Shown in pieces: positions 1 through 45,087 of a DNA stretch of 45,087 bases. Numbering within the stretch: position 1 is the first letter of the stretch; every line of letters begins with the position of its first letter. A program made the translations under genes and the position numbers. Source of the DNA: Kiritimatiellales bacterium (GTDB lineage: Bacteria; Verrucomicrobiota; Kiritimatiellia; Kiritimatiellales; Pontiellaceae); contig JAIPJC010000010.1 in NCBI GenBank assembly GCA_021734345.1, positions 1 through 45,087 of the forward strand, written 5' to 3'. Under the pieces are notes generated by a model. The model was not told the origin of the DNA. It was given only the letters and a program-made list of their open reading frames with translations, and did not search any database.

Positions 1-145
1 CGTAGCATCCGACATCCCCATAACCGAGGTCGTCCGCGAGAATGACCACGATGTTCGGCATGGCGGCTTGCGCCGCGGCACCCTGCCATGTGGACATAAG
101 TGCCAAACCCAGAACCGCGCTGACTGCAACATGTGTGTGTTTCAT
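1..145 (-). CDS. Type I (S1) sulfatase, N-terminal fragment cut by window edge
   Basis: Only the first 48 codons lie in the window; the gene runs off the left edge. The translation shows a signal peptide (charged start MKHTH, hydrophobic core, AAAQA cleavage-like region) followed directly by MPNIVVILADDLGYGDVGCY. That is the hallmark opening of an S1 arylsulfatase: the two adjacent Asp residues are calcium ligands in this family. The formylglycine CxPxR motif would lie beyond the edge. The ATG at 145 has GGAAG five bases upstream; an in-frame ATG at 157 is also possible. It follows the upstream sulfatase (stop at 159) with almost no gap, so it is probably the next gene of the same operon. Confidence 0.85.
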   Translation of the reverse strand, partial: MKHTHVAVSAVLGLALMSTWQGAAAQAAMPNIVVILADDLGYGDVGCY

Positions 146-158
146 ATAAACTTCCATC

Positions 159-1679
159 TTACCTGCTCGGCCTAGCCGGCAGTTTTTTGATCCGCTCCAT
201 CTCCCGTTTCAACTCACTGGCCTTTTCCGGGTATTTCGCAATCAAATTGTTTCTCTGACCGGCATCGCTCTGGAGATTATACAGTTGCTGGGGCGAGTTC
301 TCTTCGTCATCCGTGCACTTGTGAGAGCCGCTGCCAGGATGATCCACATAAGACCAGTCGCCCAGCCGTAGACTGAATCCCCCATCGACAGAAGCCATCA
401 CAATCGCCCGCGCCGCACCTCCGTCGAGGCTGCCGGTTTTTAATGCTTGGATAATATTCATTCCATCCGCGAGCTGATCGCCGCATTGAACGCCGGCCAA
501 TGCCGACAAGGTCGGATAGAGATCAACCAGGGAAATCACGGTGTCAGAAACGCTGTTTGAAGGAACAACCTGTGGCCAACAGGCAATAAAAGGAACTTTC
601 AGGCCGCCGTCCCAACCCGTCGACTTCATCCCACGGAGCCCGGCCGTGCTAGTGTGCCCGGATGGCAGCTTGTCCGATCGCGGCCCATTGTCGCTGGTAA
701 ATATAACCAGCGTAGTGTTGTCCAAATGCCGATCTTTAAGCCGCTGAAGAACCTTACCGACGCCATCGTCAAGTTCATGCACAAAATCGCCGTAGATGCC
801 GTGCTGCGTTTTTTTAACGTATTCCGACGAAGGGCAAATCGGATAGTGTACCGCGTTGGCCGTCCAGTAGAGGAAGAACGGCCCTTCGTTCGGATTTGCA
901 GCCTGCAGGTCAAGATAGGCCAGAACTTTTGCTACCTGTTTCGGAAACACGGATGCATCGGTCCAGTCGGCATCCATCATACCCGGCTGGCCGGACAACT
1001 CCTTCTTCTTGTCCCTGAGCCTGTCGGGCGGATTTGCAAAGCGGTCATTCTCAACAAACATGTACGGTGGAAAGTTGATCACGTCCTCGCCGTAATAATA
1101 ATCGAACCCGTGATCAACCGGGCCGCCGCGAACCTTTCCGTCATAATCGATGTCTGCCGCCAGCAGCTTGAACTGGTCAAAGGTCGGGCGTTGCCCGTAT
1201 TTCGACAGCAATGGCTTTCCGTCGCGGGTCGGCCAATCGATTCCCAGATGCCATTTCCCGATACAGGCGGTTTTGTACCCAGCCGTCTTGAGCCGCTCCG
1301 GGAGGGTGATGATGGACGGATCCACGATCGGCGGTTCATACTCCATTACAACGCCATTTTTAAGAGGGCCACGCCATGGATACTGGCCGGTCAGAAGTCC
1401 GTACCGGGTTGGGGAGCAGACGGAACTCGGCGCATAGGCTTGGGTATACCGGCATCCTTCCCGAGCCATCTGATCCAGATGTGGGGTGGGAATCGGCTTT
1501 TCCGGGTTGTAGCACTGCAAGTCGCCGTAACCCAGATCGTCCGCGAAAATGACAACGATGTTCGGCATTGGCTGTGATGTTGCGGCAGAAGCGAAGCCGA
1601 CAGCAACGCCAACCAAAAATGATCCCACCGTTGCGCCCCGCACGACGGCATGCCGTGCAATTCCCTTGAACCTTTTCAT
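159..1679 (-). CDS. Type I (S1) sulfatase, arylsulfatase-like, secreted
   Basis: About 506 residues. An N-terminal signal peptide (hydrophobic stretch about residues 12-33) precedes the sulfatase fold, which opens with PNIVVIFADDLGYGDLQCY. The catalytic motif CSPTR (Cys about 88) matches CxPxR, whose Cys is oxidised to formylglycine by a maturase; GKWHLG (lysine and histidine of the active site) and FTSDNGP (later metal ligands) follow. It should hydrolyse sulfate esters on a carbohydrate in the periplasm or outside the cell; the exact sugar position cannot be read from sequence. The ATG at 1679 was chosen because GGAGTGAAGG lies just upstream and the signal peptide starts there. The longer open frame to 1817 would overlap the end of the upstream gene and adds non-signal-like residues. 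Confidence 0.93.
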   Translation of the reverse strand: MKRFKGIARHAVVRGATVGSFLVGVAVGFASAATSQPMPNIVVIFADDLGYGDLQCYNPEKPIPTPHLDQMAREGCRYTQAYAPSSVCSPTRYGLLTGQYPWRGPLKNGVVMEYEPPIVDPSIITLPERLKTAGYKTACIGKWHLGIDWPTRDGKPLLSKYGQRPTFDQFKLLAADIDYDGKVRGGPVDHGFDYYYGEDVINFPPYMFVENDRFANPPDRLRDKKKELSGQPGMMDADWTDASVFPKQVAKVLAYLDLQAANPNEGPFFLYWTANAVHYPICPSSEYVKKTQHGIYGDFVHELDDGVGKVLQRLKDRHLDNTTLVIFTSDNGPRSDKLPSGHTSTAGLRGMKSTGWDGGLKVPFIACWPQVVPSNSVSDTVISLVDLYPTLSALAGVQCGDQLADGMNIIQALKTGSLDGGAARAIVMASVDGGFSLRLGDWSYVDHPGSGSHKCTDDEENSPQQLYNLQSDAGQRNNLIAKYPEKASELKREMERIKKLPARPSR

Positions 1680-1755
1680 GCCTTCACTCCGTCCATGTTG
1701 TCCGATTGATGATTGTCTCATCGGGTTTTTTGCCTTGAACCTCATGGCAAACGCT

Positions 1756-3354
1756 CTAGCTCTGTGAATACGGCATGTTTTCAAGCCATGGATCACCCGT
1801 CCGCTCCATCCAGTCAAGGATGCCCTTGATCATTTTCTTTTTCACATCGGCATGCTTTGGATCGCCCGCCAGATTATGTTCCTGCCCGGGATCGTTGACC
1901 ATGTCGTAAAGTTCGACCGGACGGATCTCCTTGAACGTTTGTCCCGGCTTGCCTTGGCAGTAGAACCAAAGCCCCCACTCCTGCGTGCGGATCAGCCTGC
2001 GCACTAAGTTTGCTTCCGGATTCGTCGCTTCGCAAAAGGCGGGACGATCCAAGTCCTCCGCCCCTTCGACATAGGGCCGCAGGCTGCGCCCCTGGCATTG
2101 CGCGGAAACAGGCAAACCGGCGTAGTCCAGAATGGTCGGCATGACATCCACGCCCTCGGCCATGGTTTTTATCCGACGTCCGGCGGGGATTCCTTTTGGC
2201 CAGAACATGATCAGCGGCACCTTCACGATCTCATCGTAGAATTCCCAAATCGCTTTTCCGCCGCCGGTACGGTGCGACCCACCCATATCGCCATGGTCGG
2301 CGGTGAAGACGATCAGGGTATCCTCCAGTTCCCCGCTCTGTTCGAGCGACTGGATCAATCGGCCGATCTGGTCGTCCATTTTACGAACCAGTCCGGTGTA
2401 GCAACGGAGATACTCTCGCACCCCGGCTTCGCCCATGAATTCCATCAGTTTGTCGTAGGACTGGCAGCTCGGATCCTGGGCGCAATAATCCGGGCGATGG
2501 AGGTTGTCCGGCACCGGCAAGGTATCCGGATTGACGGCATCGTAGTACGGGTCGGGGATCGTATGCGGGCCGTGGGGACGGGGATCGGACCATGTAAGCA
2601 TGAACGGATTCCCGCCGCGCTCCTTTAGATCCTCCAACGCCCGGTCCGCGTAGTATACGGTTGGATCCTGCGCCAGCGGAAGACTGCATCGACCGGCAAT
2701 ATAGGGGAGCTTGGTTTCTTTGAATTTTTCCATGCCGGGAATGGCATAGACCGGCCATCCACCCGCTTCGTTCCAGCTTCCTTCCGGAAGATCGGCAGGA
2801 ACCGGATGAGATTTTTTCCATTGTGCCAGAAACGCACGTTGGCTGGTGTCGCTGGCTTCGGCCCGTGGATTCCAGTTGTAGCACGCGTGGCGCGTTTCCG
2901 CTCCAAGATGCCATTTTCCCCGGTGGTAGCATGCAAAGCCGTTTTCATGGAAACTAGTGGCCAGCAGTCGCGTCTCGGCAGTCAATCCCCCCCGGCTCGT
3001 TCCCGGAGCCGCGTCTTCCGCCTTCGCCTCGTTCACGTTCAGTTCCTGTCCGTGGGTGTGCGGCCACATTCCTGTATGCAGCGTTCCTCTCGACGGAGTG
3101 CAAACCGGATAGCTGCATAGGGCATTTTCGAAATAAGCGCCTTCGCGGATGAGCCGGTCGAGATTTGGCGTCAGCGCCTGCGGATGGCCGTTGGCCGACA
3201 GATAGCGCACATTGTATTCGTCGGCCATCAGGAACAGAACGTTCTTGGGACGGCGCTTCCTTTCATCGGCGAACAAAGATGCCGACCGCAATCCAACTAG
3301 CGCCGTTGCGCCAATGCAGCAGGAACCTTGTGAAAAAAAGGCACGTCGTTCCAT
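1756..3354 (-). CDS. Type I (S1) sulfatase with twin-arginine-like leader
   Basis: About 532 residues. The leader MERRAFFSQG...GATALVGL resembles a Tat signal (RR-x-F-F then a hydrophobic run), unlike the Sec-type leaders of its neighbours. The sulfatase domain opens with NVLFLMADEYNVRYLSANG. The Asp-Glu pair replaces the usual Asp-Asp, as in several S1 subfamilies related to choline sulfatase. The active-site motif is CTPSR (Cys about 85), and FTADHGDMGGSH supplies the later metal ligands. The ATG at 3354 is preferred over the in-frame GTG at 3360, because AAGGAG lies 7 bases from the ATG but only 1 base from the GTG. It starts 16 bp after the upstream GH127-type gene, so the two are probably co-transcribed. 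Substrate is unknown. Confidence 0.92.
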   Translation of the reverse strand: MERRAFFSQGSCCIGATALVGLRSASLFADERKRRPKNVLFLMADEYNVRYLSANGHPQALTPNLDRLIREGAYFENALCSYPVCTPSRGTLHTGMWPHTHGQELNVNEAKAEDAAPGTSRGGLTAETRLLATSFHENGFACYHRGKWHLGAETRHACYNWNPRAEASDTSQRAFLAQWKKSHPVPADLPEGSWNEAGGWPVYAIPGMEKFKETKLPYIAGRCSLPLAQDPTVYYADRALEDLKERGGNPFMLTWSDPRPHGPHTIPDPYYDAVNPDTLPVPDNLHRPDYCAQDPSCQSYDKLMEFMGEAGVREYLRCYTGLVRKMDDQIGRLIQSLEQSGELEDTLIVFTADHGDMGGSHRTGGGKAIWEFYDEIVKVPLIMFWPKGIPAGRRIKTMAEGVDVMPTILDYAGLPVSAQCQGRSLRPYVEGAEDLDRPAFCEATNPEANLVRRLIRTQEWGLWFYCQGKPGQTFKEIRPVELYDMVNDPGQEHNLAGDPKHADVKKKMIKGILDWMERTGDPWLENMPYSQS

Positions 3355-3370
3355 ATCCACTCTCCTTGTA

Positions 3371-5485
3371 TCAGGGATGTTTCGTTTTTTTCGCGCCCTC
3401 TTCCGTCATCGTACCATCGGGATTCACAATTTTTTTCCTGACGATCCACTCCGTCTGAGGATCTACAACAGGTTTGGAGCAATCAGGAAAGGCCGTTCGG
3501 CGGAGCAGCGATGAACCCAGTGGCGTAAGCATCACTGCAACCTTGCTGCCGCCGCCGTCCAGCATTTTTCCTTCCAGTCCGACCGGTGGATTTGCATACG
3601 GCGTATCGCCGTTGCCGCCGGGCAAATCCGCTTGCGCAAACGTTTCCTTCGGATCAAACCGGTAATCCCACCGTTCAGGATGGACTGGACGGATCTCCAA
3701 CATGAAACATCCGCTGGGATCCCCTTCCTGCGCTTCATACTCCTTACCCGCCTCTCGGTCTTCTCCCAGAGGCAGAGAAAACAGCAACGGACCCCAGCAG
3801 TAATAACTTGAGTTTGTCAGGTTGGTCTCCACGATCAACTGTGGTTTAAAATCAAAATCAACGGAAACAACGTCGCCTTTCTTCCAGGTTCCGTGAATCG
3901 ATATCGTCCCGCCTTCCGCGTCAACGGTTGCCCCCTCCGCATCGATTTTCACATCTCCGCTGCGCGGAGGCCGACGCAGAACCAGCGTGGTGTTTGCATC
4001 CGAATCAAAAACAAACCTGATTTTGTCTGAAAAAGGATAATCCGTTTCTTCAATGATGGAGATTCGCCTGCCGGCAACCGTTGCGTCCACCCTGTTCGGA
4101 CCATAGTAGCTTGCAATCAGCTCGTTTTTATTCTGATCAGCAAACCACATGCCTTCGACATAATAAGGCATCAGGCGCGGCGCGACAGTCGCGCAGCAGG
4201 GTGCCGCATGCATTGGCGCATAAAGATATCGGCCTCCGTGCGTATACTCACTCGCGTCTTTCTGATTGTCATGGGATAGATAGCGCACTGCGGTTGCCAC
4301 CGGTTGCAATCGCGCCCCTTGGGCGGCATTCAAGACGATGGTTTCAGCCCGGCGTGCTGCGTCAAGATTGCCAGTCCAAGCGGCAATCCGATTCAATGCC
4401 ATCACTGCCGACACCATGGTGCAATATTCTCGCGGCAGCATGGACGTCCCCAAACGCCGATCAATCCCTTCGTCGCCCACCACACCGCCACCCGGTGTGT
4501 CATGCCGGTCATATTTCATCAGCACGTTTTCCGCAGCGAGTCTGTAGTTTTCCGCATGTGTCATCCTGTATGTAATAATCGGCGTCTGAATTCCTTCCAT
4601 AGTGTGCGGTGTGTGGGACCACCACAGCCGGTCAGGATGCTTTAATTCATCATAGCTCAGATCCGCATTGGCCTTTTTGACACTTTCTGTTTCCTTTTGG
4701 GAAAAATCATCATAGAGCCACCGCATGGCTTTGACGTATTTCGGGTCGTCCGTCAAACGGTAGAGCCATTCGAGCGTGTCGGTGAATGCGATGCCGTGGG
4801 AGACGCCGCTGCCCTGCTGAAAGACCTCCTTGCCTTCGTAATGGTTCAACGTGCAGTCCACGGCTTTTTCAACCGCCTCCAACACGCGGGCATCTTTCGT
4901 ATATTCGTAATAGGCCAGCATGGCCTGAAACAGATGTGCCTGGGTCCACAATTCGCCGTTGTTGAATTTTTCCGTGCGCAGGGCAAAGCGGTCTGACGGA
5001 ACATAAATTCCGATATAGCCGTCCGGTTCGTTTTTCTGCGCGTCGAGGATGTCGCCTATTTGCTGTTCAACCTTGGTTTTGTATTCCGCATTGTCCGTCA
5101 GAAACGCCAAACGCACATTCGCATCCAGTAAGTTGCCCTCCACCTCGCCAACCCACCATGAACGGGAAGCGCTGCCACCCGGATAGGTGTAGGGATCGGC
5201 GAGCGTACCGTTCTTGTTCACGAAAATCCTGTTATTCACCATGTTGGAGACTTTGCCATATTTCCCGGCCAATCCTTCCCGCAAGTCCAAATCCATCTGC
5301 TTGCGGATCCAACCCTGCGGCTTGATATCCCCTGCCGGCAACATGCTGAGCGCCGGCTTACCGCACCCGTCGCCAGCGTCGGATTTCATGACAAGTTGGT
5401 TGCCAGCCGCCTGTACATTCATGGTGGTTAATAGACCAATCATTACTACTGCGGCGGCGATAGGTACAAAAATATGTTTTTCCAT
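3371..5485 (-). CDS. GH127-type (DUF1680) glycoside hydrolase, putative beta-L-arabinofuranosidase
   Basis: About 704 residues with a Sec signal peptide (hydrophobic residues about 8-26, VQAA cleavage region). The (alpha/alpha)6 barrel is suggested by conserved stretches such as QMDLDLREGLAG, DTLEWLYRLTDD and HTPHTMEG. GH127 enzymes of known structure use a Zn-bound Cys nucleophile with an E-x-C pair and a C-C pair. Both are visible here: E353-Y-C355 in PREYCTM and C430-C431 in AAPCCATVAPRLMPYYVEG. The family includes beta-L-arabinofuranosidases, but GH127/DUF1680 is broad, so the sugar is not certain. GGAAG precedes the ATG. It lies 151 bp after the second GH127-type gene and 16 bp before the Tat-leader sulfatase. 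Confidence 0.88.
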   Translation of the reverse strand: MEKHIFVPIAAAVVMIGLLTTMNVQAAGNQLVMKSDAGDGCGKPALSMLPAGDIKPQGWIRKQMDLDLREGLAGKYGKVSNMVNNRIFVNKNGTLADPYTYPGGSASRSWWVGEVEGNLLDANVRLAFLTDNAEYKTKVEQQIGDILDAQKNEPDGYIGIYVPSDRFALRTEKFNNGELWTQAHLFQAMLAYYEYTKDARVLEAVEKAVDCTLNHYEGKEVFQQGSGVSHGIAFTDTLEWLYRLTDDPKYVKAMRWLYDDFSQKETESVKKANADLSYDELKHPDRLWWSHTPHTMEGIQTPIITYRMTHAENYRLAAENVLMKYDRHDTPGGGVVGDEGIDRRLGTSMLPREYCTMVSAVMALNRIAAWTGNLDAARRAETIVLNAAQGARLQPVATAVRYLSHDNQKDASEYTHGGRYLYAPMHAAPCCATVAPRLMPYYVEGMWFADQNKNELIASYYGPNRVDATVAGRRISIIEETDYPFSDKIRFVFDSDANTTLVLRRPPRSGDVKIDAEGATVDAEGGTISIHGTWKKGDVVSVDFDFKPQLIVETNLTNSSYYCWGPLLFSLPLGEDREAGKEYEAQEGDPSGCFMLEIRPVHPERWDYRFDPKETFAQADLPGGNGDTPYANPPVGLEGKMLDGGGSKVAVMLTPLGSSLLRRTAFPDCSKPVVDPQTEWIVRKKIVNPDGTMTEEGAKKTKHP

Positions 5486-5569
5486 TTTTTAATCTTCCGT
5501 GGATCCTGTCTTTAAAGAGCGCAGCCAACAAGAGTATCACCCTGAAATTCCACTGGCCCCCAGGATCAG

Positions 5570-5587
5570 TTCATCGACCGCGATGAA
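5570..5587. promoter_or_regulatory. Perfect 7-bp dyad between the two GH127-type genes
   Basis: TTCATCG-ACCG-CGATGAA is a perfect inverted repeat in the 151-bp gap between two minus-strand GH127-type genes, about 85 bp upstream of the downstream start. It could be an operator or a small RNA hairpin. No run of U follows in the minus-strand direction, so a simple terminator is less likely. No second copy was noticed in the other intergenic regions of the window. Confidence 0.35.
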
Positions 5588-5636
5588 TAGAACGTACCTG
5601 AACCCATAGATTGCCATCTCGTTGTTTTGCCTCGGT

Positions 5637-7673
5637 TTAAAATGTCCGCATCGGATCGTCTTCGTCTTTGAACACGGGGGCTTTGTCCGGCGTGTGCGGC
5701 GCGGCATCGGTCGCCGTCAAGGGGAAGGTCGTGCGGCGCAGCAGCGTACTGCCCAGCGGATGCAAGGTGACTTCCGTCTTTTCGTTCCGGCCGTTCAACA
5801 ACGTTCCCTTCAATCCCACCACCGGCTTGGTCCACGGACTGAGCGGATCGCCGGCAAGATCGACTTTTTTAAATACGGAGTCCGGATCCAGGATATAATC
5901 CCACCCTTCCGTCGAGGCGGGTTTGACGATCCAGTCATTGAATCCGGTTGGTGCTCCGGCCCGCACGATCTCTTCCCGAACGCTCACCTGATCGGGAATC
6001 GGCAAGGCAAAGACCAGCGGCCCCCATTCGTAGTACGCCTGCTTCCCATCATGCTGCTCCCGGCGGTTCACCTGGAAATCAAAGTCGACGTTCACCGCGT
6101 CGCCGGCGTTCCAGGTTTTGGAAATCCGAATCAGGCGCCCTTCGCGGGAAACCTGAGCCTGCGGTCCGGCATCCATGCCGACCTTTCCGCTATTGGGAGG
6201 CACGCGCAACGCCAGTTCAAAAAAGAGCGGCTTCGCCGTTTCGATGCGAAAAGCCACTCGGCTTGAAAATGGATAGTCTGTTTCCTGAATGATTTTCACC
6301 CGCTGCCCGCCGATCTCCGTGTTCAGCTCGCTGGCACCGTAGAGATTGGCAAGGAGTTCCGGTTTTTGTGTTGAACGAAACCACATTCCTTCCACATAGG
6401 CCGGCAGCAACCGGATCGAATTCAAGGTGCAGCAGGCCGCCGTGCGGTGCGCGGCCGAAAACACTTCCCGTCCACCGTGCAGGCTGGGCTGATCCGCGCT
6501 CAGCCGGTTATCGCGCGAAAGATAGATCACCCCCGTGTTGGCCGGATGAAACCGGGCACCCTGTGCGGCGTTGAGCGCACACTTCTCGCTCCAGTCGCCG
6601 GAAAACAGATTGCCCTCGTACATGAAAAGCCGGTTGAGCGAACAGATGCCTTCCGTCTTGGCGCAATATTCGTTGCCCTCATCGCCGCCACCGTAGGCGC
6701 CGGCAATCGCCTCCAACTTGCCGGCGACAAACCCGCCGCCGGGATTGGTATGCCGGGCCAGTTTGAGATACATGTTTTCAGATGCTTTTTTCAGCCCGGG
6801 ATCGTTTTTAAGAAAGCCGACGATTCCCGGCATGTGCAGACCTTCGGCGGTGTGCGGCGTGTGGTCCTGCCAGAGCTTTTCCGCATCCAGCAGGTTGGCG
6901 CTGTTCATGTCCGCTTTGGGGTAGCGGCAGAAATCGGCATAGAGCCAGCCGCAAGCGACCGCATAATACTGGTCGCCGGTCAACCGCCAGAGCCATTCAA
7001 GCGTGTCCATGTAGGCCACCCCGTGCGTCACCCCGCCGTCCACGCCCGGACGAATGAAATAGGTTCCGCTGTCCCTGTAGTGGTCGATGGTGGCATGCAC
7101 GCCGCGCTCCACTGCACTCAGCACACGAGGATCGCCGGTATATTCATACCAGGCCAGTAGCCCCTGGAACGTGCGACTCTGTGTCCAGAATTCGCCATCA
7201 AACCCTTTGTCCGGAAAACGGGTTTCCGGCGAATATATTCCGATGTAGCCGGTCTCTTCAACCCGCGCGAGAATGCGCTCCACCCAGCCCTTGGCCTGAT
7301 CAAGATCGGGCTGGTTTCCGGTCAGAATCGCCATGCGGATGAAACCATCCATCCAGTAGCCTTCGTGCTCGCCCGCCCACCAGGCTTTCTCCTTGATGCC
7401 GCGGCTGCCCATGATCCAACTACCCGGCTCGCGGACTTGCGCCGCGAAAAGATTCTGCGCCACGTTACCCGATATGCGGTCGTACCCGCCCGCAATGCCT
7501 TCCCGCAAATCCAACTCCATCTGCCGCAACAGCCAGCCACACGGCATGACCTCGCCGGGTTTGAGCAGCGTGTAAGGCGGCAACGCCCCACCTTCCCCGG
7601 TGGCGAGCACCATCCCCGCCTGGGCGATCATCGCTACCGTTGCAACACATGTTAAAAATCTTCTACTCGCCAT
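5637..7673 (-). CDS. GH127-type (DUF1680) glycoside hydrolase, second paralogue
   Basis: About 678 residues with a signal peptide (ATVAMIAQAGMVLATG). Family landmarks match the neighbouring GH127-type gene: QMELDLREGIAGGYD, EYTGDPRVL, DTLEWLWRLTGD and HTPHTAEGLHMPG. The Zn/nucleophile residues of GH127 are present as E335-Y-C337 (GNEYCAKTEG) and C414-C415 (RTAACCTLNSIRLLPAYVEGMW). The two proteins are clearly paralogous but diverged along their whole length, which suggests different linkages or sugars rather than a recent copy. The start at 7673 has AAGGAG seven bases upstream. Most likely secreted, acting on arabinose-containing or related side chains; substrate is not provable from sequence. 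Confidence 0.88.
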   Translation of the reverse strand: MASRRFLTCVATVAMIAQAGMVLATGEGGALPPYTLLKPGEVMPCGWLLRQMELDLREGIAGGYDRISGNVAQNLFAAQVREPGSWIMGSRGIKEKAWWAGEHEGYWMDGFIRMAILTGNQPDLDQAKGWVERILARVEETGYIGIYSPETRFPDKGFDGEFWTQSRTFQGLLAWYEYTGDPRVLSAVERGVHATIDHYRDSGTYFIRPGVDGGVTHGVAYMDTLEWLWRLTGDQYYAVACGWLYADFCRYPKADMNSANLLDAEKLWQDHTPHTAEGLHMPGIVGFLKNDPGLKKASENMYLKLARHTNPGGGFVAGKLEAIAGAYGGGDEGNEYCAKTEGICSLNRLFMYEGNLFSGDWSEKCALNAAQGARFHPANTGVIYLSRDNRLSADQPSLHGGREVFSAAHRTAACCTLNSIRLLPAYVEGMWFRSTQKPELLANLYGASELNTEIGGQRVKIIQETDYPFSSRVAFRIETAKPLFFELALRVPPNSGKVGMDAGPQAQVSREGRLIRISKTWNAGDAVNVDFDFQVNRREQHDGKQAYYEWGPLVFALPIPDQVSVREEIVRAGAPTGFNDWIVKPASTEGWDYILDPDSVFKKVDLAGDPLSPWTKPVVGLKGTLLNGRNEKTEVTLHPLGSTLLRRTTFPLTATDAAPHTPDKAPVFKDEDDPMRTF

Positions 7674-7823
7674 CTCTTATCTCCTTATCCAAAGCATGGG
7701 GTACTCGCCGGGATCTGCATCAATGTCGCAATGCAAGGCCTGGAACAAAATATGGATGAGTATGAACGCAAAAAGGCTCTGAAACATCCAGGATATGTTT
7801 GGTCCGACGAAAATACAACGCTT

Positions 7824-7853
7824 CCTCTTCCGGACTTGCCTAGGTTGAAGAGG
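7824..7853 (-). terminator. Weak hairpin after the PEP-CTERM gene
   Basis: CCTCTTC (7824-7830) and GAAGAGG (7847-7853) form a 7-bp stem with a 16-nt loop, starting 11 bp beyond the stop codon of the PEP-CTERM gene. The U-tract in the minus-strand direction is poor (GUUGUAUUUU lies a few bases on). It may attenuate transcription between the surface-protein genes and the GH127/sulfatase genes rather than stop it. Confidence 0.35.
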
Positions 7854-7864
7854 GATATCCCGTG

Positions 7865-8776
7865 CTACAAGTGTAGCTTTCGGATCGCCATAAACATCCC
7901 GATGGAAACCGCAAACAGTCCCAGGGTGGCTGGTTCGGGAATGACAGTGAAATTCAAAGTACTGCCACCGTTGGCGCTGGAGAGAACCCATTCCGTTGTT
8001 CCGCCGTTGAGCACCTTGAAATTCGCCCCGGCATAGGATCCGGTGTTCGTATACGATCCGCCTTGCCCAGTCAGCCAGGTCGCCAACGCGCCGGTCATGG
8101 TCGTGTCAACATGGCTACTGTCGATCAACGAATAGTTTCCCACCGCTGGTCCGGCAGAGAGATCCAGCTCAATAATACCATCCAACAGCATCGTTGCCGC
8201 ACCATTGCTCTTGGTTGAAACGAAAGTGGAGACAGAATTGGCACCAAATTCATAGGTCATTATCCCGTTCGCACCGAGCGAAATATTTCCAAAACTGACC
8301 GCTGCGGCGTTTTCTATAATCATGTGCCCTGCTCCACCGGTGCCAATTGTCAAAAACCCGTTATTAGCGGTATGGGCATGAAATGCAGAACCTGTTTTCA
8401 AGGTCAATTGGCCGGCACGGGCCGTCTGAATGCTATTTCCTACAAAAGCATTAATCGTATCGACAACGCCACCGGACAACACCTCAACATAGGCTGTTCC
8501 AGTAAAACTGGGCACTGCGTTAAACGTCGTGAAATAGGTAAAATTGTCACTAAACGCCTTATCCAATTGAGCCGGGTTTCCAGGACTCGATCCCGTTTGA
8601 TAGTGTATGGACATTGAATCCGCCTGTACTGGAAACGTATCCCAGTTTCCCACCGTTGAAAACAGATTATTATTCGCATCCAACCCGGTAAACACAACAT
8701 TTCCCGCCACACCTTCTTGCGTCGCGCCCAGTAACACGAAACAAACCAACGCCAATCCTTTTGTCACTTTACTCAT
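7865..8776 (-). CDS. PEP-CTERM-tailed surface/exported protein with beta-rich repeat module
   Basis: About 303 residues. It begins with a signal peptide (KGLALVCFVLLGATQEGVAG). Most of the protein is a Gly/Thr/Asn-rich beta module (about residues 25-270) with strand repeats such as YVEVLSGGVVDTINAFVG. It ends in a textbook PEP-CTERM sorting signal: VIPEPATLG, a hydrophobic segment, then the basic tail RKLHL. PEP-CTERM proteins are recognised by exosortase in Gram-negative-type bacteria; no exosortase lies in this window. The ATG at 8776 is chosen because AGGAG sits eight bases upstream and the signal peptide begins there. The first ~200 residues are almost identical, also in DNA, to the neighbouring gene upstream. 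No enzymatic motif is visible; a surface-attachment or glycan-display role is inference. Confidence 0.85.
   Translation of the reverse strand: MSKVTKGLALVCFVLLGATQEGVAGNVVFTGLDANNNLFSTVGNWDTFPVQADSMSIHYQTGSSPGNPAQLDKAFSDNFTYFTTFNAVPSFTGTAYVEVLSGGVVDTINAFVGNSIQTARAGQLTLKTGSAFHAHTANNGFLTIGTGGAGHMIIENAAAVSFGNISLGANGIMTYEFGANSVSTFVSTKSNGAATMLLDGIIELDLSAGPAVGNYSLIDSSHVDTTMTGALATWLTGQGGSYTNTGSYAGANFKVLNGGTTEWVLSSANGGSTLNFTVIPEPATLGLFAVSIGMFMAIRKLHL
8161..8760. repeat. Direct repeat copy 1 (N-terminal module of surface protein)
   Basis: This stretch matches 9960-10559 at a constant offset of 1799 bp without visible gaps. Within 8320-8600 only a handful of differences were seen by eye, while the flanks diverge completely. 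It encodes the signal peptide and most of the beta module of the PEP-CTERM protein. The boundaries are approximate, because identity fades gradually toward both ends. Confidence 0.9.
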
Positions 8777-8800
8777 TTTCTCGGCTCCTGTTTTTCCATT

Positions 8801-8835
8801 TTTCCGCCCACCGGATTTCACCCAGCGGGCGGAAA
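8801..8835 (-). terminator. Strong GC hairpin between the two duplicated surface-protein genes
   Basis: TTTCCGCCC (8801-8809) pairs perfectly with GGGCGGAAA (8827-8835), a 9-bp stem with a 17-nt loop. It lies about 30 bp past the stop of the upstream gene and about 25 bp before the start of the PEP-CTERM gene. The minus-strand transcript lacks a U-run after the stem, so it is not a classical intrinsic terminator. It may stabilise the 3' end of the upstream message or set unequal expression of the two genes. Confidence 0.45.
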
Positions 8836-8865
8836 CCAATTCATAATTCAAACTAGCTTTACCCA

Positions 8866-10590
8866 TCACGGAATGGTCACTTTATAGAACCCCGTCGGCG
8901 CATCGTTGGTGTGGGCCAGCGGGCTCGTGCCCGAAACCACATTGGTCCAGGCTGGGAAAACAAGATCCGGGGTAAACCAAAGCGAAGCACTGGCCGTCGC
9001 ATCGAACACGACGGAAGCCGCACTGCTGCCGCCACCGGCCGCACCGACGCTGATGGATGTGATGTTGGGCGCAGCGGGGGGGGTGATCGGCCCGGCCATC
9101 AACAGATTCAGTTTCGGCCTCCAACCGGCATTGGCGTTCTCCTTGGAAGCAACGAAGTGGTTCCCGGAAAGAGTGTCCGTCCCCCAAATCCCGATGGTGA
9201 TCCGGCCGGCCCCGTTGGTGCGGAACGCTTCAAGCACCGACGCATCGAGCTCGTAGGTGATCTGCCCACCGGAAACCAAATCCGTTCCGCTGACCGTTCC
9301 GATCGCTGCACCCCACAGCGCGGTGTTTCCGGCATTGGCCAAGGGGCTTGCAGAACCGTCCTCCCAAGAAACTGGCGTGGTGGCGTCATCGGCGCTGTAC
9401 TTGTAGCAGGCCGAGCCATTCGAAGCCGCCGGCGCTGACGCGTTGGTGGCGAAAATATATGTGCCCGTTCCTTCGTACCATGCATAGTTGTCCACCGTAT
9501 AGACCAGCGGGTAAACGCTGAACTCCCATGTTCCTGTGTGATCCGAAATCTCGGTCAACGTCACGGCCGCATTGGTGATCGGCATGTCCGCACCCGACAG
9601 GTCGAATTCAAGAATGCCCCTGACGCCTCCATTGCCGTCAACGAACAGGGAGTCCGCCCCTCCTAAATCGGTCTGATTGTTGGCTGCGGTGCTTCTCAAC
9701 GTGGTGTCCTGGGTTGCACCTTCGGCAAGGTAGTGGCCCTCGACATCCACCACAAACTCCACCGTATTGCTGGCGATCTGGAGCGTCCATTTGGTATTGC
9801 CACCGTTGACCACCTTGAAATTGCTGCCGTCGTAGGATCCGGTCGAGCTGAACGACCCACCCTGCCCGGACAACCAGGTAGCAAACGCACCGGTCAGGGT
9901 CGTGCTGGCATGGTTGCATTGGATCAACGTGTAGGTTCCCGCCGCCGGAGCGGCTGCGAGATCCAGCTCAATGATACCATCTAACAGCATCGTTCCCGCA
10001 GCATTGCTCTTGGTTGAAACGAAAGTGGAGACAGAATTGGTGCCGAATTCATATGTCATCAGCCCGTTCGCACCGAGCGAAAGATTTCCAAAACTGACCG
10101 CTGCGCCGTTTTCGATAATCATGTGCCCTGCTCCACCGGTGCCAATTGTCAAAAACCCGTTATTAGCGGTATGGGCATGAAATGCAGAACCTGTTTTCAA
10201 GGTCAATTGGCCGGCACGGGCCGTCTGAATGCTATTTCCTACAAAAGCATTAACCGTATCTACAACGCCACCGGACAACACCTCAACATAGGCTGTTCCA
10301 GTAAAACTGGGCACTGCGTTAAACGTCGTGAAATAGGTAAAATTATCACTAAACGCCTTATCCAATTGAGCCGGGTTTCCAGGACTCGATCCCGTTTGAT
10401 AGTTTATGGAGATTGAATCCGCCTGTACTGGAAACGTGTCCCAGTTGTTGGTGGTGGAAAACAGATTGTCATTCGCATCCAACCCGGTAAACACAACATT
10501 GGCCGCCCCACCTTCTTGCGTCGCGCCCATCAACACGAAACAAGCCAATGCCAGTCCCTTTATTAGACTTCCTCTTATCGCTTTATTCAT
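8866..10590 (-). CDS. Secreted multi-module protein: beta module + CBM96/DNRLRE-like domain + C-terminal sandwich
   Basis: About 574 residues. A signal peptide is followed by the same beta module as the PEP-CTERM neighbour (about residues 28-275; NVVFTGLDANDNLFSTTNNWD...). After that the sequence differs. Residues about 285-485 look like a DNRLRE/CBM96-type carbohydrate-binding beta-sandwich (EGATQDTTLRSTAANN, then GILEFDLSG and paired sandwich strands). The last ~60 residues end in FYKVTIP, resembling the C-terminal sandwich of other proteins here. There is no PEP-CTERM tail. The ATG at 10590 has a very strong AAGGAGG site. It is the first gene of TU A, behind a promoter-like element. No catalytic residues are recognised; likely a glycan-binding or cell-surface protein. 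Confidence 0.8.
   Translation of the reverse strand: MNKAIRGSLIKGLALACFVLMGATQEGGAANVVFTGLDANDNLFSTTNNWDTFPVQADSISINYQTGSSPGNPAQLDKAFSDNFTYFTTFNAVPSFTGTAYVEVLSGGVVDTVNAFVGNSIQTARAGQLTLKTGSAFHAHTANNGFLTIGTGGAGHMIIENGAAVSFGNLSLGANGLMTYEFGTNSVSTFVSTKSNAAGTMLLDGIIELDLAAAPAAGTYTLIQCNHASTTLTGAFATWLSGQGGSFSSTGSYDGSNFKVVNGGNTKWTLQIASNTVEFVVDVEGHYLAEGATQDTTLRSTAANNQTDLGGADSLFVDGNGGVRGILEFDLSGADMPITNAAVTLTEISDHTGTWEFSVYPLVYTVDNYAWYEGTGTYIFATNASAPAASNGSACYKYSADDATTPVSWEDGSASPLANAGNTALWGAAIGTVSGTDLVSGGQITYELDASVLEAFRTNGAGRITIGIWGTDTLSGNHFVASKENANAGWRPKLNLLMAGPITPPAAPNITSISVGAAGGGSSAASVVFDATASASLWFTPDLVFPAWTNVVSGTSPLAHTNDAPTGFYKVTIP
9960..10559. repeat. Direct repeat copy 2 (N-terminal module of surface protein)
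   Basis: Partner of 8161-8760 (offset 1799 bp). It encodes the signal peptide and beta module of the upstream surface protein. The two copies retain synonymous-level identity over several hundred bases although the genes have unrelated C-termini. This points to recent duplication or gene conversion. Confidence 0.9.
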
Positions 10591-10659
10591 TGTCCCTTCC
10601 TCCTTTATTCTTTCTGTTTATCCGGCACTCCACTCCTAAAAACCTGCCACCTAATTAAC

Positions 10660-10694
10660 TGAGTATTAATTGCATTGTGTTGTCCTTTTGTCAA
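10660..10694 (-). promoter_or_regulatory. Promoter-like element of TU A, shared with TU B
   Basis: Read on the minus strand, TTGACA (10694-10689) is followed after 12 bases by AATGCAATTAATACTCA (10676-10660). An ATTAAT hexamer at 18-bp spacing from TTGACA could serve as the -10. The element ends 70 bp upstream of the TU A start codon at 10590. The same arrangement, TTGTCA-N12-AATGCAATAAATACACA, occurs in front of TU B at 21334-21368, with 15 of 17 bases of the box identical and the same internal spacing. The rest of the AT-rich 292-bp gap (10591-10882) shows no gene; a weaker third box lies at 10805-10821. Confidence 0.55.
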
Positions 10695-10882
10695 GCCACG
10701 CCATTTTTAAGCGCATTATTTTTTTCACTTCCCGTTAAATATTCATATCTGCGAGGTAATTTATCGGGTTTTTTAAACAGGAATAAACGTGAATCATAAT
10801 TAAATGTCATCTTATTGCATTATATTGATTTTTGGAATGTTTCCTGCGTAATATCAACCGACCTTCTCCCATCACGCTGGCT

Positions 10883-13800
10883 TCAGCGGCGTTCTATGGA
10901 AGAACGAAACCGGTAGCGTCCAGAACCGACGACAACATGTTCCCGTTCGTCCGGGCACTCCGTCCGGCTAATGAGGCCGGCCGAGCCTTGCACTACTTCC
11001 ACCGCATCCCCGGCGGATGGAATATAAAGATCGGCCATGGTGTTGGGCGGCACTTCCACCGACCACTCGAATACGTTGCCAACGCATTTCCAATCGCTGA
11101 CAATCCGTCCGTAGGGCGATTCATAGGAACCGCGCGCCCATTCCATCTGCCGGTACATATAGGGCTTGAGCGTGAACCGTTTGTAACCGGGATGTTTCGC
11201 ATTGGGCGTCAAACCCAGCACACACTCAAAAAACCATGAGTCCACTGCGGTGAATTCCATGTGTTCCTGCGGGCGGGTAGCACGGATGATGTTTTTCGAA
11301 TCTTTTGGCGTGTTGTTCAGGATGGCTTCGCCCCAGGTTTCCCAGGTGGTTTCCGTTCCAAACGAGAGCATATAATCAAACCCGGGGAATCCTTTTGCCG
11401 TGAGGATATCGAACGCCGCCTGTTCCTCGCCGCTTTGGGTGAGCGACTTGAGCACACGATCCGTCCCGAGCTGTCCGCTGGTGAAATGTCCCTGATATTC
11501 GGCGATGTGCTTGAGGAAGCGCTGCTTCGTTGCTTCCCGGAGATTTGCGGGAACAAGGTGGTGGTAGAGTGCATAACCGTACATCGTCTGGCTTTCGTAG
11601 GTGTTACCCGCCGGCGTGGTGTAGGAATAGCGTCCATCGGCCGTTTTTAAATACGTGCGATTGAAGGCAGCAACCAGTTCGTCCGAAAGCTTGCGGTATT
11701 TGGCGGCATCATCGGGATGGCCGAGAACATCCGCGATTTGCACAAGCGCATCGGCGGCGAGCCACAGATGCACCGTGCCGCAAACCCGGCCGGGCGTATG
11801 GACCGGATAGCCGCCCATGATCGAACCCCACGTGTCGTCCCGCTCCAGGCCGCGCTCCCGTCGAATACCAATCTTCAAGCCGGACTTCACCGCATCATGC
11901 CAGTCGCCGATCGGAGTCGGAAGCAATCCGCCGACCCGCCCTTCCGCCAGAAAATCGATGGTGTTTTTCATGATGTCATAGTGATCCCGCAACGGCTCGA
12001 TATCCGCGTAGCGCAAATAGACTTCCCAAGGATACATGACATTGCTGATCCGTTGTTCCGGATGCGGCGAACTGCGCGGTCCGGGCGCCATGCCTCCGCC
12101 AACATTATCCATAAGCTGTCCCTGCCGCCCGGAATCAGCGATAAACGGTGGATTATTCTTGGTGAACACCGTGATAAAATCGCCGATGCCGGCAGTCCGC
12201 GCCCCTGTCTTGGCATCACCGATCCATTTCCTGAAAAAGTGATAGGCATCAAAATTATCAAAAATCGAAAGCGGATTAGGCCAGGTCATCCAGCCGGTCC
12301 GCTCCCGCGAAGGCGTATCTGAAAACAGATGGCGGGCATTGCCTTGCGTTGTTCGAACCAGGGCGTGGTGCAGCTCGTTGAACAGCGGAACCGAACACTC
12401 GAACGCACCCGCCTTCGGAAAGTCGGTGGAAGTGAATCGTCCAGAAAGAATTTTTTTATCAGGAGTGCCTTGCAGGCCATCGATCTGGACATAACGGAAA
12501 GCGTGGAACGTGAACTGCGGCTTCCAGACTTCCATATCGCCACCTTTGCAGACATAGGCGTCCTCCGGCCACGATCCGCAGGAGGTGCCCGGACTGGTGC
12601 TGACCGTGCCGTCCGGATTCAGCGACTGCCCGAACGTAAGCAGAACCATCGTCCCCCGGGGCTGGTCCTTGATGGCCAGTTCGCAGTAGCCGGTGAGAAT
12701 CCTTCCCATGTCCGCCACCCAGACGCCGGGTTTGGGCCCGGTCAAATCCTTGACCGGAGATGTCTCGACTTCGCGGATGGTTTGAATCATCTGGGCTTCG
12801 AGTACGGGCGAAAGCGGCGGCACTTCAACAGCGGGTATCCAGCGGGAATCCGGCACAAACGATGTCGTGTTCCAACCCGGCATCTCCTTACCCGCATCGT
12901 AGAATTCGCCGCACCAAACGCCGTCCTTGACGACCGGCCCGTCGAGCGTGCAATCCCATGAACCATCCGTCACGACCTGTTCCCGGGTGCCGTCAGCGTA
13001 GAACAGTTCCAGCTGTGCAATCAGGCCGGGATCGCCGTAGCGCCAACTCCCATTTACGTTGGAAAATCCAATCGACTGTCCATACCAGCCGTCGCCAACG
13101 ATCGCGCCGAGCACGTTCGTTCCCGTCGAGAGCTGTTCGGTGAGATTGGCGGTGAGGTACATTGCGCGCTTGTTGTAATCCGTGAAGGCCGGATCCCACG
13201 TGTGGTCGCCGATGCGGTGTCCGTTGACCGACATCTCGGCCAGCCCCAGCCCGCAATAGTGAAGCACGGCGCGCCGCAGTCCGGGTTTGACTTCAAACAC
13301 CCGGCGGAACATCGGCGCGGGCAGCAGCTCTTCGAGCCGATCGCGCTGGAACGCTTCCGCATGTTCGTCAGGAATACCGTTCATCTGTTTCTGGATGCCA
13401 GCCGCAATCCAAGGTTCGATGAGCGGATCTTCCGGCACCCATGCATGGGCGGGATTGTTTTTGACTTCCAGCAGGCGCGTGTATTCCTTGAAACCGGGAC
13501 GGCTGGCGTAGCGGTCATACGGCACGCGGATCCATGATGCTTTCCAATCATACGGGTTCAACAAAGCCGTCTGGAAACTTGTCAGGGCACTCCATCCATT
13601 GGATTTGCCATTCTGATCCCAGACCTGGACTTTCCATTGATAGGCCGTGTTCGATTCCAGTGGTTCACCGGCGTATTCGATCCAGAGCGAAGCATCGCTT
13701 GGCACTTTGCCGGAATCCCACAAGGCCGAACCGCCTGCCGCCGGTTCAACCACGATCTGGAAAGCACTTTGCTTAAAGCCGTAGCCGGAATACTCCACCT

Positions 13801-13930
13801 TCCAGGAAAAGCGGGGTTTGGCAGAATCAATATTACGCGGCGAAGCCAGATACTCCGTACGCAAATCATATGGATGCTGGCCAAAGGCAGATAGCGCCAT
13901 GCAACTGAAAACAAGGAACGATAATTTCAT
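10883..13930 (-). CDS. GH78-type alpha-L-rhamnosidase, secreted
   Basis: About 1015 residues with a signal peptide (MKLSFLVFSCMALSAFGQ). The domain order fits GH78: an Ig-like N-terminal domain (DLRTEYLASPRNIDSAKPRFSW...), beta-sandwich regions (residues about 230-410, with FRRVFEVKPGLRRAVLHYCGLG), the (alpha/alpha)6 catalytic barrel (about 525-900) and a C-terminal beta-sandwich. The catalytic Glu residues are visible: E543 in SDTPSRERTGW (general acid in GH78) and E864 in GTETTWETWG (base). It should release terminal alpha-L-rhamnose. The ATG at 13930 begins the signal peptide, with AAGGA about 10 bases upstream; the longer open frame overlaps the previous gene. It is the third gene of TU B, 17 bp behind the esterase-GH5 fusion gene. 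Confidence 0.93.
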   Translation of the reverse strand: MKLSFLVFSCMALSAFGQHPYDLRTEYLASPRNIDSAKPRFSWKVEYSGYGFKQSAFQIVVEPAAGGSALWDSGKVPSDASLWIEYAGEPLESNTAYQWKVQVWDQNGKSNGWSALTSFQTALLNPYDWKASWIRVPYDRYASRPGFKEYTRLLEVKNNPAHAWVPEDPLIEPWIAAGIQKQMNGIPDEHAEAFQRDRLEELLPAPMFRRVFEVKPGLRRAVLHYCGLGLAEMSVNGHRIGDHTWDPAFTDYNKRAMYLTANLTEQLSTGTNVLGAIVGDGWYGQSIGFSNVNGSWRYGDPGLIAQLELFYADGTREQVVTDGSWDCTLDGPVVKDGVWCGEFYDAGKEMPGWNTTSFVPDSRWIPAVEVPPLSPVLEAQMIQTIREVETSPVKDLTGPKPGVWVADMGRILTGYCELAIKDQPRGTMVLLTFGQSLNPDGTVSTSPGTSCGSWPEDAYVCKGGDMEVWKPQFTFHAFRYVQIDGLQGTPDKKILSGRFTSTDFPKAGAFECSVPLFNELHHALVRTTQGNARHLFSDTPSRERTGWMTWPNPLSIFDNFDAYHFFRKWIGDAKTGARTAGIGDFITVFTKNNPPFIADSGRQGQLMDNVGGGMAPGPRSSPHPEQRISNVMYPWEVYLRYADIEPLRDHYDIMKNTIDFLAEGRVGGLLPTPIGDWHDAVKSGLKIGIRRERGLERDDTWGSIMGGYPVHTPGRVCGTVHLWLAADALVQIADVLGHPDDAAKYRKLSDELVAAFNRTYLKTADGRYSYTTPAGNTYESQTMYGYALYHHLVPANLREATKQRFLKHIAEYQGHFTSGQLGTDRVLKSLTQSGEEQAAFDILTAKGFPGFDYMLSFGTETTWETWGEAILNNTPKDSKNIIRATRPQEHMEFTAVDSWFFECVLGLTPNAKHPGYKRFTLKPYMYRQMEWARGSYESPYGRIVSDWKCVGNVFEWSVEVPPNTMADLYIPSAGDAVEVVQGSAGLISRTECPDEREHVVVGSGRYRFRSSIERR

Positions 13931-13947
13931 GGCAGCATTTTCCTTCC

Positions 13948-16900
13948 CTACCATTGACCGTAGGTTTGATTCGCCTGCTCCAGATCCCACAGGGCCGGAT
14001 CGTCGTTGGTGAGCTGGTACTCCTTGGGCGTTCCGGGGTTGACCCAGAAGGAGTCGATCTGCCCGGTATTGCGGTTGTCGAAATTCCACAGCAGCGACAG
14101 CGGAACATCGGTATCGATCAGCGCCTGCATAAACCGGTGGAAGGTTGTTTTTTCATCCGTCGTGGTGCCGTCGCCAGGGGCTCCCCATTCGCCGACGAAC
14201 AGCGGTTGCCCCAGCAGGTCGGACTGCTGCTTGAAGAAGGACAGGAACGCGGCATAGTCGCCGGTGACCGGTCCGATGTAGACTGGATCGTCGAGGAAGT
14301 AGGGATCGGTTGGCTGGTAGATGTGCATGCTGACCGTATTGATCGGCGTGGGATTATCCATCGGCAGCACCTGCACGATCTCGGCACGTGTATCGACATT
14401 CCACGTATGGAATTGCCAGTTGTTGTAGGCCGTCCGGCGCGGACGCGAGTCGCCGCTGGTGATGAACCGCCATGAGTCGACGGAACGGATAGCGCGGGCA
14501 AAATTCATTTTGGCCACGCGCACATGCTCGCGGGTGATGTCGTCCTTGCTCGTCCACGCCGGCACTGTGGCATCGTCGCGCTCAAGCAAATATCCCAGCG
14601 CGGGGATGGGCACAGGCCGGTAATTCGCGGCGTTCGGCAGGTCGACTGCATTGTTGGCCTCGTTGACGAACTCCCAACCCCAGACCGCCGGGGAATCCTT
14701 GTAGCGCGCTGCCAACTCGCGGGTATAATAATCAACGAAGGCATTCGATCCGCTGTCTTCGCGCCCCAGTGCCGTACGGTATTCGGCATAGGTCGCCGCG
14801 CCATAGATGTCCCGGTTGAGCGGCGACGGCGGATTGAAATCCACGCCCGGCACAAGATAGCCCGCCGCGACGGCATCATCCACCAGCTCGCCGATATCGA
14901 GTCCTCCGCACAGATCCAGCAACAGTCCGATGCCATGTTGTTCCGCTTGTTCGACAAAATCGTCGAGCCGCCGGTAGTATTCCGGCTTGTCCGCGAAATA
15001 CAAGTCCCAGCCAATCGGCGCGTAGCCGCGGGTATGCACCCGGGCAACCGGAATCCCGTGCGCCGCGAGATAGTCGAACCCTTCGACAAAACTGCGGTCG
15101 TTCACATCTTCCATGTAGCGGGAAAACGCATCGTACCAGTTGACGCCAAAGGCGCGCAGATCAACGAGCTCGCCAGCCGCGTTGTAATGCACCATGCGCA
15201 TCCCGTTGCCATCGGGATTAAGGACCGCCACACCCGGCGGAAGATAGGAGCTCGCCGACCGGACCGTGCCGGTATAGTCGACCGCCACCCGGTAGAACTG
15301 CTGCGCGCCGGACGTTGAAGCGGTGTACGCCGCGGCGGGATACGGCATAGGCGGCGCTTCGGCGGAAAATCCATCCCGTAGGTCGTTCGCGCTCTCGACC
15401 GTATAGTTGCGGCCGGCGAAGACCGGATTCCATTTGAGCAACGCCTGCTGCTCCGGTTTCATTTCGATGGAAAGGCGGAACACCGATTCGCCGAGGAGCG
15501 GATCCGTTCCGGCGAAATATTCCTGCCAGGCTTGCGCGCCGTCGGCATCGTCATCCGACAACGCCGCCGCTTCCATGTCCCCGCTGAAGCCGTTTTCAAT
15601 CAGCCACCAGTACGGAACCCCGGTCGTGGTTTTCGGCTCGTAGAAATCGATCGACTGAATCGTCAACGGAGCATTCCCAGCCCGGGTTCCCGTGATGGCC
15701 AACCCATCGAATGGATACGGATTCCCCGACGCGGCGCCCTGCGGCACAAATGCACTCCATGGCAGAACCACTTCTGTGTCGCCCGCACCGACGCTTGTGT
15801 TCGCAGTATAAATTTCGGCGGCGGGAATCTGGGACTTTTTATGCAGCTCAACCTTGATCGCTCCTGCACTGCCGTTGCCGTTCAACACGAGCTTGAGTCC
15901 CTGCCGGGTCGATGCATACGGTGCCGCCAGGACCACGCTGTTGTTGCACACACTCAACAGGCCATTGGCGACCGGAGTGATTTTTACAGACCCCGCCGCA
16001 GTGCCTTTTTCAATAACGGCATCATTGAAATAAATAGGACGCCAACTGTTTTCCTGGGACTGGATGTCCCATATGTTTTCACCGCTCCACAGCGGGCAGC
16101 GGGTCGTCGACGGATTGCGTCCGCCCCGCGTCTGAATCAAGCTGGATGTCTTGAACCCATTCGTATCGATGACGGAAACGAAGACTTCTCCGGCGACTTC
16201 AAAAAACCGATCCGGCAAGGTTGCAGACCATTTTCCATTGCTGAACACCGCCGGGATTTTCACCCAGTATCTTGACGGCCAATCCATGCCCGCTGCCGTT
16301 GAACCAGGACTAAAATCCAACGTAGCCGATGCAGCGGAGCCACTCTTGAGCTGCCACTCGTAGGAAAGCCCCCATGCATTCAAAGAATCCTCGTCAACTT
16401 CGGGCCATGCAGGACCGCCAAACAGGGTGTTCATGGTGAACGGCATGGTTACACCGCCCACAACGGAATCCGGCGCGCCAAGCCCATGGGTATTGTTCGG
16501 CACAATCAGCCAGCGCTTATCGGACGGAACCGCCTTGAGATTGTTCTGCACCCCGCCCAGCCAGAAATACCAGTCGTTCGCCGGAGCCTCCAGGAAAACG
16601 CGGGCGGCCACCTGGCCCGCATGGCTGAGCGGATCAAATTCGCTATACCAGCGCTCGCGCATTGGCTCGGGAATGGCCGCCACCTGGCTGCCGATCGCAC
16701 TGGCGGAATTGCGCATCCCACCTGCGCCGGGCGAAGTCGTCGCAACGGCTATCCGGTTGTCCAGTCCAGCCCACAGCATCGTCCGAAAGCCGCCCCATGA
16801 AGTTCCAAACACGGCCACCTTGTTCGTATCGACATCCCCTTGCTCAAGCATGTAGTCCAGGATCCGACGGAACCCCATCATGTCGCGGTAGAGAATCTCT

Positions 16901-18561
16901 TCATTGATATCTGCCGCATCGGAATAACCCTGCGGAACCGGAGCGCCGTAAAGCGTATGCAAGGCCTGCAGCTCCGGCGTGTCGTGGTTCGTGCCGTAGT
17001 CGATGGCAATGGTAATCGCCTTCTGCCCAACCGGTAGATTATTCAACGGAACCTTTGCAAGGGACGGACTGGCATGTCCGCTTCCGCCGTGGAGCATGAA
17101 GACCAGCGGCAGCGGACCGTCGATCTGCTGGGGTCTTTCAACGCAGCAGTAGAAACGGTCGACCGTACCGGCCGTGTTGGTTACGAAAAAATGCACCTCT
17201 TGGTTGATGTAGCCATCGGAGACAGACGACGAAACCACCGTCATGCCGACGGGATTGGTTCGCATGGCGGTCATGTCCCATATGCCCGACTCGGGGGGTG
17301 GAACAGCAACCGGGCCAGGTGTCGCGATCACATTCAGATATCCCGTGCCATAATAAAACCCAGTGCCCATCACATCCAACGCAACGGCGTCATATACGCC
17401 CGCCGCCAGCCACGAGGTTCCACCATCCAGCGACACTGCATAGACCGTGTCGGTTCCCGCATAACCCAGATACAATCCCGACTGGCCATCCTGCAAAACC
17501 AGCATGGCGTTGTCGTCGATGTAATCATCCGTCGCGCCCCCGCCCAGCGACAGCGACGCGGATTCAACATGGACATCGCCGGTTCCAAGTCCTCCGTCCG
17601 CCTGAACCGCCAAGGTGCCGCCGCCAACGGTTGTTCCACCGCTGTATGAATTCATTCCGCCCAGCGTCAACACGGCGGGGCCGGTTTTTAGCAGGGTTCC
17701 GTTTTCTCCGGGCTTGTCGACAAACCGGGCGGTTGCATCCATCGTGATCGATGCGCCCGCCGCCGCGTACACTTCATGCGTCCCGGTTCCGGCCAACTCG
17801 ATTTCCAGCACATACGGATACAACCCCATGATAAAGGCTTCCATATTCGCCGATGCGATCCGTCCGTCGTTGAAAATGAATTCCGCCGCGAATGGAGGCA
17901 CCGTCTTCCCGGCCCGTATGCCGAACCGGGCGGAGAGCTCTCCTCCATTGAGTACGAAAATCCCGCTGTCCGTGCCGTCATTGCCCAGCGTCAGCCATTG
18001 GCTAAGCACCAGCGATCCGCCGGCCAACGTCAAGCGACCTCCCGCACCGGCACCGCCGTTGCCGAGGACCGCATTGAGTGCGTTGAAGGATTGGTTGCTG
18101 TTGATCGTGATCTGCGCAGTTCCGCTATTTGCACTGACGGTAAACGAAAATACATCGATCGCCGCCGCATTTAAAATCGTCCCGGCTACTGCCGCATTGG
18201 TCTGGGCAATCGTGAGCGATCCGGCGCGACCCGAAATAGATCCTTTGCCAGCAATCTGCGCGGTGCCATAAAGCGTCAGCGATCCACCGTTCAGAATCTG
18301 CACGGATGCATTGGAATTTCCATTGCTGAGCACCAGTGAACGGGCCTGGGCGGTGATGCCGCTGATTTGCGTCGCAGCATTCACCGGTGTCGCCAGAACG
18401 GCATCATCCTGCTGCTGCGGAACCCCGGCACTCCAGCGGGCCGCATCGTTCCAAAGCCCGGAAACCGTGCTGGTCGAAATGGTGGTCACGGCAGACGACA
18501 CCCCTGCAAGCAAGCAACACAACAGGATCGGCAACCATTTTTTTGACAGCACTCGTTTCAT
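13948..18561 (-). CDS. Multi-domain fusion: beta-repeat region + alpha/beta-hydrolase esterase + GH5-like glycosidase
   Basis: About 1537 residues. After a signal peptide come about 390 residues of Gly/Ala/Thr-rich beta repeats with an autotransporter-associated strand (LGGMNSYSGGTTVGGGTLAVQ). An alpha/beta hydrolase follows (about 465-710): HGGSGHAS forms the oxyanion region, nucleophile Ser about 588 sits in GTSWGG, Asp about 663 in APANDW and His about 692 in NNTHG. A galactose-binding-like stretch, an Asp-rich linker (DDDADGAQAWQEYFAGTDP) and a small beta-sandwich lead to a TIM barrel (about 1135-1537). Its acid/base Glu about 1301 (WEFVNEAN) and nucleophile Glu about 1458 (FVGEWG) are typical of GH5. 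One polypeptide should therefore remove acyl groups and cut the backbone, probably a mannan- or glucan-like chain. The ATG at 18561 has AAGGA six bases upstream. Confidence 0.85.
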   Translation of the reverse strand: MKRVLSKKWLPILLCCLLAGVSSAVTTISTSTVSGLWNDAARWSAGVPQQQDDAVLATPVNAATQISGITAQARSLVLSNGNSNASVQILNGGSLTLYGTAQIAGKGSISGRAGSLTIAQTNAAVAGTILNAAAIDVFSFTVSANSGTAQITINSNQSFNALNAVLGNGGAGAGGRLTLAGGSLVLSQWLTLGNDGTDSGIFVLNGGELSARFGIRAGKTVPPFAAEFIFNDGRIASANMEAFIMGLYPYVLEIELAGTGTHEVYAAAGASITMDATARFVDKPGENGTLLKTGPAVLTLGGMNSYSGGTTVGGGTLAVQADGGLGTGDVHVESASLSLGGGATDDYIDDNAMLVLQDGQSGLYLGYAGTDTVYAVSLDGGTSWLAAGVYDAVALDVMGTGFYYGTGYLNVIATPGPVAVPPPESGIWDMTAMRTNPVGMTVVSSSVSDGYINQEVHFFVTNTAGTVDRFYCCVERPQQIDGPLPLVFMLHGGSGHASPSLAKVPLNNLPVGQKAITIAIDYGTNHDTPELQALHTLYGAPVPQGYSDAADINEEILYRDMMGFRRILDYMLEQGDVDTNKVAVFGTSWGGFRTMLWAGLDNRIAVATTSPGAGGMRNSASAIGSQVAAIPEPMRERWYSEFDPLSHAGQVAARVFLEAPANDWYFWLGGVQNNLKAVPSDKRWLIVPNNTHGLGAPDSVVGGVTMPFTMNTLFGGPAWPEVDEDSLNAWGLSYEWQLKSGSAASATLDFSPGSTAAGMDWPSRYWVKIPAVFSNGKWSATLPDRFFEVAGEVFVSVIDTNGFKTSSLIQTRGGRNPSTTRCPLWSGENIWDIQSQENSWRPIYFNDAVIEKGTAAGSVKITPVANGLLSVCNNSVVLAAPYASTRQGLKLVLNGNGSAGAIKVELHKKSQIPAAEIYTANTSVGAGDTEVVLPWSAFVPQGAASGNPYPFDGLAITGTRAGNAPLTIQSIDFYEPKTTTGVPYWWLIENGFSGDMEAAALSDDDADGAQAWQEYFAGTDPLLGESVFRLSIEMKPEQQALLKWNPVFAGRNYTVESANDLRDGFSAEAPPMPYPAAAYTASTSGAQQFYRVAVDYTGTVRSASSYLPPGVAVLNPDGNGMRMVHYNAAGELVDLRAFGVNWYDAFSRYMEDVNDRSFVEGFDYLAAHGIPVARVHTRGYAPIGWDLYFADKPEYYRRLDDFVEQAEQHGIGLLLDLCGGLDIGELVDDAVAAGYLVPGVDFNPPSPLNRDIYGAATYAEYRTALGREDSGSNAFVDYYTRELAARYKDSPAVWGWEFVNEANNAVDLPNAANYRPVPIPALGYLLERDDATVPAWTSKDDITREHVRVAKMNFARAIRSVDSWRFITSGDSRPRRTAYNNWQFHTWNVDTRAEIVQVLPMDNPTPINTVSMHIYQPTDPYFLDDPVYIGPVTGDYAAFLSFFKQQSDLLGQPLFVGEWGAPGDGTTTDEKTTFHRFMQALIDTDVPLSLLWNFDNRNTGQIDSFWVNPGTPKEYQLTNDDPALWDLEQANQTYGQW

Positions 18562-18588
18562 AAACATTCCTTCGATTTCACATTACCA

Positions 18589-21228
18589 TTAATCCAGCCA
18601 ATCCGCCAGCCCTACGCTGATCCCCGTCGGTGGAAACACGTCCGATTGGATAATCAAGCCGTTTGCGGGCAGCGGGTTTTTCTCCGTGGTTCCGGCGCGG
18701 TACGGCTTGAACGACTCCCACGGCAGTTCGATCACGGCTGGTTCGGCTGGAATCTGCACGGGGGCGGCAAACAGCTGCCCGTCGATGGCCGCATAGTCGC
18801 GGGCCAGAACCACGCGGGCCGGGACAACTTGCCCATTGCCGCCCAGCATGATTTTTATGCCGCGATGCGCCCCGCCGTCCGCCGCCGGAATATTCAAACT
18901 GTTGCTGATGGCCGCCGACGGTTTGCCGGGACTTTTTGGAGTCATCAACACACGACCGTTCCCCTGATCGGCAAAACGTACTTCGCCTGCCAAGTCCGCC
19001 GCCGGACGCCACGCCGCCGATCCGGCTTCGGTATCCCAGAGCGAACCCGCGGCCCAGATCATGCACTTTGTTTGACCACTTCGCTCGATCAATGCAGACG
19101 AAACCGCGCGGCTATCGATATCGGTCGCCGTGAAATAGGCTGTCCCGGCGAGCGCCTCGTGTCCTATCGGCAAGGCAGCCGTCCAAACCCCGTTGATCTC
19201 CTTCGCTTCAATCCAACGCCAATAGCGTGCGGGGGAAACAGGATGGCCTGCGCTCCATGCCGCGTAGACCGTTTTAATCGGACGCTGCGATCCAACGCGT
19301 ATTCCGACGGTCTTCCCATCCTTGGAAAAAGCTCCGTCGTTGAATTCAGGAAATGGAAGACCGCCCATCAAGGCGTATTCGGCCCACAAACCGCCGGGGT
19401 TCGCAAGTTCCGGCCCACCGCTGCCATGGTCGCTGTTCGGGGTAAGCAACCAGGCTGCCTTTGCGCCGAGCGCCTGCTGGTTCCGGGCGGCACCGGAGAG
19501 CCAGAAAAAACGGTCGTTGGTCGAGAGTTCCATCAAAACCGGTGCACGGGTTGCCGGTGCGTAGGCAATCGGATCGCCGTGCGCCAGCCAGATCGGGCGC
19601 TGTTCTGCCGGTTCGTAAAACTGGGGCCGTCCGGCGCGGCTTTGCAGCCCTTCCGTTCCGCCCGCGCTGACATGCGTCACCACGCATTTAACGCGGTCAT
19701 CCACACCGGCAAGAATCAACGAGACCCAGCCGCCGTACGAAATTCCAACCACGCCGAACTTTCCCTTGTCCGCCCACGGTTGTTCCTGCGTCCAATCCAT
19801 CACGCGGCGCGCCGCCTGGACATTGTGGTACATCGTAAAATTCAACGGATCCGGAACCAGATCCAGCGTGCGCGACTCCCTGAATTCCTTCGTCACCGTG
19901 ACCCATTGCGTCACCGGCGAAGCCGATGGACTGAACTGCCCATTGTAGTCCACCGCCACCGCCGCGAAACCGGGATTTTTCCGTGCCGTCGCCAAAGCAA
20001 GTGCGCCACTGGCATGCCCGCCACCGCCGTGGAAAACAAAGAGGACCGGGAACGGCCCCTTGCCTTCCTTCGGAACGGCGCTCGCGCAGAAAATACGGTT
20101 AGGCCCGTTTTCGTTGCCCCCGCCGCTGACATAAAAATCCGTGATCCGCAGCGTCCCATCCGTCTTCGCCGTCACGGGCTGTCCCTCTTTCGGCTTTTCG
20201 CCACCGACCCAACTGTCGCCCGCCCGCACCAAATCATCCGCACCCGGCATCCAAAGCGGCGCCTCCCGCACGGAGAGTTCCTGGTAGTCGAAAGGAAATG
20301 CCCGCCACGGTTCCAAGCTCCAACCCTCATTTTTCAGCACCTTGACGGCGCTCGCCGCCGCGACCGGCGGGATCCCGACCACCGGTTGCGGTGGGTTGGC
20401 AACGGTCGGCGCCGTCCCGGAACGAAGCAACGTCAGCGACAGGTCGCGCTGCTGATCGACCAGCTGCAACGTCCAGTGCCAACCGCTTCCGTTCACCACC
20501 GAAAAATTGGAATGGGCAAAATCGCCGTCGGCCGAAAACGCCCCGCCGTGTCCATCCAGCCAAGTACGCAATGCGCCAGCGATCTCCGGAACGGCGCCAT
20601 CGATCAGCGTGTATTCGCCAGCGGCCGCAAGCGCCGACAAGTCGACCTGAACGAGGCCGTTCAGTACGGTGCCTTGCCCTGCCTTTTTTGTTGCGACCTT
20701 GAACGTGGATACGGAGTCCACGCCAAACCGGTAAAGCAGGGTTCCGGCCGTTCCAAGTTCCAGTCCCGGCCAAGACAATTCCGATCCCGGCTCGACCTCC
20801 AGTGTCCCCTTCGCTTTGATCCCGACCATGGCCGTGCCGAATTGTCCGGACAGCGCACCGCCGGAGCGAATGATGATCTGCCCCTGCTGCGTGGGCTGCA
20901 GGTTGTGTCCGACATACAGGTTGACGGCCTTCAACACCGCCCCGGACTGCACCTCCAGATAGGCGGTTCCCGGTGAACCGGACCCGACATACAAATTTCC
21001 AAAATCAACCGAAAAAGCTGGATCAACCCGCGCAGGATTTTGCTCGGATGTGCCGCTGAATCCATGGAGCGCATCGCCGGACGCGGGCGCATGATCCCAG
21101 TTTCCGGTGGTCGACAACACGTTGTCTCCAACGCTGGCTCCGGTAAAACGGACCGAGGCCGCCTCCGTTGATCCAGCGATTAGAATCCATGCTGATAAAA
21201 AAGCCATGCCGTATTTAATTCGTCTCAT
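18589..21228 (-). CDS. Secreted alpha/beta-hydrolase esterase with N-terminal beta module
   Basis: About 879 residues: signal peptide, then a ~245-residue beta module related to the two surface proteins at 7.9-10.6 kb (VRFTGASVGDNVLSTTGNWD, VDSVSTFK). An acetylxylan-esterase/dienelactone-hydrolase-like domain follows (about 375-615). The triad is visible as Ser497 in GISYGG, Asp572 in STNDRFFW and His601 in NSDHGSGG, with FHGGGGHASG before it. The last ~220 residues are sandwich domains matching those in the downstream fusion protein. It is expected to remove acyl esters from polysaccharide. The ATG at 21228 follows AAAAGGT closely. It is the first gene of TU B, with the fusion gene 27 bp downstream. 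Confidence 0.83.
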   Translation of the reverse strand: MRRIKYGMAFLSAWILIAGSTEAASVRFTGASVGDNVLSTTGNWDHAPASGDALHGFSGTSEQNPARVDPAFSVDFGNLYVGSGSPGTAYLEVQSGAVLKAVNLYVGHNLQPTQQGQIIIRSGGALSGQFGTAMVGIKAKGTLEVEPGSELSWPGLELGTAGTLLYRFGVDSVSTFKVATKKAGQGTVLNGLVQVDLSALAAAGEYTLIDGAVPEIAGALRTWLDGHGGAFSADGDFAHSNFSVVNGSGWHWTLQLVDQQRDLSLTLLRSGTAPTVANPPQPVVGIPPVAAASAVKVLKNEGWSLEPWRAFPFDYQELSVREAPLWMPGADDLVRAGDSWVGGEKPKEGQPVTAKTDGTLRITDFYVSGGGNENGPNRIFCASAVPKEGKGPFPVLFVFHGGGGHASGALALATARKNPGFAAVAVDYNGQFSPSASPVTQWVTVTKEFRESRTLDLVPDPLNFTMYHNVQAARRVMDWTQEQPWADKGKFGVVGISYGGWVSLILAGVDDRVKCVVTHVSAGGTEGLQSRAGRPQFYEPAEQRPIWLAHGDPIAYAPATRAPVLMELSTNDRFFWLSGAARNQQALGAKAAWLLTPNSDHGSGGPELANPGGLWAEYALMGGLPFPEFNDGAFSKDGKTVGIRVGSQRPIKTVYAAWSAGHPVSPARYWRWIEAKEINGVWTAALPIGHEALAGTAYFTATDIDSRAVSSALIERSGQTKCMIWAAGSLWDTEAGSAAWRPAADLAGEVRFADQGNGRVLMTPKSPGKPSAAISNSLNIPAADGGAHRGIKIMLGGNGQVVPARVVLARDYAAIDGQLFAAPVQIPAEPAVIELPWESFKPYRAGTTEKNPLPANGLIIQSDVFPPTGISVGLADWLD

Positions 21229-21333
21229 TTTACCTTTTTAAAATTATCTTCCGTTTAAAGCGGCATTTTTTCGCAACAAATCAGGACAAATCATTCATAA
21301 TCAGCGCAAATATAACGCCTTATATGATGGCTT

Positions 21334-21368
21334 TGTGTATTTATTGCATTTTATTGCCCGCATGACAA
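21334..21368 (-). promoter_or_regulatory. Promoter-like element of TU B, shared with TU A
   Basis: On the minus strand, TTGTCA (21368-21363) is followed after 12 bases by AATGCAATAAATACACA (21350-21334), ending 106 bp before the start codon at 21228. Sequence and spacing match the element in front of TU A (10660-10694). The rest of the AT-rich 270-bp gap (21229-21498) holds no gene and no obvious hairpin terminator for TU C. Confidence 0.55.
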
Positions 21369-21498
21369 TTAAAACCTTTTGGCAATAATCGGGTTTGAAG
21401 AAAATTCCGCTAAAAACAACCATTACGAATGCGCCGCGATCGGAGTACGGGGTTGTCCAGACTTTTTGGCAGGGAGGAGAATGAGGAAAATCGAGGGA

Positions 21499-24438
21499 TT
21501 ATTCGACATATACCCGATAGAAGGATTGGCTCTTGTTGGTCGCGGAGGTGTCGATAAAATCCAACGTTCCGAAACTACCTGGAATGCCGGACTGCAATAC
21601 CGTGAACGGCGGATTGTCGGTGAGGTTGGTGCTGAACTCGACCCGGTAGGTGCGTCCCGTGAGGCTGTTCCAACGAAGCTGGAAGCCGGTTTCCACCGGC
21701 AGGCTTCCGGATGCATCAAACATAAAGAAGGAGAGGTTGTTGGTCGGATTGGTTCCGGCCTTCCATTCGGAATAGTTGTCTTGCCCGTCGCCGTCGGAAT
21801 CGATGAAGTCGGCGGAGCCGTCCTGCGGCAGGCCAAAGGAAGCCATCCAGCTGGCGGGAATCCGTGCGACCACTCGGATGTTTCCGTCCACGTAGAGCGA
21901 GGATGCATCCCAGGCCAATCCCTCCTGAAGCACCGGCAGGAGCAGTTGGCCGAACATTCCTTCGTACAGGCTTCCGCCCAGGACGGGGAAGTGGTCGCCC
22001 GCCGCCGGACTTGAGCTGGCCGGCAAGATGATTTCGAGCGTGCCGCCAAGCTGCGAAGGCGAATTGGTCAACACCACGGTGGATTCCGTTCCGATCGCCA
22101 GCGTGCCGCCCTGCATGGCCAGCCGCCCTGCATCAACCACCAAACCGCCGGATCCGTCGAAGGACAGCTTCTTGCCGGCCAGCTCCAGCCCGCCGGCCAG
22201 CCCTAACGAGCACCCCGCCGCCACATGGACGTCCGTATCGCGGTTCAGCACGACGGAGACGCGCACGGCATGCGATCCCTGCGCCACGTCGATGGATCCC
22301 GGTTCCGCCCCGGAGCCGAGCGCAAGGAACCCGGTGCCGGACACCGTGTAGGAGTGCGCGTTCGCGAACCGGAGACCCTTGATCCGGGTCGGTTCCTTGA
22401 CCAGCGTGATCGAATCGATGTCCACGGCCACCAGCGGGCCGTTCAGCGGATCGAACCGGATGCGCCGGATGGTCTGGCCGTTCCATTGGGCGTGGCTCGA
22501 CGTCGGGAAGACCAGGTCCTGGAATTCGCCGTTGCCCGTATAGTTGACGGTGATGCGCCGGGCGCCGTGGAACGTGTTGGTGCCGGTTGTTCCCCAATAG
22601 AAATCGACCGGCACGTTGTTGGTCGGCGCGCGCATGCGCAGCGTGACACTGGCGGCCGAGCTGCCCGGGAAGGAGAGATCCGTCCGGTACAGCTGAGGGT
22701 CGATCGAGGAGGCGGTGCCGGAAACAAAGCCGCCGGCCACGGTTGCTCCGGCCAGGTTGGCGGCCGTCCAGCCCTCGAAATCCCCGTTGGTTTCAAAGAA
22801 CCATTCGCGCGAAAGCGAAGAGAGCGTCACCGTTGCCGGGGCGGTAGCCGCGCTGCCGAAGACGGCGGTTTCCTCGACGGTGTCGGCGCGGCGCCAATAG
22901 AGCCAGTTGTCGACATCCATCCAGTTGCCGGAACCCGATTTGGTCCAGGTGCCGCTACCCGCAGGCAGGTCGACGGCCAGTTCGGCGGTTTGGAAGGAGA
23001 CGGGAAAGGCGTTGGTGGTTCCAAGAAAATTGCCGGCGGCATCGAACCGCAGGATGCGCCCGCCGGTTTCACGGATGTAGACGTCGCCGTTGGAGTCCTT
23101 GCCGAATCCGTTCGGGTTGGTCAGCGGCGCGCCCGCAAAGCTGGAGCCCAAGGCGAAGTTGCCCAGCGGAGCCGCCTGGTACTGCGTTATTTCATGGCGC
23201 TTCACCAACCCGCTTTCCAGCCGGAGCACCTGCTCGGCCTTCGCGTTGCGGAAGTCGGGGAAGAGGTGGAAGTTCATCAGGTTGGAGTCGTGGCCGCCGC
23301 GTCCGGTATTCGGGTAGGTTTCGCCGGGAAGCTTGAACGAGGTGCGCGTGACCACGGCCATGTTGGTTCCGTCGAAATCGAACTGCGGATAGCCAAAGCC
23401 CTCGCGCTGCACGTCGCTGGTGTAGAGCAGGATCTTCTCTAGGTTCCAGTTGTAGAGGTCGGACGAAGTCCAGACCCCGACGGTGTTGCGGATCATGGAC
23501 ATGTCCGCGATGGCGCCCACGTGGGCGGGCAATACCGGGTTGTTCAGGATGTAGAACTTGCCCGAACCGGCGTCGTAGGCCGCCCCGAATTTTTTATCCG
23601 CCCCCGGCAGCTGCACGAAGTCGCGGTTGGGGTCGAAGCTGACCGCCCCGGTGGCGGAATCCACCCGGGCCACCGCCGTCAGGTTGAGGTTTTTGACCTT
23701 GGGAAGCAGGAACACGCCCATCGCCGGCGAGGCGACGATCTGCCCCTCGCCGATGAAGTGGTCCTCGGCGGGCCAGGTGGGCCAGTCCGGTTGCTGCGCG
23801 GGGAATCCGGTTTTGGAGGTCCACGAAGCGGCGAGCATCAAATCCGATCCGGCCGAGGCGGACTGGCAGGAGGTGGAGACGGCGCAAAACCAACGGTTGT
23901 TGAAGAGGACGGGGTTGTTCGGGGTGGCCGGCCCGCCGAACGGGAAATTGGCCGTGGTCGTCCAGCTGGTGCCGCCGTTGGTGGATTTCTTGATCGTGGA
24001 AGGGCCGCCTTCATACATGGCGCCATAATAATAGAGGTCGCCGTTGTGGAGGAAGAAGCTTGCCCGCAGGAAGTCGCTGTAGGTTCCCAGCAGCGACCAG
24101 GTCGCGCCCTTGTCGGTGGAGCGGTAGGCCTTGGTTTCGCCGGAGGTAGTGGAGGTGGAATATCGACCCGCCATTGCCCAGCCCGCCACATAATCGCCGT
24201 TCGGCAGCACCACGATGTCCGGGTCGGCGACAAACAGCCGCGGGGTCGAGTAGAACAGATCGTATTGCAGCGGAACATAAGCCAGCACCTCGCCCGGAAC
24301 CCCGCTAAAGTCGACGGCATGCACAACGACAGGAGTCCCAGCGAGGAATAAACCGATGGTGGCAACACGCAACCAACCTCGCCTTTTTGAAACCACCGCC
24401 AAAAAGGCATCGGATTTGACATATGGCCCTTTGTTCAT
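21499..24438 (-). CDS. Sialidase-fold (BNR/Asp-box) propeller protein with C-terminal beta and Asp-rich modules
   Basis: About 979 residues. After a signal peptide (ending about VVHA), residues about 45-390 look like a six-bladed sialidase-type propeller. Two Asp boxes are seen, STDKGATW (about 107-114) and STNGGTSW (about 152-159), with PRLFVADPDIVVLPNGDYVAGW near the start. The remainder has a galactose-binding-like sandwich (about 560-690), autotransporter-type beta strands, the Asp-rich linker DSDGDGQDNYSEWKAGTNP and a C-terminal sandwich ending FYRVYVE. The fold is shared by GH33 sialidases, GH93 exo-arabinanases and non-enzymatic binders, so the substrate is open; the arabinose-type enzymes nearby make GH93-like activity worth testing. 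The ATG at 24438 follows AAGGT. It is the last gene of TU C. Confidence 0.75.
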   Translation of the reverse strand: MNKGPYVKSDAFLAVVSKRRGWLRVATIGLFLAGTPVVVHAVDFSGVPGEVLAYVPLQYDLFYSTPRLFVADPDIVVLPNGDYVAGWAMAGRYSTSTTSGETKAYRSTDKGATWSLLGTYSDFLRASFFLHNGDLYYYGAMYEGGPSTIKKSTNGGTSWTTTANFPFGGPATPNNPVLFNNRWFCAVSTSCQSASAGSDLMLAASWTSKTGFPAQQPDWPTWPAEDHFIGEGQIVASPAMGVFLLPKVKNLNLTAVARVDSATGAVSFDPNRDFVQLPGADKKFGAAYDAGSGKFYILNNPVLPAHVGAIADMSMIRNTVGVWTSSDLYNWNLEKILLYTSDVQREGFGYPQFDFDGTNMAVVTRTSFKLPGETYPNTGRGGHDSNLMNFHLFPDFRNAKAEQVLRLESGLVKRHEITQYQAAPLGNFALGSSFAGAPLTNPNGFGKDSNGDVYIRETGGRILRFDAAGNFLGTTNAFPVSFQTAELAVDLPAGSGTWTKSGSGNWMDVDNWLYWRRADTVEETAVFGSAATAPATVTLSSLSREWFFETNGDFEGWTAANLAGATVAGGFVSGTASSIDPQLYRTDLSFPGSSAASVTLRMRAPTNNVPVDFYWGTTGTNTFHGARRITVNYTGNGEFQDLVFPTSSHAQWNGQTIRRIRFDPLNGPLVAVDIDSITLVKEPTRIKGLRFANAHSYTVSGTGFLALGSGAEPGSIDVAQGSHAVRVSVVLNRDTDVHVAAGCSLGLAGGLELAGKKLSFDGSGGLVVDAGRLAMQGGTLAIGTESTVVLTNSPSQLGGTLEIILPASSSPAAGDHFPVLGGSLYEGMFGQLLLPVLQEGLAWDASSLYVDGNIRVVARIPASWMASFGLPQDGSADFIDSDGDGQDNYSEWKAGTNPTNNLSFFMFDASGSLPVETGFQLRWNSLTGRTYRVEFSTNLTDNPPFTVLQSGIPGSFGTLDFIDTSATNKSQSFYRVYVE

Positions 24439-24454
24439 CGCCCTACCTTAACCT

Positions 24455-25870
24455 TCATTTTTTCTTTTGTTGTTTGGCTCCCGGAGCATTTTTCAGATTG
24501 GCGGTCTGCATTTCCTCGCTGTCGAGCACCGCGCCGGGATCGCCTTGCTGCGTCATCCACTTGTCCAGCTCCGCCCGGAGTTCGGTTTTGACTGCCGCGT
24601 ATTCCGGATTGCCGGCGAGGTCGGTCATTTCGTACGGGTCTTCGTTGGATTTGTACAATTGCTCCTCGGGACGGTGGCGGTAGCGGTTGTACATTTCCAA
24701 CGCGTGGGCATCCGTGTCATTCGCCTTTTTCCACGAGGCCCACCAGTGCGTATCCTCTACCGGATGTTCCATGTGCTTCTCGCTGTATTCGGCGTCGGGC
24801 GTCAAGTTCCAAATGTAGCGGAAATCCTTGCTGCGGATGGTGCGGATTGGATACGGAGGCCCTTCCGGCACGTTGTTGTGCAGGCCGTAAACATATTTGC
24901 GATGGCCTTGGCTTTGGCCAAGCAGCACATCCAGAAACCCGATGCCATCGAGGTTATATTTGGAAGCGTCGCCGCCCGCCGCTGCGATGAAGGTCGGAGC
25001 CACGTCGGCATACTGCACGAGCGCGTCGGTTTCCGTTCCGGGCTTCACCTTGCCGGGCCAGCGCACCATCATGGCGGTGTGCATCCCCTGCTCCCAGCAC
25101 GTCCACTTGTTGAACGGGAACTGCGCGCCCTGTTCCGACGTGAGCAGCACCAGGGTATTGTCCGCCTGCCCGGTTTCCTCCAACGTCCTGAGCACATCCC
25201 CCACCTGCTGGTCGAAGAGGGCGATCTCTGCGAGGTACTTGGCGAAGTCCACCCGCATTTCCGGTGTATCGGCAAAGTTTGGCGGCAGCTTGATGGCAGC
25301 ACGGTCGAACTGATCCGGATCCCCGCACGTCCAAGGCATGTGCGAATGTGTCGACGCCACGACAAGGCAGAACGGTTGCTCTGGATTGGAACCCATAAAA
25401 TCCTTGATGCCATCGCAGGTGTAATCCGCCGTGAGCGCCACGCAGTTGGGTTCGAAGCCGGGGACCTTCACGAAGGGAAAGGTCTTGGGCGGACGGATGT
25501 GCGTCTTGCCGGTCAGCCCCACACGGTAGCCCTGGTCGCCGAGATAGTGGCAGATGCTTTTGGTGCCCGGCTTGGCCACCGAATGATTCCATAGCACTCC
25601 ACTACTCATTGGATAGAGTCCGGTATAGAGCTCGGTGCGCGACGGCGTGCACATCGACATGGCCACATAGGCATGCGTGAACCGCATGCCTTCCGTGGCC
25701 AGACGGTCGATGTTCGGGGTCTTTACGTTTTGGCCGCCATAGCACCCGATCTCGGTATGGGTAAGGTCGTCTGCAATGATGATGAGCAGGTTGGGCTTCT
25801 GCGCACCGAATGCGGCTGTGCAAGCAACCGCACCGGCAAGAAATCCGCGTGCAATGATTTTTCTGGTCAT
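24455..25870 (-). CDS. Type I (S1) sulfatase, heparan-N-sulfatase-like
   Basis: About 471 residues with a signal peptide (ARGFLAGAVACTAAFGA). The sulfatase domain opens NLLIIIADDLTHTEIGCYGG, with active-site motif CTPSR (Cys74) and GKTHI in place of the usual GKWH. The stretch VLWNHSVAKPGTKSICHYLGDQGYRVGLTGKTH is the style of N-sulfoglucosamine sulfohydrolase-like S1 enzymes. It recurs in the sulfatase at 31.4-33.8 kb, so these two are subfamily relatives. The C-terminus is Lys-rich (KQQKKK). A GAGAGGAAA ribosome site precedes the ATG. Gaps of 16-18 bp to both neighbours place it inside TU C. The natural substrate is probably not heparan; subfamily resemblance does not fix it. Confidence 0.92.
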   Translation of the reverse strand: MTRKIIARGFLAGAVACTAAFGAQKPNLLIIIADDLTHTEIGCYGGQNVKTPNIDRLATEGMRFTHAYVAMSMCTPSRTELYTGLYPMSSGVLWNHSVAKPGTKSICHYLGDQGYRVGLTGKTHIRPPKTFPFVKVPGFEPNCVALTADYTCDGIKDFMGSNPEQPFCLVVASTHSHMPWTCGDPDQFDRAAIKLPPNFADTPEMRVDFAKYLAEIALFDQQVGDVLRTLEETGQADNTLVLLTSEQGAQFPFNKWTCWEQGMHTAMMVRWPGKVKPGTETDALVQYADVAPTFIAAAGGDASKYNLDGIGFLDVLLGQSQGHRKYVYGLHNNVPEGPPYPIRTIRSKDFRYIWNLTPDAEYSEKHMEHPVEDTHWWASWKKANDTDAHALEMYNRYRHRPEEQLYKSNEDPYEMTDLAGNPEYAAVKTELRAELDKWMTQQGDPGAVLDSEEMQTANLKNAPGAKQQKKK

Positions 25871-25888
25871 GGCTGTTTCCTCTCCGAA

Positions 25889-27535
25889 TTATTTAGGCAT
25901 GGTTTTATACCACTGGTTCCATCCCGTAATCATGAATTCCTTCTTTTCGGGATATTGATCGGATACGTCTTCCGTCTCGGTCGGATCCTTGGCCAGATTA
26001 TAGAGACTCCACTGGTTCGGTGTATCGCAGTTTGAAACCAGCTTCCAATCTCCCGACCGAACGGCCCGACCCTTCGCGTGTTCGAAATAGATCGTCTCGT
26101 GCCCTTGGCGTGCACCCGTCGCAAATACCGGCAGAAGGCTTATACCATCCATGGGAACAATTTCATGCCCGTCGAATTTTGCAGGATACTTTGCACCAGC
26201 CAGTTCCAGACAGGTCGGCATGATATCCATCACATGGCCCAACGCCGGCGAAAATGAACCGGGTTTCTGCTTAAGCCCGGCCGGCCAATGGACAATCAGC
26301 GGCGTATGGTTGCCGCCTTCGTACGACTCCTTCTTCCAGAAGCGGTACGGGGTGTTGGCCGCATTGGCCCACGCCTCGCCAATCCCGGTGTAGCTTTCTT
26401 CGGAGCCTATCAGCTCGGGATGCAACCTCAAGTCGTCGTCGCGCTGCATGGCGCGGCCATCGCGGGTTTGGCTGGGACGGTCGTAGCCCGGCGGGAAAGT
26501 GGGCACTTCCGGACTCGCACCGTTGTCGGAGAGGAAAAAGATAAGGGTGTTGTCGAACTGCCCCGTCTCTTTCAGCGCCGCGACCAGTTTGCCAATGCCT
26601 TGATCCATCCGATCGACCATGGCGGCGTGTACCTCCATCTTGCTCGACTGGAACCGGCGTTCTTCCTCGGAGAGTGCATCCCAGTCTTCCTTGGCATCGA
26701 GCGGCGGCAGCACCAGCTTGCCTTTATCGAACAGGCCCAAGCCAACCTGCCGATCAAACCGCTCCTTGCGCAATGCGGCCCAACCTTCGTTGTAGCGGCC
26801 TTTGTATTTCGCGATATCCTCCGGCAAGGCATGGATCGGCCAGTGGGATGCGCACTCGGCAAAGTACATGAAGAACGGTTTGCCTTCCTTGCTGAATTCG
26901 CGAACGTACTCGACCGCCTTGTCACTGATCGCGTCCGTGAAATAGAAATCCTTGCCCACCGTTGCGACCGGTTTTGTTCCCTCAACCAAGCTGAACGGAT
27001 CAAAGAAATCAATGACGCCCCAGATGACGCCGTAGAATTTGTCGAAGCCGCGGTTGACCGGATAGGACTCTATCGGGGAAAAGGGCACGCCGGGATCGAT
27101 CTGGTGGTTCAACCACTTCAGGTGCTCCTCCTTTTCAAGCTGCTTATCCACGGAAAGGTGCCACTTCCCGACCATGGACGTCTGGTAGCCCGCCCCCTTC
27201 AACACCTCGGCGATGGTTACGGCGTTGAGGCTCAGGCTACGTCCATTCTTAGCCAGGTTGGCTTGGTGGGCGTATATGCCGGTCAATAGGCTGGCGCGGG
27301 TGGGACTGCACCGGGAGCAGTTGTAGAACTGCGTGAACCGAACTCCCTCCTTGGCGAGGGCATCCAGGTTCGGGGTTTGGATTTCCCCGCCGTAGCAACC
27401 CACATCGGAAAAGCCCAAATCATCGGCTAGAATTACAATGATGTTCGGGCGGGAATCTGCACCCCATACCCCCATGGTCGCCATCAAAATCCCGCCTATT
27501 GCCCATGCCCCAAAAAAGCTTTTCTTCAAATTCAT
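25889..27535 (-). CDS. Type I (S1) arylsulfatase, secreted
   Basis: About 548 residues. A signal peptide (FFGAWAIGGILMATMGVWGA) precedes PNIIVILADDLGFSDVGCYGGEIQTPNLDALA, the classic AtsA-like start. The active-site motif is CSPTRASLLTG (Cys76); GKWHLS and FLSDNGASPE supply further catalytic and metal residues, and GNHTPLIVHWPAG is typical of the long arylsulfatase type. A strong AGGAAGGGA site precedes the ATG. Spacing of 18 bp to the downstream sulfatase and 36 bp to the upstream sulfatase fusion supports co-transcription in TU C. Its core is similar to the sulfatase domain of the upstream fusion protein. Confidence 0.94.
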   Translation of the reverse strand: MNLKKSFFGAWAIGGILMATMGVWGADSRPNIIVILADDLGFSDVGCYGGEIQTPNLDALAKEGVRFTQFYNCSRCSPTRASLLTGIYAHQANLAKNGRSLSLNAVTIAEVLKGAGYQTSMVGKWHLSVDKQLEKEEHLKWLNHQIDPGVPFSPIESYPVNRGFDKFYGVIWGVIDFFDPFSLVEGTKPVATVGKDFYFTDAISDKAVEYVREFSKEGKPFFMYFAECASHWPIHALPEDIAKYKGRYNEGWAALRKERFDRQVGLGLFDKGKLVLPPLDAKEDWDALSEEERRFQSSKMEVHAAMVDRMDQGIGKLVAALKETGQFDNTLIFFLSDNGASPEVPTFPPGYDRPSQTRDGRAMQRDDDLRLHPELIGSEESYTGIGEAWANAANTPYRFWKKESYEGGNHTPLIVHWPAGLKQKPGSFSPALGHVMDIMPTCLELAGAKYPAKFDGHEIVPMDGISLLPVFATGARQGHETIYFEHAKGRAVRSGDWKLVSNCDTPNQWSLYNLAKDPTETEDVSDQYPEKKEFMITGWNQWYKTMPK

Positions 27536-27571
27536 ACCTATCCCTTCCTGTTGTGAAAAATTACTGTGCGC

Positions 27572-30500
27572 CTACTCGTACCGGATCATGATGAACAGGC
27601 GGTCCTGCTCCGGATCCGTCACGGTAATCTCCAGATTGGCCTCTTCATAATCCGGGTTCTCCGGTATCGGCACGGCGGAAACCTCGGTCGCCGCTTCCAG
27701 AACCCAATCAACCAGATTGGTGGACGAATAGACATTGTAGCCGACCCCGGCGGATGCCGCATCTACCAACCGCCGCATCCCGAACCGGACTTGCCCGGCG
27801 GAGACCGGAACCGACAACAGGGTCAGCGGGCGGATATCGGCATCGGCCACGGTGGGATCCGATCCGATCAGCCATTCCAGATAATTGGAGCGGCCATCCC
27901 CGTCCGGATCGCTGTCGTTGGCGGCATCGCTCCCGCTCAGTCCTGCTGCCAGCGCGTAGCCGGAAGCCAGCGACGAACCCAACGGGAAGGTACGGATCGA
28001 CAAGTTGTCGATCTCCGCATGATCGGTTGCGCGGGCACTCAAGCCGATATAGTTTTTCGCGGTATTTTGCCAATTGAAGATACGCGTCATGCTGTTGGGG
28101 TTGGCTGTGTTGATATCCAGCCGGACGCCGTTGAAGTAGACGCTGGCCTCGACGGGCGCACCCGCGGAAAAGCTGCCGAGCGCAAACGCCGCCGTGAGCC
28201 GACCGTTCGTCGCCCCGGCCGAAACGGTGTCCAACAACGTCCCGTTGCTCCACACCTTCACGTTTCCATCCACGTCGAGATCGACGAAAAAGTCCGCCTT
28301 GCCGATTGGGTTGTTCGTGCTGCCCCGGAAGCTTTTCGTTCCGGAAATATCGCTCCCGGCGGCGGCTTCCGTGGCGGTCATCCCCACCCCGAAGCCAGCA
28401 TAGCGATCCATCGGTTGCGAGGTGCCGCTGTTGATTGCGGTGACATCCATTTCAACCACAAAACCGCCCGCATCCAGAATGGACTGGTTGGTGAAGTTGT
28501 TCATGATGCCGCTCTCGGACATGCCCGCGCCAACCGCCATGCGCAACGCCCCGCCGAACACTTGGATGTTGTCGGGGGTCTTGGGGCCCTCGTACCCTTC
28601 GTAGTGGACCGCATTCGGCAGCCATGCGATGGCTCCACTCACACCGTTGGTGGTTGCGTCGATATCGGAAAGGTCGTTGCGGTTGAAGGTATCGAGCAGC
28701 AGGTCGGTGCTCTGCATGCCCGGACCGGAAAGTTTCGGCAGCGACAGCAGCCGCTCGGACGGAACGCCTACGCGTTGCGCCCACGCGTTCCAGGCATTGA
28801 CCATCGCGACGAGACGGTCGGGATGGTCCATGGCGACGTTGTTGAGTTCGGTAGGATCGGTCAGCATGTCGTACAATTCCAGCGTGTCGGCAAAGGACGA
28901 CCAGTCCGTGGTCGTGAAGGTTTTCGTCACTAGCTTCCAGCGTCCGTCGCGCCATGCGCGGGTCGACTCGTGCTCGAAGCCGATCTGCCGGTCGAATTCC
29001 GGTCCGTCGTTGAAGATGGGCACAAGGCTTTCGCCTTCCATCGGCAGCACGACATGTCCGTTGTACTGGGTTGGGAAGGTCGCACCCGTCACATCCACCA
29101 CGGTGCGCATGATGTCGATAAGGTGGCCGGTCTGGTTGGACCAGCGTCCGGGATTGGCAATGCCTTCCGGCCAGTGGACGATCAGCGGCGTGCGGATGCC
29201 GCCTTCATGCGAATAGCGCTTGTAGTAGCGGAACGGCGTGTTGGCCACGTTGGCCCAGCCACCGCCGATATGGATTCCGTCGCCGACAAACGGCTGTCCC
29301 ATGTTGTCCAGATCGGTTCCCGTGAGCGGTGCATGGTTGGCCGTGCCGAAGGCACTGCCGTACAGGCCGCCTTCGGCGTTGCCGCCATTGTCCGAAAGCA
29401 GGAAAATCAGCGTGTTGTCGAAGCGTCCGGTCAATTGCAGGTGTTCGACAATCCGTCCAACCGTCCCGTCGATCTTGTCGATCATCGCCGTGTAGAGCGC
29501 CATCCTGCGGGTCAAATCCGCCTTGCGGTCGGCAGCGAGCGTGTTCCAGGCCGGGACCGCCCAGTATGCCCCGCCGCCGTTGTAGGGCGTGTCGCTCGTC
29601 GGCGCGAGCGAGAAGGTCCCGTCGATCACACCGAGCGACAGCATCCGGTTGTACCGGTTCTGCCGCACGACATCCCACCCCTGGCTGTAGATATCGGAAT
29701 AGGATTGCCCGCCCGGCGGCGTGTATTCCGCCAGCGAAAGCGGAGCCGCGATGGAGAAGTGCGGCGCGTTGAACGGGAGATAGAGAAAGAACGGCGCGGC
29801 ATCGCCTTTGGATTGATGGTGGTTGATGAAATCAAGGCTGTAGTCCGCCAAGGCGTCGGTCTGGTAGAACTCGTACGCATTGGTTCCGTAGACGCGGGTT
29901 GGAATCTCGTTGCTTTCCGAGGTGAACTTGTAGTCGGTGCTGTCCCAATAGTCCGCGCCGGCGCCGGCACCGCTGGGCGTGAAGCCGAACACCTGCCGGA
30001 AGCCGCGAACCCACGGCACCTTGCCCACCGTGGCACCCAGATGCCATTTGCCGGCCATGTAGGTGCGGTAGCCCTCTGCCTTGAGAACCTCCGCAATGGT
30101 GGAGTTGTTGTCCTCGCGCAGAGGCGGGAGCGAATCGCCGGGAACGGTGACGACCTGGTGGGTGTAGTTGCCGGTCAGCAACGCCGCACGGGTCGGGCTG
30201 CAGCGGGCGGTGTTGTGGAAATCGCGGAAGCGCAATCCGCTCGTCGCCAAGGCATCGATGTTCGGCGTGCGGGCCTCGCCGCCGTAGCAGCCGAAATCGG
30301 AATAGCCCATGTCGTCGACCAGCATCACGATGATGTCCGGCCGGGTTTGAACCACCGGAGGAACCGCATCGGCATACTCGGTTCCGATCCGGATTTCATC
30401 CAGCCCGCTCTCGTTCTGCAGGTTGATGAAGAGATTGCTGAAAACCTGGTTCCCGCCAAAATCGAAATCGGTCTTGCTGTAGAACCCGTCCGATCCGGCC

Positions 30501-31183
30501 AGGGCGGAGCCGGTCCATGTTGCGGGAACGACGACGTTGCTGGACAGATTGATAATGTGGTAGCTGATCTCGTCCGCCGCACCGATGTTGTTGACCAACC
30601 GGCCCACCACCAACCGCACGGCCTCCGGATCTTCGGGAACCAGCACCTCGTTGGAATTACCCTTCTGCATTGTATTGGTATCGCCCAGCCAAACTGAAGC
30701 ATTGAAGCTTTGCGCCATGTTGGGCTCGTCTGCGTTTTGCAACAACTGGGGGTTGGCCCCGACCGAAACGAGCGTATCGGGAAAAGCCGTTCCCATCCCA
30801 TTGCCCAGTCCCATGTTGGCGCGCCGGGTTCCCTTGACGATCATGCTGAAGTAGAATGTGTCGCCCTCGGCAAAGTCCACGGGCGATGCCAGCGGACGGG
30901 TAAAGCGGTTGTTGCTTGTGCTTGAATCGTTATGGACATAGCCATCCACCATGGCGCGGCGAAAGCCGTCGACCCCAGCCACCGTCAAACCATAGTTCTG
31001 CCCTCCAGTCAGCAATTCGCTGGTGTTCCCGGGCGAGGTCAATGTGACAAACCGGGCGATGGACGTCCACCCCGGCACGTCGTTGGAGGTATCGCTCGCC
31101 GTCGCGAAATGCTCATCGACCAGCAACACGGCATTCGCAAAACCGACGTGCAGCAACATGGTCAGCAATAACAGCTTTCTCAT
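27572..31183 (-). CDS. Large secreted protein: S1 sulfatase core between two beta-sandwich regions
   Basis: About 1203 residues. A signal peptide (LLLLTMLLHVGFANA) is followed by a ~250-residue lectin/LamG-like sandwich, then the S1 sulfatase (about 280-760). This opens PDIIVMLVDDMGYSDFGCYGG, with CSPTRAALLTGNY (Cys about 328), GKWHLGA and FLLSDNGG. A second LamG-like domain (about 775-1035, starting LLDTFNRNDLSDID) and the Asp-rich linker DSDPDGDGRSNYLEWLIGSDP lead to the C-terminal sandwich. Most S1 sulfatases are 450-600 residues, so the flanks likely bind glycan or cell surface. The ATG at 31183 has AGGAG five bases upstream; the longer open frame (to 31264) would run through the dyad operator. 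First gene of TU C. Confidence 0.9.
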   Translation of the reverse strand: MRKLLLLTMLLHVGFANAVLLVDEHFATASDTSNDVPGWTSIARFVTLTSPGNTSELLTGGQNYGLTVAGVDGFRRAMVDGYVHNDSSTSNNRFTRPLASPVDFAEGDTFYFSMIVKGTRRANMGLGNGMGTAFPDTLVSVGANPQLLQNADEPNMAQSFNASVWLGDTNTMQKGNSNEVLVPEDPEAVRLVVGRLVNNIGAADEISYHIINLSSNVVVPATWTGSALAGSDGFYSKTDFDFGGNQVFSNLFINLQNESGLDEIRIGTEYADAVPPVVQTRPDIIVMLVDDMGYSDFGCYGGEARTPNIDALATSGLRFRDFHNTARCSPTRAALLTGNYTHQVVTVPGDSLPPLREDNNSTIAEVLKAEGYRTYMAGKWHLGATVGKVPWVRGFRQVFGFTPSGAGAGADYWDSTDYKFTSESNEIPTRVYGTNAYEFYQTDALADYSLDFINHHQSKGDAAPFFLYLPFNAPHFSIAAPLSLAEYTPPGGQSYSDIYSQGWDVVRQNRYNRMLSLGVIDGTFSLAPTSDTPYNGGGAYWAVPAWNTLAADRKADLTRRMALYTAMIDKIDGTVGRIVEHLQLTGRFDNTLIFLLSDNGGNAEGGLYGSAFGTANHAPLTGTDLDNMGQPFVGDGIHIGGGWANVANTPFRYYKRYSHEGGIRTPLIVHWPEGIANPGRWSNQTGHLIDIMRTVVDVTGATFPTQYNGHVVLPMEGESLVPIFNDGPEFDRQIGFEHESTRAWRDGRWKLVTKTFTTTDWSSFADTLELYDMLTDPTELNNVAMDHPDRLVAMVNAWNAWAQRVGVPSERLLSLPKLSGPGMQSTDLLLDTFNRNDLSDIDATTNGVSGAIAWLPNAVHYEGYEGPKTPDNIQVFGGALRMAVGAGMSESGIMNNFTNQSILDAGGFVVEMDVTAINSGTSQPMDRYAGFGVGMTATEAAAGSDISGTKSFRGSTNNPIGKADFFVDLDVDGNVKVWSNGTLLDTVSAGATNGRLTAAFALGSFSAGAPVEASVYFNGVRLDINTANPNSMTRIFNWQNTAKNYIGLSARATDHAEIDNLSIRTFPLGSSLASGYALAAGLSGSDAANDSDPDGDGRSNYLEWLIGSDPTVADADIRPLTLLSVPVSAGQVRFGMRRLVDAASAGVGYNVYSSTNLVDWVLEAATEVSAVPIPENPDYEEANLEITVTDPEQDRLFIMIRYE

Positions 31184-31243
31184 CCAGTCTCCTAATACCC
31201 CTATGTGGAGGTATCTTCTACCACAATTCCGGCAGCAATGTCT

Positions 31244-31263
31244 TGTCGCCAAAACTGGCGACA
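31244..31263. promoter_or_regulatory. Perfect 20-bp dyad operator upstream of TU C
   Basis: TGTCGCCA-AAAC-TGGCGACA is a perfect 8-bp inverted repeat with a 4-bp spacer, ending 61 bp before the start codon at 31183 and downstream of the terminator of the preceding gene. A copy with one mismatched arm base lies at 33898-33917. The symmetry and length fit a dimeric helix-turn-helix regulator. The response regulator encoded at 37050 is the only DNA-binding protein in the window, which makes it a candidate but not a proven partner. Confidence 0.75.
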
Positions 31264-31313
31264 CGGCTGGATTCCAATGCGTTCACGCAACCGATGGGAA
31301 CAAATGTGCTTCC

Positions 31314-31346
31314 AAAACATATGAGCCGGGAAACCCGGCCCATATG
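31314..31346 (-). terminator. Intrinsic terminator of TU D
   Basis: In the minus-strand direction the RNA forms a 13-bp stem (arms at 31346-31334 and 31330-31318, one G-U pair, including CATATG and GCCGGG) with a 3-nt loop, then UUUU. It lies about 38 bp past the stop codon at 31384. This separates the single-gene TU D from TU C, whose operator and start follow directly. Confidence 0.85.
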
Positions 31347-31383
31347 CAATCCATCCGAAAACATAATGCACCGCGGCAGAAAC

Positions 31384-33816
31384 TCATAGCGAGTCCGCAA
31401 CGGTTCCGATGATTTCATATTGAATCGGACCGGCCGACCAGGCGCTGATGTCGCTTGTGCCGTTTGGCAGTGTGGCCAGCAGTCCATACGGCGCTCCGCT
31501 GATGCCGGGAATTCTTCCGCCGGTTTCTCCCACAGAGCGGGTCGCGGTTCCGATGTAGCCGGTGAAAAACTGAATCGCGACATCCGTTGAACCGGACGAG
31601 CCGCCATCCACGATGTACGACAGTTGGAAGTCGGTCGAACTGGTTTTATGGTCCAGGGTTTGCCGAATGGTGATGGTTTTCCCAAAGTCGGACGGATCCA
31701 GCACAGCGGACAGGTTCAACGCACCGTCAAGCGAGGTGGAGGTGCATCCGGAAAAGACCAGCATATCGCCCATGAGAGCCAGCGAAATCCCGTCGCTGCC
31801 CCCGAATTTCCATAACATCTGTGCCTTGTCGGCGGCGAGTGGTTGGGCGGGCAGCTGGGCCCGCACGGTCAGGGTTATATCGCGGTCATTAAGAATCGGT
31901 TGAGTGGCACCAAGGGTCGCCGTAGGGTTCGCGGTTCCTGAAAAATAATTGGTTGGTGCGCCGGTGTAGTCCGCCAACGAATTGATTCCGATCCGATAGA
32001 AGCGGTGCGGAGTCGCATTGGTTTCCGTTACCCGCATCACCACTTGCTCCATTAACGGATCGAAGGTGAAAGCAGGATATCCTGCGACCATTCCGGGCAC
32101 GGTTGTCCAACTGTTGGATGACAGTGCCGAGCAGGCTTCAACTGTAAAGAACTGGTTCCAACCAGCATGGTAGACCGACCGGTCGAAAACCAGATCGGTG
32201 ACTGCATTGGGGCCGTCGGAATAGGATGTTGTTGAAAGAATTTTTATTCCGGGTTCCAGGGTGGCAGCAAGCGGATCCGAGTTTTTCAGCCATTCAGTAA
32301 GGTTGTTATCCCCGTCGTCGTCGGGATCGGCCGCAGGAGTTCGATCCGCCATCCAGACAAAGGGAAAGCGGTTGGCCCATGCATCGTAGGGATGCGCTTC
32401 GTCTGCAACCGGGACTGCGGTGATGTCGGCCGCCAGTTCGGTGGCCACACCCTTGTCGCGTTGCCAACCCATCCAGTCCTGCAACCGTTGCTTCATGTCG
32501 GCGATTTTTCCGATGTATTGCGGATCATCAATGAGGTTGTTCAGTTCGTATGGATCGGCCTGCATATCGTAAAACTGGTAGGGCGGTCGGTTCATTATGC
32601 GGTCGACAATCAACTGGGCGTGTGCACGGTCGGAAGGATCGGCGTTGGTATCGGCGGCCAGAGCTTCCCACGAGGGGAACGGCGGGCCGGTGAATCCTCC
32701 TATGCCGTACGTATTGGTGTTCTGAAGATTCCAGATCAGCTCGTAGCGGGAGTCGCAGACCGAGCGGATCGCGAAGGGGCCGACGGCACCTTCGATCCCG
32801 ACAGTGGTTTGTTCGGCATAGGCATACTGTTTGTGATAATCCCTTTTACCTTCAAGCACCGGGAGAAAACTCAAACCGTCGAACCGTTCCAGCCCGGTCG
32901 GCGGTGAGCCGCCAGCGGCATCAATGAGCGTTGGAAGGATGTCCACCAGTTCGACCACGGCCTCGGTGGAGGTTCCGGGAGCAACGCGACCCGGCCAACG
33001 GATGATGCATCCGGTATGGGCGCCGAGGGTGTAGCAGGTCCACTTCCCGCCGGGAAGCGATGAACCCTGTTCCGTCAGACAGATGAAGATCGTGTTGTCC
33101 GGATCGGAACTGTTGGCCACTGCATTCATCCAGTACCCGACTTCCGAGTCGAACACGTTGACTTCCTTCAGGTATTTGTTGAATTGCGCACGATATGCCG
33201 ACGTGTCCACATAATCCGGTGTTACCGGCAGTGTGGAATTATCAGCAACATAGTCGCCGTGGTTCCATGGCGTATGCGGACTGTGCGACGTAACGATCAG
33301 GCAATAGGGCTGGTTCGGATCTCGGGCCATGAATGCTTCGGCCAACGCCCGGTTTGCTGGATTTTCAGTTGAGTCGTCGACATCATCCCCGAGGAGTTCA
33401 AAAGGAAAGGATTCCACCGGGCCAAAGTGCCGTTTACCCATCAATCCCACGCGATAACCCAGTGCGGAGAGATGGTGAACGATGCTTTTCGTGCCCTCTT
33501 TCACCTCGCTGTGGTTCGGATAGGCGCCGTTCCGCACCGGATAGATGCCGGTATAAAGCTGCTGCCGCAACGGTGCGCACGTGGGCGAGGCATTGTAGCA
33601 ACGGTCGAAGCGCAGCCCCTGCCCAGCCAATGTCTGTATGTTCGGCGTCAGATCGCCCGGCATGTCGCCGGGGGCATGCCCGCCCGGCCGGCCGTAATAG
33701 GGACTGCAATCCCGCCAGTTCATGTCGTCCGCCATGATCAGCAGGATGTTGGGCTGGGTCGCCAAACCATTGCCGGCACACAGCAGCACGATTCCCAGTA
33801 GTATCCTTGCCCTCAT
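31384..33816 (-). CDS. Type I (S1) sulfatase with atypical CAPLR motif and C-terminal sandwich modules
   Basis: About 810 residues. The signal peptide (ARILLGIVLLCAGNGLA) is followed by an S1 sulfatase (about 22-480) opening NILLIMADDMNWRDCSPYYG. The active-site motif is C-A-P-L-R (Cys about 80). It satisfies the minimal CxPxR pattern for formylglycine formation but has Leu where Ser, Thr or Ala is usual. The flanking PNHSEVKEGTKSIVHHLSALGYRVGLMGKRHFG resembles heparan-N-sulfatase-like enzymes and the sulfatase at 24.5-25.9 kb. Beyond it come the Asp-rich linker DPDDDGDNNLTEWLKNSDP, a small sandwich (containing HRFYRIGI) and a ~180-residue LamG-like C-terminus. The ATG at 33816 has AAGGAG five bases upstream. 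It is divergent from the two-component genes and is followed by a terminator. Confidence 0.9.
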   Translation of the reverse strand: MRARILLGIVLLCAGNGLATQPNILLIMADDMNWRDCSPYYGRPGGHAPGDMPGDLTPNIQTLAGQGLRFDRCYNASPTCAPLRQQLYTGIYPVRNGAYPNHSEVKEGTKSIVHHLSALGYRVGLMGKRHFGPVESFPFELLGDDVDDSTENPANRALAEAFMARDPNQPYCLIVTSHSPHTPWNHGDYVADNSTLPVTPDYVDTSAYRAQFNKYLKEVNVFDSEVGYWMNAVANSSDPDNTIFICLTEQGSSLPGGKWTCYTLGAHTGCIIRWPGRVAPGTSTEAVVELVDILPTLIDAAGGSPPTGLERFDGLSFLPVLEGKRDYHKQYAYAEQTTVGIEGAVGPFAIRSVCDSRYELIWNLQNTNTYGIGGFTGPPFPSWEALAADTNADPSDRAHAQLIVDRIMNRPPYQFYDMQADPYELNNLIDDPQYIGKIADMKQRLQDWMGWQRDKGVATELAADITAVPVADEAHPYDAWANRFPFVWMADRTPAADPDDDGDNNLTEWLKNSDPLAATLEPGIKILSTTSYSDGPNAVTDLVFDRSVYHAGWNQFFTVEACSALSSNSWTTVPGMVAGYPAFTFDPLMEQVVMRVTETNATPHRFYRIGINSLADYTGAPTNYFSGTANPTATLGATQPILNDRDITLTVRAQLPAQPLAADKAQMLWKFGGSDGISLALMGDMLVFSGCTSTSLDGALNLSAVLDPSDFGKTITIRQTLDHKTSSTDFQLSYIVDGGSSGSTDVAIQFFTGYIGTATRSVGETGGRIPGISGAPYGLLATLPNGTSDISAWSAGPIQYEIIGTVADSL

Positions 33817-33897
33817 CCGTTCTCCTTCAACGGCCATATCCACAACGCCCGAAAACATGCTTCCACCCGCACTGTACCATTCATCGCGATTTTGGCA

Positions 33898-33917
33898 TGT
33901 CGCCAGAACTGGCTACA
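33898..33917. promoter_or_regulatory. Dyad operator in the divergent region (second copy)
   Basis: TGTCGCCA-GAAC-TGGCTACA matches the perfect dyad at 31244-31263 with one arm mismatch and one spacer change. It lies 82 bp before the minus-strand sulfatase start (33816) and 10 bp before the -35 box of the plus-strand promoter. From there it is centred at about -55 relative to the inferred start of transcription, a position typical of activators. One site could control both directions. Confidence 0.7.
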
Positions 33918-33927
33918 AATCCGGGCT

Positions 33928-33956
33928 TTGATTGTTCTAAGCGATTACGCTATATT
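33928..33956 (+). promoter_or_regulatory. Sigma70-like promoter for the two-component operon
   Basis: TTGATT (33928-33933), a 17-bp spacer and TATATT (33951-33956) match the vegetative promoter at 4/6 and 5/6 positions with ideal spacing. Transcription would start near 33963, 30-70 bp ahead of the possible kinase start codons. The dyad operator abuts it on the upstream side. Confidence 0.6.
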
Positions 33957-33991
33957 TCGCGGTCGGGTCAAGTGCAGGCCGGTTATGTATA

Positions 33992-36900
33992 GTGAAGGCG
34001 GGAGTGGCCATCAAATCGAGGTTTTTACACGTGCAACACGGTTTCCAGCATCGGATCGTCCACGGCTTGCTGGCCGGCCTCCTTTTGGGGACGTTGCCTG
34101 CGACGGGAATGCCCGAAGGAACGGTGGTTCCCGTAAAAAAAACGGGGCGATACATTGTCACCAACTGGCGGGTGAAGGATGGGCTGCCGTTCGACCAGAT
34201 CCGCGATATCGTCCAACGGCGGAATGGATTCATCTGGGTGGCCACGCTCAATGGTGCGGCGCGATTCGACGGGGTCCAATTCCAGATTTTCAATACACGC
34301 ACCTCATCGAATCTCGCGAACAATTCCATCAGCGCCCTATTCGAAGACCGCGAAGAACGTCTCTGGCTCGGCCACGATACCGGCCACCTGACCGTGCGGA
34401 TCGGGCATGCGTTCCAATCGATCACCCTCCCCGACGACTGGCCCAAGGAACCGGTGATCGGGTTTGTCGAAGAATCCAATGGAACGGTCTGGGCCATGAA
34501 CCGCGTCGGGGATCTGCTGCCGCTCGACGGCGAAAAAAGCGGTGCCATGAAACCCCATTGGCGAGCCATGGCATCGGCATCAACCGGGCGGTCTGCCATC
34601 CTGGCCGTTCACGGCGACCGGATCGTCACCTACGCCGGCAACTCCCTGCCCCTGGGCTCGACACTCATGGGCGACTACCGTCTGACCGGCTTTTCCAAGA
34701 CCTTTCCGGGCAGCGGCAACAGCTTGTGGATTTTGACGGCGGGCAGGTTGCGACGGTGGAGCGCAAACAAGTGGGTCGAGGATATCGGGGAGGTTCCGTG
34801 GCAGGACATGGAAGGTACAACCCTGATTGAAAGCAGCCAGGGCGCGATCTTTGCCGGGAGCCAGAAAGAAGGATTATTTGTCTTCGACCGGCAGGGCGGC
34901 GTGGAACGGCTGAACCGCGGAAACGGCATGGAGCACAATGAAATCCTGTGCCTGTACGAAGACCGGGAAGGCACCATCTGGGCAGGCACCGGAGCGGGGC
35001 TTTCGGCCATACGTCCGCGACGCATCAACATGGTCTATACGGCCGATGCGTGGAAGCATCGGTTCCTGCGCTCCGTATCCCCCCGCCTGGCCGGCGGGGT
35101 ATGGGTGGGGACGGACGGGGGCGGCCTCTACAGCGTCAACGGCCAGGAGGTGCTGCATATGGGGCAGGAATCCTCGCCTACATCCGTGCAGACCGTGCTG
35201 GAAGATGATCAGGGAACCGTCTGGCTGAACTCCCAGAAAGGATTTCTTTGCCGGATGGATGATGCCGGACTCCGGGAAATCCCCCCTCCCCAGCCGGATG
35301 CCGTGTCCATCTCCGCGCTGTACCAGGAGAACAATGGTATGCTGTGGGCCGGCGGATTGCATGGACTCTGGCGCTGGAACGGGGTTGCTTGGAACCAGAC
35401 CCTCCCCGATCAAAACCATCTATCGGATATACGCTGCATCACCGGCGACCACGAGGGGGCCGTTTGGTTCGGCATGGCGTCCGGCGGTCTGGGGCGCCTG
35501 TACAACGGGAAGCTGGAGCAGTATGGCAATGCAGACGGATTGCCAAGCGAATATATCCGCGCCTTGTATTTTGATCAGGACGACGATTCCCTGTGGATCG
35601 GCACCTGCGGCGGCGGACTGGCGCTGTGGCGGAAAAGCGGGTTCTCAACCCTTTCGGACGAACAAGGGATGCCGGGGAATGTGATTTCCTTCATCCTGGA
35701 CGACCGGCGGAACCGCCTGTGGATGGTTACCAACCAAGGCCTCGCCGTGGTGGATAAAAACGAACTCAAGCGCGTGGTCGACGGGGAGTTGCCGTACGTC
35801 AGCCCCCTGCTGCTCGATTCAAGCGACGGGCTTTCCATGCCGAATATGAGCGACGGGCTGCAGGCTGGCTGCCGCACGGCGGATGGACTGCTCTACTTCG
35901 CAACCGACGGCGGATTGGTGATGGTCAATCCCGACGACGTGCAGCGGCGCAGCAACCCCATCCAAGTCCTCATGAAAACCCTGCTGGTCAACGACCAGAC
36001 CATCCCGTTGCCGTACAATCAGCCGATCCATCTCCCGCCGGGGGTTCACCGGCTGAACATCCAGTACACGGCACTAAGCTTCATCTCCCCGCACCGGATC
36101 CGGTTCATGTACCGATTGACCGGACACGACACCGACTGGATCGACGCGGATACCCGGCGCATCGCCATGTACCAGCACCTTCCGCCCGGTGCCTACCAAT
36201 TCGAGGTGAAGGCGTGCAACAGCGACGGTGTCTGGAACCAGCAACCGGCATCCCTTGATTTCACGGTCCGTCCGTTTTTCTGGGAAACCTGGTGGTTGAA
36301 AGGCCTCGTCATACTCGCCGGAACCCTGCTCGCCGTCGTCCTTTCGCTGGGCGTGGCTGAACGGATCAACCGACGTAAACTGATCCTTGCCGAGAAACTG
36401 CGGGCAGTCGAACAGGAGCGCACCCGCATTTCCATGGATATCCATGATGAAATCGGCGCCGGGCTGACGCGCATTTCCCTGCTTAGCCACCTGATCGGCA
36501 ATGCGTTCAAATCCCGTGAAGAAAAAGTCCCCTCCCGGCACATCAATGAAATGGAGCAGGTCGCGGCAAAACTCGTCCGGGCGCTGGATGAAATCGTATG
36601 GGTCGTCACGCCCAGAAACGACACGCTGGACAGCCTCTCCGCCTATCTCGCAAAATACGTGGCCAACTACCTGCGCGAAACCGATATCCGCTGCACGCTG
36701 GATATTCCCATCGACCTGCCGGACTGGGCCGTTCCCGGCCCCATTCGCCACAACCTTTTCCTCGCCGTCAAGGAAGCCGTCAACAACATCGTTAAACATG
36801 CGGAAGCCACCGACGCCACGTTTTCAATGGCCGTCGGACGGGATTCTTTCAGCATCATCATCCGGGACAATGGAAAGGGCGTCGGCGACCGCGCCGACGA

Positions 36901-37033
36901 CCGGTTCCGGCGCGGACTTACAGGCATGAAAGAACGAATGGAACTGATCGGCGGACACTTTGAAATCAACGAAAACCCAGCCGGCGGCGCGATCGTCACC
37001 ATGACCCTTCACAAGGGATCCATGCACACTTGA
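33992..37033 (+). CDS. Sensor histidine kinase with periplasmic beta-propeller (Reg_prop/Y_Y_Y) input
   Basis: About 1013 residues. A signal peptide is followed by a large periplasmic propeller of two-component-regulator repeats (IWVATLNGAARFDG, IWAGTGAGLSAI, LWIGTCGGGLALW), a Y_Y_Y domain (about 655-768) and one membrane helix (about 771-790). The cytoplasmic HisKA_3 dimerisation domain has phosphoacceptor His about 818 in ISMDIHDEIGAG; a HATPase_c domain has EAVNNIVKHA (N box), DNGKGVG and GLTGMKERM. There is no fused receiver or AraC domain, unlike Bacteroides hybrid sensors. It probably senses an oligosaccharide and signals to the response regulator 16 bp downstream. The start is uncertain: GTG at 33992 lacks a clear ribosome site, and GTG at 34031 (GAGG nine bases upstream) gives a cleaner signal peptide. 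Confidence 0.9.
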   Translation: MKAGVAIKSRFLHVQHGFQHRIVHGLLAGLLLGTLPATGMPEGTVVPVKKTGRYIVTNWRVKDGLPFDQIRDIVQRRNGFIWVATLNGAARFDGVQFQIFNTRTSSNLANNSISALFEDREERLWLGHDTGHLTVRIGHAFQSITLPDDWPKEPVIGFVEESNGTVWAMNRVGDLLPLDGEKSGAMKPHWRAMASASTGRSAILAVHGDRIVTYAGNSLPLGSTLMGDYRLTGFSKTFPGSGNSLWILTAGRLRRWSANKWVEDIGEVPWQDMEGTTLIESSQGAIFAGSQKEGLFVFDRQGGVERLNRGNGMEHNEILCLYEDREGTIWAGTGAGLSAIRPRRINMVYTADAWKHRFLRSVSPRLAGGVWVGTDGGGLYSVNGQEVLHMGQESSPTSVQTVLEDDQGTVWLNSQKGFLCRMDDAGLREIPPPQPDAVSISALYQENNGMLWAGGLHGLWRWNGVAWNQTLPDQNHLSDIRCITGDHEGAVWFGMASGGLGRLYNGKLEQYGNADGLPSEYIRALYFDQDDDSLWIGTCGGGLALWRKSGFSTLSDEQGMPGNVISFILDDRRNRLWMVTNQGLAVVDKNELKRVVDGELPYVSPLLLDSSDGLSMPNMSDGLQAGCRTADGLLYFATDGGLVMVNPDDVQRRSNPIQVLMKTLLVNDQTIPLPYNQPIHLPPGVHRLNIQYTALSFISPHRIRFMYRLTGHDTDWIDADTRRIAMYQHLPPGAYQFEVKACNSDGVWNQQPASLDFTVRPFFWETWWLKGLVILAGTLLAVVLSLGVAERINRRKLILAEKLRAVEQERTRISMDIHDEIGAGLTRISLLSHLIGNAFKSREEKVPSRHINEMEQVAAKLVRALDEIVWVVTPRNDTLDSLSAYLAKYVANYLRETDIRCTLDIPIDLPDWAVPGPIRHNLFLAVKEAVNNIVKHAEATDATFSMAVGRDSFSIIIRDNGKGVGDRADDRFRRGLTGMKERMELIGGHFEINENPAGGAIVTMTLHKGSMHT

Positions 37034-37049
37034 ACAGAGGACTCCATAG

Positions 37050-37685
37050 ATGAATAAAATTTTCACAGTGGCCGTTGTAGACGACGACCGGGGAACACGC
37101 GAACTACTGGCCGACCGCATCGGGGAAGAATCCGACTTCCGATGCGTCAACATCTATGCCGACCCGCTGGCGGCCATCGCCGGGTTGCCAGCCGACCATC
37201 CGGACATCGTGCTGATGGATGTCAACATGCCCGGCATGACCGGTATCGAATGCGTCCGCCAACTCAAGCCGATCATGCCGAACACGGATTTTGTGATGCT
37301 CACGGTCTACGACGACACCCACTATATTTTCGAAGCCCTGGCCGCCGGGGCGGTCGGCTATCTACTCAAGCGCTCCGCCGGGGAGAAACTGATCCAGGCC
37401 TTGCGGGATGCAACACAAGGTGGTTCGCCGATGGATAGCGATATTGCCCGGAAGGTGGTGCAGTCGTTCCAGACTCCACCACAGAAGGAATCGGAGGAAC
37501 TGGAAGCGCTGTCCGACCGGGAGCGGCAGGTACTGGATCAGCTGGCGCAGGGACGCCTCTACAAGGAGATCTCCGAGGAACTCGATATCTCCATCCATAC
37601 CGTGCACACGTACATTCGCCGCATCTATGAAAAACTGCACGTCCATTCCCGCTCGGAGGCCGTGGCAAAACTCTCTGGATTGTAA
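37050..37685 (+). CDS. NarL/FixJ-family response regulator
   Basis: 211 residues. The receiver domain (1-120) has acidic pocket D11-D12, phosphoacceptor D57 in LMDVNMPGMTG, T85 and K107. The C-terminal LuxR-type helix-turn-helix (about 148-205) reads LSDRERQVLDQLAQG, then ISEELDISIHTVHTYIRRIYEKL. This pairing with a HisKA_3 kinase is standard. It should be phosphorylated by the kinase encoded just upstream and act as a dimeric DNA-binding regulator. It is the only DNA-binding regulator in the window, so the dyads at 31244 and 33898 are candidate sites. AGAGGA sits eight bases before the ATG. Confidence 0.95.
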   Translation: MNKIFTVAVVDDDRGTRELLADRIGEESDFRCVNIYADPLAAIAGLPADHPDIVLMDVNMPGMTGIECVRQLKPIMPNTDFVMLTVYDDTHYIFEALAAGAVGYLLKRSAGEKLIQALRDATQGGSPMDSDIARKVVQSFQTPPQKESEELEALSDRERQVLDQLAQGRLYKEISEELDISIHTVHTYIRRIYEKLHVHSRSEAVAKLSGL

Positions 37686-37733
37686 AACCCGATTTTGGAA
37701 ACACCTGTTTATCGACGACGGAGGAACGGCAAG

Positions 37734-40124
37734 ATGATGACTAAAAGATGGAAACTACCGGCCATGTTTCTAGTGGCCATTTGCATGGGAAGCCTTGCTG
37801 CGGACTGGAAACCGGTCGAGGGAACGCTGATGACCCGTTGGGCGGCCGAGGTTGACGCCAACCATCCACTGCCGGACTATCCCCGCCCGCAAATGGCGCG
37901 AGAGAACTGGATCAACCTCAACGGCCTTTGGAATTATGCGATACAACCCAAGGCGGATCCGGTTCCGCAGTCATGGCAGGATCAAATTCTGGTTCCCTTC
38001 TGCGTTGAATCGGCTTTGAGCGGAGTTATGAAACCCCTGACTCCCGATCAAAAACTGTGGTATCGCCGGACATTCCGCACACCGGATATGAACAATGGGA
38101 AACGCCTGTTGCTCCATTTTGGAGCCGTGGATTGGGAAAGCCAGGTATGGGTCAATGGCGTGCTGGTCGGATCCCACAAAGGCGGCCATGATCCATTCAG
38201 TCTCGATATTACCAAGGCGATCACCAACGGAAGCAATGAAGTCATAGTCTCCGTTTGGGATCCCACGGACACCGATAGCTATCCGCGTGGAAAACAATCC
38301 CTCCATCCTAAAGGTATCTGGTACACCGCGGTCAGCGGCATCTGGCAAACGGTGTGGCTGGAGACCGTACCGGATTGCTATATCAGCTCGTTGAACGTGC
38401 AAGCCGATACCCGACGCGTCACCTGCCGCGTCTCCACCGGCGGGTCGCCGTGCGCAGACGGGGAAACCGTCCAGATTTCTGTGATGGAAAACGGCCAAGT
38501 CAAGGCTGCCGTCGAAGGACAGCCGGGCGAAACCATTTCCATCAACGTACCGGAGGCCAAGCAGTGGTCGCCCCAGAATCCGTTCCTCTATGACCTGCAT
38601 GTGGAGATGAAACGCGACGGGAAACGTCTGGACCGCGTGACGAGCTATTTTGGAATGCGAACGATCGAAGTGCGTCCGGATGACCGTGGGCAGCAACGGC
38701 TCTTCCTGAATGGCCGGGCGGTCTTCCAGCTTGGATTGCTGGATCAAGGCTGGTGGCCCGATGGATTGTACACCGCCCCGACGGACGATGCCCTGCGCTA
38801 CGACATCGAGATCACCAAGCGGCTCGGTTTCAATATGATCCGGAAACATGCCAAGACCGAACCGGACCGGTGGTACTACTGGTGCGACCGTCTCGGCCTG
38901 CTGGTTTGGCAGGACATGCCCAGCGGAACCCCCGATATCTGGCAACCGGGAAATCTCTGGGTCCGTCCGGAACATACCGAGGAAGTCCAACGCTCCCCGG
39001 AATCGGCTGAACAATTCAACCACGAACTCATGGCCATCATCGACGCCTTTCGCAACCACCCGTCCATCATCATGTGGGTTCCCTTCAACGAAGGATGGGG
39101 ACAGCACGATGCCGTCCGCACCAGCGAAAAGGTGAAACGCTACGACCCCTCGCGGCTGGTCAACGCCCATAGCGGATGGCTGGACCTGGGTGCCGGCGAC
39201 CTGATGGACATCCATCATTATCCCGGCCCCGGCATCGAGCTCGCCAAAGGCCGCGCAAGCGTGCTAGGCGAATTCGGAGGCCTCGGACTTCCTGTAACGA
39301 ACCATCTATGGGGTTCCGACCGCAACTGGGGCTACCAGACGCTGGATACCGCCAGCGAGCTTGCAACGGAATACAAGCAACTGATCCAGACCCTCTACAG
39401 CCTGACGGGACTCGGCATGGCGGCCGCGGTCTACACGCAGACCACCGATGTCGAGGGAGAGGTCAATGGACTCATGACCTACGACCGGGCCATTATCAAA
39501 CTGGATGAAAGCTGGCTCCGCGATGTCAATTCAAAGCTCTACGGCCCACCCGCAACCACGCTCCCCATGCTGCTCTCCTCTGAAAAAACACCGCAAACCT
39601 GGAAATATCGCATCGGCAATCCACCCGATGGATGGGAACAACCCGGATTTACGGATTTGCAATGGCTTGATGGCCCGGCGCCGTTTGCCGACAAGAAAAA
39701 CCCCTTCTACCCATTGGGAACCCTGTGGCCGGAAAAGAAGATATGCATGCGCAGGAATTTCCAGCTCACGAAAATCCCGCCCATGCTCACCATCCAAACC
39801 GCGTTCAATCTGGATGACCTGGAAGTGTACATCAACGGGGTGAAGGTTCTGGATCAGGAAAAGGACCGGGACAAGTTGCGGGGGCATACTTCGCGGCACT
39901 ATCAATTCATCGACATTTCCGAGCACGTAAGCGCCCTCAAAACCGGAGCGAACGTCATCGCCGTCAAAGCCCGGAAAAACGCGGAAGAACGGCTTATCGA
40001 TATCGGCCTGTACGGCACCTGGCCCTACCCCATGGAAGCCTCGACCTGCTCGTTGTTCCAACCTGATCTGCGGAATGTTGGACTCGCCATGTCGATGCCC
40101 GCGAACCAGCGCCTCTTTCCCTGA
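37734..40124 (+). CDS. GH2-family glycoside hydrolase (beta-galactosidase/glucuronidase type)
   Basis: About 796 residues with a signal peptide (LPAMFLVAICMGSLAA). The order is GH2-like: sugar-binding jelly roll (about 55-215: NLNGLWNYAI, WYRRTFRTP, VWVNGVLVGSHKGGHDPFSLDIT), Ig-like domain (about 216-310) and TIM barrel (about 315-600). The acid/base Glu453 is in WVPFNEGWGQ and the nucleophile Glu513 in VLGEFGGLG. A further sandwich follows at the C-terminus (about 640-785). It should remove a beta-linked sugar; galactose, glucuronate or others are possible. The ATG at 37734 follows GGAGG; an in-frame ATG directly after it would serve equally. It starts 48 bp after the response regulator gene, so it probably belongs to the same operon. 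Confidence 0.92.
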   Translation: MMTKRWKLPAMFLVAICMGSLAADWKPVEGTLMTRWAAEVDANHPLPDYPRPQMARENWINLNGLWNYAIQPKADPVPQSWQDQILVPFCVESALSGVMKPLTPDQKLWYRRTFRTPDMNNGKRLLLHFGAVDWESQVWVNGVLVGSHKGGHDPFSLDITKAITNGSNEVIVSVWDPTDTDSYPRGKQSLHPKGIWYTAVSGIWQTVWLETVPDCYISSLNVQADTRRVTCRVSTGGSPCADGETVQISVMENGQVKAAVEGQPGETISINVPEAKQWSPQNPFLYDLHVEMKRDGKRLDRVTSYFGMRTIEVRPDDRGQQRLFLNGRAVFQLGLLDQGWWPDGLYTAPTDDALRYDIEITKRLGFNMIRKHAKTEPDRWYYWCDRLGLLVWQDMPSGTPDIWQPGNLWVRPEHTEEVQRSPESAEQFNHELMAIIDAFRNHPSIIMWVPFNEGWGQHDAVRTSEKVKRYDPSRLVNAHSGWLDLGAGDLMDIHHYPGPGIELAKGRASVLGEFGGLGLPVTNHLWGSDRNWGYQTLDTASELATEYKQLIQTLYSLTGLGMAAAVYTQTTDVEGEVNGLMTYDRAIIKLDESWLRDVNSKLYGPPATTLPMLLSSEKTPQTWKYRIGNPPDGWEQPGFTDLQWLDGPAPFADKKNPFYPLGTLWPEKKICMRRNFQLTKIPPMLTIQTAFNLDDLEVYINGVKVLDQEKDRDKLRGHTSRHYQFIDISEHVSALKTGANVIAVKARKNAEERLIDIGLYGTWPYPMEASTCSLFQPDLRNVGLAMSMPANQRLFP

Positions 40125-40181
40125 TCGTGGAAGATGGTCAAGTGTATTTTGTTTACCGAAAATAAAACCAAAAGGAGCTCC

Positions 40182-42854
40182 ATGCGTTACGTTCTACTTG
40201 CTGCCTGTATTTCAATTGCGTTATTTCCGGCTACCCCGGCCAGATCCGATACACTCTACGAGTCGTTCCAGCATCCCTCGATGGAAGCCAAGCCGTTTGT
40301 TCGGTGGTGGTGGGGTGAAAACCGGGTTGAAAAGGGCGAGATCGTCCGGGAACTCGATCTATTGAAGGATGCAGGGATCGGTGGCGTGGAAATCCAGCCA
40401 ATCGGGGTGGGCCGTAGCAAGCAGCGCGACATGGATACGCCGAAAATGGAATGGCTCAGCCCCGAATGGTGCGACATCGTCAAGTTCACCTGCGACGAAG
40501 CCGCCAAGCGCGGAATGCAAGTCGACGTGTCCCATTCATACGGGTGGCCGGCCGGCGGGGATTTTCTTACTCCGAAGCACCGCGCCTCCATCCTGTATAG
40601 CCATCAGGAAAAGGTCAGCGGGCCAGCCGTCTTCCAGAAACCGCTAGACAGCCTTTTTGATAAAAATCCATGGAAGGAAAAGCAGTCGACGCTGAAGTAT
40701 GCCCGACTGGTTCCGCTTCAACTTAACCGCATGGAGGATATCCTTAATGTTGAGCATTCCGCAACCAACGGCATCCTGACGGTCAATATCCCGGACGGCG
40801 ATTACATCCTGCAAACCGGCATCGTCGTGACCGAATTCAAAGGCAATATGCTTGACCACTTTGACCGTGAAGCCGTCCAAGCCTACCACACCCATCTCAA
40901 AACCCAGTTGGCCGGATTTTTTGGCGGCGACCTTGGCAGTGGCATTCATGCGTTTTTTGCCGACAGCATCGAGGTCAAAGGAAGCAACTGGACCCGCTTT
41001 ATGGAAGATGAATTCAGGAAGCGGCGGGGCTACGACATGACCCCGTATCTCTCCTTCCTCACGCGGGCCTATGAAGATCGCGGCAATTATGAAGATCTCT
41101 TCACCGCCTCCGATTCCGTGAAGGATCTCTTGCGAAAGGCGCGATACGACTACAACAGCCTCCTTGCCGAACTCATCCAGGAAAACTTCTGGGGCGTTTT
41201 CCAGAACTGGTGCACGGCCAACGGCGTGCTTTGCCGCCTTCAGGTATACGGGCACCCATGGCATTTCGGCATCGACTCCGCCAACCTCATCGCCGACATA
41301 CCGGAAGGAAATTCATGGATGACCACCAATGGATTCCATACAGGAAACTGGAGTGCGTGGAACAAGTTTGCCTCATCCGCAGGGCATGCCCGGGGCCGGA
41401 AAACCATCAGTACCGAGGCCATGACCAGTACCTCGCAAGAATTCGAACATCCGCTCGATTGGGTGAAGCGCGCGGACGACTTCAACTTCATCCAAGGGAT
41501 CAACCACTCCGTCCTGCACGGCTTCCACTATAGCCCGCCCGAGGTTCCATGGCCAGGCATTGTCATCTACGGCACCTTTTTCAGCGAACACAACACCTGG
41601 TGGCCCTATTTCCCAAAATGGACGGCGTACAACGCCCGCCTTTCCCAGCTTTTCCAATCCACGCAGCCCGTCGTAGAAATCGCGCTGCTAGGGCCGGAAG
41701 CCGATACGTGGAGCGATTGCGGACTCGAGCGCTCTGCCCTCCATTCAAGGCCATGGTACGGCTATGACCATCTCTGGAAAACCTTCGGCAACCACGGATC
41801 CTCCGTGGATTTTGTCAGCGAACGGATTCTTAACGAGTCCTCGTTCGAAGGTGGCACACTTAATATCGGCCCAATGCGTTACAGATTGCTTGTGCTTTGC
41901 GATGTGGAAACCCTCCATCTGGATTCAGTCCAAGCGATAGAGCGCTTTGTGGAGCAAGGCGGACAAGTTGCCGTTGTTGGTACCGTCCCCGGCCGTACTT
42001 CGGGACTGGGAGAACCCGCCAACAAAGCTATCGGCGACGTAATGCAGCGCCTGTTCCAAAAACATCCCGGCCGCATAAAGCATATCGCCCCCCCGGCGAA
42101 GAACGCACTGATGGAATGGACCGGGAACCTGCTTGCCCAATTCAATCTGGATCGAAAGGTTCGCATCGATCACCCCGATGAGCGCGTCTATCAAATCCAT
42201 CAGCGCGACGGCTCGCGGAATTTTGTCTTCTTCTCCAACCAAGACGCAGGCCATGCCGTCGACATCCGTGCCAAATTCCACGGGTTGGAAGGCCCGGTTT
42301 ACCGTTGGGATCCGGAAACCGGAAACCGCATCGCCTATGCCCCCGCCCGGACGGAGGAGCTACCCATCCGGCTAGGTCCCAGCGAATCCCTGTTGCTGGC
42401 ATTCGACCCCGATGCCTCCGAGGTTTCCCCAAAACCAGAAATGGAAAAAAGTTCGCCAAATACTCAACAGGTCGACGCCCCTTGGCAATTGGAACTCACC
42501 GACTTCCAAGGTGTGAAATCCAGCCGGGCTCTTCCCTCCTTGGTCGATTTCGCCGGCGACCCGGAACTCGACACCTTTGCCGGAACAGCGGTGTATTCCG
42601 CATCCATTGTCGCGGACAAGGCATGGAAGAAACTCGATCTCGGGCCCATCAACGGGGTTTCCCAACTCAAGATCAACGGCATTCCGGCCGGGATCCGCTG
42701 GTACGGCGCACACGTCTATGACGTGACCGGCATGCTGGTATCCGGAAGCAACACGGTCGAGGTATCCGTAACCACGCTCCTATTCAACCATGTCCGGCAG
42801 AAAGCCAAGCCACTTTCCGCCGGCATGCCCGGCCCGGTGCGCCTTACGGATTAG
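40182..42854 (+). CDS. GH106-like glycosyl hydrolase (putative alpha-L-rhamnosidase)
   Basis: About 890 residues with a signal peptide (YVLLAACISIALFPATPARS). The start of the mature protein, PFVRWWWGENRVEKGEIVRELDLLKDAGIGGVEI, is the signature opening of GH106/PF17132-type glycosyl hydrolases, followed by barrel elements (VDVSHSYGWPAGG, FFADSIEVKG, ISTEAMTS). The last ~130 residues form a jelly-roll sandwich (FAGTAVYSASIV, KINGIPAGIRWYGAHVYDVTG). GH106 members of known activity are alpha-L-rhamnosidases, which would complement the GH78 enzyme of TU B. The ATG at 40182 has AAGGAG four bases upstream; the open frame extends back to 40134 without a ribosome site. It lies 57 bp after the GH2 gene. 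Confidence 0.85.
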   Translation: MRYVLLAACISIALFPATPARSDTLYESFQHPSMEAKPFVRWWWGENRVEKGEIVRELDLLKDAGIGGVEIQPIGVGRSKQRDMDTPKMEWLSPEWCDIVKFTCDEAAKRGMQVDVSHSYGWPAGGDFLTPKHRASILYSHQEKVSGPAVFQKPLDSLFDKNPWKEKQSTLKYARLVPLQLNRMEDILNVEHSATNGILTVNIPDGDYILQTGIVVTEFKGNMLDHFDREAVQAYHTHLKTQLAGFFGGDLGSGIHAFFADSIEVKGSNWTRFMEDEFRKRRGYDMTPYLSFLTRAYEDRGNYEDLFTASDSVKDLLRKARYDYNSLLAELIQENFWGVFQNWCTANGVLCRLQVYGHPWHFGIDSANLIADIPEGNSWMTTNGFHTGNWSAWNKFASSAGHARGRKTISTEAMTSTSQEFEHPLDWVKRADDFNFIQGINHSVLHGFHYSPPEVPWPGIVIYGTFFSEHNTWWPYFPKWTAYNARLSQLFQSTQPVVEIALLGPEADTWSDCGLERSALHSRPWYGYDHLWKTFGNHGSSVDFVSERILNESSFEGGTLNIGPMRYRLLVLCDVETLHLDSVQAIERFVEQGGQVAVVGTVPGRTSGLGEPANKAIGDVMQRLFQKHPGRIKHIAPPAKNALMEWTGNLLAQFNLDRKVRIDHPDERVYQIHQRDGSRNFVFFSNQDAGHAVDIRAKFHGLEGPVYRWDPETGNRIAYAPARTEELPIRLGPSESLLLAFDPDASEVSPKPEMEKSSPNTQQVDAPWQLELTDFQGVKSSRALPSLVDFAGDPELDTFAGTAVYSASIVADKAWKKLDLGPINGVSQLKINGIPAGIRWYGAHVYDVTGMLVSGSNTVEVSVTTLLFNHVRQKAKPLSAGMPGPVRLTD

Positions 42855-43171
42855 GGCATTTTCGTAAGCAGCGAGGAAACAACACGCCATGTGCCCCACA
42901 AAAGATCATCATACCTGCAAGCAGACCGTTTATCTCATCTGCATTTATACGCCGCGGTGGTCTGGTGCGCTTTGCCTCGATCAGGCCACCTCGGCGTTGC
43001 CGATGTGGAAATAGCAGGACCGGAACTTGCCGTTCTTTTTCAACCAGCCGAGGATCTCAGAACAAATGTGCGGAAGAATATGGACAAAAACGATATGGAG
43101 GTGCCAAACATGCGCTTGCGCCACAGGAGTTTCGAATAGGCCGACCCGAATGACGATTATCGAGGATTCAA
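42855..43171. other. 317-bp intergenic region, no recognised gene
   Basis: Between the GH106-like and FAD-oxidoreductase genes. A short plus-strand open frame (42891-43139, 82 codons) lacks a ribosome site and resembles nothing I recognise. A minus-strand frame ending in ILGWLKKNGKFRSCYFHIGNAEVA then stop is equally unsupported, but has a more protein-like composition and could be a gene remnant. No terminator hairpin was seen after 42854. Confidence 0.4.
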
Positions 43172-44950
43172 ATGTATTATTTCAGAAAAAAAGTACTGCA
43201 CGGTTTGATTGCGCTTTCCAATGTAGCATGGTCGCCCGCCGCCGAATTGCTGGTTGAAGCAGAACGATTTTCCGACAAAGGGGGATGGGTGGTTGATCAG
43301 CAGTTTACGCATACGGTCGGATCCCCCTACCTGCTGGCGCACGGCATGGGGAAGCCGGTTCCCGATGCATCAACGGAAGTCGAGTTTCCGGCAACCGGAA
43401 AATACCGCCTTTGGGTGCGCACAAAAAACTGGGTGCCCGGCGAGTGGGATGCTCCAGGCCGCTTCAAGGTCGCGGTGGACGGAACCGCATTGCCGCCCGT
43501 CTTCGGAACCGAAACGGACTGGGGCTGGCAGGACGGCGGAACAATTGGAATCGCGAAAAAGAAAACAAGGATTTCCTTGCGGGATATGACGAGCTTTGAG
43601 GGCCGGTGCGATGCGTTGTACTTTACAACCGATTCCGGTTTTGTTCCGCCCAATGCGCGGGACCAGTTGCAATCGTGGCGCGACCGTCTCAACCAGGTTC
43701 CGGCAATCCCTCCCTCGGCCGGCGACTTCGACGTAGTGATTGTCGGCGGCGGCATTGCCGGGTGCGGCGCCGCGCTGGCGGCGGAGGAACAGGGGTTGAA
43801 GGTTGCATTGATCCACGACCGTCCCCTGCTCGGTGGCAATGCCTCCAGTGAAGTGCGCGTGCATACGCTGGGTGTCTACGGCCCCGTCGAGCGCATCTTA
43901 AAGGCCATCGATACAGGCCATTGGGAAAACGGTTCGGCCGAGGCAATCCCCGATACGGAAAAACGGCACCGCACCTTGGATGCCTCGTCCGTTCACCAAT
44001 TCCTGGAATGGCGCGCGGAGAGCGTGGCGATGGAGGGCAACCGCATTGCGAGCATGGATGCCCGCCATATCGAAACCGGCAAAACCCTGCGGTTCCATGC
44101 CCCTGTGTTCATCGACTGCACCGGCGACGGATGGATCGGCTATTGGGCGGGTGCGGATTTCCGCTACGGACGGGAAAGCCGAAATGAATTCAACGAGGGA
44201 TGGGAACAGCATGGCGATCTATGGTCGCCCGACAAACCCGACAACCGGGTCATGGGTTCTTCTGTGCTTTGGAATTCGCAACGCTTGGAACACGAAACCG
44301 GCTTCCCCGACGTGCCATGGGCGATGGATGTCGCCGGGGAAATGAGCGCCATCTACGGCGAATGGGAGTGGGAGTTTTCCTCCAACGAACTGCACCAGAT
44401 CGACGATGCCGAGGAAATCCGCGACCACATGTTCCGCGCCATCTACGGATCGTTCAGCAACGCGAAGAAGAACCCGGAAAATGCCAAGGTGGCGCTCCAG
44501 TGGGTGGCCTACATTGCCGGGAAGCGCGAGTCGCGCCGCTTGATGGGCGACTATATCTACACGATGCAGGATGTCGTCCAGCACCGGGAATTCCCTGACA
44601 CGGTCGCGGAGGAGGTTCGATCCATCGATGTCCATTACCAGGAAAACCTCAAGGACAAGGAAGAGGATTTTCTTTCGGAAGCGCTTTTCCGGAAAGCCGA
44701 GGTTTACTTCATCCCCTTCCGCTGTCTCTATTCCCGCAATATTGAAAACCTGATGATGGCCGGGCGCTGCTTCAGTTGCTCCCACGTCGGCCTCGGCGGC
44801 CCGCGAGTGATGCGAACCACCGGACAAATGGGTATCGCCACCGGCTATGCCGCCGCCCTATGCAAAAAACACGGCACCACCCCGCGCGGCATCTATCAGG
44901 AACATATCGCGGAACTCCGCAAACTTATTGAACAGGGCAATTCCAATTAA
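43172..44950 (+). CDS. Secreted FAD-dependent oxidoreductase with N-terminal sugar-binding-like domain
   Basis: About 592 residues. After a short signal-like N-terminus (LHGLIALSNVAWSPAAE) comes a ~130-residue beta-sandwich of the golvesin/CBM type (LLVEAERFSDKGGWVVD, ATGKYRLWVRTKNW, DALYFTTD). A Rossmann FAD-binding domain follows with VVIVGGGIAGCGAALAA (about 188-204) and a FAD_oxidored-type body (FIDCTGDGWIGYWAGADFRYG, RCFSCSHVGLGGPRVMRTTGQMGIATGYAAALC). Such proteins are common in polysaccharide loci of PVC and Bacteroidota bacteria, but their reaction is rarely established. Oxidation of a sugar or uronate is a reasonable guess only. GAGG lies six bases before the ATG. The 317-bp gap upstream suggests its own promoter. 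Confidence 0.85.
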   Translation: MYYFRKKVLHGLIALSNVAWSPAAELLVEAERFSDKGGWVVDQQFTHTVGSPYLLAHGMGKPVPDASTEVEFPATGKYRLWVRTKNWVPGEWDAPGRFKVAVDGTALPPVFGTETDWGWQDGGTIGIAKKKTRISLRDMTSFEGRCDALYFTTDSGFVPPNARDQLQSWRDRLNQVPAIPPSAGDFDVVIVGGGIAGCGAALAAEEQGLKVALIHDRPLLGGNASSEVRVHTLGVYGPVERILKAIDTGHWENGSAEAIPDTEKRHRTLDASSVHQFLEWRAESVAMEGNRIASMDARHIETGKTLRFHAPVFIDCTGDGWIGYWAGADFRYGRESRNEFNEGWEQHGDLWSPDKPDNRVMGSSVLWNSQRLEHETGFPDVPWAMDVAGEMSAIYGEWEWEFSSNELHQIDDAEEIRDHMFRAIYGSFSNAKKNPENAKVALQWVAYIAGKRESRRLMGDYIYTMQDVVQHREFPDTVAEEVRSIDVHYQENLKDKEEDFLSEALFRKAEVYFIPFRCLYSRNIENLMMAGRCFSCSHVGLGGPRVMRTTGQMGIATGYAAALCKKHGTTPRGIYQEHIAELRKLIEQGNSN

Positions 44951-45008
44951 CCTAAATCCGGAAATGGGAATCTGGCCATTATGAGGCAAGTGGTTTACAC
45001 TCAACGGC

Positions 45009-45087
45009 ATGAAAGCATTCGAACCGTTGATTCGCGCCAACCCGCAGGGTGAGGCCGAAAACCCATGCGGTCCACCCAATGGATCGT
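45009..45087 (+). CDS. Possible start of a further gene, cut by window edge
   Basis: An ATG at 45009 opens a frame that stays open to the right edge (MKAFEPLIRANPQGEAENP...). No good ribosome site precedes it and 26 codons are too few to recognise anything, so this may be chance. The 58 bp between it and the FAD-oxidoreductase stop show no terminator. Confidence 0.2.
   Translation, partial: MKAFEPLIRANPQGEAENPCGPPNGS

Follow-up and report, generated by a model that had tools for sequence, protein, structure and literature searches.

The two 20-bp dyads in the window, the 45,087-nucleotide stretch of Kiritimatiellales DNA analysed here, are very likely operators for the two-component system encoded in the same stretch, through which sulfatase and glycosidase genes would be switched on. 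Their partner is very probably the neighbouring response regulator, the candidate at 37050 proposed in the first-pass annotation, as judged from sequence comparisons in which the motif co-occurs with the regulator lineage and is found de novo beside relatives of the regulator. The regulon suggested in that annotation, joining sulfatases and the two-component operon, is likewise supported by copies of the site in the organism's own genome, the tracking of the regulator lineage, and the position of the dyads at promoters; three more sites, the assignment of the partner by comparison, the asymmetry of the site, and its wide range are new. From their domains, the membrane kinase, whose sensor is a beta-propeller (Reg_prop/Y_Y_Y), would detect fragments released by degradation of a sulfated polysaccharide, the presumed inducing glycan, and would phosphorylate the NarL-type regulator. 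A regulator dimer would bind the dyad with one HTH per TGTCRCC half-site, as co-occurrence, position, and a residue-base association suggest, and, placed by alignment at about -54 to -35, would contact RNA polymerase at the -35 element. The bound regulator would activate genes for sulfatases, glycosidases, and secreted proteins and, at certain loci, the operon that encodes it. Among the first genes behind the sites are sulfatases, GH2, GH43, GH92, GH97, GH67, GH3, and the kinase itself.

A scan recovers the dyad TGTCGCCA-N4-TGGCGACA where it was first annotated, at 31244-31263 (0 mismatches) and 33898-33917 (1 mismatch). The only further match in the window at up to three mismatches (12535-12554, 3 mismatches) lies within an ORF, in agreement with the earlier observation of no other intergenic copy; shuffled sequence gave a mean of 0.42 matches in the whole window at this threshold and three matches in 0/100 shuffles. 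The ORF positions confirm that both dyads are intergenic, the first 60 bp from the likely ATG (31183) of the 1203-aa sulfatase and the second in the gap that separates the kinase (33992) from the 810-aa sulfatase (likely start 33816). The four sulfatases of the earlier gene set are recovered by Pfam, and the protein at 21499-24438, previously described as having a sialidase fold, has no Pfam match (Table 1).

Table 1. Features of the window, with positions, strands, and the basis of each assignment
Feature	Position	Strand	Remarks
Secreted-looking protein, end of unit C	21499..24438	-	without Pfam match; Asp-box-like strings by eye
Sulfatase, unit C	24455..25870	-	Pfam
Sulfatase, unit C	25889..27535	-	Pfam
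Sulfatase PF00884, 1203 aa, N-terminal extension of ~280 aa	27572..31183	-	first gene of unit C; Pfam
-10-like TAGAAG, preceded by TGG	31215..31220	-	18-bp spacer; aligned -10 column; not in consensus scan
-35-like AAGACA	31239..31244	-	first A is last dyad base; by analogy with aligned set
Putative operator 1 (perfect dyad)	31244..31263	-	gene direction TGTCGCCAGTTTTGGCGACA; upstream of 1203-aa sulfatase
Sulfatase, 810 aa, unit D	31384..33816	-	Pfam
-10-like TACAGT, preceded by TGG	33871..33876	-	16-bp spacer; aligned set; not in consensus scan
-35-like ATGCCA	33893..33898	-	towards 810-aa sulfatase; sequence and aligned set
Putative operator 2	33898..33917	-	gene direction TGTAGCCAGTTCTGGCGACA; divergent sulfatase/kinase region
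Sigma-70-like promoter TTGATT-17-TATATT	33928..33956	+	towards kinase; consensus match alone, 2 vs 2.0 in shuffles
Histidine kinase: Reg_prop, Y_Y_Y, HisKA_3, HATPase_c	33992..37033	+	Pfam
NarL/FixJ-type response regulator, proposed operator binder	37050..37685	+	Pfam, comparison
GH2 family glycosidase	37695..40124	+	9 bp after regulator, same strand
GH106 (alpha-L-rhamnosidase family)	40134..42854	+	same strand

The promoter position was read from 54 aligned sites from 29 loci, a biased total in that 19 of the loci were fetched for holding or adjoining a pattern match; the other 10 comprise the window itself plus loci retrieved by regulator. In the direction of the genes, the dyad leads into a -35-like ATGACA, and a -10 element (TAnnnT) follows 17 bp after it, in columns never used for matrix training, which together place the dyad at about -54 to -35. 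With five rows from genome G021 left out as near-copies of those from G005, the -10 columns hold T in 33/49, A in 27/49, and T in 29/49 of the aligned rows, with an extended G in 26/49 (binomial P of 7e-5 to 3e-7 for the enrichment). Exact TAnnnT stands at column 43 in 18/49 rows, so that the -10 element is a tendency only. A plain sigma-70 scan around the window sites gave no promoter excess (2 vs 2.0 in shuffles) and lists no promoter at either sulfatase promoter. Operator 2 lies ~56 bp upstream of the start expected from the kinase-facing promoter. The second dyad was originally said to abut the -35 box at an activator-like position; the adjoining -35 stands and is joined by an aligned -10, and activation is what this arrangement suggests.

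The same regulator could instead act as a repressor that overlaps the first -35 base and blocks polymerase until the signal arrives, and the dyad does end inside the -35-like hexamer. ATGACA agrees with the standard -35 in 5/6 positions, so the promoter may need no help; being itself a fair -35, it does not force activation. The dyad, however, precedes the core promoter over its whole length and in most cases by one and the same spacing. Activators take up such a position, as LuxR does on the lux box (centred near -42). Most NarL-family regulators of catabolic genes are activators, which also counts against repression, and we regard repression as unlikely. Similar to the proposed activator, quorum-sensing LuxR uses a 20-bp dyad adjoining the -35 in class II activation geometry; the window regulator differs in having a receiver domain in place of the autoinducer domain.

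The regulator comprises a receiver domain (PF00072, E 3.6e-24), in which D11, D12, D57, and K107 are invariant in 10 aligned members, and a C-terminal GerE/LuxR-type HTH (PF00196, E 1.8e-18), and is a member of the NarL/FixJ family by its receiver with Asp/Lys residues and its GerE HTH. Among 25 of 92 matched NCBIfam models it reaches no cut-off, the best being NarL at 120.7 vs 250 bits; at that curated cut-off, NarL proper, the nitrate regulator, was rejected. Its sequence matches in the PDB are DevR (3c3w), VraR (7ve6/4gvp), and NarL (1a04), and DevR/DosR, VraR/LiaR, and NarL share its receiver and GerE HTH. The DosR box is a 20-bp palindrome, as here. The TGTCRCC-N6-GGYGACA operator is nevertheless unlike the DosR and NarL boxes, and, unlike those systems, the present one has a Reg_prop sensor kinase and sulfatase/glycosidase targets. 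Reg_prop, Y_Y_Y, HisKA_3, and HATPase_c occur in one protein in the window kinase, the scanned G005 kinase, and 3/3 scanned outgroup kinases. The Bacteroidetes HTCS of polysaccharide utilisation loci likewise have a Reg_prop/Y_Y_Y sensor and control glycan-degrading clusters; assignment to this type was rejected, since the window encodes the kinase and the regulator as two polypeptides, with an HTH of the GerE/LuxR type, not AraC.

Comparisons across the genus, with P. sulfatireligans F21 among the genomes, tie the motif to the regulator lineage. Close relatives of the window regulator (>=56% identity) occur in 5/28 genus genomes among the matches listed, and 46/48 extended-motif matches fall in these five genomes (reversed control, 1). 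In G005 (8.7 Mb) all 22 matches lie at C1:2.591-2.819 Mb, a region of ~230 kb that also contains three lineage regulator copies (2604107, 2634884, and 2796836, among the matches listed, which hold 24/25 of the G005 regulators), and in G021 all 9 lie at C3:410-468 kb around a single lineage copy. There are exceptions: G016 has a lineage member (60%) yet only one match, on another contig, and G008 and G024 have one 2-mismatch match each without a lineage member among the matches listed. The symmetric form at 2 mismatches is mostly at control level in the genus except in G000 and G005, and the relaxed 20-mer at 2 mismatches, a pattern partly derived from genomes where it was counted, is by count at or below control in G005, G021, and G016 and exceeds it in G000 and G004. 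The earlier suggestion that the motif should be conserved in related genomes holds for the relaxed form, which is conserved outside the genus; the exact TGTCGCCARNNYTGGCKACA is present in 2/58 genomes, both in the genus, and is not conserved beyond it.

The less biased evidence comes from these whole-genome extended-motif counts and from outgroup loci chosen by regulator alone, 74 of 80 fetched after six Pontiellaceae loci (L071-L075, L128) were dropped. Beside the regulator in these 74 non-Pontiellaceae loci, palindrome-constrained de novo EM yields TGTCacCA.ta.TGgtGACA with a gain of 256 vs <=140 in six controls; the controls were distal regions and Markov shuffles, a reversed-sequence control giving the same score for a palindrome and therefore being unused. 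An 11-bit site is found <=250 bp from the regulator in 35/74 loci and is absent there in 39/74, the matrix having been trained on these very flanks. The Pontiella-trained 20-column matrix gives 32 matches >16 bits in the same loci vs 1 in the control, both strands being counted, so that a single palindrome can contribute two matches, in the data as in the control. Matrix-free dyads lie <=250 bp from the regulator gene in 15/40 cases, an 18-fold enrichment. A symmetry-free de novo search of the regulator flanks picked up a coding motif, probably derived from the last part of the kinase gene upstream, and was replaced by the palindrome-constrained search.

In the NarL/FixJ family, half-sites are read by the HTH recognition helix. 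Operator position 6 is C in 26/28 half-sites where the helix residue is H vs 8/30 where it is N, a statistic that ignores shared ancestry and hence overstates significance; with R-type regulators the base is C, as for H (12/14 half-sites). Among Pontiella N-type loci, where sites were assigned by hand to the nearest paralogue, position 6 is T in only 17/40 half-sites. On well-supported branches of the regulator tree, H needs at least 5 changes and N at least 4, so the association does not stem from one event. The helix residue thus tends to go with one operator base, with exceptions. A different transcription factor (of LacI, AraC, or GntR type, for example) might bind the dyad, the two-component system being a mere neighbour, given that palindromes of ~20 bp are common to many families. 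This reading is disfavoured and quite improbable: the sites track one regulator lineage and adjoin the regulator gene in distant genomes, and base 6 tends to follow the helix residue. For the neighbouring regulator as the partner, a plausible if tentative extension is that Reg_prop-kinase/NarL-type pairs throughout Verrucomicrobiota, duplicated along with polysaccharide loci, follow a readable code in which the helix residue aligned with Lys188 of NarL (H, N, or R) sets base 6 and its neighbours, paralogues address their own promoters, and the wiring of sulfatase loci could be read from DNA.

The sulfatase genes of Pontiella number 521 in strain F1 and 480 in strain F21 (PMC7356697), and the accessible literature yielded no description of how Pontiella-like bacteria choose which sulfatases to express. 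In Pontiella agarivorans, of the same genus and with a similar gene neighbourhood, kinases and regulators are neighbours of glycosidases and sulfatases, and substrate sensing was suggested; the accessible part of that study gives no operator, regulon, or regulator-site pairing, and the word "promoter" is absent from its main text (PMC10880615). An operator tied to a regulator makes the choice of sulfatases testable in cultured strains. With many related Verrucomicrobiota regulators having the same kind of site beside their own genes, their polysaccharide-degrading targets begin to be predictable.

The organism's own genome assembly (3.25 Mb, 176 contigs, 84.8% complete) carries the asymmetric form TGTCGCCARAACTGGCKACA at five places without mismatch, three of them beyond the window, and the next-best matches have 3 mismatches. 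The looser pattern TGTMRCCWRWTYWGGYGACA has the same five full matches, the next places needing 2 mismatches. Rather than being scattered at random, which the first-pass annotation would have taken as refutation, the motif has these five clean copies, and matches to the extended motif cluster in those genomes and chromosomal regions that contain the regulator lineage. At <=3 mismatches the symmetric pattern matches 60 times per strand vs 15 in the reversed control, most of those listed having 3 mismatches, so that only close copies carry a clear signal. Since the dyad pairs with itself on either strand and some copies have a few flanking bases in common, it could be considered to act as an RNA hairpin or attenuator, or to belong to a dispersed repeat, instead of being a protein operator; the dyad, however, lies upstream of the aligned -10 and would not be transcribed from that promoter, and outside those few bases the five copies have different flanks, making this highly improbable. 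Chance likeness of two palindromes has a negligible probability, for although GC-rich palindromes recur at 3 mismatches, there are five exact copies with a gap to the next match, and the motif is recovered beside distant regulator relatives. Neither Pfam nor NCBIfam assigns the C110 (648 aa) or C119 (379 aa) protein to a family. A role in the use of sulfated polysaccharides is predicted for uncharacterised secreted proteins whose genes follow the sites. The C110 site has no adjoining TGACA and, in consensus orientation, faces a 108-aa ORF, not the 648-aa ORF 94 bp away. The flanking bases CGGGCGG are common to the C110 and C119:2899 sites, and CTGTCA is found at both C119 sites. The same arm change, GGCTACA, occurs in 4/5 of the own-genome copies, so that the site is consistently asymmetric.

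The 20-bp dyad is, on comparative evidence, very probably a real operator of the neighboring NarL-type response regulator, the partner proposed by the first-pass annotation. This regulator, at 37050–37685, comprises a receiver and a GerE HTH, and the kinase at 33992 comprises Reg_prop, Y_Y_Y, HisKA_3, and HATPase_c domains. The dyad TGTCGCCA-N4-TGGCGACA is found, as had been claimed, with no mismatch at 31244–31263 and with one mismatch at 33898–33917, both between genes and with no further intergenic copy in the window: at up to three mismatches, for which shuffling predicts 0.42 matches, the sole additional match is at 12535. An asymmetric form, TGTCGCCARAACTGGCKACA, has exactly five exact copies in the window's own genome, G000 (176 contigs scanned, 84.8% complete), and its next-best matches have three mismatches; a relaxed form fully matches the identical five, and the next places need two mismatches. 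The regulon proposed earlier stands and, with three further own-genome sites, extends beyond the window.

Coordinates of dyad copies and promoter elements (C, contig; C4, window contig)
Feature	Coordinates	Context	Basis
Exact TGTCGCCARAACTGGCKACA copy, G000	C4:31244		genome scan
Exact TGTCGCCARAACTGGCKACA copy, G000	C4:33898		genome scan
Exact TGTCGCCARAACTGGCKACA copy, G000	C110:4247		genome scan
Exact TGTCGCCARAACTGGCKACA copy, G000	C119:2899		genome scan
Exact TGTCGCCARAACTGGCKACA copy, G000	C119:8946		genome scan
Promoter AAGACA-18-TAGAAG	31239–31244 and 31215–31220	before 1203-aa sulfatase	matching aligned elements
Promoter ATGCCA-16-TACAGT	33893–33898 and 33871–33876	before 810-aa sulfatase	matching aligned elements
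Separate promoter TTGATT-17-TATATT		towards kinase	plain consensus scan
Dyad pair	G005:C1:2647267–2647321 (L037:17268–17322)	between sulfatase and GH2
Dyad pair	G004:C87:45413–45461 (L063)	between GH97 and GH43

Among 28 genomes of the genus, regulator matches of at least 56% identity occur in five: G000, G005, G004, G021, and G016. Allowing up to two mismatches, the pattern TGTMRYYNRWTTWRGYGACATGAC matches 48 times across the 28 genomes, compared with once for the reversed pattern: 22 in G005, 10 in G004, 9 in G021, and 4 in G000 (totals partly by construction, as the pattern was derived from sites of these four genomes), and one apiece in G016, G008, and G024, the last two being genomes without the regulator lineage. 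The clustering of the matches and the reversed control are unaffected by how the pattern was built. In this genus-wide scan, a check suggested at first pass, matches in G005 and G021 cluster around lineage copies. In the 8.7-Mb genome of G005, all 22 fall inside C1:2,591,377–2,818,525, alongside its three lineage copies, and the nearest of its other NarL-type relatives, among the matches listed (21 of 22), lies ~115 kb beyond this stretch. All nine matches in G021 are at C3:410–468 kb, surrounding the regulator copy at 443711. In the 2604107 system of G005, a site 46 bp upstream of the kinase ORF occupies the expected autoregulatory place.

The motif is also present beyond the genus. A contig scan with regulator alignment A1 gave 80 loci, 74 of which (1.12 Mb) are outside Pontiellaceae and mostly titled Verrucomicrobia or subgroups (Limisphaerales, Pedosphaera, Opitutaceae). 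In these outgroup loci, a Pontiella-trained 20-column matrix gives 32 hits above 16 bits (both strands counted; control, 1) and 72 above 12 bits (control, 5). Matrix-free dyads, for which TGT-N14-ACA and a minimum of 6 out of 8 arm pairs were required, number 40; 15 lie no farther than 250 bp from the regulator gene, an 18-fold enrichment over the remaining sequence. A palindrome-constrained de novo search of 147 flanks returned TGTCacCA.ta.TGgtGACA with a gain of 256, compared with 128–140 for three distal-region sets and 87–91 for three Markov sets. The de novo matrix yields 87 sites of 11 bits, and 40 of them are no more than 250 bp from the regulator, in flanks that make up 36 kb of the 1.12 Mb; 35 of the 74 loci have such a site, and the remaining 39 have no 11-bit site at that distance. 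Of 16 upstream sites, 15 have their centers between –47 and –72 relative to the start of the regulator match; of 24 downstream sites, 19 have theirs between +20 and +123 relative to its end. All three outgroup kinases scanned share the Reg_prop type. On the regulator tree, the regulator of L098, a MAG contig labeled Akkermansia muciniphila, clusters closely with that of L149 (isolate Pedos-510); the L098 label may be wrong.

A recognition-helix residue, aligned by eye with the DNA-contacting NarL Lys188, is H in the window regulator. Among outgroup loci with a site, operator position 6 is C in 26 of 28 half-sites for H-type regulators, whereas for N-type regulators it is C in 8 of 30 and T in 22 of 30 (H vs N, Fisher P 1.9e-7, uncorrected for ancestry). 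R-type regulators have C at this position in 12 of 14 half-sites. In Pontiella, H-type regulators agree fully (10/10 and 16/16), and N-type loci vary, with T in 17/40. H and N each change several times on the tree, which comprises 85 regulators. The association between residue and base supports a putative direct contact of regulator and operator.

In 29 loci, a matrix of the dyad and the next five bases scores 54 non-redundant sites above 20 bits, with a maximum of 13.9 in the reversed control. A –35-like ATGACA occupies columns 20–25, followed after 17 bases by a –10 element in columns outside the matrix: T at column 43 (33/49), A at 44 (27/49), T at 48 (29/49), and, at the extended –10 position, G at 41 (26/49). 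In 18 of the 49 rows, TAnnnT begins at column 43; every other column serves as its start in 4 rows at most. From these aligned elements, the dyad covers about –54 to –35, centered at –44.5. The activator-like position claimed at first pass is borne out insofar as the dyad adjoins the –35-like hexamer and the –10 lies in untrained columns; for activation itself, the placement suggests a class-II type, resembling DosR/LuxR-type activation in mechanism. A plain consensus scan around the window sites yields two promoter-like sites, with no fewer in shuffles, and recovers neither sulfatase promoter. GACATGACA, at 33893–33898 and in aligned sites, repeats the half-site end (GACA-TGACA), and the –35-like hexamer could therefore also be a third monomer contact. 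Opposite-orientation dyad pairs ~30–35 bp apart lie between divergent genes in G005 and G004, and are perhaps shared two-way switches.

In G005, 25 sites were found among the loci read, and the first gene was scanned for 20: six sulfatases, five glycosidases (two GH43, two GH2, one GH92), the kinase once, three proteins with, respectively, Calx-beta/PKD, PEP-CTERM, and leucine-rich repeats, and five that have no family. Of the 14 first genes scanned in G004, seven encode GH67, GH3, GH97, GH43, GH92, GH2, and a sulfatase; among the other seven, one has no family, and the rest encode an MFS transporter, an esterase, a phosphoesterase, a radical SAM protein, a pectate-lyase-like protein, and a Big_5 protein. 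In G021, two of five were scanned, yielding a sulfatase and a BNR_4 protein. The regulator lineage is not everywhere bound to sulfatases, because outgroup genes neighboring sites are more varied (the five scanned include one with no family, besides penicillin amidase, LamG/Ig, DUF6797, and SMC_N). Passages of PMC10880615 place kinases and regulators of P. agarivorans beside glycosidases and sulfatases; in the main text of PMC7356697, neither "regulat" nor "promoter" occurs. The titles and abstract openings surveyed, which take in only a minority of subscription journals, describe no operator for this system. What is new is the operator–regulator pair; the kind of system is already known.

In G000, the window sites are upstream of the 1203-aa and 810-aa sulfatases, respectively, and the second also lies in the divergent region ahead of the kinase–regulator operon. 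One C119 site precedes, by 93 bp, a 629-aa protein that carries passenger-type repeats and whose end looks PEP-CTERM-like by eye; the other precedes, by 77 bp, a secreted-looking protein of 379 aa that has no family, and C119 also carries another sulfatase. The C110 site lies between a 108-aa ORF (minus strand), which it faces in consensus orientation, and a secreted-looking protein of 648 aa that has no family; TGACA is absent beside the site. The 648-aa protein (L016:4394–6304) has no match in Pfam or NCBIfam; by eye, its C-terminal half is TIM-barrel-glycosidase-like, making it a candidate new enzyme. Downstream of the regulator, GH2 and GH106 (rhamnosidase family) genes at 37695–42854 are on the same strand with 9-bp gaps, and because of these gaps may belong to the kinase–regulator operon. 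Their presence hints at a sulfated rhamnose-containing glycan. Between the 810-aa sulfatase gene (unit D) and operator 1, an inverted repeat seen by eye, CATATGAGCCGGG-AAA-CCCGGCCCATATG (31318–31346), lacks a T run and is possibly the terminator of unit D.
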